Source of the DNA: Branchiostoma floridae
Taxonomy: Eukaryota > Chordata > Leptocardii > Amphioxiformes > Branchiostomatidae
Direction: 5' to 3'
Assembly: GCF_000003815.2 (NCBI RefSeq)
Contig: NC_049988.1
Span: forward strand, 14,639,982 to 14,703,981
Length of the DNA: 64,000 nt
In this document: positions 1 to 64,000 of the stretch, one piece after another
How positions within the stretch are numbered: position 1 is the first letter of the stretch
Layout: each line of letters opens with the position of its first letter
Translations under genes and position numbers: made by a program
The notes under the pieces: model-generated
The model's database searches: none
Told to the model about the DNA's origin: nothing
Seen by the model: only the letters and a program-made list of their open reading frames with translations

Positions 1-3000
1 ATGGACCTGATCGCTCCCGTCTCAACAACAATGCATCTATAGCCAGTGACGGCGGGACGCATGCCGCAAGGGGGAACTGGAGGGCGGCAGTAACCGACGC
101 CGAGCAATGGCTACAGGTGAGAGAGGTGTTCTACTACGTTATGCTAAAAGTAGTATCTCACTGCACTTGGGGCACTTGGGCGGCACTGTTGTGTTATTTC
201 CACCGGTATAACAATGTTATTGGGAAATACCATCACAACATGATTTGAAACGAAGAAATTATGTGAAACGAAACACATTAGTCCTCAAGTAGAATACAAT
301 TATTGTACTATCTTTCTCCAACGCAGGTATCATTCCTCGAAGAGGTCGTCATTAAGGCAGTGGTGGTGCAGGGAAGTTTCGATGCCCAGGAGTGGGTGCA
401 GACATACATTCTTCTCTACAGCAACGACAGCATCAACTGGCAAACCTACAAGGAAAATGGAACTGTAAAGGTACGTACATATCTGGTCAAACTTGTTGAC
501 AATCTTCATCGGTGCGTCCAAGCTTAGAAAAATTTTCATTACAACTTAGATGGATGTTAAACAAAGTCTACAGTTTAAATATTAAGGCATTCATGCATCA
601 CAAATACCACACCTTTAAACTTACGAGTCTCCGAAAGATTAATGCATCACAAATACTAAGCCTTTGAAAGTTAGAGTGTCAGAAAGAATTCCCCCTTAAT
701 ATTCCATTCAGCTTTTCAACGGAAGCTCTGATGCCTCCACTCCACAACAAGAAGTCCTGCTTGACCCAATCACCACATCTCATATCCGTATCAATCCGCA
801 ATCATGGCGTAACCGCATCAGCATGAGGATCGAACTGATTGGCTGTACCGTGAGAATGCAACACATTCGTAAGTCCGGTTATAATCATGACTTTGCTTTG
901 AAGAATAGCAGAATGACCACCAAAATGTTTGAGGCCGTAATTGGTATTGGTTTAGTACGAACAACTTACAAGTCATTTACCAACCCAATGAAACTACTCA
1001 CCTATGCGTCGATTAAGGCTGGACATCCAATTAGCAATTAGCACTTACTCAAAAAGCTGGATATGATTTAAGAAACGGTCAGACATTTTAGATAGCATCT
1101 ACCAGGTACCTATCCAAAACTTTTCAGTGATTCTGATCAGGTCTGCTATTATGTAAAGGTGTTAAAAATAATTTATTTACCTATGTCTACACATCATATA
1201 CAGGCTAATAACAATGTATATATGTAAATATGCTATAAGTGGCAATTTTCTTCGCATAATTGCAACCTTTTTAGGTGAGACAGCCTGCGCGCGCTGTCCA
1301 ACAGCGTACTACTGCACGGGGGATGGAGTGGCCAGGCCTTGCGGGCGGTGCGACCCACCCTCGGCGGCCTGTGAGCGCTCACCCACCGAGCATTCGTTTG
1401 GAGGAGCGTCGGAGTGTAGCCCTTGCCCAATTGGTCGGGTTAGTAGAGATCTGATAACAGTCTCCGTATCTAGACGCTCTCAAAGCGGTTTCATTTAAAA
1501 TATATATCGTTGTATATGTTTTTTCAAGCAAAACATATTAGTCTTTATTCAATTTGTTGCAACCTACATAATGTAGAGACTTAGATAGATAATGCTTGAA
1601 ACATTAAATCTACAAACTCCAAAATCACATCAAGTTAAACTCTATATCACAACAATGTCAATGGATACAATGTATCACAATTTACTAAGAAGTTCTATAA
1701 AGCAAGACTATCGTCTATACATATGCAAAAGGATACAAAAATTAACCTGATATAAAATAATCAAAATACACAAGAGACATGATGGGGATGTTATGTTCTG
1801 TATTATCTTGCAGATCTGTAAAGATGGCTACGGACATGTTTGCCGCAGGTACCATTATGCCGAGCCTTGCAACGAAACGGTGAGCCATGTATTCTCCTAC
1901 GCCACTATATGTATCTATAGGTGATTATAGTTGGTTATATTTGGTTTGGGCCACCATCCATGTAACAAGTGGTATGGTCCACTAGTGGGTACGTCACGGG
2001 TGACGTAGTGCCTTTGACTCCTCCGTGATTGTTGTCAACATGTTGTGTTCCTTGAATTGCGCCTACTGTCGTCCTAAGTTGACACTGCAAGCGTTCCATT
2101 ATGGCGCTATGCTACCTATACCTCTACATGTTCATCTACATCTTTATCAATTCTGTCGTTTTAGGTGCGATGAACAGTGCCTATTGTGACTCTTGCGTTC
2201 TATTTACAGCATTGTCCAGACAGTTGCACGCCTTGTGAACCCGGTTATGCCTGCTTCTTTGGCCGGAGGTACCAGTGTAGACCAGGTTTCTACGGTACTG
2301 GCCGTATGGGTGAGTACAGTTGCGCCACGCTACCAAGATCGATTGTCACAGACCACGTTTATATGGTTGTTAAAGAATTCTTGGTGTTAAAGCAACACCT
2401 ATTTACGAGCGTACTTGGGTAGAGTAAGGTTTAGAATTAGAAATGTGTATATCCTTTGTTACTTTTGTTGTTGTCATTCCAATAATGCAACATGTACCGT
2501 TGATAATGTGTAGATGAAATTGAAAATAGCTAGTAGTCGTCTTACGATACAAACAAAAGTTCTCTTATGAATCTTAGTTGACAGCAAACAGAAATAGGAC
2601 TCCATATGTGACTTCTGTGATCTCGTTTTGTACAGACTACAGCGTTCCTTGTCTGGTGGGTTGCTAGTGTACTACAAGCTGTATGTGTTACGGTTTAAAC
2701 CTTATTTGTGCGCAGGGCCGCTAACCTTCAAGCAGATCTACCTATGGTAAAGAAAGTTATGAGCTAAACAGTATCCAACTGACACCGAGGGCCAGTTAAC
2801 TCTCAAGGTACTGTCTTTGCACTCGATATATGTGCTTGGAGATTACAAGACCGTGGTAGGTGTAACACCTAACCGCCAAAGACGACCCAGTCATACTAAT
2901 TTAAAGCATGTCTAACGATTATTTTGCATCTGATCTCGTTTTGTACAGACTACTGCGTCCCCTGTCCGGCGGGTTCCTACAACAACCAGAGCGGGGCCAC

Positions 3001-6000
3001 AGGCTGTTTCTGCTGCCCGCCTGGGTTCTACAGCACGGTGGGGAAGACGGAGTGCGAACCCTGTCATCCCAGGACATGGTCACGTGGCGACTGCACGATA
3101 TGTCGTGACTGTCGGGACATCAGCGAGTGTGAGTAATGCTTTGGGCAACGAAGTTCTAACTCATGTGGTGCTGGCAAATTTTCACTATACATTTTCCCAA
3201 TGCTGGGCGTTTTAGACCTTTTTCGAAAGTAGGGGTACCGTTTTCACTATGCTACATTTTTTAAAAGTAAAGACCTTAAGCTTTGTAATGATGTATAACT
3301 TAATAGGGTTATTTGGATGGAAAGTAACAAAAAACTAGCATAGTGTAAACAGTACTAACATATGCTTCCCAACATATGGTGGTTCTTAGTCAACGCGAAC
3401 CGTTATATATACAAGTCACCCTGATCGAGGGTGCTTCAAAGCTTTTCTAAGGGATGCGGAAATTTTGCTCTCATGTATTTAAAAAAAAACCATGTTGACC
3501 GTTGCTCACAGTCAGAGAGTCTCTATTATCAAGGTTTTCCAAATATAAAGTTGTCGTCGTATGTTCAATTATGCTTCTAGAACTAAACCTGGCTGCATTT
3601 TTATATCTCCTTTCTTTCAAAAATTGATTGCACGGGAATAAATGATAAGCCTTAATACTTCTTTGCCGAGAAATAAATTTCTGACATAATGTTTTTTTTT
3701 TTACAAAATTTCCTTCTATCTTATTTTGATGTCTCATTATAGGTCCATGTCTTTCAAGCCCATGTTTTGGTGACGTCACTTGTCAGAATATTAACTCCTC
3801 CTACTACGTGTGCAGCGCATGCCCACCAGGGTACAGCGGGGACGGGGTCACGTGCGTGGACGTCGACGAGGTGAACTTAACCCTTGACCTTACCTTAGAC
3901 CTTAGGTCCTCTTGTCCTGATCCTTGAGCAAAATTAGAAAAATTTCATACCGGACATTTTGTGTAAAGGGAAACCAGTCACATTTACTATATGTGCTAAA
4001 TACTCACTTTATCATTTCCTTTATGTAGCTATAGGTGACAAATATTTTTATGAAGTAAATCTGTATTTTTCTAAACGTAGAGGGATAGTTCCGACGTAAC
4101 TGGACATCGAGAATCTTCGTTATATTTCCGCATAAAACTTCAATGCATCTGAAATTTTTTATGACTAATTTGCCCTCTATAGGAAATATATATAAACGTT
4201 ATGTATATTCATATGGAAAATGTTATGCATGTTTCTAATGTATATTAGATATGATTTGAATGACTACACAATCTAATTTTTCCAGTGCAACATCACCTCC
4301 GCTTGCCATGACTACTGCGAGAACACTAACCCAGGCTACGTGTGTGGCGCATGCCCAAAAGGATATAGCGGGGACACGGCTGTCGCATACGGACTGGATC
4401 ATGCACTCCAACACCCACAGGTAGGAACGTTTCAAGATAATTTCTGTGATAACACCAAAGAAAATGCGTATTAATCACCAGTAGCTGGATGTACCCCATG
4501 TCAGGCAAATTTCAATCATACATTTGTAATTCTAGGAGCTTAATATGACATTTAGTCTAGTTGGTCTGACACTTGCATGATATCACAGTGTGTATCATTG
4601 CATATTTATGATTTATATCTTTCCCAAAACGTCGTCTCTTGACGCATATTTGTATGAATGACCTTTTATATATATAAGAGTGCAGTTCATTATAGACAAG
4701 TTTTTTTTTCTTCATTATAATCCATCAGTATGAAAATGATCCTGTTGTTTGTAGGTTTGTGAAGACGTGGATGAGTGTGCCGTAGATAATGGAGGCTGTC
4801 ATCAATATGCAGAGTGTGTTAACACCCTGGTAAGTCATACATACTTAAGTATCTCTCAAATATCGTAAAAATGCACTTGCACGTGTGTGGTGGGTATAAT
4901 GATGTGGTTATCTTTCTGTACCAAATAACAGATACATAATCTTTCAGTACGGAAAATCAGAAAAAAAAACATGTGGTGATAACTATCCTTGGTGCTGAAC
5001 TGTGTGCTGTTCCAATCACTCTCTCACACATGCAACAGGGAAGCTACCGATGTGGCAACTGTGTTGAAGGTTACATCAGCGACATCTACCTGGGCTGCAT
5101 CCCGGAAGACTTGTGTCAACTCGGCAGGCACAACTGTAGCAGCAACGCCACCTGTCTGTCTCTGGGGAACGGCAAGTTCAGATGCAAAGTAACCAGCGAT
5201 TACTTCAGAACGCTTATCTTTAAGAAGGCCATAACCATTTCGGATTCTGTATGTGACTATAAGAAAACTTTCTTAGCGGTGTGGTGACATTTCAAGGAAA
5301 ACTAGCAAAAGCAAAAACTGTTATTTCTAGACAAATTTAGACATATCATTAACAACTCCGATGCCTTTTAAAATTTCATAGTAAGTTGAAGTTTTTTCAG
5401 ATTGACAATCAGACTGCCATACTAGAGATAACCTGATGTATGAAAAGCTAAAGATGATTGTATATCGTTCTATCCCTGACCCAGTGTAACCCGGGGTACG
5501 GTGGAGATGGGTACCGGTGCGGACCTGACACGGACCAGGACGGCTGGCCTGACGAACCCGTCTCGTGTCTGACACGATGGTGCAAGCAGGTGATGCGTTA
5601 GTCTAAAGCCGGGTTCACACATACGTATACATTCAAGTCCGTATGAGGTCCCTGTGGCATTCCTAGCCTCTATCAGGCTCCACAGGCCACTGGAAAATAG
5701 TTAAAAATTGACAAATATAGCCGCGTAACATTCCAGAGGAGTATGGTTTGCGACCCAGCTAACTCGTTTTGCTTGTTATCTGGCTATATTTGTCCAATTT
5801 CTATTATTTTTCTGGCAACCTGTGCAGACTGTTAGAGGCTAAGACTTCCATACGGACCTCATACGGACTTGAATATATACGCACGTGTGAACCCACCTTG
5901 ACACGGGAGGTGTAAAAGTACGTAGCGTATTGTAAACAAGAAATAAGGGTGTATGAGGGCATCACAATTTCTTTCCAGGTACTAGGTGCGATTTCATGGC

Positions 6001-9000
6001 ATTTTGAGATATGCTATTTCTAAATGCAATTTATGTACAGTAGCAGTTTGTAAAATTATCTATCTATGGTAAGCCACAAGAATTGTCAATCAGACCGTCA
6101 ATTCATTTGCCCCCCTCCCCACAGGACAATTGCCCACTAGAGCCTAACAGCGGACAGGAAGATAACGATGGCGATAACAAGGGGGACGTTTGTGACCAAG
6201 ATGACGACAACGATGGACGCCTTAATTCTGTTGTAAGTCCTTCGTATGTCTCAAAGTTTGCAGTATATTGAAAGCTTACCTGTCTAGGTCTCCATTTCAA
6301 ATGAGAGGAAATGTGTCTACGTTAAGGGTGAGCATGCTTCAAGTCCAGTGCAACGGAATGCCTGGATGGTTTGTATGCCTCCTGCATTTTTGAGAGGATT
6401 TCAAAGTAGAGAAAATACTACCTGACTATAACAGCATTGCCAAGGGAGGATTCCTTGGTCATTCTTTTTGAGATCTCTGAGTGTAAGTGTGTGGGGGGTG
6501 TGGGGGTGTGGTCTGAATCCTTATCTACGGGAATGATTTATGTAAATAAATAGTTTTCTACAACAACCTTGTAATAAAGAATGCTCTCCGATCCCACAGG
6601 ACAATTGCATATTTGTCTCGAACTGGGATCAAAAGGACACGGATCGCGACGGTTACGGTGACGTATGTGACACGTGCCCACTATTAGCCAATCAGGACCA
6701 GACCGACACGGATGGAGATGGCACTGGGAACGAGTGTGATGATGATGACGATGGTGACGGTGAGTGTACTCCTTTTTCCTGTGAGAAAGTACTACGTCAT
6801 TTCTGCTCCATTGAAACTTGAAAAAAGGTACAGTTTAGAGTTAGCTTTTAGACTGTAGTAGACATATCATACACTGCTCTACACTACTTGTTTGCCTTTC
6901 CGCTTTCATGTTACATTTATCACAATTATCCCTCGGGCAATAATTTGCAAAAATGTATATTATTGAAACTTAATAAACTTTGTAAACAGCCGTTGGAAGT
7001 TTTGGACCACATCAACTGTCTTTTATCGATGACTTTCAAGTTTTTAGTTGATTGGGTAGATTTTGTATCGCCTTACCTGGGTGTCTTAACTTCATCGGAA
7101 GTGCTTAATCATTGCTGTGCAATTCTAGCGGTCAAACGATGAGCCTGCACAGAATTAGCTCGCTGCAAAAATCCATCAAATAGCTTTCCTTTCCTAGAAT
7201 TTTAGTCTCTTGTCCAGCCTATGTATTATATCTTAAAACTAATTTATTGGATGGATTTTCCTCAGGTTTACTAGACGCGTCAGACCCCTGTCCGCTTCTG
7301 AACGACACGCAGTCCGACACAGACAGCGACTGTGTTGAAGACGCCTCCGACAACTGTCCTAACGTCAGTAATGCTAACCAACAGGACTCAGACATGGACG
7401 GATACGGGGACGCCTGTGATGGAAATGACAAGTATGTGTGGATCCGTGAATAGTTTCATCAAATCGGCACATTATGGATTAACTAAACTTTACCTACCAA
7501 AGACCAAATTGATTGGGACTTACTTGATTTGTTCACGGAATGGACGCGTCTACTGTAGCTTCCGGACGTGGCTGTCGGAGTCGGCTGAAAATTTGGGGCA
7601 AGTCCCAATCTATTAGGTGTTCGTTAGATAAAGTTTAGTTTATCCATAATGTCATTTACCAATGAACACAGATGAACTTCCATGCTAAAATTGACTCTTT
7701 TACACAACCACAGCTTTACTTTCACCGACGTTTCGGTGACCTTCTGTCATCTTCAATAGGGCAATTTCGACTGGTTCCCATTGTACCGCAGCAGTAAGTA
7801 TCGATATATATGTGTAATTACTTTGCGTTTGCGACCGCATCTGTAAGCAGTGATACCTATTGCTGCGGTACAATATGAACCAGACAGAATTGCCCTGATA
7901 TGATGAAGGTGACAAACGTTTACCAACGCGTCGGTGAAAATAAAACCGTGGTTGTGTAAAAAGAGTGTCTTTACTCAAGTATGTGTAAAGCCCTGATAGC
8001 ACTTTAAATTTTCATTTGCGTACAATGATCCAATAGGATGGTTTTTGTTCATCGATTATGATAATAATGATAATAATAATGATAATATTGTATGTTCATG
8101 CGCGTAGGCCAAAGGCACAAATGACCACATGTGGTCTCATGGATGAAAGAGAAACAAACTAACATTATGCAGTAATAACTAGACTAATGGAAATGATCTA
8201 AAATATCGTGTTTTTCTAAAGGAAACATAATAATATAACTAATACTATCGTTAATCGCTGCATCTATATCATAGAACTATTCTGTGTACGTTCTGGAAAA
8301 AAAAACATAGGACTAACAGGGAAGCAAGATGTGAAGAGAAGGATTAAACAGCACATAAGCGTATATATTGAACGACTGTAAAATACTTTTTGTCAGATGT
8401 TGCTTGTTGTGCTTTCCTAGGGATGGTGACACGGTCATCGACACAGTGGACAACTGCGTGGACATTCCAAATTCGGAGCAGACGGACACTGACAGTGACG
8501 GCATCGGTAAGTTTTAGAAATTCCGATAGTACGCTTTGCCGCACAATCAGATCGATTGTTATGTGACATAATAATAGTGACTGCATTACATTCAGAATCT
8601 TAGGTATGTGCTTTACAGTCCTACATGTTTTGTATGAATTTGTGGGGTTCATTTTCATCGTTTTCTACGAAATAGTCAACTCTGTTTCAACATGTCCCAA
8701 TAATAAGTTTGCACATTCTTGTAGGTGACGCATGTGATGACGACATTGATAATGACGCCATGCCAAACGACCGAGACAACTGTCCCTACATCCCCAACCC
8801 TGGCTGGGTCGATACTAACGGTAAAAGTGCCCTCAAAATGTGTACAATTGGCTATTCTGTGTTAGACGTTCAGTAGTGACCAGCTATCCTGCTTCTGAAC
8901 CACATATCTTTTTTTTTTACTTATTTTTTTTTTTAATTCTGTGAATGGGATTTGCAGTCCTTCTTCTTTATACATTAATGGCTAAGCTTTAAGTTTCCTT

Positions 9001-12000
9001 CGTATTGATATAGAGGGTCACATGTAGAGGACACTATATGATTGTTTGTGTTTCTGAACGTCATAGCATTGATTTAGAATATGATAGTATAATGGTAACT
9101 TAATGTTATATGAACCGTACGTACTCTAGCATTCCTAAAGATGGGTCATTCCAATGCCAAACCGAGTAGGTAAAAGTCTTATTGCATTTTATATCATGTC
9201 ATGACCATATGTCATTTTGATTTAATGAAGATGAAGACTAATCAAATGACCCATTGTTTTATTTCTGATGACATATGATGGTAATTTCAGGCAACCACGT
9301 GGGAGATGCGTGTGAGTACGATTACGACGGCGACGGTGTCCCGGATGTTGATGACGTATGTCCCAAGCACTCCAACTATCACGTGACGAGCTTTGCAGGT
9401 CACGTGTCAGTAAACCTTGCTGGGGGAGCTGCTCCAACTTGGGCTGTTACTGATGACGTAAGATTTAAAAAAGTAAAATTCATTTTTTTAAGATACCGGT
9501 AGAATTTTCATCAAGGGTGAGTATAAGACTACAGTTACTGATTCATTGATTAACATTTGATATGCGTCGTGGACAAAGTAACAGAGATTCATTGAGTAAT
9601 AAAAATACAAGGACCATGATATTATGAGTTTTAATCTTTTGTTTTCCTTCTGTTACAGGGGCGGGAGATTCGACTCACAACCCACACAGACGACCCAGTT
9701 GTACTGATAGGTAATTTGCATAACGATTGTCCGTCTTAATTGAAAAGAAATAGATGATATATCTATAGGGAGAATAATTCCTCTTCAAATTGAAACGTAC
9801 GGAATTGAGTTATCTCATCTTGTGTTTCAGGGAATGACCGTTTCGGACCTGTAAACTTAACGGGCACCATCTTCGTCACTGAGGACTCTGGGAACGACTA
9901 CATCGGCTTCGTGTTCGGTTACCAGAGTAACCGGAAGTTCTATGTCGTCATCTGGAAACATGAGAACGAGAATGCCGAAAGCAGCGCCACCTATGGCGGC
10001 ATAAAAGGACTGCAGATTAAGGTAAGCCCATCGTGATGAGGCCACTTCATGGTTGTAATAATATCTAGTGCCATTGTATAAATTGATCTATTACTGTTGC
10101 CTTACATTGTACCATGTACAAATGTGCAATAAAGTTCATTCATTCATACCGAGTAGAAGTAAGGCACTAAATTATACTTTATGTTGCTTTGATAGCATGC
10201 TTTCTGTAGAAGTCAAATATCAAGTAACATAACTAGTTAACTATCAAACTGATCACAAAAGAAGGGACAAATGTCTGATTAAGATACATTTCCTGCATAT
10301 AGTTTACTACCTATCGTATCCCCAAAAGCACCATTGAATACTTAGAACTATCACGCAGATGTGGTGTTCTTTTCAGCCGGCCGACCTGAAGGTAGAAATT
10401 CTTGTTTTTTTCTTCTTCAGGTAGTAGATTCCAGCACAGGCCCCAGCTCTACACTTGCTGACGCTTTGTGGCACACCCATGACACGGCTAATCACGTGAC
10501 CATGTTGTGGCACGACCCGGACATGCGCGGATGGATACACCGCACTCCGTACACCTTCCAGCTGATGCACAGACCATCTGTTGGTTTGATACGGTAAGAA
10601 AATAGTTCCTCAATTTTTAACGGATAACCAGACTGCCAGTCTTCCAGCTCTTTTGAGGATAGATTATAGATTATTACATTTATAGATTATAGATAATGAA
10701 AACTTATTCTAATTTGCTTCCATTACAAAGTGAACAAATTTATAACAGGGTCATAGAGCAAATTGTCCAGCACAAGATACGTTGGTTTGGCTTCAAAGCC
10801 AACATGATTCTCAAATTGTGTTGAAGAACATTATACTGTAAGCATATCTTTTCTTTTGGAACATACTTGTCTCCAATCAGACGAGTCAGCTGGATGAAAA
10901 AAAGAGATGCATTTGGCCAAATAGGGACAAATAAGTTGCCATGGGATTTCAGTCAGTATTTTGCTGTCTATCCAGCTATCGCCGACCGGCCAGTTCACTC
11001 CAAGGTTGATCTAAACTCCAACAAGGCCTCTATTCGGCCAGACTACGTCAAACGTTTGAATGCCGTGCTGTTAATACAGGGTTACTGTATCAAGTAATCG
11101 CCGCCTTCTGACGGACTCCGGAAACGTGTACGACACCACCATCCTGGGGGGTCGGCTGGGCGTGTTCCAGTACAACCAGTCAGGAGTCATCTGGTCCAAC
11201 CTGCAAATTGCATGCGGAGAGAAGTACGTATTCGGATTAACATTAATTATTTTTGGACAAGTACAGTAATCAAAATGCGTTGATACGATGGAAGTTAGAT
11301 AGTATACATGAGAAGATATTTGATATATGGCCATATATATATATATATATATAGGACAGGAAATCTAAGAAGAACGAAAAATCTAAGAATGTAATACTCA
11401 AGATTTAAGAGGAATAAAAGAAGTGAAGGGTACTGAAACTGCTGTTGGAAGGGAGGATTAGAATCGATTGTGCTTATCACTTCTTTCTCAAGCTAAAGCC
11501 TTCTCATATTGTTTGAATACAGAATGAGCAGCTATCATTACTATGACTACTATTACCTAGGCCTTGTTTTGATAATAAATCAGTTTTATTGATTGATTGA
11601 TTGATTGATTGATATACGATAATTTCTTAACCTGTTTTTTAGAGTAAACCAGGCTATTCACTTCGATGGGAAGGACGACTATGTTGAGCTCGCGTCCGTT
11701 ATCGCTCTAGAGTTATACGACAGGTAGCTCATTCATTTATGCTTATACATTTTCGTAACTGTTTTAGTAAGTTTTCTCTTCTGTTCATAATTGTTACGTT
11801 ATACCCACTTGATTTTATGAAAAAAATACCAGGTGTCAGGAAATCGTCAATTCAATTCAAAAGGAGAGGCAATGTGTATCATATTTCTGACGTAAGCACA
11901 ATACCATCATTCTTTTCTCAAATATCTTCATAGATGTTGTCTTACAGGGATAATTGTTGTCATATCTTATTTATTGTTGAAGAGGTTCATTAGTCACGTA

Positions 12001-14686
12001 TGAGCGCAATTTTCTTCTATCAGTGTTTTTTTTTCAATGGTTAACACACGTTCCTCCATATTTGCGATGGCTATCATTCCATCTTGTTCAATGAGTTTCC
12101 TTATTTATTGTATATCTATTTTGTAGTTTCACAATAGAGTCATGGATCCGTCTGACCGGAGAGGCGGCCGACTCCAAGATGCCTGTGATCTGTACTCTGA
12201 ACAACAGACTCTGCATGTTCGTAGAGAACGGGTAGGTCACATGGACTAGTGTTTTTGATAGAAGACAAAAGTGAATTGTACAAATAGGTATAGCTTACAA
12301 CTTCACAACCAGTAACACAAACTAGATGACTCAAAAGGCAGTAAACTAGATTCTGTTTGAAGAAATGTTGAAGTTGACCCCAAACGCCACGTGATTTGTG
12401 ATGTCAAATATTCTGTTTGGGAAATGGCCTCAGTTTTCTTTATCTTCATTGTCAACGTTAGGACCCTCTGGGAGCTAGTATTTCGTGATTTCACCTTTCC
12501 TAAAAAGACTAACGCGCAACGAACTACCGTCAATACCTCTCTTTCGGGTGATACGTTGTCAGGTTTCTAACGACGTTGTAACAACTGTCATGATTTGGTC
12601 TTGTTAAAAGATTGGGAAAATAAATGCACACACGGAAGTCTGGATCCTACATACAGTCAATACAGCGTGGCTTATTATAGAAGAAGACGAAAAGAGTATA
12701 CATTTAATTCTGTTGACGGTTACCCTGTACGTGTAACGTTTTTTCTCAGCTGTTGTTTTTCTTTTCAAAGTTTCCTATACGGAAGGCTTGGGACCAGCGT
12801 TGTGCAATCGTATACCGACATCCCAGCAGAATGTTGGTGTCATATTACCCTTCTGTATGACGCACAAGGTAGGGATTCATGATAAATGGCTTTCTTACTT
12901 TTTTGTGGTGTGATATTTCCTATTTCGGCAAACGCAAGCAGATCAAAACCATCATTTTAACTCAAGTAACCAGAATGGCAGGAATTTAAAGGAGTTTCAT
13001 CACAACACGGTATTGCTGGCATATTGCGTATCTATGGTTACGAACAAATGACCTTGTCAATTGACTTCCTTTACATTTAACTTCAGATAGTCATAGTTCA
13101 AATTGTTAGATATAACTTCTTTGACAGTAGTTGTAAGATGAAATATCTTTGATACAATTGTGTCTATCTATAACAGAATGGCAGCTGTCTCTCTACATAA
13201 ATGGTTCTTTGGAGACAAGTACGTCGGCAGTCACTCCTTTAGCCTGGGTATGTATACGTATATGCTAAAGTGTTCTATTCATATGAAATAGTGTCCATAA
13301 GACACTACAGACCGAAGAAAACTGTTGACTGTTGATGCAGTCAAAAATTCGTGACGTGAAAGACAATAGTTACTGAAATTGTAGCTTCTATTGCAGTACC
13401 AAGGAAAGCCACCAGGGGGCTAAAATTTACCTTTGTCTTCCCAACACATACCACATATCATCTCCATCCATCCAATGGTTCATAAATAATACTGTCAACT
13501 AATAGGCGGAAGCACACACACACACACACACATACACACATACACACACACACACACACAGACACAAACACACACACACACAGACATTAACACTCAAAAT
13601 AATATCTTCATATTTCATGAAGGTAACATTGATAAGTGAAGATAATAGTATTAGACTTGACTTATACCTGCTACGCAGCACCTGCTACATGACTTTTTTT
13701 TTCCGATGTCTTCAAATATCCAGACCGGAAACGACACAAATGTGTACATCGGAAGAGACGAAAACGACTTCTTTAACGGAACGATGGACGACATTCGGTT
13801 GTACGGCATCAAGCTTCAGGAGACGGAGATTGCCGAAGACGCCCGAACGTCTGACCGTCTGCGGCAGTTTCACAGAGGCTTCCTGAACGCACAGTTTACC
13901 GTGGACAACGAGAAGATGGATGGTAAAGGCACATTCGTCATATCCAGGGTTTTATCACGTGATAGTCTCATGATCTTATCACGTGATGATCACGTGATTT
14001 TTTGATGACCTCGTGATTCATGTCCCGTGATGATCACGTGGTTTGATTTGAAAGCAAGTCTGTTTATTTCTGGGGAAATCAAAGAGACATCATAAACGAT
14101 TACTATTATGCGGTTTATTGCTTGACGATGGGAGGACTGCAGTATAATTTACATTTTCCTTCCAGAATGAGAAGCCATATAATTTTGTATAATCATGCAA
14201 AACATCGACTTATTTTGGTTTCTATTGGCTAGTAAAAGAGCAGTGTTTTCCCTCTCTTAACCCTCCTTAGGGTTACTTTTATTGTTATATCAAGATGCAC
14301 ATTTATCGGAACAAAGGTAATGATATGCAGATGTGCAATGTGCATGTAATTTTGAGAGGAGATTGTGATTCTGATGTGGCGCATTCATTTAGTATCATGG
14401 TTTGTATTATTTGACAACGTTTATGCTCCACTCTCCATCTTGAATGATGGCAACAACAGGCTCTTATTAGGCTTTATTTAACAAAATTGAACAAAAATAT
14501 GAAAATTTCTTACCCTTCTTTCCAGCAACGATGCTGCTTGATGTCGGTATCCATGGACACCATGGGAAGATCGTTGGCAGTCCTGTTCTCGTTCCCAGTG
14601 CAGTAGACCAGGCGAGACACCAACTCCCGAGTGCGAAGAAAAGACGACGGAGATCGGCGGTGGAGGACGCGCACGAGGAATTGTGA
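1..14686 (+). CDS. Thrombospondin-like extracellular mosaic protein (5'-truncated by window): discoidin, Cys-rich/EGF, TSP type 3, TSP-C, LamG
   Basis: Probable secreted matrix protein. I joined 28 exons with consistent phases: <3-116, 327-470, 712-868, 1275-1438, 1814-1879, 2210-2309, 2949-3128, 3743-3870, 4286-4420, 4755-4829, 5039-5188, 5485-5589, 6125-6232, 6600-6759, 7266-7431, 8421-8506, 8725-8820, 9291-9457, 9659-9710, 9831-10021, 10421-10593, 11080-11223, 11643-11723, 12127-12231, 12771-12868, 13177-13247, 13724-13922, 14526-14686 (about 1191 residues here). Exons 1-3 are an F5/8C discoidin fold. Exons 4-7 are cysteine-rich with CPxGxY-type motifs. Exons 8-11 are EGF-like (DVDEC). Exons 12-18 carry Asp-rich calcium-binding type 3 repeats such as [11 protein letters not shown]. 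Exons 18-22 match the thrombospondin C-terminal domain ([27 protein letters not shown]). Exons 23-27 form a LamG-like jelly roll ([19 protein letters not shown]). The C-terminus has a polybasic KKRRRR ten residues before the stop. Known thrombospondins normally end at TSP-C. The N-terminus and signal peptide lie outside the window. Confidence 0.88.
2617..2670 (+). repeat. Decayed copy of an exon start inside the preceding intron
   Basis: This stretch repeats the polypyrimidine/acceptor region and the first codons of the exon at 2949-3128 (DYCVPCPAG becomes a similar but diverged reading that soon meets a stop). It lies about 320 bp upstream of the real exon and keeps the acceptor AG. It looks like a partial tandem duplication that decayed, not a used exon. 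Confidence 0.6.
5611..5894. mobile_element. Palindromic MITE-like element, family A, copy 1
   Basis: Long imperfect terminal inverted repeats begin GGGTTCACAC and end GTGTGAACCC; each arm continues with AAGTCCGTATGAGGTCC or its complement. It has no coding capacity. It sits in an intron of the thrombospondin-like gene. A second copy is at 47394-47628 in the C-type lectin gene, and an internal fragment occurs near 59769-59803. This fits a non-autonomous DNA transposon; its superfamily cannot be told from two copies. Confidence 0.75.
7470..7651. mobile_element. MITE-like inverted repeat
   Basis: The first roughly 50 bases, beginning CATTATGGATTAACTAAAC, reappear inverted at the end with a few mismatches (TTTAGTTTATCCATAATG). 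It is about 182 bp, non-coding and intronic in the thrombospondin-like gene. Interpreted as a miniature inverted-repeat transposon. Confidence 0.65.
7692..7967. mobile_element. MITE-like inverted repeat
   Basis: About 275 bp with imperfect arms of roughly 100 bases, running from TTTTACACAACCAC to GTGGTTGTGTAAAA, with an inner ATTGTACCGCAGCA pair. It is non-coding and lies only about 40 bp after the previous inverted repeat in the same intron. Confidence 0.65.
10085..10148 (+). mobile_element. 5'-truncated LINE 3' tail
   Basis: The sequence TTGTACCATGTACAAATG followed by GCAATAAAGTTC and short ATTC repeats nearly matches the tail of the retroelement remnant at 20640-20700. It has no coding part. 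It fits a heavily 5'-truncated non-LTR retrotransposon inserted in an intron. Confidence 0.6.
13381..13486 (+). repeat. Dispersed repeat (GCAGTACCAA family), copy 1
   Basis: This shares ordered blocks (GCAGTACCAAGGAAAGC, AGGGGGC..AAAAT, CCATCCATCC) with copies at 51229-51375, 55012-55160 and, on the other strand, 57110-57250. It is non-coding. It resembles a SINE- or MITE-like dispersed repeat; the class is not resolved. Confidence 0.5.
13511..13583. repeat. CA microsatellite
   Basis: Interrupted (CA)n/(ACAC)n simple repeat in an intron of the thrombospondin-like gene, about 140 bp before the last-but-one coding exon. Confidence 0.9.
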
Positions 14687-14847
14687 ATTGCTGTAGATAT
14701 TAGTGGTGTATTTCATTTTGTATATTTTGTCACATTTTATACGTAAAATGTATATATAGATATATAAATATCATGTGTTTTTGTACCTTCTCTTGTTTGG
14801 TAACAAAGGATCAGTGGTCTGTTTATCATTTTATTCGCAAAATCACA

Positions 14848-14895
14848 AATAAACAGTTTATGTTTTTATAGTTTCTGCTGTTGGTCAACAATAAA
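14848..14895 (+). promoter_or_regulatory. Poly(A) signals of the thrombospondin-like gene
   Basis: Two AATAAA hexamers, at 14848-14853 and 14890-14895, lie 160-210 bp after the stop codon at 14684-14686 in AT-rich DNA. They are the likely 3' end signals of the gene. Confidence 0.5.
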
Positions 14896-17800
14896 TAATC
14901 ATTTCGGATTGTATTTGGGTAAAATCTTAATCATGCTTGTCGTTGTTATTATTATTATAGATCCTAAGCGAGCTAATAAAATACAGTATAAAAGAATAAG
15001 CATTTTCATGTATGAGCCGTACAGTAACCTCTATGGAAACGGAGGTATTATAATCAGTTGGTGTGTAGAAGTATAGTTTCTACTCTGTGTAGATCATCGT
15101 GTGTGTGCGCGTGCGCGTCCGGCGGAATATTCTAGAACCTCTGGATAGATTGCGATGATATTTGCCTATATTGGTATTGGGTGGGCCGACTACTCTCGTT
15201 TCGCAGCCAGGGGCTGAAATACGGTATGGTGCTTCTAAACATTCTGGTACCCATAGTGTTCTTAAGTCTAATTCAAGGCCATGCGCCATAACGACACCAT
15301 GGTGACGGATGTTAGAAAAGTCAAAAGAAAAAAAGTCTACCCGACTTACTGAGGAACCTGCATCTGAAGGCCCTTCAAGTAGAGCCTACATAGATACATC
15401 ACATACATATTCATACTCTTTATCGAGTTGAAGCACCGCTTCCGCTTCCAGTGTGATCTATCTTTCATCATTTCAGTGAGGTCCTTGTCACATAGTCCAC
15501 TTTCTGATTCAATAAGTTCTTTAGCGTGAGGTATGGAAGGCCTCTTTAACTGTTACTCTTTAGATTAACTTCTCCTGTTTGCTTTAATTCTGGGCACCAA
15601 AAGAGCAGTTTACCGGCTGGTTCACCATGTCAAATAACATGTCCAGCAAGGCTTAACCGGCGTTGCCTGACTTCAATTGAAATAGATGGAAGAGTCCCAT
15701 ACAGTTCTTTGTTTAGTAGAGCCTAGTTCTATATAATTCGGACAAAAAACTGTTCATTTTGCGAACAGTCTAAAGTATTGAATAGAAGTAACCGAATGTT
15801 TTGTTTTTTACCGTACCTAGTGTTCCTTTTTTTCACTAATTTGTGAATTTCTTGATGGAGAAGTATTCCCTGTTGACCCCAGACTTTAAAACATTCATTC
15901 AATAGACAATACTCATCATCATCATCATCGGTCGACGTGATCAAATGTAGACATGTTCGCACATGTCTACACACGACGGGGTTATACCGCCCCTTACGGG
16001 GTGACATACCCTTTCGTAGGCTAATTACAAGACGGGGATGCGCCAAGACAATACTAAGGTCTTTATCTCATAAAAAAAGTTGAGTCAGAAATAAAATTTA
16101 CTTTTGGTGTTTTCATCACCTCAAAGACGGCCCAAAATCCAAATCTGGGGATAAGTGTAAAAATGACCTAGTTTCAGGGACAGCCATACGGTTGAGGAAA
16201 TACATACAAACTTAAGCAAGAATGCAGATGGTAGACAATAGTAAGGTCTACATTTGACAGAAATATGAGGCAAAGAAACATTTTAGTTGTCAGATTTCGT
16301 TCGTCAAAGTTAGCCAAAAAATCACATTTTTTCCAAAATCACGGAAAGTGACCTACGTCTTGTTGCAACCACACGCTAACAAAATGATAAGCCGAACTTT
16401 GCAAGGATTCATTTAATAGCTATCTCATGTATCTTTACCTGTTGTAAATTTCAATCAAAAATATTTACCACTTTGAGATTTATTGCTCCTCAAATTTGGG
16501 CAAAAAATTACGTTTTTGATGCCTGTAAACATGGTATTGTTTTGAGGCTGCCCATAGACTGAAAGCTACATGTACATCAACATCACGCCAAAATGGTACA
16601 AGCCTAAACATCATTCTAACAAGATCCTTTCCATTTTTTGGTGCGTTAAAGCATTTGGCGGTGATCGGGTCCTAAACTTGGCCAATTTCCATGTTGCTGA
16701 CATGCAAAAATCTGTGAAAATGGCCTCAAAACTTGTTTGGGCTGTTGCCATGGCAACAATGAGTTTTGACCGGAAAGAAAGCTATTTTGAGGCGTTTTGG
16801 GCCAAGTACTATCACTGTGCAAAATATGAGCCAAATCTATTTTTTGACCCTGAGCACTGTTGTTTGATTCTTACAGACATTTGCTCTTAAGAACCTGCGT
16901 GGATAGGTGTTGTTTGACCTGACGGTCCTCCTAGGCCTCGATTTTCGGCCTTCTGGTGGCCGACCGTGGTACTGCAGCAGAGTCAGAACGTCCGCTGTAA
17001 TATCTGATCATTTATGAACCTATGGATGCATGGATTATTTCTACATGAAATATGGCTGTTAATAATGTCTCTTACATGTTTCTTGTTTATGATCATTTCT
17101 TCATGAAGTTTTCCCTTGGTAATCAATCTCTTTTCATACTTCGTGTGATGTTAACCCTTGTCCTGCTTAGAGTTCTGTATACCAATTTACCCCCCCCCCC
17201 CCCCCCTAATTAGCTGTTTGATTAATCAGATTAAAACTTGACCTATTTCGTATATATACCGGCTTAGCATATGGGGTGTACTCCAAGCGAATACACTGGT
17301 ACAAATGAAACACAGACGATGATATTAATTCACAATTATATTGTATATTCAATATAAACATCAACAAAGCATCAACAAATGTATTGAAGTCTCTCTTTAT
17401 ATCTTACTAGAAGAGTTCAAATAAACCTCAGTTAATATATATGAGGAACAAATAACACAAATTAGAAACAACATGTTTCAGTCGACCTCTCTCTACTTTC
17501 AATACATCAATCTACTCTGAATTCATGCATTGAATGGTACTAAAACGAGAGCATGATAAAATTACCTTCGAGAGGACTTATGCACATGTATGCGAGGTTT
17601 ATATTTAACAGCACATATACATGTCATGTATCTGCCTGTAAAGTCAGCTCAACATTTTAATGATAATGTAGCAAATGAGAGTCTCTTGAAGCAGAGTTAC
17701 GACCGGCATGTTTGGATGCTAGTATGAAAGATGTGAAGGTCACTTTGCAGTGCATTGTGGTAGTATGGTGACACGTTGCCACTCAGTGCTTATAATCGCC

Positions 17801-20239
17801 GTTTGACACGCTAATATCAGTCTGGTGTAATAGATTCCAGCGTTGTGTCCTCTCCAAACTCCGGAATTTGTTGTGTTCTCGTTATGATCAGTGTGTGTAA
17901 AACACAGAGATTACCACTTCTGTGTGGATGCCATCCATTGGACGACCGCTAGGTGGTACGATCTTTTCAGACTGCATTCTGCCGTGTTCTAGATTTGCCA
18001 TGCACACGGGACATGTGTCTTTAACAGTAGGTTGTAGATTCATCTCAATGTGATGATGGCTTTCTTTCCACTTTCTCATGTGGCACAAAAGAGTCAAACA
18101 GCAGCAATAGTTCAAAGATTGTGTAGATTCAAGCTCTTCTCTGTATGACTCCTTTTGATAATGTCCGCAACATTCCATTGTTACCGCTTGTACAAGTTTA
18201 GCATGTTTTGTCTTTGAAGTGGAAAACAACATACCAAGCTAGAGAAAGAGTTTCTTATCAATGTGAACATAAAAGAAAGGTTTACCAGTTGTCTTGTTGT
18301 AGTTGTTTCTTCACACACTTGGTAGTGTGCTGTGACATTTTAAACTGGCTATAGAACTTATATAGATATATGTGCCTTAAACAGGGCATCAAATTCATCT
18401 TTTTGAAATAGAAGATTTAGTAAAGGTTCCTCTTGTAAATCATAATAGTCAAAGAGAATGGTTCAAACATTCTGTCCATTTGGATTCCTCTCTTCGAATT
18501 CTCTATCGACAATTCCCAAGCCATGCCAATGTTAATCAGTTACATACATGTACATAATATTAGCACAACATTTCCAAAGTTGGGTACATGTAACAGAACC
18601 TATGGTCAATCAAGCCTCGTCTCACAGTGGTACAAATATGTCAAGAAGAAACAGTGGATCACATCTAAAGATGTGCAACCTTGCCTTGAGGTGATGTCTC
18701 TTCTCCTGTTTGTGATGTGACATATTCTGAGAGGACTCTCAAACATATATGGTAGAGAATATATACGTACCATTGAATGTCCCATACATTAAATGATACC
18801 ATGAAAGGCATGATATGTACATTATATACAGGTTTGTCATCATCTATGCTAGAGTTCTCCTCAACGGACCATACAAAGTACCAAATGTGATACATGTGAT
18901 ATATATGTGATATATATTGACAATAGTGGTTCTACCAAAGACTGCAAAGCGCTAGCATAATCTCTAGTAGACTACATACTAGGGCTAAGTTGATGTTGCA
19001 CAAGTTACCAAACATTATGTAACGTAGTCAATTATTCTTGAATAGTAAAGCTATTACATTATAAAAAACCAACTTGCCGTTGGTAAAGTGCAGCAACATC
19101 GTGTTTCATCATGTACAATGACTGGTACCACAACTACATGTATGGATTCGCTACTGTCCTAGAATAGACATTGTTGCTATAACTAGCAATTTCTTTTACT
19201 TTTCAATTACAAAATGCACACACCTGAATATGTGTCAGATAATCTAATGTGATCTTAACATAAACGAAGAAAATGATGACAAAGTAACAAACACAAACAC
19301 ACACACACACACACACACACACATTTGGAATAACTTATAAAGAGGTGTTTGTGTTCAGAACGCAAACACCTCTTTTTCAAAAGTAGCTGAAACAAACTTT
19401 TTGTATAATCAACACCTCCAGAATAAGACAGACGTTTTCATATGAGCGTCGATTTAGGTCGTATTCTTTGAAGTGTACGTAAATTCATCAATTTCATTTT
19501 TTTATCTTGATAGATCTTCGTCTTCCAAGACATTGATAATGAAAGTGAAACCAATCTTTCTCGTAATGTATATGTCAGCTTTTTCTTTTTTTACTAAATT
19601 GTCTATAAATCAAATTTCACAAAGACTGGCTTGAACTGTAAGTTCCAACACAAAAGAATTACGATTGATAATAAACCATTTTGCCATTTTAAAAGTGTGT
19701 TATGTTTGCACAAAATTTTGTTTGCAACCTTTTTTTTTCAAAAGTCACCAAATTGTGTTTGACTCCAACCAGGAGATACGTTCCCCCATTTTGCTGATTT
19801 CTGACGTATGGCAACAGAACTTAATTTTTATTTCCAAATTTCTTTATTGATATTCCAGACCTATGAATTTTTATTGCTTTTCATTTTTCTCCAACAAAAG
19901 ATGCCATCTTTGTTAGTTATATGCTACTTCGTCTTGAGATAAGAGCACGAAGTAGAAAAGGCGATTGGTTAGTTTGGAACAATCAATATTTTATAACAAA
20001 TCTCCAAATAGTGTGGTTTTGAAATGACGAGCTTTCTGCAGTAGATTTAGTTGCGAGCTTGTATAAAAGCATGCTCGCATTTAAATTATATATTGTACAT
20101 GAAGGTTCGTTTTTGGGATCGCTTGTTTTTTTTTTAAACTAAAACAATGAAAAATCTCAAGAGTCTGTTACGAACAACTGAAAAAAGAATTTGAAAATAA
20201 GAGAACCGTTTTTATTTGTAAATTCTTAGCTATTCAGTA
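14896..20239. other. Gene-poor region with scattered repeats
   Basis: I see no supported gene here. It contains a run of 17 C at 17190-17206, a CA microsatellite at 19292-19322, and a perfect 14-bp palindrome GTTGCCATGGCAAC at 16744-16757 that matches the palindromic RFX (X-box) consensus. Reading frames of 60-114 codons are scattered with no recognisable domain or splice structure. Confidence 0.6.
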
Positions 20240-21830
20240 GCCATAAATTGAATATTGAAACAGGCAGATATTACAATGTAGCCCCTGACCAAAGGTTCTG
20301 CCCTTTCTGTCCAAAGCATATTGAAGATGAATTTCACTTTTTAATGGAATGTTCTAAATACACTATTTTACGTAATGAGCTATTCACATTTCTAGAATCT
20401 ATTACAGCAGATTTCAAGAACCTCGATGCTAAAGACAGATTTGTATATATCTTTAGATGCCACAACTCCCATAATGCAAAGTTAGGCAAATATATCAAAG
20501 ACTGCTTTGTTATTAGAAAGAATAATGAAAGCCATGATTAGCCCAACTCGATTGTAACATTATATCTTGTTTTAGCCCTTTTTGCTATGTTAATAAGGAT
20601 GTTAAGTCTTATTCTATACACCTATTTTGTACTTTGTGCAATAGTTGTTGCCATACATTGTACCATGTACAAATGTCGTGCAATAAAGTTCTATGCTATT
20701 CTCAAATCACCGCCGAAACAACAAGACGGTTTCTTTGATGGCAAAAATAACACCCAGCTAAGGAAATTGTCCTCATTTTTCAGTAGCTCATTTGTAAACA
20801 TTACCAAATGTAAGCATCTACATATTGTCTTTCATGTTTAGATTGCTAAGCCAAGCTTTTTTATATCATTTTGAAAAAAAAGAAGCATTTTATTCGGAAA
20901 ATGACAGATTCAATTCAGGGCGATGTGTGGCGAATTTCTTAAGCGAACCATTGGGCTGAGTACCTTATGGTTTTTTCACAGGTTTGTTATATTTTTTTGC
21001 CGTCGTATATTACTTTAAATATCAACACAACAGCAACACAAACCATAGTCCCTATTTTTTGTGATACTGATTAAATTGTATTGTCATCAGTTTCAGCTTT
21101 TCAAATTAAGGTAAGATTTTCACAACGCACCAGATTTTCTTGATTTCTGAAGAAAGCTACTGGTTTGCACTTCGTCATTGATATCCAAGCACCAAGACCA
21201 ACGAATTTTCATTGTTTTCTTTCCACAAGATGTTTAACTGAAAAGCCCTAAGCCATCTTTATGAACTATATGTCATGAGCATGTAATATTTAATCGCCCC
21301 CTTATTTTTGATTGCTGATTTTTTGCCTTGTATTCCAATGGATTTATTTGGAACAGTATCAAATTTTTATCACAAATTCTCAAGTTGTGTGATTTTTTTA
21401 GATAACAATCTTTCCTATAGTGCTTTTAATTGCGAACTTATATTGATATAAATGCATGCTTTAATGCAAATAGATATGCATAATAGGTATGCATAAGTAC
21501 ATGTAGCTGTGTTTGTGGGCCTCTTGGACTTTGTTCAAACCTGAAATCCCTACAAAAGATAACGTCACAAACAGCCACAGGAGGACTTTAAAAATGTGAA
21601 TGCCGCTGTGATATGAAAATTCATATTCCTGCTGACGCAGTAGTAACATCAATTATTTAATCACCAGCGAAATACGGCAACTATAAAGAATATTCCCAAT
21701 TGCCCCCATTTTTCAGTCGCTCATTTGTAAACATCACCAATTATTGTACACACCGACAGAAAAGTGTTTTCTCGCCTTTCATCTTTAGATTGCTAGACCA
21801 GGCTCTTGATAAGTAGAATAAAAAGAAATC
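19730..21830. repeat. Diverged tandem duplication
   Basis: Two similar blocks occur in the same order. One is 19730-20110 plus 20700-20870; the other is 21110-21480 plus 21655-21830. Shared landmarks are TTGCGA(G/A)CTT, TTTTTCAGT(A/C)GCTCATTTG and TTTAGATTGCTA. The first block is interrupted by the reverse-transcriptase remnant at 20240-20705, so that insertion may be younger than the duplication. Neither block shows coding potential. Confidence 0.55.
20240..20705 (+). mobile_element. Non-LTR retrotransposon 3' fragment (C-terminal ORF2 remnant)
   Basis: The frame at about 20248-20541 encodes the C-terminal segment found after the reverse transcriptase in several LINE clades, with a zinc-knuckle-like CPFC..H.....C pattern (RFCPFCPKHIEDEFHFLMEC). 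The reading ends at a stop. It is followed by a short 3' tail with GCAATAAAGTTC. The endonuclease and RT core are missing, so it is a dead 5'-truncated copy. The same tail occurs at 10085-10148. Confidence 0.8.
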
Positions 21831-22696
21831 GTGCCGCTATTTTGAAAAAACTAATTGTCAAACTGGTGGTCGACAATGTACACTTTTTTCAAAGCTACTA
21901 CCGTAAGCTACGGAACTAGAAAATGACAACTTTCTGTTGGAAATAAAGCCAATTCCTACACTCCCTTCTCATTGATAAGTACTATCATTTAAGGACGGGT
22001 CGTAGCTGTTTGTCTCAGGGGAGTTTGCGGTACATCATTCGAAGTCCCTCTAAAGTCATCCTGGCTGTGTGTTTCTCCTTTTGGCCACAGCAAGTAAATT
22101 TTATGGATGACATCCTCTGCAGACTACAAAAATAGTGCGATAGGGCGGAAAGAAACAAGATGGGTGAAAAAAACAAGATGGCTACATTTTCAAAAATAGG
22201 CACCATAAAGTTGTGATGACTGTTGTAAAAAGAATTAAAGGGATAAAACATGGTATCAGAGCCAACAAGGCATTCATTCCTGTATTTAAGACGTGTACTG
22301 GTGTGGTAAAAGTGACACTAGTGTGGTAGACTGGCATCACCAACAAAGTTGGTAGCCACACTCATAGCTTCCATACTGGTGTCACTTTTACAACTATCCA
22401 ACAAGTTTCATTTCTACAACTACAGTCCTGAGTACCTCGCAAGTGGCAATTTCAAGTACAATTATTAGGCTACAACACTATATTTGCTCATTTTGGTACT
22501 TTATCCGTCATGTTGACCATCCCCGCAGAAGAAAAAAAATCTTTCTTTTTTTCTGAAATCGGGCGAAAACTAATGCGCGCGCTGATGTCATCCATAAAAT
22601 TTACTTGCTGTGGCCTTTGTTGCAACCTGATTAGTGCAACCTTCGATTCTATGCGGAGTATATCATGCAAAATCGCACGTTCAGAGCCAGAACAAT
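20871..22696. other. Intergenic DNA downstream of the LRR receptor
   Basis: No gene is supported. A 32-bp perfect inverted repeat pairs 22081-22112 with 22586-22617, with weaker similarity outside it, suggesting an old inverted-repeat element of roughly 600 bp. Part of this span is probably the 3' UTR of the receptor gene on the minus strand. Confidence 0.5.
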
Positions 22697-25600
22697 TTAG
22701 TTATAGCAGTTTTGGTCAGACATGTTGGAATTTTCCGTGTTAGTGTTTTCGTACCTACTACGCTGCTGGTAGGCAGAGGACTGGGTGGCGCCCGGGTCAG
22801 GTAGAATAGAAGGGCGTTGGTAGCAGTTTTGGTCGGACATGTTGGTATTTTCGGCGCTAGTGTTTTCGTAACTACTACGCTGCTGGTAGGCAGAGGACTG
22901 AATAGTGCCCGGGTCGGATAGAGTCGAAGGGTGCTGATAGCAGTTTTGGTCGGACATGTTAGAATTTTCCGTGCTAGTATTTTCGTAGCTACTACGCTGC
23001 TGGTAGAAAGAGGACTGGATAGCACCAGGGTCAGGTAGAATAGAAGGGTGTTGGTAGCAGTTTTGGTCGGACATGTTAGAATTTTCCGTGCTAACATTTT
23101 CGTAGCTACTACGCTGCTGGTAGAAAGAGGACTGGATAGCACCAGGGTCAGGTAGAATAGAAGGGTGTTGGTAGCAGTTTTGGTCGGACATGTTAGAATT
23201 TTCCGTGCTAACATTTTCGTACCTACTACGCTGCTGGTAGGCAGAGGACTGGGTGGCGCCCGGGTCAGGGAGAATAGAAGGGCGTTGGTAGCAGTTTTGG
23301 TCGGACATGTTAGAATTTTCCGTGCTAGTATTTTCGTAGCTACTACGCTGCTGGTAGGCAGAGGACTGGGTAGCGACCGGGTCGGAGAGCGTCAAAGGGT
23401 GTTGATAGCAGTTTTGGTCGGACACGTTAGAATTTTCCGTGCTAGTATTTTCGTAGCTACTACGCTGCTGGTAGAAAGAGGACTGGATAGCACCAGGGTC
23501 AGGTAGAATAGAAGGGTGTTGGTAGCAGTTTTGGTCGGACATGTTAGAATTTTCCGTGCTAACATTTTCGTAGCTACTATGCTGTTGGTAGGCAGAGGAC
23601 TGGGTGGCGCCCGGGTCAGGGAGAATAGAAGGGTGTTGATAGCAGTTTTGGTCGGACACGTTAGAATTTTCCGTGCTAGTATTTTCGTAGCTACTACGCT
23701 GCTGGTAGAAAGAGGACTGGATAGCACCAGGGTCAGGTAGAATAGAAGAGTGTTGTTGGTAGCAGTTTTGGTCGGACATGTTGGAATTTTCTGCGTTAGT
23801 GTTTTCGTAACTACTACGCTCTTCGTACGCTGTATTCAGCGCTCCCTGTCCGTAAGGGACAGCATCCGAAGACCCAGACGAATCTGTATCGCGCAAACTG
23901 TCATGGTCTTCAAGACGGCCCTCGGCGTATGGACTGATCTCCGATCCATCCAAACTGTCGTGGTCATCAAAACGACCCTCAGCGTAAGGACTGATGACTG
24001 ACCCGTCCAAACTGTCATGACTGTCGAGGGGCCAGTTAGAGCATGCAGTGACCGCACGGACACCGTGGGATTGCTGTGCGTTATCCTGTCTAACGGTGGG
24101 ACAGAGCTTAACCCTCAAACACCTGAAACACTTACAAACTACCTTCCTAACCAGCAACAAACCAGCAATAGCTGCAACGGAAATGTACCACACGGCATTG
24201 TTGTCTCTTTCGACACTCATGCTCGTGCTAATCATCAGTGACGGCTCTGTTGTTTGTCGTGTTGTGGTATGATGTTGTGTTATTACCAGTGGGAGCACTG
24301 TTGTAGCGGGTTGTTGTGTCGTGTGAGAATGCGTCAGGTGTGTGTTGTTTGGCACCTCAAAGCTGGTTGTGTAGGACCCACTCTCAGAAGAAGCAGTGCA
24401 AAGTGTGTTCCTGAACGCCAAAGGCCCCGTACCCTCAAGCCAAAGTTTGAAGCTGGACTTACCCAAGTAGTTAGAACAAACCTTCCATTTCTGGGGGTCC
24501 CTGATAGCAAGATTCTTCTTTTTACATTTTGTCCACCCCTCACCCCTTAAGTAGGTCCCTACTGTAACAGTTAAGTTGCCTATTGTCAGATTGGCGTGTG
24601 TCGTCGTGTTTGTGTTGTACGTTATGTTCATCGAGTATTCCGACCCGTCGGCAAAGGCCCAGGATACCCGGGGCATGTCCTCCCAGTACACGTTACCAAC
24701 GGCTTCGTATTCTTGGGACTCGTGATTTTGCTCGACGTTTACAATCTCCACAAACGGTGCCGGGCAGGGCAGGGCGCTGACATTAACCTGTACAGGAGAC
24801 TTTTCAGTCAGGGACCAGGCGGGACACAATGTTGATATGAAAATTCCTGAATGCCAAGGGTGTCGCCCTGTCACTTTCCAGCGCCTCCACAGATGCCCAT
24901 ACAGCCCAGCGTTCGCACACGTACAGCGCAGGGGATTGTATGGTATCCGAATATCCCACCCGGCTAAGTCTTCCCTCCCTGGATACGCAGCGGCTATGGC
25001 ATTTCCCTTCAGATTCACTTTGCCTAGTTTTGCCGGTTTGAACCAAAGACCTGACAGAAAAGTTAGCTTGTTGCCCGCCAAGTTTAGAACAACCAATCGC
25101 TGATTTGAGTGGAACGCGCCATCTGCAATCCAAGAGATTTCATTGTACTCCAAGTGCAAGTTGTGCATGTTACCAAGCTCAGCAAACATGCCTACGCTGA
25201 CTGACTGGAGCTTGTTTTCAACGATATAGACATGCCGTACAGACAGAGCTCCCTGCAGTACCCCAGGCGCTATGTACCAGATAGAATTTGCACTTACGTC
25301 CAGCCAGTCCAGCTGTAGTCCACGCAGCATGCCGGGTGCCATCGTCAGGATCTGGTTGTCCACGAGATAGAGGAACCGCAGCAGCGGCAAGCCGTCAAAG
25401 GCACCAGCCTACCATGTAAAATTCTTGTTGTTAGGTAGACCATTTTGAGGACTATAATTTAGCAAATGAAAATGTTCAAGCCTAGCTAACCAGGTGACTC
25501 GTGTGGGGTTTGACGAATGTGATGATAATAAATGTCAGCAAATCCAACAATGTTGCTGTAAATGCTGTTCACGAATTCATGACATGTAGATTTGCTTGCA

Positions 25601-26650
25601 ACACATGTATTTAATTTCAATATAAGTGACTGACGTGTATACTGAAAAACAGTGCAATAAAACCCAATATAAAGCGTATCGCTGGACACCGAACAAGGTC
25701 TCATTATTATTCATCATTACTTGTTTACATGCACAAAATACGCCTTCATACATGAAAGAAACAGGACATGAAATTAATAAAAAATGATTTATCAAAGAAA
25801 AATGTGCAGGAGAACAAGCCTACAAGGCTTATGCTAGCCCCCTCCTTCAAACTTCACAAATATTAATCATAATACATTGTACTAATGAACTTATGATTCA
25901 ATCAACAAAATTAATCATCAGAAACAAATAAATAACAACACGAATGTAGATTTCTTTTCAAACTTTTCATCATTTAAAATTCGGGTTGCAATACCAGTTG
26001 AATGCATTTCTACATACGTATCGTAATCTTACCTCTATACATGTCATGTTGTTCTCTATTAGGACGAGTTCCTTGACGCCCTCCATCCCCTCAAACGTGC
26101 CGCTTCTCAGGGTCTCAAGGTTGTTCTGCCAGATGACCAGGGTCTTCACCTGTGGAAGCTTAGCAAGAGCCCCTACCTCTATGGTCGTTATGTTACAGTT
26201 GACAAACCATAGTTTACAGTCACTACCGCATGGCAGCTTTGAGACAGCGGTGGTGTCACCTGAAGTCAGAGTACCGACATTATGATCCACCATGACAAGT
26301 ACAGTGGTGTCCAGTAGGGAGGGTCTCAAAGTGACACTCAGGACTTCACCAGTGACAGAGCTACTTGACACACTTCTGTTACCTGCACAGTCGTAGCAAA
26401 CCATGGAGGTTGGATACAAATAGATGTTATCAAAAGGACCTTGGTAACTATCAAAAGAGGATGGCTTCCACCTGGACTGATACTTGCCAATGTCATACCG
26501 GTACTTTGATTCGCCATTACGGCTGTCCCCAACACTACATCTCAGCGGTGATACATTCTGACAGTGTTGCCAGTCCCCTGCCTCTACACACGGCACTACC
26601 AGACGCACAGCCAACACAAGGTACAACCTCAGCACCCACTTTGCAGCCAT
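22697..26650 (-). CDS. Leucine-rich-repeat type I membrane receptor with tandem tyrosine-motif cytoplasmic tail
   Basis: Two exons, 26650-26033 and 25408-22697, join in phase 0 across a GT-AG intron to give 1109 residues. The ATG at 26650 is chosen because a hydrophobic signal peptide follows (MAAKWVLRLYLVLAVRLVVP). The ectodomain has about eight leucine-rich repeats, split by the intron, then a cysteine-containing C-terminal cap (PLRCTCAN) and a Ser/Thr/Asn-rich stalk with many N-glycosylation sites. One membrane segment follows (AVWYISVAAIAGLLLV, near 24150-24200), then basic and cysteine residues. The tail has two copies of a DHDSLDGSEISPYAEGR-like unit and then nine full and one partial copy of a 39-residue repeat. 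Each repeat has Y-x-x-R/H and Y-E-N-T/V, and most have Y-Q-H/R-P. No kinase, TIR or death domain is present. Signalling by tyrosine phosphorylation is inferred. Confidence 0.88.
22700..23830 (-). repeat. Coding minisatellite, 117-bp unit, nine full and one partial copy
   Basis: The unit is 117 bp (39 codons); the first copy has one extra codon, and the last stops after 25 codons just before TAA. Copies differ at few sites and in recurring variant combinations (AYQQ/FYQQ, YENT/YENV, GAIQ/GATQ), which points to recent expansion or homogenisation by unequal exchange. All indels keep the frame. The antisense strand is also open over long stretches, but that follows from the repeat composition. 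Confidence 0.95.
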
Positions 26651-28213
26651 ATCGTCAATTGCACACTCTTCACCCACTACTTAAGACAACAGAATAAACT
26701 TCCTCCCTACGAAATGTCTTTTCGCAATGCTAGAACGATCGAGCTAGTATTATCCCACTTCTAAAGACCAACAAATGTCTTCAAACAATCCAGCACAGAC
26801 TATACCACAGTACCTGTACCACAGTGATGTCCGCTCGGGCCAGACATTAGCGCCAACTCTGGCAGGCCTGAGAATGTGTTCATTTGCACAATAGAATGTG
26901 TTTATCCAGCCTGAATGAAATTAACTTGTAATATTCAGCATTTTGCCGTCAAACCTTTGAAGTCCCTTTTCCGATCTTTTTTGTGTGCATCATTTCCTAC
27001 GGAGCGTAATTACCGTCCCTGGCCTAGATTACCAACCGAAGCGATGTTTTGTCTCTTTGAAGTGTTTGTTTACTCTCCTGTGGTTTCTTGATTGGTCGAT
27101 TATAAAAACAGACTTGTACGAATCGCGCGGTATTTCATCTCATAGCATCTTAAAAGTGTGGTGCACAAAGTTTACAATTTGATAAGAAACGTGGACTTGA
27201 TATAAGACTTTTTATTCAATAGTAATGTTTGTGTGTGTTTGCGTGTGTTGTGTGTGTGTGTGTGCGTGTATGTGAACATACTGTTTGGTTGTGCCTGTCT
27301 GTGTACATTTGTTTGTGTGTGTGTGTGTGTGCGTGTTTGTGTATGTGTGTGAATGAGTGTGTGTGTGTGTGTGTTTTTGTGTGTGCTATGTATGTGTGAG
27401 TGTGTGTATTTGCGTATGTATGTGTGAAAGTATGTTTGTGTGTGCCTTATGATCAGTTTACCACAGTTTAAGTCAGTAAGAAGAGTCACCGGCCCTTACC
27501 ACAAAATATAACTCGTGGTGTTGCGGGGTTGCCCCTCAATAAACATTCAACATGTCGCCAAGATTTTGAAATTTTACATGTGTGTGTGTGTGTCCCGTCA
27601 ATTTTTGGTTATTTAGTAATCCTGTTTCCTTGACCCTTATCACGAATTGGAGAGCTTTCTCATTTTTTCTACGGGATTGCCTTTCAATAAATATTCAACA
27701 TTTTGTCATCAAGCTTTTGAAGTCTTGTGACATACACACAGTTTCATTTTGAGAATAGAATATTTGACGGATGCCACCGAATGTTTTGGCTTTAACCGAA
27801 CTTATTATTACTTTTTTCATTAATTTGTCAAATCAAGTAGTATTGTAATTACGGAATATGAGACTTTAGAAACAATACGACTCTCTATACTTGAAAAATA
27901 CTGCTTTATTTTATGTAGAATTTTGCAATTGCACAGGCAAAATGTGTAATGATGATTGTGTCTAAAACCGGGTAACTCACGTGAAAGTAACACATGAGAT
28001 GTACACATGGCGCAAATTGCGGTACAGTTTAAAGAGAAATTCTAGACTGCGACAAGAATCACTTGATCTGAAGATACAAAAAGTCAATGTGGCAAAGCTA
28101 TCAAGGTCATTCACAAGTATTTTGTCTTAAGAAGTGTTGTTACTAGACTGTACACGTGTATCTTTCTTCACACACAGTTCAGTATTACAGGTGAAGTATT
28201 TTTTTTTCTTTTC
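26651..28213. other. Intergenic DNA with GT-rich microsatellite
   Basis: No gene is supported. It holds an interrupted GT/TGTG repeat at about 27227-27444 and a short GT run near 27580. It separates the start of the leucine-rich-repeat gene from the end of KLHL10; both are on the minus strand, so the receptor promoter probably lies in the first few hundred bases. Confidence 0.6.
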
Positions 28214-31200
28214 TCAGTCGTCCGTAGTCATGGCTTCATGTGTAGTGACAGACTGTGTCCGGGTGGGTACGTGTGGCTTTTCTCCCTTTTTGGTTGTCTC
28301 CGGCGGCGACTTGCTGAATTTCTTGATTGAGAAGTATTCTCTGTTGGGGAGGCCGCGCATCACGCCACAGCTCAGGGCACTCCGGTAGAGGCTCATGTCC
28401 GTGGCGTCATACCTAAGGATGAGATACATTATGGGAAACGTTACAGGTCATAGGTTACAAGCATGGTTTAAATCGTTTGCATCAGTTTCCTGTTTGCAAT
28501 TTTTTAAATCTTTTTATTTTCATTTCATTTCATTTCAAAGGATTATGTCCTATGCGACACTAATGGATTTTCTTTGATAAAGTCTCAAAATCACAAAGTC
28601 AGGCTACTTAAAACAGGCTAGTTAGTCTACTGCAATAAAGTACCAGTCATACAGAACCATGAAAATAGGTTAAGGTACACCGTGCAGTTACGTTAGAAAG
28701 GACCTTTCATCCGTAAGTTAGATACATTTTTTGCGCGTTTTTATCCACTTAAAATATTCTCCTTATTTTCCGTTTGATCATTCATGTGGTGAGGTAAAGC
28801 TTTGCGACATGATGAACGGTGACGTCATACCATTCGTTTGTCCTCTCGTCGTAACACTCCACGTGGCAGATGGTGGTGTAGCCGTTGAACCCTCCCACCG
28901 CGAACAGCATGTCGTCGATCACTTCGATGCCGAAGTTGGAGCGCGGGTTGTACATATTGGGAATCATCGTCCACTGGTTAGACCCCGGGTCATACCTGCA
29001 ACATGTTCGAAAGAAAATGTAAAATGTTCAGACAACGTTAGAAAGAACCTAATATACATTATCCATGTGAGTAGGAATCGTTACGATGTATGCTATCCAA
29101 AGAAAAAAAAAATTTAGTCCGTCTTACTCTAATTAATGATAGCCTTGAGCTAGTTGAGCAACCCTTGCTGTATGTCATGCCAACAGATGAAAACCTCGTA
29201 ATATGGTAATATAAGTCAGCTTTAATTAGATTTTTACACATAGTTTCATCCTAAACACGTATTTTGAATCGGAGCTTTTTATGCCCCCGACCTTTCCCCT
29301 TTGATCCCAATGACCCGACACTTGACCTTTACAGAACCCCTGACCTTTTCGCAGTGTTGAGCCTGTTGGCGCCGTTTAACCTTCCCCTAAACCTTTTCCC
29401 TTGGACCCTAATGACAGTGAACCCTCCCACAGACCTTCCCCCTTTTATCCCAATGACCTGACCCTTTCCCCTGACCTTTCCACAGCGTTGAGCTTGTTGA
29501 CCCCAATGACGTAACACTTGACCCTGACCTAACCCCTGACCTTTCTGCAGTGTTGAGCCTGTTGGCGCCGTTGAAGCCCCCCACGGCGTACACGTAGTGT
29601 CGGTAGGCGATGACGCCGATGCCGCTGCGGCGGCTGCGCATGTTGGCGATGGAGATCCACTCGTTCACGGCGGAGTCATAGTACTCCGCGCTCTGCAGGC
29701 ACTCCTGACCGTTAAACCCGCCACAGATGTACACTCTGGAGAAGAAACATGACAGACAAAATATTGTTGTGTTGTTTGCATGCAGATGTTTTAGGAACTA
29801 GAAATACAAGATTTTCAAGCAAACACAGCATATTTCACTTCATATCCCTTTCAATACAAAATGGACTGTTCTAAAATCAAAACGGAACATTCCAAAATAA
29901 CTTCTGCCTAAAAGGAAACTACATAAATCCATTCTAGTACCAAAGGCATTGTACATTCACATAGGAAACAAGGTAACTGTCATGCCTCATAAGCATAATA
30001 AGGGTGCCTTCACAGAGTGATGACAGCATTTTAATGGCCAAAAGTGGACCGTGTCGCCAAAATTTGAATCGGCAACGCATAATATGAGAAACGATGTAAT
30101 GGGTTCAAAACATTTAGTTCTAGTTGGACGATACAAACAACATCATATGAAAGTACCAGAGTTACCAACCTAGGATTGATTTGCTCAAAAATTCGTATTT
30201 TCCCAGAACTATCGCAAGTGGAATATGTTATCACCAAGCACAGTAGGGGCATCTTTTCTGGATATTTTTTAAAGAAGGACATCGTAACTGGGTAGTTTTA
30301 AAGAACACTAACCTTGCAGATAGATGTGCAAAAGCTAGTTCGGTGTAATATAACCAGCTGCTGTCGCACAAGGTGCCTGCGAAGCTGTTGCGTTACGGTT
30401 ATACCGGCTATATAGATACAGGTACAGATACAGTATGCCTACCTTCCCCCCAATGCCGTAGCACTGGCGTCACTGCGCTGTGCCGTCATGTGTCTTATCA
30501 GGCTCCACTGGTTGTTGTTGGGGTTGTAGCGCTCCGCTGCGTTCGTGCGCACCTTAGAAGAAATACAACAGTAAACCAATGAACGCTTTAAAAACGTATT
30601 GCAGACAGTACTAGACAGAGGCAGTTTTAACAAGTTAACGCTACTTATGAAAACACGACATACTATGGTGCGTAGTTACAAAGGAAATGTTTCACTACGT
30701 CCAAGTACTACAACTTTGTGGTAGTGCAGTATGTGTATTATTAAAGGTTTCCTCACTAGCTACATTAGCGTGTCGAACTTCCATTGTTCTCTCATTGGTG
30801 AATGAAGAAAGAACTGTTTGCACTGAATATTCTTAGCTAGGTAGGAAACCTGAAAGACGAGAAGGGAATACAGACGGATTTTTATTCCTTCTCTCACCTC
30901 ACCTCACCTCACCTCATCTCACCTATCCTATCCCTTGACCTCTAGTGGGTCATTGGGGCACCATGACTATTCGCTCCGCTATCCTCCTCCATCTGACTGT
31001 CCTTTACTGCTCTCATAGCTTCAGCTATGCTTAATCCGTTCCACTCTCTTAAAACGTGTAAAATTTGCTACAGAATTCTTACCTGTCCGTCAAACCCGCC
31101 CATGGCGAAGATGTGTCCTCCCTGCACCGTGACGCTGACGTAACATCGGCGGCAGTTCATGGGCGCCACCTCCGACCAGCACAGCTTCGCAGGGTCGAAG

Positions 31201-34200
31201 CACCGCACGGAGTTGAAGTACTCCACACTGTCAAACCCACCGATCACGTACAGTTTCTGGTTCAGGCAGGCGATGCCGTGGTACGCCCTGCTGACAAGAG
31301 GGTGCCGTTATGAAGTTAGATTCAATACATCGTACACTTACACTTACACACACACACACACACACAAGCACAACCACAAGCACACGCATTCGTGGACACA
31401 CACACATAGAGAAAGAGATAGGGAGTCATGCACAAACACAGTCGCACAGTCACGCACTCACACACACACACATGTACACACAGTCACATACACACGTAGT
31501 CAAACAGACAGGCACACAGTCACATACACACACGCAATCACACAGACGCACAGTCACATACACACGCGGTCACACAGACACAGACACACACGCAAACACA
31601 CACACACACACACAAACAGGTAAACGCAAACACGTAAATCAGACAAAAAGTAGGTAGGAGTGATGTCTGTCCTTGGTGCTGAACAATGTGTTCTTATCTA
31701 CCAACAACCACAAATCTTTTTACATTGTACATTGAAAACATTCTGGATTAAATGTGTACTCCCGGGTACCTGGGGTGGCTATCTCTTGGTTCCACGTCCA
31801 CCCAGCGGTCGGCACGGGTATCGTACGTCTCGACAACAGGAGTCGGGCTGCGGTCACTCCACCCCCCGACGGCGAACAGCACTTCGTACGGTATCCTCGG
31901 GATGGCCAGCGGGTGGCTGAAGTCAGTGAGTGACTAAAAAGATACAACCGTTCAATATTAATGATAACTCTTATCGTTTTTGCCATATCAAATTAAAACC
32001 ATTGGAAACCTGTACTAACAGCGCTACTGATATCTTAAGTCTGTTTTAATTCTCTGGTATGTTAATATTCGCAACATATGAACTAATCTTGAGCTCATTT
32101 CTAAGTATTCAGATATGTTTTAGGATCATGTAACCGTATTCACGCCAGTGCGCTTTCCTTTTTTCTACAGTCCTTTGCTAAAACCTGGTTAGGCAAAGTT
32201 GAAGTTAATGATATTTCCATAGCCTTTTTGAAGCTATAGAGGCAGTTGGTCGTTATCCACTGTGTCTAGAGAACGATATTGGGAGGCGGAGCCCATCCCT
32301 GTCTTTCTTTTTACCTCCTCAACAGTCAGGTAACCATGTGTACACCCGGAGAAAATGGGGAAAGTCATTTAAAGGGAAAATGATCGGTAGCGTGACATGA
32401 TTGAGCCCAGGACCTCTAGGTTCTGGGCAAAACTCTCTGCAATTACGCCTCACGACGCCACAAACCTGGTTACTGAGCTTAGTACTGTAAATGCAGAACT
32501 AAGAAAGTTAAGCGGTGGTTTAATGTCCGCGGTTTTCGCGGAGGCCGCTTCACCGCGAAAATAAAACCACTGCCAACGTTTTTCCATGGCAGTAAGCGAC
32601 TAGAGTGAATAGTGCTACCGCGAACATAAAACCACCGGAAAAAGTCCCTTTTCCCGCTACCACGAAATTAAATCCCCGCGATCTTAAATGCATTTACTGT
32701 ATTTTACTACAGACCTGGTTGCTGAGCTCCAAGTCGTAGAAGAACTTGACGGCGTCCACGACTCTCTGTTTGCAGGCGTCGTTATCCCTGATGAGTTCGT
32801 GGGTCTTTACTTTACTCATGAAGTAGTCCGGATTGAGCAGGCCCACACGGACCTTCTGGAACAGTCTACACAAAGAACAAAATGTAGACATCTTAAATAT
32901 TAGTCCACGGACCAGGACTCCAAATTTCTCATGTCGGTACCATCTGAGATGGCAAATTCTCCTTGTGATTTGCACCTACTATATGCTACTGTACCAGCAG
33001 AATGGCTATCACAATAAGATATACTTTTAAGAACGTACCGAATACATACAGTATGGTGTCTCCTAGCAAGTGGACTTTATGGGTGCCTTGTCTATCATTT
33101 AACTTTCTTATTTTGTATCATCTGACATGTTGATGTACAAAACACTTCGTCTTTTTGATCCAGAGACTTGTGACTTGGCAAAGTTTTCAGTATTTTTACT
33201 CACTTAGCGGGTAGACCGTGGAAGATGGGTACAAGAATGGGTACAATATTCTTACGCTGACTAGCATTATTTAAATCAATGTTTTACAAAAGACCATTCA
33301 TGCAATTGAACATTTCTGTGACTGCATTGACAGAACATTGTGCATGGCGATATGCCAGGTATAGACAATCTAACTTGTACAATACTTGTAAGAATGAGAT
33401 TTTTCACCTCGGAACGTACTCTACTCGCGCTGGGAAGTCGGAGTTGACCCAGTGTACTAGACCCTCGAACACAAACTCTTCGTCTTTGGCGTTTAAGTAG
33501 TCGTCCGCTAAGATGTTCTCGAAGTCTTCCACGGAAAGGAGTTGCAGTTCTTCATTGGCTAATAGAAAAAGAAAGAAAGAAAGAAAGAGAGTGATAGATT
33601 ATTATTATATTCTTTAAAAACTGTTTTCACTGGCATTTTTATACATTTATAGGACAAAAAAGCTAGCAGAGTAGTAGAGGCAGATATGATATTGATAAGT
33701 AAAAGATTAGTATCATGAGGAAGTATTCAATAATGATAATTGTACGTCGATGAAGGTGGACATCCAGGTAAGCCAAATAGCAATTACTCGCCCAACTGGA
33801 ATCTAAAAGCAAATTTAGTAGCTTGAGTATTGCTATTTGGCAAATGACAATAATTATAACTTTCATTGTACATTCACCGTGCGTACAGACACACAGATAC
33901 ATCAGTGGTAACAGAGTACACAGTAAAAACAAGCAAACGGACAAACAAACAAACACACAGACAGACACCATCGTTGGCAAACTTACGGGCACCGGCCATG
34001 ACATCCGGAAACTTGGTGATGATGAAGTCATAGCAAGCCTTCTCGAGCCCAGGGCAGAAGTAGCTCTTGGAGAACTCTCGTATCCCGATCACGTTCTCAG
34101 GGCTCAAGTGACGTCTGTAGGGCACAAGAATTCGAAGACTTTGAAGGTCAGTAAAATGACGTCGTGATATGACACCAGGGACAATGATGTGAACAAAGTG

Positions 34201-36251
34201 TATCAGATATGATTATTCCTCAGTACGCTGAGTACAGTCTTTAGATGTTCAAATGCTAGAGCAGACCCAGTCGTACAGCACAGCACAGCGCAGCATAGCA
34301 AATGCTCTAAGCATATTCATGATTAATCACAAAAACAAACACACAGTTGAAACAAACACACAGTTGAAACAAACACACAGTTGTTGAAACAAACACACAG
34401 TTGAAACAAACACACAGTTGAAACAAAAAAGTTTAGTTGGTAAACATATAAAAAGCTCCATGGCCAAAATTTAGGAAATGTAACGCATTTACGTGCCTGA
34501 GGAATTTGCAGCACTCTTTGACGATGCCGTTGATGTTGAACTGGTCGGCCGCTGGGAGGAGCTCCTGCACGTTAGCCTCGTTCACGTGCACGTCACGTGT
34601 GTACGCGTACTCCAGGATCAACTCCAGCATTTCCGCAGAGATACCTGCGTTCGAATATTAGTTATTTAGTCAATAAATATATCAATAAATTGATCAATTA
34701 TGAATTTATTTATAGCAGACAAGAGAGGATCGTATGGGGAAGGAGAATGAAAATTGCAGTCGGAGATAATTACACATGAAATTACATGAAGATCCTACAG
34801 TTACGGAACGTGTTGATGTGGCATACACCCATACATCAAATGATTACAGAAATCTGTTTAAGCATCTTGCTCTTTCTCAAATATAGTTGAAATACAAGAA
34901 ATGAGAGTGACTGTGTGTATTTACTATGTTCTACCTGGGAATGTCGATGACTGACATGGCTGATTCTGTGCATCCGTTGGTGAACAAAGCTCTGTACATA
35001 AACAGTAATGAAGAATTCACCACTTAATAGAATGGTTTATTGATACATATATTCATGCATACATGGATATACTAAACAACATTGCAGTCTGTTATATCTT
35101 GCTGGAAAACTGTCTGAATTAAGTTATTAACCTTATGATTTATTAATGTGACATTATAAAATGAAAAGTTAGCAGTAGATCTACTCTATCAAATGCACGT
35201 CAAAGTTGTCAAGGAAAAGTTATGACACTGACATATCATATTTAAAGATTAGGCGCGACAGTTAGTCACAATCATGATCAGTGTAATATAACCAGCTGCT
35301 GCCGAAGCCCAAGAGCGGTATGTCGGCTATACAGACACAGGTGCTAGGGGGTTGCTTTTCTACGGGCCGCCATCGTGTTACTGTGTAACCGCCTAGAAAT
35401 GTTATGCTATGCATAAACATACTTTCTGTCTGTATTCAATTCACCAATATTGCAATAGCAAGTCTGTACCAAAATACCGATGCCCCCACCTGAAGTACTG
35501 ACTGCAGCCGGCCAGGATGGTCCTGTGTGCCGGGAACTCCACTCCCTCCACCCGCAGTCTCACGTCGCACAGCTGCCCGTTTTTTCTCAGCTCGTTCCAT
35601 GTGTTACAGGCGTGGACGCTCACCTGAAATAGTCCACATTTACATAATCCTCCAGCGACCCAGTACAGACAAAATTGTCAGCAAAAGTGTATTATGAGCA
35701 ACAAAAAGACCCTGAGAGCTTCTTATGACGGCTCATGGAATGCAAATTGACCTTATGAAGGATATTGCATTTGGCTTTATCATTGAGTCCTATTTCAATG
35801 TGAAATGCCATAAATATGTTGCTTAAGTAGTGCTTATGTTGGAACTATGTGCTGAATTGCACACTACGTGATTGTGCTATGTGACGACCGAACTACAGAG
35901 AATCAGGACGTTAGTTGTTTGTCATGTTACTGAGCACACTAGTTCATAGATCAGTTGTGCTTTAGATGCGCAACAGACTGAACTGCTTTTATCCATCACA
36001 TATATATGTGGGTTGATTTTCAACGTATTAGAGGTCTAGATTTTCTCAAACGCAGAATCTCCAGTCTATTGTCCCATCTGAAGGACCGTAACCCCTACAA
36101 GTAGCGTGTAAATTGATGTGAAGAACACGGATGCGTCCATGCAGATGATATCAAACGATACCTTTTTCTCCACGGGCGCATCTTGCTCCATTTCTTCCCC
36201 ATCGTCATCTGAATACTCCCACTCCATGCCAGTCCCTGGTATCTCCATCAT
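28214..36251 (-). CDS. KLHL10: Kelch-like protein 10 (BTB-BACK-Kelch Cul3 adaptor)
   Basis: Thirteen exons: 36251-36162, 35623-35490, 34991-34935, 34644-34497, 34114-33987, 33558-33408, 32865-32715, 31933-31770, 31287-31083, 30552-30443, 29735-29541, 28995-28831, 28412-28214 (about 631 residues; recalled human length about 608). Order: acidic N-terminus, BTB ([29 protein letters not shown]), BACK ([10 protein letters not shown]), six kelch repeats ([61 protein letters not shown]), and the tail motif YRSALSC. These track vertebrate KLHL10 closely. The family recruits substrates to Cul3 ubiquitin ligase; KLHL10 is spermatid-specific and needed for male fertility in mammals. Oddities: the exon 4 donor reads as AG|GC and fits only as a GC-AG intron, and the exon 3/4 junction is one base out of frame with the visible splice sites. 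The start ATG is the first in the acidic exon and is less certain. Confidence 0.93.
29340..29575 (-). repeat. Copies of the end of KLHL10 exon 11 in its downstream intron
   Basis: The exon end (codons for ANRLNTAE) and its donor at 29541 are copied downstream in the intron. A near-identical copy is at about 29340-29383 (GGCGCCAACAGGCTCAACAC on the minus strand) and a more diverged copy at about 29478-29510. Both keep an AAAG|GTCAGGGG donor-like sequence. The DNA between them is GACC/CCCT-rich low complexity. Confidence 0.8.
31337..31620. repeat. Interrupted CA/CACA microsatellite
   Basis: A long array of ACAC, CACAGTCACA and related short units lies in the KLHL10 intron just before the second kelch exon (genomic side 31288). 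The open frames across it come from the repeat and are not coding. Confidence 0.9.
32483..32701. mobile_element. Palindromic MITE-like element, family B, copy 1
   Basis: Begins TACTGTAAATGCA and ends TGCATTTACTGTA; in between are inverted blocks built around GCGGTGGTTTAATG and its partner AAATTAAATCCCCGCG. Related copies lie at 43102-43301 and 43303-43490 in the ETHE1 intron. It is non-coding. Interpreted as a non-autonomous inverted-repeat transposon abundant in this genome. Confidence 0.65.
34332..34426. repeat. 17-bp minisatellite (ACAAACACACAGTTGAA)
   Basis: About five and a half copies of a 17-bp unit, one with a TTG insertion, lie in the KLHL10 intron about 70 bp from the unusual exon 4 splice donor at 34497. 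Confidence 0.9.
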
Positions 36252-36777
36252 ATCTGCGATTTCTCTACCACTTGTCAAATTAAAATGTCCTTAAGTTGGT
36301 CTTAAACTTGAGTCTGCGGGATTTCGGGGACGAGACAAACAATCAACGTGATATTTTGTTGTCCCGCAAACACTCCATAGCGATTCTCCCGCGAAAAGCA
36401 ATGTTCTAGAAGTGCGAATGACGATTTGCTAGGGTTTGGGTCGGAGTGACCTCTTATGACCTCGACCTGGCATGCTGATTGGTCAGGAACTGCCTTTGTC
36501 TGACTACGTATTAACACAGGAAATAGTGATGGCTGTTGCGTCACTAACGTTTATTTGTTTGAATTGTCTCATCATTTGTACACACAATAAACACCACCTT
36601 GCGGCTCAATTTCAAACTACACTGATTTTCTCCGTACAGCCGTTCGAGTATATTTTGATCCGACGCCTTTCTATTCTGGGTAATACACATGTTCTAGAAC
36701 ATTAAACTCTGTACATTTTATTGTTTACGGATATACAAAATTGACGAATACACAAAATGGTCTGATACGAAGTTAAA
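36252..36777. promoter_or_regulatory. Candidate bidirectional promoter between KLHL10 and TMEM249
   Basis: The 526 bp between the start ATG of KLHL10 (minus) and that of the TMEM249-like gene (plus) must hold both proximal promoters unless unseen upstream exons exist. It has a CCAAT box (GATTGGTCA, near 36477) and a TTGCGTCAC motif near 36536. I see no clear TATA box. Shared testis control is inferred from the known roles of both families. Confidence 0.5.
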
Positions 36778-39700
36778 ATGAAGGAGATCGTAGGAATCTG
36801 GGTGACTTGGAACCTGAACATCTGGGACCGCCCCGAAGACTTCCTCAAGAAACGCCTGACGAAAAACCCGACGTATCCTTTCAGGGAGGTGTCGCCAAAC
36901 AGTGAGTCTGTCTTCACTCGTGTGTTCTCTTACATAATATTATATACATAAACATTGCAACAGCGAATCGGGGGCTTTTTAGGGCCGGGTCAAATACGTC
37001 GTTAGCCTGTGTACCTTCCTGGTAGTAGTTCGCTCCTTATAATGTTTGCTTCTGCTACAGAGAGCGACTGTATATGGTGTATAATAAATGTCAGAGCTAG
37101 AAGCGACTGTATATATCGTATATGTAACGCCGGATTGAACTACTTTCCGGATGGTACCCAGGCTAATACTAGTACGTCGAACGATTGTCACACGATCGCA
37201 AAGTGGAGGTATTGTTGGGGTAGTCATGCATGTGTCCTAGATGTCACATACGTTGTCGTACGATTTTGTCGCACAATGCCTTTGCAAGGCTAAATCTATG
37301 ACAGAATTGACATATCTCCAGACAGATATTGCTGTGATAACGTTATATGATAATATCATAAGTTTCGGAAGGGGTTTAGCCGGCAGAGGAGTTCCATTGC
37401 CAACAGCGTATGAAACTCCTCTGCCGTCATTCCGAAGCTTATGCTATTTTATGACACAGCAAGATCTGTCAGGAGATTAAGAATCGACTACTTTGAAGAA
37501 TCTACAACATACTTTCCCTCCCAACGCTGCTGAATTTCGCACCACACACTGTGCTAACGGCGCGATCACATTCGTTGTAGGTCCTCGTACGATTTAGATA
37601 AGACTTTCCGAGTAGGCTAGGCTATGACAGAACCAACAACTAGGACAGAAAACAGATTTTTGCGTGACAAAGTACGGACCTACAGTATTAAAGTCCAGTC
37701 CAGTAGCTGTCCTCCTCTCACACAGTCTTATGATATAGATATAGCTAGAGTCAAATTGTCTGTATAGATTCCTCATCTTGAACTACATATCCTTATTTTC
37801 TGTTGTTTCCAAAGACTTTGCGGTTGAAATCAGAGACTGGCGTCTTCAGTTCGGCTACCTGACGGCCATCTTCGGTCTTGTGACCGCTTGCTCGTGGTAT
37901 TTCATCTTCGGGTACTTTGACGTAAGTGCTACGTATACTACAGTTTGTAAGATTTCACATAAACTTCACGATACTTATTGACACCGACAGATTGCAATGC
38001 CTTTGTCTCAGTTGCCAAACACTGCAGATGTAACATGTATTTATTCTATGCGCCTTCATAATATTTGTTGCAACATAGATGCGAATGTTATTATCCCATT
38101 CACGAGCATAGATTAACCCAAAATATAATACTAGTAGTCAGTGTAAAATCTACCATACAATGGAAAAATGTTACGTCGAACTTTGAATCATGCTTAAAAT
38201 ACCATTTGTCTGTCAGATGATTTTGTGTTAACACTGTATCGCAGATGTAAATAGATGAATGATAAGAAATGCTTTGGATTTTCAGGAGTACTTTTTTCTG
38301 GTGACGGTGAGTGCCCTGGTCACGTGCATGTACCTGATCGGGTGTTTCCGCCAGCCTCGGAAACTCGTGCTCAACTCCGAGTCGCTGGAGTACCAGTGGT
38401 ACAAGGGCGAGGACCTGGTGTACCGCGGGCACTACCACAACGTGTACCTACGGCTGGCTGGACAGAGTACAGGTACTAATGATAGTGCGTTATACTAGTA
38501 GTATTCACACATGGAAACGGTGGTAGGGTTTTAATAGGTATGGCCGTACCGCGGGCACTACCACAACGTGTGCCTACGGCTGGCTGGACAGAGTACAGGT
38601 ACCATCAATACTGTGTGACACTAGTACTATTTAACCCATGTTCCCCCACTTCATACATCTAAGTAATATAGACAAATTTGTATTCCTTATGAATCTAGAC
38701 AAACCTTTACTTATAAAGCATATCTGTTCTTACATTTTCAATATCACAAAGAAACGAGAAGAAGCCGAATGTACGCAGTAGAATACGATTCTTGAGTAGT
38801 GTAGATTCTTTGTATCATTGTATCATGTTGTATCATTTGTTGTGACCTGTACTGAACCCAGCGGGTATGTATGTACAATAAAGGTCTTCATTCATTCATT
38901 TATGAATGGAAACCGTGGTAGGATTGTAGGTACACCGTGGTCACTACCACAGCGTGCATCTACAGTTGGCTGGACAGAGTACAAGTACTAGCGATAGTGT
39001 TATATCGTTTATCATAGGAAACCGTGGTACCAACATCTGGTATAGATATGACTGTATGTACCTACAGGTACTATAAACACTGCGTTACACTAGTACTATT
39101 CATAAATGTTTCATAAATGGAAACGTTGGTAGGATTGTAGGTATGGCTGTACCGCGGCTACTACCACAGCGTGTACCTACGGTTGGGTGGACAGAGTACA
39201 GGTACAAACGATAGTGTTGCATCATTTATTACAGGACACAGTGGTACAAATATCCAGTATAGATATGACTGTATGTACCACGGTCTCTAGTACAACGTGT
39301 ACCTACTACGGCTGGACAGAGTACACGTACTATCGATAGTGTTACATTACGTATTACCGGAAACCCTGGTACAAACATCCGGTATCATATGACTGTACAA
39401 AATATTAAATGTTCATGTACCGCGGCCACTACCACAACGTGTACCTAAAAAAAAAAAAAAGATGTTCTCGAAATTTCGAGAACATCTTTTTAAAACGATA
39501 CGCCCTCCCAAATTCAGCCATTTCAGCTTCGGGTCTCGACACTCTTGCATTCTCATTTCACGACTTCGTATGGGCACCTGCAGCTTGAATTATAGTCTTT
39601 TCACGCGGGGTCTTGTGTCAAGCCCAGCCTGCAGCTGCGGGTGTCCATTCGAAACTATTTCACACTACCTTTTGCACTGCCCTACCTATAATTACCAGCG

Positions 39701-41388
39701 CTCAGTTCTCTTCGGCAAACTCTCTGGGTTACTTGTACATATACTTGATTTCCACAGTCTTGCAAATAATGCCAAAGAAATGTTGATTTTACAAGGTAGT
39801 TCTTTCTGCTCCTTCAATGTCAATTGCAGAATTATAGAAGCAACACATGTGTTCATTGCAACAACAAATCGTTTTTAGATTCAAGTATAATTCTTTGTTT
39901 TTGTTTTCTACTCCAGTAAGGGAGATCGACTCACGCACACTGTTCATACATATGTAATTATCTATTTATTATTGTCCTGTATAATTTATTATTTTCAATT
40001 CTTGTATAAGTGGCGGCGTTAATATAAGTTGAATGTAACTTGAGTCCGCCGTCACTTAGTCCTCGTCCGTTTATTTGTATTCTTACACGTATTTCAATAA
40101 AGAAAAAAAAACGTGTACCTACGGCTAGCTTGACAGAGTACGGGTACTATCGATATACACGTGTTACATCATTTATAAAAAGGAAACCATGGTATTATTT
40201 ACGTGAAACAGTGGTACAAACATCCGGTATAGATACGATTGTATGTACCACGGTCTCTAGTACAACGCGTACCTACGGTTGGCTGGACAGAGTACAGGTA
40301 CTACCGACAGTGCGACATTACCTATTCACAGGGAACCGTGGTACAAACATACGGTATATATATGACTGTATGTACCACGGCCATTACCACAGCCTGTATC
40401 TACGGTTGGTGGGTACTAGTATCCCGTATAAATATTATTGCACCGCGCTCAGTCTATTCAACATGATGTGCACACTGCACATCACGATTACAGCCAAGAT
40501 GGTTGCTATATGCGGCTACAGATCTCCTGTTACACAGTAGTATACGCTCCAGTATAATCTGTGTCCCTTTGTTTCAGGCAGCGCTATCTATTACAAGCTG
40601 GTCATTCGCGGCTACAAAATTGAAGGACAGGATTTGTGCAGGGGAACGAAGAATAGAGAGGTTAGTGCGAGTAAATAGGACGTGTAGTTTCTAGTACATG
40701 TCATCTGTAATCTATGCTTGAACTTTTATAATATTTTTCATTACTGTTTCAGAAACTGATCAAGCTTGCGAGACGTCTTGCGGCAAAACTTAACCTCAAT
40801 TTCTTCGACTACGAGGATTCATCAAGTAGTCATATCCTTTTGTTATTCTTTTCATCTATTTGGGGTAACGTTTGGTTTATCTAGATATCGAAGAGAAACA
40901 TTGTAGATGTTTGAAAGAAGCGCTAGTGGGCACCGGTCCAAATTTTTTTACCAACTCCAACTTAGCTTACTTTTACGTGTACTGGATTGTGTAGGGTATT
41001 ATGTGTCGTTTGCAAACACATGTGCATCAGAGAGCCTTGTTGATATATATTTTCAATTACTTTCAATACAACCTTAAGAGATGACAAGGAAAGTGTGCAA
41101 AAGAAATTTAATAGTGGGATAGATTTAGCCATAGGTAACGCAATAGTTTTCACACAAAAAAGTATCACAAAGTACTGTTTGTAATAGAAACTGCTTAGAA
41201 GTTACTTTATCATATATATCTCCTTTTATTCACCCTTAACTGCATGATACATGCTATTCGTCACTACTGTCCACCTGCGACCGACAGAAAGACAAGCAGT
41301 ACGGCACGGTCTACTGGAAGCGCCGCCTAACGAGCCCACTTGGTATCACATCCTTCTGACCAAGCCACAACACTTGCCAGTATTTTAA
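36778..41388 (+). CDS. TMEM249: TMEM249-like two-pass membrane protein (CatSper-associated family)
   Basis: Six exons join with consistent phases: 36778-36901, 37815-37921, 38286-38472, 40578-40660, 40753-40825, 41288-41388, giving 224 residues, close to vertebrate TMEM249. After a short N-terminus with a PTYPF motif come two membrane helices (YLTAIFGLVTACSWYFIF and YFFLVTVSALVTCMYLIGCF). A cytoplasmic domain follows with SLEYQWYKGEDLVYRGHYHN, YYKLVIRGYKIEG and LARRLAAKLNLNFFDYEDSS. I recognise these from TMEM249, found in the mammalian sperm CatSper calcium-channel complex; identification is from memory and less certain than for its neighbours. The last intron uses an A|GTAGTC donor; the final exon is the least certain. 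A possible AATAAA signal is at 41481-41486. Intron 3 is expanded by tandem copies of the exon 3 end and by retroelement DNA. Confidence 0.72.
37321..37470. mobile_element. Small MITE-like inverted repeat in TMEM249 intron 1
   Basis: About 150 bp. Arms start GACAGATATTGCTGTG and end CACAGCAAGATCTGTC, with an inner pair TTCGGAAGG..GGCAGAGGAGTT and AACTCCTCTGCC..TTCCGAA. It is non-coding. Confidence 0.6.
38760..38898 (+). mobile_element. Probable LINE 3' tail
   Basis: It ends ACAATAAAGGTCTTCATTC followed by ATTC repeats, the same style of tail as other non-LTR remnants in the window but a different sequence. It is non-coding and separates the second and third exon-edge copies in TMEM249 intron 3. 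The 5' limit is a guess. Confidence 0.45.
39447..40110 (+). mobile_element. 5'-truncated non-LTR retrotransposon with target-site duplication
   Basis: A 664-bp insertion is flanked by the direct repeat ACGTGTACCT at 39437-39446 and 40111-40120. It ends with AATAAAGAAAAAAAA, a LINE-like tail. The frame 39462-39878 encodes a C-terminal retrotransposon segment with the usual pattern (SRLRMGTCSLNYSLF, CSCGCPFETISHYLLHCPTY). The 5' end is odd: fourteen A then a 36-bp perfect palindrome at 39456-39491. The insertion landed inside one of the exon-edge copies, so it is younger than that amplification. Confidence 0.85.
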
Positions 41389-41678
41389 CGCATTGTTGTC
41401 TACGAATGTCTTTTGACAACTGAATTTCTGTGCAACGAGTAAAAATGTAAGAAATTACGATAAATATACTGATGATACAGAATAAAACTGCATGCGATTC
41501 AATGTTATGGAGCATTCAAAGAGTTTACCAATATACACATACAATAAGCAAATGCACAATATGATTCTAGAACGAAAACAAATGCTACCGACAATACGAA
41601 CAGATATATTCATGACGTAATATATTACAGGAGTTCAAAAGGTACTCGTATCGTCATGACGCGAATTTAAGGTTAATT
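41389..41678. other. Convergent gap between TMEM249 and ETHE1
   Basis: The stop codons of the two convergent genes are about 290 bp apart. The plus strand has AATAAA at 41481-41486, a likely TMEM249 poly(A) signal about 93 bp after its stop. The 3' UTRs may overlap. Confidence 0.5.
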
Positions 41679-44600
41679 TCAGTCTTGTAACCCACACATC
41701 ATGTTAGCGGGTACGGCCCTGTCGATCTGTTTAGGATAGGCCAGGCCCAAGTTATTCATAATCTCAACGAACTTTTCTTTGGTCTGTGTGAGTCGTGGGT
41801 TGTGCCGTTTTTCCTCACCAACCGTGGTCATGGTTTGCCCCTTGTAGTCGTGAGCGGGAAACAGCAAAGTGTCGTCGGGGAGAGTGAAGATTTTCCCCCA
41901 GACGGAGTCGTACAGGGTGGCCGGGTTGCCCTCTTGGAAGTCGGTCCGTCCGCAACCTCTCACTAACAGCGTGTCCCCCGTGAAGGCCATGCGAATGGAC
42001 TCGTCCAAAAGGACGTACGTCACGCAACCGTTTGTGTGACCGGGAGTAGTACGAACCTAGAAATTTTCGAAAATATGTCAACAACCAATCAACGCATAGA
42101 TCACTTAAGTAACCAACATTAAAACTATTACGTCCTTGAGAATAAGTTGCCCTTCTCAACAAATCGACACCTGACATTGCTTCACTTTCAATCAATTAAA
42201 CTTGAAGATGTATGACGGATCAAATAGTAGATTGCTTTACTAAGTATTGGTGACTAGTGTTACCACTAGTTGCAAATTATTCTCAAGTTTAAGAAAAAAT
42301 GATATCAGTGTTAGAACATCGTGCATGAAGATATGACTCAATATGTAATGTGAAGGCAAACTTTTGAAGCTTACAGCAACGCTTGGCACATAATCTTAAT
42401 TGATTTATATATCGTATTTATGTGCACATATCATTTTTGATACATTGATTTTCGGCCACTAACCTCCAATGAGAACTTGCCAAACGTGACCTTTTGACCT
42501 TCCTCCAGGAGGATATCGGCCTTGGCTGAACTCGCCTTGCTGATCACACTCTTACATCCGGGCACTAAGGTCTTCAACTTCCCAGTACCTGTCGATGACA
42601 AGTTTGTTGTAAATGCTATGTTTAATACAATTTTGAACTTCTATCCCTGCACAATATAAAGCACTTACCAACAAGCTTTTGATGAGTCCTCTCTGATCCT
42701 TATCAAGTTGAAACGACCCAAAGCCTATGTCACACATCTAGACCAGAAGTGTGACGTCAGCAATGGGTCAAAGGTGCTTTCGGATTTCAGGATCAAACTT
42801 TTGTTTGCATGGCAGAAATCAAGGGAGTGCACGAATTCTAATCAATTGCGACGAATAAGAAATAACATGCAAAGAAATCTGATGTATGGCGCGGTATACA
42901 ACAAATGATGACGTACCCGTTATGTGATCTGCGTGACAGTGCGTGTTGATTACGTAGACCAGTTTCAGTCCGAGCTCGCTCACCAGCTTAGCATCTCGCT
43001 CGGCAGTGTCAACCACTGGATCTATCAACACGGCCTCTTTGGTGTCCTGAGAAGAAGAAATACAATGGATTATTTCATTCAGGAAATAGGTATGTACACT
43101 AGTGCACTGCATTTGAGTTCGCGGGATTTAATTTTGCGTTAGAGGAAAAGTGGAGTGTTTGCGGTTGTTGTAAGTTCGCGGAAGTGTCATACACTGTAGT
43201 CATATACTGTAATGGAAAAATGTTTGTGGTGGTTCGCGGTAAGACTATCTCATGTAAACTAGGAACATAACACCGCGAACATTTCAATCTGTATCTACAG
43301 AGTACTTTAAATGCAGTAATGTTCGCGGTGGATTAATGTTCGCGGTATTCGCGGTGACCACTTCAACATTTTTCTCTTATGGTATTAGATTGCAGTCTAT
43401 GGTGTTATCGCGAACTTAAAACCACCGCAAAAAGTTCTTTTCCCACTACCGTGAAATTAAATCCCCACGAACTTAAATGTATCTACAGTATGTTAACAAG
43501 TGCGTCACCTGTCGATATTGAGAGGAAGGACACGATTAGAAGTTACATTCCTAGTCCTACGCTACTTGGAGAAAAGCTACTGTCAGCTGCGTATGTCTAT
43601 AATAACACCTTTTCAATGTCCAGAGTTCTATTGTAACCAACGTGTGTGCGTGAAATTTGAGATAACTCACCCACGGCTATCCATTTAAGCGCATTCAACA
43701 GGAACCGCGAACGAAAGGTCAAAAGGTCATGCGAAGGTGTTTAAAAGAAAGTCCCTGTGTGCTGAGAGCCTCATTGTTGCTATTGGCTGCGCATAGAAGT
43801 ATCATCGTACTGAAAACTAACGATGGCAGAGCAAGTTATGACCCAAGTTGCTGGTTTATCATTCAATATTCAATATTTTTACACACAAGAGAAGATGTTC
43901 AACATGCGTCCTCGTTGCCTTAATTGCCCCCGCATTCTTGTCCGAATCAATTATCACCAACAACTCTTAAAGTAGGACAAGTGATTTTACTCTATAAAAC
44001 ATAATGTATGGTAACCAGCATGTACCATAGTGCTCGAAAGGGGCTTTGGTGGTAAGAGATATGTAAAATGGAAAGGTACGTTTAACTTTTGTTTTGAGAA
44101 TTGCTTGTTGTAACCATAGACATTATCAGGTGGTGTTTTGTCACGTAAGCCAGTCACGGGGTATACTTTACACCAAGGGCGATAGGTTTTATCTGGGGTA
44201 TTTGTTTGTGTGCGAACAGACAATATTCATTCTGTTTGCATGCGATTACAAACTGTGAAACACTTATAAGTAGAAATTACCAATTTGGTTGGATTATGTG
44301 GATATATATCATAAAAAGCAACAGTTCACAAGTGCACTAACGAGGAACATTCATTTCGTTCTCTAAATTCAAGTCACCAAGCTCCTAAACAAAATCAAGC
44401 GGTGGAGCCCTATATTTGAGGTAATTACTTCATATATGCGTTATGCATACAATACATGGTATGTAAACATATGGTTGCCTGCAAGGTACATGTGTAACTG
44501 CGAAAGGTCCACTAATTACTAGTAAGATTTACGGATAAAGATGTCGATCTCAATGTGCAAAAGTAAGCTTTTAATGGGAACACTGATTCTGTTGTGAGTA

Positions 44601-45047
44601 CCTGAACGTAATTGAAAACGAGACATGGGATACTGCACCCCTCCCCTTTACTGATACTTAATCACATCAGTCGCACAATACGATTGCGAATTCAAATTGA
44701 GGGCACTATATTCGAGAGAGGTAGGTTACGCTTTCACAGTACAAAACTCAGTGGTCTTTAGACGTAAAGGTTGATCTTAAATGCTACATCCTTTTTGTCG
44801 GTCTTGTGTTAGCCTCGCTTAAAACTGAAGGATGATCCTAAACCAACAACAAAATGTGCGAAAAATGCGACTGCACCTTAACATGTAACCTATCAACCCT
44901 GTGCTTTCAAGACACGTGCTTTAAAATACTTTAAATATCTGCTCATAAACAGTATTACGCTACCTTGTCAGCCAGCAGGTAGGTGTATGTGCTGCTCTCC
45001 TTCTCAAACAGCTGCCGAAACACCAGACTTGTCCCTGCCGTCGCCAT
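41679..45047 (-). CDS. ETHE1: ETHE1 persulfide dioxygenase (metallo-beta-lactamase fold)
   Basis: Four exons, 45047-44964, 43046-42917, 42588-42464 and 42056-41679, join in frame to give 238 residues. The enzyme oxidises glutathione persulfide to sulfite in mitochondrial sulfide catabolism, using one iron. Visible features are the metal motif THCHADH (H64, H66, D68, H69), TPGHT (H120), [19 protein letters not shown] (D141) and FPAHDY (H182). H64, H120 and D141 match the iron-ligand positions of the human enzyme. The C-terminus AVPANMMCG is also family-typical. Human ETHE1 is slightly longer because of its transit peptide; the N-terminus here ([14 protein letters not shown]) is short, so mitochondrial import is uncertain from sequence alone. 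The intron before exon 2 is 1.9 kb and holds family B repeats. Confidence 0.96.
43102..43490. mobile_element. Two adjacent palindromic MITE-like elements, family B
   Basis: Copies at about 43102-43301 and 43303-43490 share with 32483-32701 the GTTCGCGGTGG blocks, AAATTAAATCCCC(A/G)CG and TAAATG...TACAGTA-like ends. They are head to tail in the ETHE1 first intron. Non-coding. Confidence 0.6.
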
Positions 45048-45243
45048 GTTCGATAGAACTGTTGTTCGCTGACGTTCGTTCGAGCGTTCTTAATCGGCCC
45101 CTTTGTTCCCTCAAGGACGTGACGTGACCCCGCGTGAATGGTGACCTCATTATGAGTGCAGATAAACAAGTCTGAGGGATCACGTGATACGCAGTGATGG
45201 CTCAACCGTTGTTAGATGCATTCAACAACGCATGCAAAGATCT

Positions 45244-45274
<31 letters not shown>

Positions 45275-46357
45275 TCTTGTTGGGGTAGGTGTATTGAAAG
45301 ACACCACAGTCGAAAGCCGTAAGACGATAGCATAAACACATTGATACTATTAGATACACCAGTAAAAGCAAAAAGAGTACGTTAACCATTTGTTGTATAT
45401 GTGTATTCTATGAAGAAGTGTAAATGTATGTATGTGTGTGTGTGTATGTGCACCCAATATCAGCTTTGCCATGTATTGCATTGTCTATAATCTCAATAAA
45501 TCTATATTTGAAACAGTCTACTTAGAATTCAATTAAGATGTAGCAAGATGCTTTTCAAGAAGCTTGTGTCGCTTTTGTCAAATAAACTGGATCACCCTTA
45601 CTCTTCCCCACAAGTGTGATGGGTTATTTTGCGTAAAAAGGTTTAATGCTTAAGGCTGAGGACTAAACCGCATCATGCACGAAAATGCTGCCCAGATGCG
45701 CAGACCTCTTACAGGAAAATGTACTCCTAGTCCACTTAAATCCGCATGCTTTGGAGTAAAATTAAAGACCTAATGTTACAGTAGCTAAATAAAGGATGCC
45801 AAAAACAATGAATTCTAAAACCATCACATCTTTACTTTATTCCCATACTTCTTGTTAAGTCCCAGATAGAATATATCACGCATTTCATACATATGTATAT
45901 GATACCAATATACAGTGACTGTGCAGATACCAATATACAGTGACTGTGCTGGTACGAAATATCAAGCTACCAATTCCATTTTTAAGCATGTAACCACCAA
46001 TATTTTCTTTAAAACCTATAGTGCTTGTATATTTACTACGATGATAATTTGATTAGTAACCCAACAGTATACTAGTAGTCGTTGATTTGATACCTTCATT
46101 TACGTTGGGAATGCAATATTGGAGCTGAATATTGTCGTTAACTTTTCCAAACCAGGGGCCGACCGGGCAGCTTTCGGGAACGAAAAGTGTAATACACCAA
46201 AGACGTAAAGAGAATAGTCGTTGGCATTATCTGTGTATATTTTGTACGTAATACTATACAATTTGATTCAATTGTTCGTTCCGACAAACTGCCCGGTCGG
46301 GACCAGTTTAGGAAATGTGACGTTAACGTTAGCCAAACGTTTACACCAAGGTATGAT
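45048..46357. other. Intergenic DNA upstream of ETHE1
   Basis: No gene is supported. Contents: a GA microsatellite at about 45243-45274, a short GT repeat near 45430, a LINE-tail-like CTCAATAAATC near 45493, and a direct 24-bp duplication near 45902-45950 (GATACCAATATACAGTGACT twice). Confidence 0.6.
46137..46327. mobile_element. MITE-like inverted repeat
   Basis: About 190 bp with imperfect arms of about 50 bases that start and end GTTAAC-like, both containing CCGACCGGGCAG or its complement and TCGGGAACGAA or its partner. It is non-coding and just beyond the stop codon of the C-type lectin gene. Confidence 0.6.
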
Positions 46358-48998
<2,641 letters not shown>

Positions 48999-50057
48999 CT
49001 TTAAGACAGAAATGAATGTTTTCTAGACTGGAAAAGAACTGCCTTCGGTGGGAATGAACTTGTAGGTAGTACTGGAGCACAGCGATTCAGGTCCGGCTAT
49101 CACCAAACTCTCCAGACGACTGAGATCTCAGAAACAGCAAGGAGGTTTGAACCTTGCCTTGGAAACAGCCAGGAAATAGCTAGGTGAATTACTGCAACAT
49201 ACGAAGTACTTGATATGCTAAGGTAGTCATGATAAAGCTTTGTGATTGGTTTGATCTAACTTACTCCCCTGTGACGTTGCTACTTAGACGGGAAAAGTCA
49301 GGTAACTGTCAGGGGATTCCCCTTACACGTCCCTGTGTCATCCTCGAGCGTTGTGATTGGTTGAACCAAAAAACTGCTTTTCTGACTTCCTTGTGACGTC
49401 ATTGCAAACCAAGCTTATGACAGAAAATGCGCCACGGGCTTCGAGGGAAGTGTATTAAGAAACACATAGAAGCAGTACATACGGAACAATATAGCATCGA
49501 GTTTCTTCATGTCTATTACTATTACAATTACGTCGGGAACTCAGTGCAGGTGTTATTAAAGCGCCGACTAGAAGTCTATGATGGTATTGCAGCCTGGAAC
49601 GAATGGAAGATACTACTACATTATTGTGGTACGTATTGTCTTGTAGGAGTTGATTGGCCTAAGAATGAACTGACCAGCCAGCAAAGTCGGTAAGATGTGA
49701 TAGCTCGATAGACTGCAAAAGACTGAAATCTCGTGGCAACTTATTTGTCGCTATTATACTTGGCTAAATTCTTCTCATTTTCATTCACCTCAATGAGTAC
49801 TCAATGTAATCTGTAACGTTATCTGTATTATATTTTTTATGACCCTGACCTCCCTCATGACCTCAATGAAAAGCGGCCTGCTGGCCGATTTGAGCTTCTC
49901 ATGAATAAATAAAGGTTCACACAAACCTGACACGTCTGCTTGGATACTAGAGACGGCTCACTCAGGACCTGTGAGGGTAAAGAGCGTGTATGCTAATCAG
50001 TAAGACGTGATTGGTTAGCATATATCATGAGAGGTCCCTGATTGGTAAGGACAACAA
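48999..50057. other. Divergent gap between the C-type lectin and first zinc-finger gene
   Basis: No gene is supported. It holds a palindromic TGACGTCA (CRE) at 49394-49401 and several GTGATTGGTT/CCAAT-type boxes, so promoter elements of the lectin gene are likely. A stretch near 49795-49925 ending AATAAATAAAGG resembles a LINE tail. Confidence 0.5.
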
Positions 50058-50212
50058 TGACGTCACAGACGATAATTGGCACCCCGCGTCGGTTTGAATT
50101 CATTGCAGGAGAAGCGAAGCGCGAAGACGCAGCTCTCTGCCTGAGTTCCTGAATTAAATCAGACAGAGAATTCGCAAGAAGACGAAGAATTGCTGAAGAT
50201 CTACATCTGCAG
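50058..50212 (+). promoter_or_regulatory. CRE-containing promoter and non-coding leader exon of zinc-finger gene 1
   Basis: TGACGTCA at 50058-50065 is followed by a stretch that ends at a consensus donor (CATCTGCAG|GTATT at 50212). The same CRE, spacing and donor recur at 55449-55584 before the second zinc-finger gene. The coding exon of each gene begins at a conserved acceptor (CAG at 52028-52030 and 57317-57319), so this is probably a 5' UTR exon. The transcription start is not determined. Confidence 0.55.
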
Positions 50213-51228
50213 GTATTATATTTAGCCTATTCTTTTTTGATACCCACGTTTGGATACTTGTTATAAGGGGGCGGCCGCGTAGGTCGCGCGACCGTCGTAC
50301 GATATTTTGATGCCATAGGATTTTCAAGCAGACCGTCACAGAATCAACCGCCGACATGGGTCCCAAAATGAAATATAAGGAGACGCACAGTTTGGTCCTA
50401 AAAAAATACCCAAAGTTACCGATCGTGCGAAGATCGCACGACCTATGTGACTACGTCCCATTAAAGTGAATATGTACATGTACTCAGCAGTGATATCATA
50501 TTGCAAACGGAGAACACGATATCCCGTCTCCTGTCTAATGCAATCGCTAGGTCGCAATATGAATTCGTTGATCCATACCGACGGACTCGTCGGTGATAGT
50601 GATTTTATTCTGTTATACTGTGTTTTATGTCTTTATATTTAGCCCGCTCAATCGGCGTTTGCCAGCCACCAGCCCCCTACTCCCCACCCAGTCGAATGTA
50701 CTCTTGTTTCCATATGGTTTTAGCAAGAAAGCTCATTGTTTTGATATAGCGTTGTGTTCGGTTTTGTTCCAAGTTGTATTTCCCCTCACTACAGTTGTAA
50801 CTAAGCACTGTTGTTGTTTCAAATTGCCCAGCGTACCAGTCACTGTTTCTTTTAAATTTGCATTCCTTTTCAAATCTTAGCGGTCATAGGCGGAAAGGCG
50901 GAAGGTGTGAATTTTGTCTCTAACCCCAGATGCGAACCCCTTTGTCCTATCCGATACCCATTGTTATCGGTCATGTAGTCTGCTTTGACTGTCAACTTAA
51001 TTTTTGAATTATCCTTAAGCTTATTCTTATTGGACAGGAACTCACCTGTAGAATATAAAATGACTAACTAGACTTCAACAGCTTCACACACTCAAATAAT
51101 CTAAACCCTTACAACTGTTTATTGTTCCTCATAATCAATTATGTGATAATGTCGCTAGGACGCCCAAACTCACACAGCTTACTCACTCTGCAGTAGCTAT
51201 TTACCACTCAAAACTCACGACCATAACA

Positions 51229-51375
51229 TGTGCCGACAAAACCGGAAGTTCCGCTGCAGTACCACGATGGAGACTAAAATGTAATGATTTTTAGGTCTCA
51301 TCAAGACCTACTTATACCCACATACAAAGTATCAAGTCAATCTATCCAGGCCATCCCGAGTTAGGCTACCAATCA
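51229..51375 (+). repeat. Dispersed repeat (GCAGTACCAA family), copy 2
   Basis: Shares AAACCGGAAGTT, CTGCAGTACCA and AAGTAT..TCNATC-CATCCAG blocks with 55012-55160 and others. Non-coding; in the leader intron of zinc-finger gene 1. Confidence 0.5.
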
Positions 51376-52038
51376 ACAAAGTACTAAGTACATACCCCGC
51401 CAGGAAACGCAACCTTCTGACCGAAGGTAATAAAAACTACAACTCATTTGTTTAAAAGGATTGAAAATACGTACACAACAGATTATACAAACGGGAGAAC
51501 AATAACCAATTAGTTCGCAAAAAAATTATTTCTTTTTCTAAGAGGCAATTAGAGGGGTGTACTAACCTATTTTAACTACATTCATACCTTGTCTATAATG
51601 GTGCCCGAGGATTGGTCAATTGGACCACCAATTCCACAATGAAAAGTTAACCACCATAGAGAAAGGATAAATGTGGAATGACATTTGTCTCAATTCTGCC
51701 AGTTGGAGTGACGATAGTCGTGATCATCAAGTGAAATATAGTTTGGTCGTTTATTTGGACCATCAGATTCATAGCCGACACGGAGCATGTACAAATCCAT
51801 GGCCCCAACAATTCCCCCGCAATACACAGCTAAAACCCCACTGACTGATATCTTTCAGAGGGGAACCACGATCCACCATACTGCATACTTGGGCAGTATT
51901 GTCCTATTCACAAACCCGGATAAACTTACGAGACGGTTCTCCAGATCTGATTTAGTTTTAAGCCTATCATTGCCATCAATAGTCCACAGGTGGATAGCCC
52001 TTTTACTCATTGTTCCCCTACCTATTGCAGAGGTTACT

Positions 52039-53104
52039 ATGGCAACAGTGGGCATCCACCCCGAGAACGTCAGTGTGGGCGAGGAAGGCAAGACTGCAAG
52101 GAAACCTACAACATGTGAGGAGTGCAGCAGGCAGTTTGCATATCCTTCTGCTCTGGAGATCCATATGCGCACTCACACAGGAGAGAAGCCCTATATGTGT
52201 GGAGAGTGCAGCAAACGGTTCAGTCAACTGAATGTTCTAAAGACCCACATGCGCACTCATACAGGGGAGACGCCCTTTATGTGTGGAGAGTGCAGCAAGC
52301 GGTTCAGTCAGCTAGGAAGTCTGAAGAGACACATGCGTGTCCACACGGGGGAGAAACCCTATAACTGCGATGTGTGCAGCAAGCAGTTCAAACATCAGCC
52401 GGAATTGAAGGCCCACATGTATAAGCACACAGGTGAAACGCCATTCACGTGTGAGGAGTGCAGCAAAAAGTTTGGAGATTCTCGTGATTTGCAGAGACAC
52501 ATGCGTACCCACACAGGCGAGAAACCCTTCATGTGTGGGGAGTGCGGCAAGCAGTTCAGACAGATGGGTCATCTCAAGAAACACATGCGGACACACACAG
52601 GGGAGAAACCCTATAAATGCGAGGAGTGCAGCGAGCAGTTTAGTCGGCTGGACAGTATGAAGAGACACGCATTGATGAAGCACACAGGAGAAAACCCTTT
52701 CACGTGTGAGAAGTGCAGCAGGCAGTTTGTTAGCACGTGGGGTTTAGAGCAACACATGCGAACTCACACGGGAGAAAAACCCTACAAGTGTGAAGAGTGC
52801 AGCAGACAATTCAGCAGGTTGGACAGTCTAAAGGAACACATGCGCACTCACACAGGGGAGAAGTCGTACAGTTGTGAAGAGTGCAACAGGCAGTTTGTGA
52901 ATCTGCGTATTCTGAAGATCCACATACGCACCCACACAGAAGCCCTACAAATGCGAGGAGTGCAACAAGGCGTTCAGTCAGTCGGGAAATTTAAAGGCAC
53001 ACCTCCGCACTCACACAGGAGAGAAACCCTACAGGTGCAAGGAGTGCGATAAATGTTTCGCCGCCATGAAGAGTCTAAAACTTCACGTGAAAAGTCACCT
53101 GTAA
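52039..53104 (+). CDS. C2H2 zinc-finger protein 1 with frameshift before the last two fingers
   Basis: The coding exon starts at the acceptor at 52031; the ATG at 52039 ([14 protein letters not shown]) is chosen because the paralogue at 57328 starts the same way (MATMRIHHDDVSAG). Upstream in-frame sequence is intronic. Ten consecutive C2H2 fingers follow with TGEKP-type linkers; finger 7 has an enlarged H-H spacing (RHALMKH). Near 52938-52943 about 5 bp of the linker after finger 10 are missing, shifting the frame, so the direct reading ends at 53052 while two more fingers (YKCEEC..., YRCKEC...) remain open in the next frame to TAA at 53102-53104. A poly(A) signal is at 53208-53213. Probable nuclear DNA-binding factor; no effector domain is seen. 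Confidence 0.85.
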
Positions 53105-53207
53105 GAACTCTTGTCAACAGAAAACAATTTTAGACCTCGACTGGACAGTTACACTCTATTTGGGTGGTATTGTGCATAAAGAAGACAACCGAAGACAGAA
53201 AGTAAAT

Positions 53208-53213
53208 AATAAA
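53208..53213 (+). promoter_or_regulatory. Poly(A) signal of zinc-finger gene 1
   Basis: AATAAA about 104 bp after the frame-corrected stop codon. Confidence 0.5.
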
Positions 53214-53954
53214 AGTATTTTAATGTTATTCATTAAGCTTGTAAGTAGCTAAGATAGACAAAAACAGTTTTGATGATTGATACTTACGTTGCCTAGCCTA
53301 ATTATCATCCCCAAGTTAACACGTGTTGCGGATATTTGATGCAAGGACTGATTTTGATACATATATATTTTCTAGAACATTACATGTTTGGAAATCTACA
53401 GTAATATGGTAATATGGCTTGCATTGCAGGGAGTCTTCTGTCTTTCTTAAGTAACGCGTGCGGTGTTGATATGTGACGATTTAAAACTCATACTTACATG
53501 ATAGATATGATTAGTTGTACATATGCCAAGGATAAAACATTGCCTTCGTGGTTTTCCCGAAGTGAGGGGGGAACGTTGTACTGTTCGTGCCAAGGATAAG
53601 GATAAAACTGCGTGGAATGAGTCATTCGCCTGTTTGATTACAGAGGCCCTGCTTTACAAATGGCTTAATTAATTGACTAGTATTATAACAGTTTAACTGT
53701 AGTAGTAGTAGTAGCTTTTGTTTCAGAGAATAAATTGTTACAACAAGGCACGTAAGTACGAAGTCATCTTTATGACCGGTCTTTACTGATTGTCATGTTT
53801 TAGCCTCCGGTGCTGTATTCGAACGGGGAGACGGGACAAAACTCCCTTCCACGGCAAACTCCCTTCCACAGCAAAATCCCTTTCCCGGCACAAGAGAACC
53901 TAGCCAACGTTGAAAATCGAGAACGCAATAGTTACATCTTATATCATCTAAAAT
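53214..53954. other. Intergenic DNA between the zinc-finger genes
   Basis: No gene is supported. Contains an AGT trinucleotide run near 53699-53713. A block at 53850-53930 (CTCCCTTCC, GTTGAAAATC) resembles 54600-54675 and may mark the ends of an older repeat that holds the LINE fragment between them. Confidence 0.45.
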
Positions 53955-54332
53955 CTACATAGTCTCTTCTCTCTTTTTGAAACTTGTGTGAACAAATTCA
54001 CAAATCTTTTCAAGTGCGTTGTATCTATTAGTGGTCATAATGTAGTTGAACATTTGCTCCTTAATTAAACACACATATTCATTATCTAGTTGTAGTGTAT
54101 TTATGAGAGATGTGCGCATCTCGGTGTATAGTGGGCATTCTAAAAGAAAATGTACTTCATTTTCTACACATCTATCATTGCAAAATGTACATATTCTATC
54201 ATTTGGAGGAGTCTTGCTGTGTCTACCAACTTCAATTTGTAGCGAATGGTCGCTAATTCTTAATACAGACAGAATGGCGTAATCGTAAGTTTTGTCAGGG
54301 AAATGTTTTAAGTAGGTGGTGAGAGTTAGACC
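53955..54332 (-). mobile_element. Non-LTR retrotransposon C-terminal ORF2 fragment
   Basis: On the minus strand an uninterrupted frame of about 125 codons ends at TAG (53957-53955). It carries the same post-RT module as 20248-20541: LRISDHSLQIEVGRH, then ICTFCNDRCVENEVHFLLEC with a CxxC...H....C pattern. It lacks a start and the RT core, so it is a dead fragment. Confidence 0.8.
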
Positions 54333-54338
54333 TTTTTA

Positions 54339-54475
54339 AGATTTCATTTGTGCACCGTCCATATCAACGTGATGTAACGACAATGTGATGCTCACTCTAA
54401 CTTCACTCTAAGTTACGGTGGACATAACATTTGTTATTACATCACGTTGTAATTGACGGTGCACACACAAAATCT
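54339..54475. mobile_element. MITE-like inverted repeat
   Basis: Imperfect arms (AGATTT...TGTGCACCGTC and GACGGTGCACACACAAAATCT), with inner ACGTGATGTAA pairs. About 137 bp; non-coding; directly beside the LINE fragment. Confidence 0.6.
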
Positions 54476-55011
54476 TCCACAAAAGGATTCCGAGGGTCCA
54501 TGTTTGAGTTCATATTTCGCATAATCTTGAGCGAAATAACATTTAATACTAGTATGGCTGAAATCTTTTAAATTGAACATTGATTTGGGGAATTATACCG
54601 CAACTCAATTCTCCGGCCAACTCCCTTCCCAGGCGTAGAGAACGTTTTTAGCCCATGTTGAAAATCCCCAAGCAAAACTACCGAGGTCACGGGTAAATTT
54701 TACGCCGCTCCGTTGACCCAGATCTAACCTCCATGAGTTCTTTGGGTCGTGTCGCTGTGCCTTGTGCTTTGAGTTATTGTGAAAATCTAGTATTCTCCGT
54801 TCAACAATGCCAGTCACAGTGTCTAATAATGATAAACTATAATCCCACACGAAAATGCTCAATTTTGCGAATCATTCTCACACGAAATGCTGTTTTTCTA
54901 AATAAAAATACAAACTAGGGGGGCAGGCCCAAACTTAAGTCACTTATTTCTGAGCACAAGAGCTATCTAACACCCCAAAATTGGGACCATATCTTGTTCA
55001 GAACACGAGAT

Positions 55012-55160
55012 AGCAAAACCGGAAGTTGCGCTGCAATACCAAAGAGAGTTGCTAGGGGGCCCAAAATCTAATCACTTCTAGCTTTTATCACACCTCACCA
55101 ACACGCCAAGTATAAAACTAATCCATCCAGCCGTTCTTGAGTTATCTTGTTGACAGACAG
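55012..55160 (+). repeat. Dispersed repeat (GCAGTACCAA family), copy 3
   Basis: AAACCGGAAGTTGCGCTGCA, AGGGGGCCCAAAATCTAATC and ATCCATCCAGCCGTTCTTGA are the clearest family blocks. It ends in a CAGACAGACACACAC simple run. Non-coding. Confidence 0.6.
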
Positions 55161-55448
55161 ACACACACACACACAAACGCTACTGAAAATATAACCTCCA
55201 TGACATTTCATGGAGGGAAAAACCGATTATTTCCATGCATGGCTTCGTATTTGATTCATTCAACTAAGGGGTCTTGCGGAGACCAAAGACATTATAACAT
55301 CCTTGAACAAAGCACTGTAACAAGTCTGACCCCTGACAAACCTCGAGCTCACTTTTCCTTATCTGAGCAACATCCACGTATGCTAATAACTAAGACGTGA
55401 TTGGCAGGATTACATCATGTGAGTGCCTCTGATTGGTAACGACAACAA

Positions 55449-55584
55449 TGACGTCACAAAGGATAATTGGCAGCCCGCGTTGGTTTGATGTCATTGCAGG
55501 TGAAGCGAAGGGCGAAGACGCAGCTCAAAGAGTTCCTGATCATACAGAAAAATCGCAAGAAGATCTGAACATCTACATCTGCAG
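55449..55584 (+). promoter_or_regulatory. CRE-containing promoter and non-coding leader exon of zinc-finger gene 2
   Basis: TGACGTCA at 55449-55456 and donor CATCTGCAG|GTATT at 55584. The block duplicates 50058-50212 closely (GGATAATTGGCA.CCCGCGT, GAAGACGCAGCTC). Confidence 0.55.
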
Positions 55585-57109
55585 GTATTTGGTTTTAGCC
55601 TATTCTATTTTGATACCCGTTTTCATGCTTGTTATAAGTGAACATGTACCTAACAGTGATACTGTAAACAGAGAACACAACATCTTATAGTAGTATCAAT
55701 CGCTACATCGTGGACACGCAATATTACTATTTTGTTACTGGTACGCTGGTTCACACCGACGGACTCGTGGGTGATTTTGTACCCGTGCGTTTGCTGTTAC
55801 GTTAGGCACAACCCGCCGTACGTGCAAATGCGTGCCGTCTACGTGCCAAAACGTGGGCAATCTTTTGATAATTCCGTTAGTGGTAAGTACCGCCTCCGTA
55901 CGAACTCGTAGGGAATCCGACAGATTTTGGAGCACGCAGACACGCCGTAGAACTTTACGTGCAGGCAAAACTTTGTGTGTCATCGGGCTGCGGATTCGCC
56001 AACGTACGTGCCAGTACGGGCGACGCGCCTGCCATGTACAGCTTGAACGATTTCAGAAATACGTGGCGGACGTGGCCTCCCAAAAAGACGGCGGGTTGTG
56101 CCCTTAGCTTTAAGCACCCCATCCTCGGCGTTTTACTAGCCGTTTTTTTTTTTCATACTCCCTCTTCAGTGGGTTTAATCTTTGCTTTATCGTCATGTTT
56201 CTTAGATTATAACGTTTTGTTCGTTTTCTTGTTTGGTCGGTGATGTTCCCTGATGGACCCGATTATAGCCTTTCTCTCTACATCCGTCTGTTTGGGCAAT
56301 ATCCGTACAGTCATATGTGTGCTGCTTGTATAGCGTCGGTTTTCTGATCGGAAGTTGTACAGTATTTCACCCCACCGCAGTTCACTAAGCATTGTTGTTG
56401 TTTCAAATTGCTCAGTACGCCAGTCATTGTTTCCTTTAAATTTGCATTCCTTTTCAAATCTTAACGGCCACAGGCGGAAGTTGTGAATGTTGTCTCTAAC
56501 CCCAGATGTGTGACCCTTTGTCCTACCCGATACCCATTGTTATCGGCCATGTAGTCTGATCTGAATGTCTAATTGTGTCAACTTGTAAGTTGTGAAATAT
56601 CCTCTAAAAACAAGGACTCACTTGTAAAATATACATAAATCAACTTAAGTTCATCATCCTGATACCTTCGCCAAAATAATAACCTTCTCGCTATGGCTCA
56701 GTTGTTGCACTTGAAAATTCGGCCCTAACCCCATGTAGTACAGGCCGACTGTAACGTTATTTAGTGGCCAAGATTATGAAGTAATAGGCAGAGAGAACCA
56801 AACTCAGAATCGCTGGTTTAGATATTGTAATTCTTATTTTGTAAGAGGGATATACCAATTCATGCCAACTGCATTCAAGTACATTGTTTATGAAGGTGAC
56901 CAGGTCCATCGGGTGACTAATAGTAGTCATAATCATAACTATGATGTAACTAATCTCCAAGCAGATCCTACGGTCATACAAGGTAGTATCAAAAGCTGGA
57001 TGAGGAGTGAAGCCGGTCTAGGAGTATATTTCGCCAGCTTTTGCTACCGTAGAATCTGATTGGAGATTAGAAGAAATCTATAGTTTGGACTGTGTGAACT
57101 GAGTGTGTG

Positions 57110-57250
57110 TGTACAAGATAGATCATTAAGTCAAGAACGACTGGGTGGATTGGTTTCATACTTGATGTGTTGGAAATGATTTTGGCCCCCCTTGCGGCTT
57201 TCCTTCTCACTGCAACATAAGTCCCGGTTTTGCTATCTCGTGTCCGGATT
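57110..57250 (-). repeat. Dispersed repeat (GCAGTACCAA family), copy 4, reversed
   Basis: Minus-strand reading gives ACACGAGATAGCAAAACCGG, then AAGCCGCAAGGGGGG and CCAATCCACCCAGTCGTTCT, matching 54980-55160 in order. Lies just upstream of the coding exon of zinc-finger gene 2. Confidence 0.55.
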
Positions 57251-57327
57251 AAGCTATGGCCATGCGTTTCGGGTGTTAGATAACGCTTGTTTTACTTACC
57301 GTTTTCCTTCGTATTGCAGAAGTTACT

Positions 57328-58771
57328 ATGGCGACAATGAGAATCCACCATGATGACGTCAGCGCAGGTCAGAAAGGCAAGCCTGCAAGGAAACCTGCAA
57401 CGTGTGAGGAGTGCAGCAGGCAGTTTCGGAGCAATTATGATCTGAAGGTCCACATGCGCGCCCACACAGGGGAGAAACCATACAGTTGTATTGAATGTGA
57501 CAAGAAGTTCGTTAGGCCGGATCATCTTAAAAGTCATCTCCTAACTCACACAGGGGGGAAACCCTATACGTGTGAGGAATGCAGCGAACAGTTTCGTAAT
57601 TATTATTATCTGAAGATTCACAAGCGTACTCACACAGGGGAGAAACCTTCTGTCTACACGTGTGAGGAGTGCAACAAGCAGTTCAGCCAACTAAGTCATC
57701 TGAAAACCCACATGTACACTCACTCAGGGGAGAAGCCATACGTGTGTGGGGAGTGCGAAAAGCCGTTCAGTCAGCTGAGTTATCTTAAGAAACACATGCG
57801 AACACACACAGGGGAGAAACCCTACAGGTGTGAGGAGTGCAGCAGGCAGTTTGGAAGTCTTTCTGCTAGGAGGATCCACATGCGTACTCACACAGGGGAG
57901 AAACCATATATGTGTGGAGAGTGCAACAAGCAGTTCAGCCAACTGGGTCACTTGCAAAGTCATATGTGGACTCACACCGGTGAGAGACCGTACAGTTGTG
58001 AGGTGTGCAGCAGGCAATTTATTAGGCGTACCCTACACATGTAAAGAGTGCAGCAAGCAGTTTCGAAGCTATCAGTCTCTGACGATGCACATGTATACCC
58101 ACACAGGGGAGAAACCCTATACGTGTGAGGAGTGTAGCAAGCAGTTCAGTCATCTGTCTTATCTGCAAACCCACATGCGCACTCACACGGGGGAGAAACC
58201 ATACATGTGTGAGGAGTGCGGCAAGCAGGTCAGTTCACAAACTGTCCTGAAGAAACACATGTACACTCACACAGGGGAGAAGCCATACATGTGTGGAGAG
58301 TGCAGCAAGCAGTTCCGACACTTGGGCCAATTGAAGGGCCATATGCGTACGCACACAGGAGAGAAACCTTACAGATGTGAGAAGTGCAACAAGCGGTTCA
58401 CTGGGCCAGGTAATCTGAAGAAACACATGCGCACTCACACAGGGGAGAAACCTTACAGTTGTCAGGAGTGCAGCAAGCAGTTTAGCGATTCAAGCAACCT
58501 CAAAGCTCACGTGCGAACACACACAGGAGAGAAGCTCTACAGGTGTGAGGAGTGCAACAAGCAGTTCAGTAGGTTGGATACGCTGAAGGAACACCTGCGG
58601 ACTCACAGCCTGCAAGTGTGAGTGCAGCAGACAGTTCAATGCGACTAGACTTTTGAAGACTCGTATACATGCTAACACAAGTGAGAAACCGTACAAGTGG
58701 ACGATGAAGTGCAACAAGTGTTTGAACTTCGTGTGTAACTTTACGAGGCACTTAATGACGCACACAATGTA
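57328..58771 (+). pseudogene. C2H2 zinc-finger protein 2, array broken by two frame-shifting deletions
   Basis: The coding exon starts at the acceptor at 57320 with ATG at 57328. Seven intact C2H2 fingers and the start of an eighth (SCEVCSRQFI) are read to a stop at 58044. At about 58020-58027 some 40 bp (rest of finger 8 plus linker) are missing, and the next seven fingers continue in another frame to 58621. Near 58604-58612 a second linker deletion shifts the frame again; degenerate finger remnants (CKCECSRQF-like, and a last HLMTH before TAA) run to 58771. A full-length product would need both breaks repaired; as written only the seven-finger N-terminal protein is made. It could still be functional in that short form. 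It is the tandem paralogue of the gene at 52039, with the same promoter and leader. Confidence 0.75.
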
Positions 58772-61455
58772 ACAATCACACTGCCACGATGGAAGCAGTC
58801 ATCAGTTTTTCTAGGCTTTTTTAATTTTGCCTATAATTACAAAGAGTGCATAGCAGATGAACACGTGACAGGGTTCTGGGAAAAAATCGTCAAAAAGAGA
58901 AAGTTGAGGGACTAGGTCTGATATCTCACATCTTAGAATACTTGCACATGTGGACGGTTTTGGGTAGTAAGCGGAGAAAAGGCACTGACTCAGAACCCTT
59001 TACGCGTGAGATTTTTTTAATTCAATGTTGAATTTCAGTTCGTATTCCCATTTGACGGTTTGGCATGGAAGCCTCTGTAATGTTTTAGGCATCAATAATA
59101 GCTTGCAGTAATCATAATAGTGACAATGACTGTTTAGTATATACTGTGTGTTTGTCAGTACTGTAGTTGAATAGTGAGTTAAGTTTGGAAATTCGTCTAG
59201 CGTTGATTGGTTCTGCTTCTATTGTATTATTGTTGAGCATATGGTTTTCGTAACACATAACACTAGCATCCTCCTACGCACGGTCCCAACGGCTAGCTGA
59301 CTGCTCAGCCTATTGGGCCCTGCTATCCCAGGCCCTACCCCCAGGTATATTTGGGCTTTTTGTTGTCGATATTCATAAGCAGGGCGGCGAGTTTGTGTCA
59401 GCCAATCATGTTACGTCTTACATAGCACCATCCTCCTACACCCGATTCCCAACGGCTGACTGCCCATATAAGGGTAAGCTCATTAATATCCCAACGGCTG
59501 ACTGCCCATATAAGGGTAAGCTCATTAATATTCATAAGCAGGGCGGCGAGTTTGTGGCGACAATCATAATACCTGGGGGTAGGGCCTGGGATAGCAGGGC
59601 CCAATAGGCTGAGCAGTCAGCTAGCCGTTGGGACCGTGCGTAGGAGGATGAACACTAGTCGTTTTGCTGTTGTTACTGTATGTAGTCTAAACATAAACTA
59701 GGCATGTAGTTCATTTGCGAAAGTCGCTGTATTTTTGTTGTGTCAATAAAGATATCTTTGGCCAAGTTCTACTGTTTTTCCGGTGACTTGTGGAGCCTAG
59801 TAGACGATACGAATCATGCATATTCTTCAAATTTCTAAAACTACCTTTAAATATCTCATCTCATCAGTATTAACACATCATCTTTTATTTGTGTTAACGT
59901 CTGTCCTTTCCAGTTTAGCTAGCTAGCTTTGGGAATCAAAAGGTTCACGTAGCGCCAGTTTCCAAGTGAAATCCATACTCTCTCAATGGTACTTAAATTA
60001 TGCATTTATCATCAAAGAGATATAGACCTACGGAAGAGACGTAAGCGTTAGAGTCCGACTATGAGCAGGTGAAAAGTGTCTGCGGAAATATTTTGAGTGC
60101 ACAAGATCAACATGGGATTTTAACGTACAATGCAATATCAGGCATATACTACAAGATACACATGATGACATTGAGATGGTTTCTAGGACTATTAAAACAT
60201 CTAACACATGGTTCTAAAACTACTCTGATACATTTGTTCGACTTCTTCTCGTTTCTTAGTAATGTTAAAAATATAACTTGAAACATATTTATATAATGTA
60301 GTGCGATCAAAGCACATTAGTAAAATGAATTTGTCAGCACTAAACGCACGTTCTTTCTCTAGGTAAGAGCCAAGTAACATGTGTCCGCGTGTGACCGTCG
60401 TTGGATAGGATCGCAAACTGGTTGCATTCTAGGGATGGACGCGCATATGGTGTGCAAGATTCAGCTTTTTTGTTATGGCCAATGGCTGTCTTAAATCGTT
60501 GTCGGTGGTTGTTTCGTCACAGTCTGCTTGAAAATCCTAGTAGACGAAATCAAAATTGTACGACGACCTATAGCAAATACCACTGCAATTGTCACTTGTA
60601 TAAAATCATGTAGCTTCCGCGTCTTGGTTACCTTAGCAATGAAATTCCTGTTACAAATTACAGTTTAGCCTAGTTAACAGTGAGAAGACATGTGTGTCCC
60701 CAACGTCAAATTTTGTAGTACCTTTAATTTACATTTTTCACTAACATTTTAGCCTTTGAAAATAACGCCGACAATGTTGGGATGGAAAATTATATTATAA
60801 ACGTAGGAATGTTCGCGTTTCAGAGGAGCGGAACAAACCAACAATGCGATTTTTAATCCAAACATCTGCTTGGGAATTTTAGGGATTTGGTTTCTATTGA
60901 CAACTTGAGCTCGGAAGTTGAGCTATATTACGTCTTTCCTGCACCTGGCTAAAACTGAGATTATGACAAGTAACGAATCAACACGCAAACTTTGAATAGA
61001 CATTTGCTGCATTCAAAACTTGATATCATTCAAGGGTTGGGCATTGCAGGCGACGGTCTACGTAAACAACTTGATATCTTAGCTTGGGCATCATAAGTTC
61101 TAGTTCGATCTGGTCCATAATCTGCAACCTTCTTGGTAAGAATATCACGCAGACGGAGGAGGCACAAAGTCTGGCTGGACTACGTGTGCGATGGCAGCAA
61201 CCTCTCTTGAATGTGTCCAGTGAGGGGCTGTTGACAATGTGGGCGGAGAGGCTGTTCTTTCGGGAACAAGTGACGTCGTTCTACGTAAACAAGGTCTTTT
61301 GATTTTGCTTCGGGGACATCCAAACGGTATTCGGTGAGATGCGATTTTGGTTTTTAGCAAATTGAGCGGCGATTAAGCCATTTCGTGTAGTTTATTGATA
61401 CGTTAAGTGACAGATCGTCATTGCCTTCATTACGATTGAAACAGTGAATCGCTGG
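58772..61455. other. Intergenic DNA downstream of zinc-finger gene 2
   Basis: No gene is supported outside the MITE described separately. AATAAA at 59745-59750 may be a poly(A) signal. 59769-59803 matches an internal part of MITE family A. 59800-61455 looks unique, and its last part is probably the promoter and 5' UTR of the receptor gene. Confidence 0.55.
59267..59650. mobile_element. MITE with perfect 82-bp terminal inverted repeats and 8-bp target duplication
   Basis: The arms 59267-59348 and 59569-59650 are perfect reverse complements (CATCCTCCTACGCACGG...). The element is flanked by AACACTAG at 59259-59266 and 59651-59658. Inside are a 42-bp direct duplication (starts 59448 and 59490) and repeats of AAGCAGGGCGGCGAGTTTGT. 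An 8-bp duplication is typical of hAT-type elements. No coding capacity; perfect arms imply recent mobility or assembly-level identity. Confidence 0.88.
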
Positions 61456-62640
61456 ATGATGTCGAGACGACTGAACGTTAAGACGGCTCTGACGCTTGTC
61501 ATTTTAGCTAGCTACGGCTTTAGTACGATTTCAGCACCTCAACACGATCTAAACTTTACAACAGGACGCAGCAACAGTACGGACGGTGTAAAAACTTTGG
61601 AGGATATATCAAAGAACTGCAGTTCACTTGGCGCTAACAATATTTCTCATGTAGAAGAAAACGCCAATTCAACCATACTAGGATGTTTTGAAGATAAGAT
61701 TGAAAAAGTATCTTCCCATTTGATTGAAAAATTCCTCTACCATTTGGGGAGTGACAATCGGTACCTCTGGATGTTTCACATTTGCAGCGGTTTGTCTTTG
61801 TGGTCTGTCGTGGCGAACAGCCTACCCTTAGCGGCCATCATCAAGTACGAGGCGCTGCACAAGCCGGTCTACATCCTGATGGCCAACATGGCGGCAAGCG
61901 ACATCGTGGCTGGGATTAGCTCCCTCTGCTCGTGTATCACCGCCTACGTTTACGCGGGATCTCGAAACCCTCCTCCCACGGCTTTGCACCGTTTCCTCGC
62001 CACATCTTTCCTCCTTTCCGCGCTGTCCTCGGCATATAGTCTGCTGGCGCTAACGGCCGAGCGCTACTGGTTCATCGTCCACGGTATGACTTACGAGAAC
62101 AGGGTCACCAACGATAGATGTAAGGTCGTCATCATCGTGGTCTGGATGTGGAGTAGTATCCTGGCACTACTGCCGGTGTTTGGCTGGAGCTGTGCGTTCC
62201 CGTCCCAGGTAGGGTGTTCCCAGGCTGGCGGAGGCACCCCACAAAGCTACATGGTCCTCATCCTGATTCTCGTCTTCATCCCGATGGCGGCGATCATGTT
62301 CTTCAACCTGGGCGTGTTCCGCTGCCTGTGGCGACAGGTTAGCGACATCAGGCGGCAGGAAGCCGCGGTGCAGGTCCAGCCTACCACCAGCAGAAAATCA
62401 GCCATCACCGTGCTCATCATCACCGTCGTGTTTCTAGTGGGGTGGTTGCCTTGGTGCGCGGTAGTGGCCAACGAGGTGACCTGCAGAGAAGATTGTAGTA
62501 CCAAGATTCCAGCGACGCTAGGATTTATTCTCCTGAACTCCGCGGTTAACCCCATCATCTACGGCTTCCGGCTGGAGGAAGTTCGCCGCAATGTCAAACG
62601 CCTGTTCGTCGGCCGTGACGCGAACGCATGGAGCCATTAG
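61456..62640 (+). CDS. Rhodopsin-family G-protein-coupled receptor, S1P/LPA (EDG)-like
   Basis: Single-exon receptor of 394 residues from the first of two adjacent ATGs (61456, 61459). An N-terminal hydrophobic stretch may be a signal peptide, followed by about 85 residues with several N-glycosylation sites. Seven helices are visible: TM1 with VVANSLPL, TM2 with ANMAASDIVAG (Asp 2.50), TM3 ending in ERY in place of DRY, TM4 ending LPVFGWSC, TM5, TM6 with FLVGWLPWC, and TM7 with NSAVNPIIYGF. The ERY, the GWSC after TM4 with a cysteine pair in loop 2, and the NPIIY...EVRR ending resemble the sphingosine-phosphate and lysophosphatidic-acid receptors. Ligand is not determined. The stop codon region is copied in tandem downstream. 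Confidence 0.9.
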   Translation: MMSRRLNVKTALTLVILASYGFSTISAPQHDLNFTTGRSNSTDGVKTLEDISKNCSSLGANNISHVEENANSTILGCFEDKIEKVSSHLIEKFLYHLGSDNRYLWMFHICSGLSLWSVVANSLPLAAIIKYEALHKPVYILMANMAASDIVAGISSLCSCITAYVYAGSRNPPPTALHRFLATSFLLSALSSAYSLLALTAERYWFIVHGMTYENRVTNDRCKVVIIVVWMWSSILALLPVFGWSCAFPSQVGCSQAGGGTPQSYMVLILILVFIPMAAIMFFNLGVFRCLWRQVSDIRRQEAAVQVQPTTSRKSAITVLIITVVFLVGWLPWCAVVANEVTCREDCSTKIPATLGFILLNSAVNPIIYGFRLEEVRRNVKRLFVGRDANAWSH

Positions 62641-63180
62641 AAAACAGTGTAACAACCAGCACTAGTACATGTTTTACGTGACGATTGGAACTTTCGTCTT
62701 ACAGTAAGATGTCTGTCTACAGGCCACAGTATGAAACGTCTCTCCGTCGGCGGAGCCATGAACGCATGGAGGGCTTTAGAAAACTGTCTGTTCATATCTA
62801 GGACATAAAAGGAACATGTGTCACAACCAGCTCTACATGTAGCATTACGTACGTGACCAATGGAACTTTGTCTCGTCGGCCACGCCGTGAACGCATGGAC
62901 CCCTTAGAAGAAAACTGTCTGTTCATATCTAGGACATAATTTTAAGGTGCATGTGTAACAACCAGTACTAGTATTACGTGACAATTGGAACCTTTGTCTT
63001 ACAGTTAGAGGTCTGATCCACTGGCCGCAGTGTGAAGCGTCTCTCCGTCGGCCTTAGAAAACTGTCTGTTCATATCTCGGACATAAAAGGAATGTGTGTA
63101 AGTACATGTACTAAGTATTACGTGACCATTGGAACTTTCGTCTTTCAGTTAGATGTCTTGTTCTAGCCCTTAACAACATT
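62607..63180 (+). repeat. Tandem copies of the receptor's 3' coding end and 3' UTR
   Basis: The receptor end (GTCGGCC..GAACGCATGGA...TTAGAAAAC) recurs at about 62744-62790 and 62874-62921, and in shortened form at 63046-63070. Each copy is followed by related blocks (GTAACAACCAG, TTACGTGACNATTGGAACTT, TTAGATGTCT). The spacing is roughly 130-165 bp. The copies have lost the reading frame. Confidence 0.85.
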
Positions 63181-63977
63181 ATAGCGATTTTCTCGCTGTT
63201 CTCCAAAGTTTGTACACTGGGATAATTTGAGCCTGGACCACTGAGGAAGCCGCATTGCCAAAATAGTTGTATGACAGACTGAGTAAATGTAAACGGGAAC
63301 TCTGCAGCTCCGGCTGTCTTACTGTTTGGTAATACAGAGGAACTACTGAAGTACAGTTGTTGTGAAGGTCTACTGTTATTGAATTCCCGAAGGGATTTAT
63401 GAAATGCAAATAAACAGTACAGTAAGACAGCCGGAGCTGCAGAGTTCCCGTTTACATTTACTCAGTCTGTCATACAACTATTTTGGCAATGCGGCTTCCT
63501 CAGTGGTCCAGGCTCAAATTATCCCAGTGTACAAACTTTGGAGAACAGCGAGAAAATCGCTATAATGTTGTTAAGGGCTAGAACAAGACATCTAACTGAA
63601 AGACGAAAGTTCCAATGGTCACGTAATACTTAGTACATGTACTTACACACATTCCTTTTATGTCCGAGATATGAACAGACAGTTTTCTAAGGCCGACGGA
63701 GAGACGCTTCACACTGCGGCCAGTGGATCAGACCTCTAACTGTAAGACAAAGGTTCCAATTGTCACGTAATACTAGTACTGGTTGTTACACATGCACCTT
63801 AAAATTATGTCCTAGATATGAACAGACAGTTTTCTAAGGGCCCCGTGTGTGCACGGCGTGGCCGGTGGCCGACGAGACAAAGTTCCATTGGTCAAGTACG
63901 TAATGCTACATGTAGAGCTGGTTGTGACACATGTTCCTTTTATGTCCTAGATATGAACAGACAGTTTTCTAAAGCCC
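62771..63977. repeat. Large inverted repeat (about 0.55 kb arms, 93-bp spacer)
   Basis: Left arm 62771-63325 and right arm 63419-63977 are reverse complements with few differences, the main one near 63840-63875. The 93-bp spacer contains no inverted copy. The right arm therefore carries antisense copies of the receptor-tail repeats. It may be a real palindrome or an assembly hairpin artefact near the window end. Confidence 0.85.
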
Positions 63978-64000
63978 CCTTTACAAATCAAGAATTTAGC

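Follow-up and report, generated by a model that had tools for sequence, protein, structure and literature searches.

Why would a receptor carry ten copies of one tyrosine-rich unit in its cytoplasmic tail? The question is raised by an LRR receptor gene in a 64-kb window (the whole stretch of DNA that was analysed) of the Branchiostoma floridae genome. In our model the gene has two exons on the minus strand (26650-22697) and a product of 1,109 aa, which runs from a signal-peptide-like start through LRRs, a Cys-containing stalk and one membrane span into a 483-aa tail. LRRs, membrane span and repeat array share one open frame of 903 aa (25408-22697, minus strand).

26033-26650, minus strand: exon 1 of the model, with the ATG, a hydrophobic signal-peptide-like N-terminus, an N-terminal region of about 110 residues and the first LRRs
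25409-26032, minus strand: intron of the model, GT...AG, phase 0, 624 bp, after residue 206
22697-25408, minus strand: exon 2, with the rest of the LRRs, the stalk, the TM segment, the complete cytoplasmic tail and the stop codon TAA
24995-25408, minus strand: LRRs of exon 2, three LRR_8 stretches, the best at aa 80-138
24350-24930, minus strand: LRRCT-like start and conserved juxtamembrane ectodomain, boundaries approximate
24149-24196, minus strand: short TM segment AVWYISVAAIAGLLLV, hydropathy 1.84 over 19 residues, with RKVVCKCFRC directly after it
23828-24022, minus strand: juxtamembrane tail, SPYAEG twice (57-bp repeat) and VPYGQG once
23708-23827, minus strand: unit 1 (40 aa), YEER, YENT, YQQH
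23591-23707, minus strand: unit 2, YQQR, YENT, YQHP
23474-23590, minus strand: unit 3, YQQH, YENV, YQHP
23357-23473, minus strand: unit 4, YQQR, YENT, YQHP
23240-23356, minus strand: unit 5, YQQR, YENT, YQRP
23123-23239, minus strand: unit 6, YQQR, YENV, YQHP
23006-23122, minus strand: unit 7, YQQR, YENV, YQHP
22889-23005, minus strand: unit 8, YQQR, YENT, YQHP
22772-22888, minus strand: unit 9, YQQR, YENT, YQRP
22697-22771, minus strand: unit 10, partial (24 aa), YQQR, YENT, YN, stop

LRR_8 matches both exon 1 (E 2.8e-8, aa 166-205) and exon 2 (E 5.4e-19) in Pfam, and LRR proteins are found among the PDB matches of the exon 2 LRR region. Neither the N-terminal region of exon 1 nor the stalk (24310-24850) has a match in the Pfam scans, and an Ig-like domain guessed by eye in the stalk was dropped because Pfam gave it no support. 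All seven Cys columns of the juxtamembrane ectodomain are invariant across 16 genes of the family described below; single-sequence AlphaFold prediction of the exon 2 part of the ectodomain gave a mean pLDDT of 34. The membrane span lies at about residues 611-626, with cysteines directly on its C-terminal side. With signal peptide and membrane span both called from hydropathy alone, the protein fits a type-I LRR receptor. With E values up to 1 allowed, Pfam finds no TIR match in exon 2, so the gene is not classed as a Toll-like receptor, and the scans of the exons find no WSC domain.

The surroundings of the gene hold several features of other kinds. Just 3' of the receptor stop codon lies an inverted repeat that resembles a foldback or MITE-type element; its two 32-bp arms (22083-22114 and 22584-22615) match perfectly and have 469 bases between them. 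On the plus strand are a rhodopsin-like GPCR in a single open frame (61411-62640; 7tm_1, E 2.8e-35), frames with C2H2 zinc-finger arrays (51775-58621; by Pfam for 51775-53049 and 57280-58041, by eye for the remainder) and two retroelement-like remnants, one with a weak zf-RVT match below cut-off (39393-39878; E 9.7e-5) and one recognized by eye that has no Pfam match (20230-20541).

TRF reports a 117-bp unit in 9.5 copies at 22704-23820 (89% matches, score 1696), and reading the frame gives ten tandem units at 23827-22697: unit 1 of 40 aa, units 2-9 of 39 aa, and unit 10 of 24 aa followed by the stop codon. At a lag of 39 the tail's self-match is 240, whereas the highest value in 40 shuffles is 6.2. 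Tyrosine is retained in all 30 unit positions (10 units × 3). YEN[TV] is present in 10/10 units, as YENT in seven and YENV in three (copies 3, 6 and 7), and YQHP or YQRP in 8/8 of copies 2-9, copy 1 having YQQH and copy 10 ending in YN and the stop codon. The first-pass annotation, made from the DNA letters, had described an LRR receptor whose tail carries many tyrosine motifs, nine full and one partial copy of a 39-residue repeat, YENT or YENV in every copy and YQHP or YQRP in copies 2-9; the domain matches and hydropathy bear out the receptor, as type-I, and TRF, unit reading and motif counts confirm the rest. It had passed over the third tyrosine that every unit keeps (YQQR in 8/10 units), three extra tyrosines between membrane and array (in the two SPYAEG and one VPYGQG motifs) and the 57-bp repeat at 23894-24019. 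Alternative long open frames through the array were rejected as the coding frame of the receptor because a single frame joins LRR and TM. A Pfam Adeno_PV match to the repeat (E 3.4e-6; 26.9 bits, cut-off 27) is taken as a low-complexity artefact.

Pairwise counts over the array units give pS 0.25 and pN 0.073 (pN/pS 0.29). The synonymous share of codon differences is 0.43, against a mean of 0.27 when the variable-site patterns were repositioned randomly over the unit, and was reached in 30 of 2000 such trials; a stop codon arose in 1719 of the 2000. The same shuffles gave no significance to the excess of third-position changes in the array (306/2000), to its number of invariant residues (344/2000) or to the invariance of all three Y columns (317/2000). 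Because the synonymous share is significant and the Y-column test is not, the array protein is constrained, yet the array by itself is no proof that the tyrosines matter. The copies are up to 99% identical, and unit counts are not independent because the units come from recent duplication.

A search with the tail array of the window's own genome (513,431,437 bases, 431 contigs) returned 20 matches: the window gene (L009), 18 LRR genes of like tail plan spread over nine contigs (L010-L027), and an unrelated low-complexity match with 35 stops that was dropped (L028). Judged by its tail, the window gene is no orphan but one of at least 19 genes, a lower bound set by the tail search alone. The family plan, shared by the window gene, comprises a conserved stalk, a TM segment, PYAEG and PYG motifs and a tail containing CYxxP; exact PYAEG occurs one to four times per tail across the 19 tails, and the PYG motif is present in 19/19. 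The arrays are built of one or both of two units, a 39-residue E unit and a 35-residue D unit (such as CYNSPALATDQERTLSSTYDQNDPREAAKGSRKAP). E units number 10 in L009, 6 in L010, 4 in L011, 2 in L012 and 1 in L013, D units number 1 to 8 in L012-L027, and tail length, as cut for motif counts, is 209 to 530 residues. A tree of stalk plus TM for 18 genes (L013 was omitted as too short in frame) places L009, L010 and L011 together against the rest with support of 100/100, L010 forming a long branch.

The stretches surrounding four paralogues (L029 for L010, L030 for L011, L031 for L012 and L032 for L013) hold the N-terminal/LRR, stalk/TM and array parts in the order of the window gene. The tblastn match breaks at residue 206/207 in L030, at 206/205 in L032 and nearby in L031, the intron of the window gene lying after residue 206; in L029 it runs through the intron position with about 60 extra columns. 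L030 keeps one frame per exon and the matches in L031 are all in a single frame. L029 and L032 shift frame internally, so L010 and L013 could be pseudogenes, or the assembly could contain errors there. In L011, L020, L022 and L027 the tail match crosses one or two stops, and some of the 19 or more family genes may be broken.

The Crk SH2 domain binds pYxxP (PMC2689226, PMC5043372) and that of Grb2 binds pYxNx (PMC10968029); one source of Crk-type clones was B. floridae (PMC5043372). YxxP occurs at least twice per tail in 19/19 tails, eight times in the window gene and 2 to 9 times in the 18 paralogues, whereas YxN is found in 5/19 and is missing from the other 14. In 300 within-tail shuffles of the window gene the mean YxxP count is 2.03 and none reaches eight. 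Over the family the YxxP count is reached by at most 10/300 shuffles in 12/19 tails and by 16 to 31/300 in four (L013, L021, L025 and L026), and it is weak in L021 (31/300), L022 (67/300), L024 (80/300) and L027 (61/300). YxN occurs ten times in the window gene, a number that 0/300 shuffles reach, and the tail counts as one with the Grb2-docking motif; YxN is clearly above shuffles solely in this gene and L010 (1/300) and is not exceptional in L011 (234/300), L012 (29/300) or L013 (179/300).

In E units (n=23) Y1 is kept in 23/23, Y2 in 22/23 and Y3 in 23/23; N+2 after Y2 is kept in 21/23 while +3 varies (T 15, A 5, V 3), and P+3 after Y3 is kept in 20/23. L011 has CENT in one place and YEDT twice, which count against a strict YxN requirement. 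The D-unit model, with 69 matches, has the first Y in 62/62, P+3 in 63/68 and the second Y in 66/69, and with other seeds 64/64, 62/67 and 67/70, both match sets including some CYQHP units. By conservation the Y columns rank 1, 11 and 1 of 39 in E and 1 and 5 of 35 in the D unit. Across the 19 genes, the part of the tail present in single copy has 7/8 Y columns invariant against 37/119 other columns (Fisher P 0.0025), His columns matching Tyr in conservation (4/4 invariant) and E and S columns also being high (4/6 and 8/15 invariant); median dN/dS is 0.256 there (19 genes, 171 pairs) and 0.383 in the juxtamembrane ectodomain (16 genes, 120 pairs; L010, L013 and L024 left out for missing end markers), with genes and pairs in all these statistics not independent and open to gene conversion.

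These results alter the motif reading of the first-pass annotation. Its Grb2- and Crk-type assignment holds in so far as the residues expected to determine SH2 choice are mostly kept across paralogues, and has to be revised in that the family-wide motif is YxxP, not YxN. It had named loss of the motifs between species during repeat drift as evidence against itself; among paralogues, on which we ran this comparison in place of species, YEN is kept in 10/13 and YxxP in 12/13 units outside the window gene. It had proposed that the strength of the scaffold can change with copy number, and E-unit number does differ among the paralogues. The ITIM reading that it attached to the YENV copies found no such backing: the form [SILV]xYxx[ILV] matches three times in the window gene and nowhere in the 18 paralogue tails, and we reject it as a family trait.

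The gene layout, the arrays, the differences in unit number between paralogues and the conservation of the tyrosines and P+3, with N+2 in the window-gene subfamily, are what the sequences show. The tail most likely functions as a multivalent phosphotyrosine platform, and the best reading of its docking is Crk-type across the family with Grb2-type added in the window-gene subfamily. We give a probability of roughly 0.55 to multivalent phosphotyrosine docking as the role of the tyrosine-motif units, mostly tandem, that build the tails of the window gene and its family (at least 19 LRR receptor genes in all). The LRR ectodomain would meet a ligand or microbe and the receptors would cluster, whereupon a Src-family kinase could phosphorylate several unit tyrosines. 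The CYQ[HR]P sites, going by motif fit, would then load Crk-type SH2 adaptors and the YEN sites Grb2, so that many adaptors would be gathered per receptor, in a number set by array length.

An array of this kind could also be a coding minisatellite, grown and homogenised by unequal exchange and gene conversion, in which the tyrosine motifs are passengers without a signalling role. The near-identity of the copies and the non-significant within-array tests of tyrosine alone would fit, as would the frame changes in L010 and L013 and the tyrosine-free tail repeats of L034 and L042 in the survey below. Such an origin does not account for a dN/dS lower in the tail than in the juxtamembrane ectodomain, for Y columns more invariant than others over 19 genes, or for a Y column that is top or tied in 5/7 unit types, and we consider it unlikely. 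Signalling of the opposite sign would follow if the YENV copies acted as ITIMs recruiting SHP or SHIP phosphatases, as reported for the amphioxus receptor BbLcLRR, which inhibits T-cell activation in Jurkat cells through ITIM or ITIM-like tyrosines (PMC8211107). SxYxxV is indeed present in copies 3, 6 and 7, but these are just 3/10 units of a form with no match in the paralogue tails, and the +3 residue is T, A or V whereas N+2 is mostly kept; we judge this improbable.

Phosphorylation may have no part in the tail at all if the low-complexity chain is a spacer or self-associates. The wide range of paralogue tail lengths would suit that role; the high conservation of Y, P+3 and N+2, though not of those alone, makes it a poor candidate. 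That the window copy is silent or decaying is very unlikely: frame changes do occur in two paralogues close to it, L010 and L013, and its last unit is cut short, but no stop interrupts its 1,109 codons, its splice sites are GT-AG, and the units have a pN/pS of 0.29.

LRR tails elsewhere in the genome were read as a control. The survey set comprised the 20 best-scoring LRR_8 loci (L033-L052), for L037 with the neighbouring longer frame analysed, and eight hand-picked loci (L053-L060). By our judgement clear tandem tyrosine arrays are present in 10 of the best 20 (L033, L035, L036, L037, L039, L044, L046, L048, L049 and L052) and borderline in L038 and L040. The tails of L034 and L042 have repeats without tyrosine, no tail array was seen in L043, L045, L047 or L050, L051 has no TM at the cut-off used, and L041 is TLR-like, its TIR recognized by eye. 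All eight hand-picked loci have tyrosine arrays, having been chosen for long frames and dispersal and so biased to long tails; the lag score of L055 is spoiled by an N stretch. The open frame around an LRR_8 match at G000:C8:1690544 is listed with a length of 18,396 aa.

By eye the survey units look mutually unrelated (SGHDHQYEDIDKQHNQTGQGQSQ..., SQSIYGNENEEAMSAA, SESDTNVYENDDEVETA..., PNTYWPWEIPGEGTRNTPRRASLPLVTL and a YMKP...YEMP unit), although the SQSIYGNENEEAMSAA and SESDTNVYENDDEVETA units may be kin to each other, and the tails have motifs of their own (YxN, YED[IMV], YxxP and YWPW). Counting ties, the Y column is top-ranked in SIYGNE (22/22), in TYWPWEI (39/39) and, with just three units, in YEMP; it ranks 3 of 20 in NVYENDDE (Y in 24/26) and 15 of 38 in the QYED arrays (Y in just 54/64); over the seven unit types, whose models came from hand-chosen seeds that all contain Y, it is the most conserved column, alone or tied, in five. 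In L057 (C13:1608360-1611900) the tyrosine of some QYED units is replaced by H or N (HQHEDMD, HQNEDTD). Residue counts after tyrosine, which are descriptive and recount the same units many times, give N+2 in 42/61 for L049/L053/L059 (background 0.06) and in 17/49 for L035/L037/L039/L040 (0.07), I, L, V or M at +3 in 76/118 for the QYED group (0.12) and P+3 in 5/9 for L044 (0.15). Seven other LRR tails have N+2 in 3/23 and P+3 in 0/23, and neither is enriched in the YWPW group (L052, L054, L056 and L060), for which we know of no SH2 class that fits. YED[IMV] is similar to the motif preferred by Src-family SH2 domains. The 46-residue tail unit of L044 (C5:6831020-6838020) combines a YMKP-like motif and YEMP with a proline-rich stretch, APPRKPLPE, which by eye is a possible SH3 site.

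Tails of like build in the same genome suggest that this animal amplifies adaptor docking sites inside its receptors. A wider, tentative proposal, which we think may well be wrong, is that amphioxus LRR receptors have repeatedly and independently evolved tails that each array one class of SH2 ligand (YxxP/YEN in the window family, YxN in L049/L053/L059, YED[IMV] in the QYED group, YEMP in L044), adaptor wiring being set by the amplified motif and gain by copy number. That the unrelated arrays arose independently is inferred from how dissimilar their units are and not from a tree, and the YWPW group would fall outside the scheme and need another explanation. If these readings hold, the outputs of many receptors in a basal chordate are set by short docking motifs amplified in tandem, a quick route by which new recognition domains could be wired to shared adaptors with gain tuned by copy number. 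The family would also offer a natural length series for SH2 multivalency (1, 2, 4, 6 and 10 E units; 1 to 8 D units).

A partial search of the open-access literature found no description of tandem tyrosine tails in such LRR receptors, and the closest known systems each share part of the design. LAT is a membrane-anchored multi-YxN platform for Grb2; the window protein resembles it in having many YxN at the membrane, and also has cysteines directly after the TM segment, but LAT is not known to have an LRR ectodomain or tandem units. p130Cas/BCAR1 is a cytosolic scaffold with SH3 and FAT-like domains and no known YEN units, and so differs from the window protein both in this respect and in being no receptor. 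The likeness lies in its substrate domain, where many YxxP sites (15) in one chain are thought to recruit Crk SH2 multivalently (PMC2689226, PMC5043372), intracellular proteins of 100 kDa being described as rarely having three or more YxxP (PMC2689226). Choanoflagellates have proteins that, like the window protein, are transmembrane with several cytosolic YxxP repeats, such as PTSG_05573, and for one such protein two phosphopeptides were bound by a Crk-type SH2 domain; in the accessible part of that report the ectodomains are different (for example DUF5011) and YxN arrays are not mentioned (PMC5043372).

The other two systems are amphioxus LRR receptors. BbLcLRR of Branchiostoma belcheri is likewise an LRR receptor with tail tyrosines, which Lck phosphorylates in human cell lines; it differs in its 699 aa, its three key tyrosines (DDYATV, HDYSEV and HDYDDP) and its WSC domain, and no tandem array is described in the available part of the account (PMC8211107). 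None of its tyrosine motifs occurs in the tail of the window gene. FrLRR, also of B. belcheri, is an LRR receptor linked to Grb2, through which it works in phagocytosis, but unlike the window protein it has no cytoplasmic tail, and its authors postulate an unknown mediator, for example a co-receptor (PMC10199209). By analogy, and with FrLRR coming from another species, an LRR receptor with a YxN array could be that Grb2 co-receptor; if so, the arrays described here offer a candidate answer to how the tail-less FrLRR reaches Grb2.
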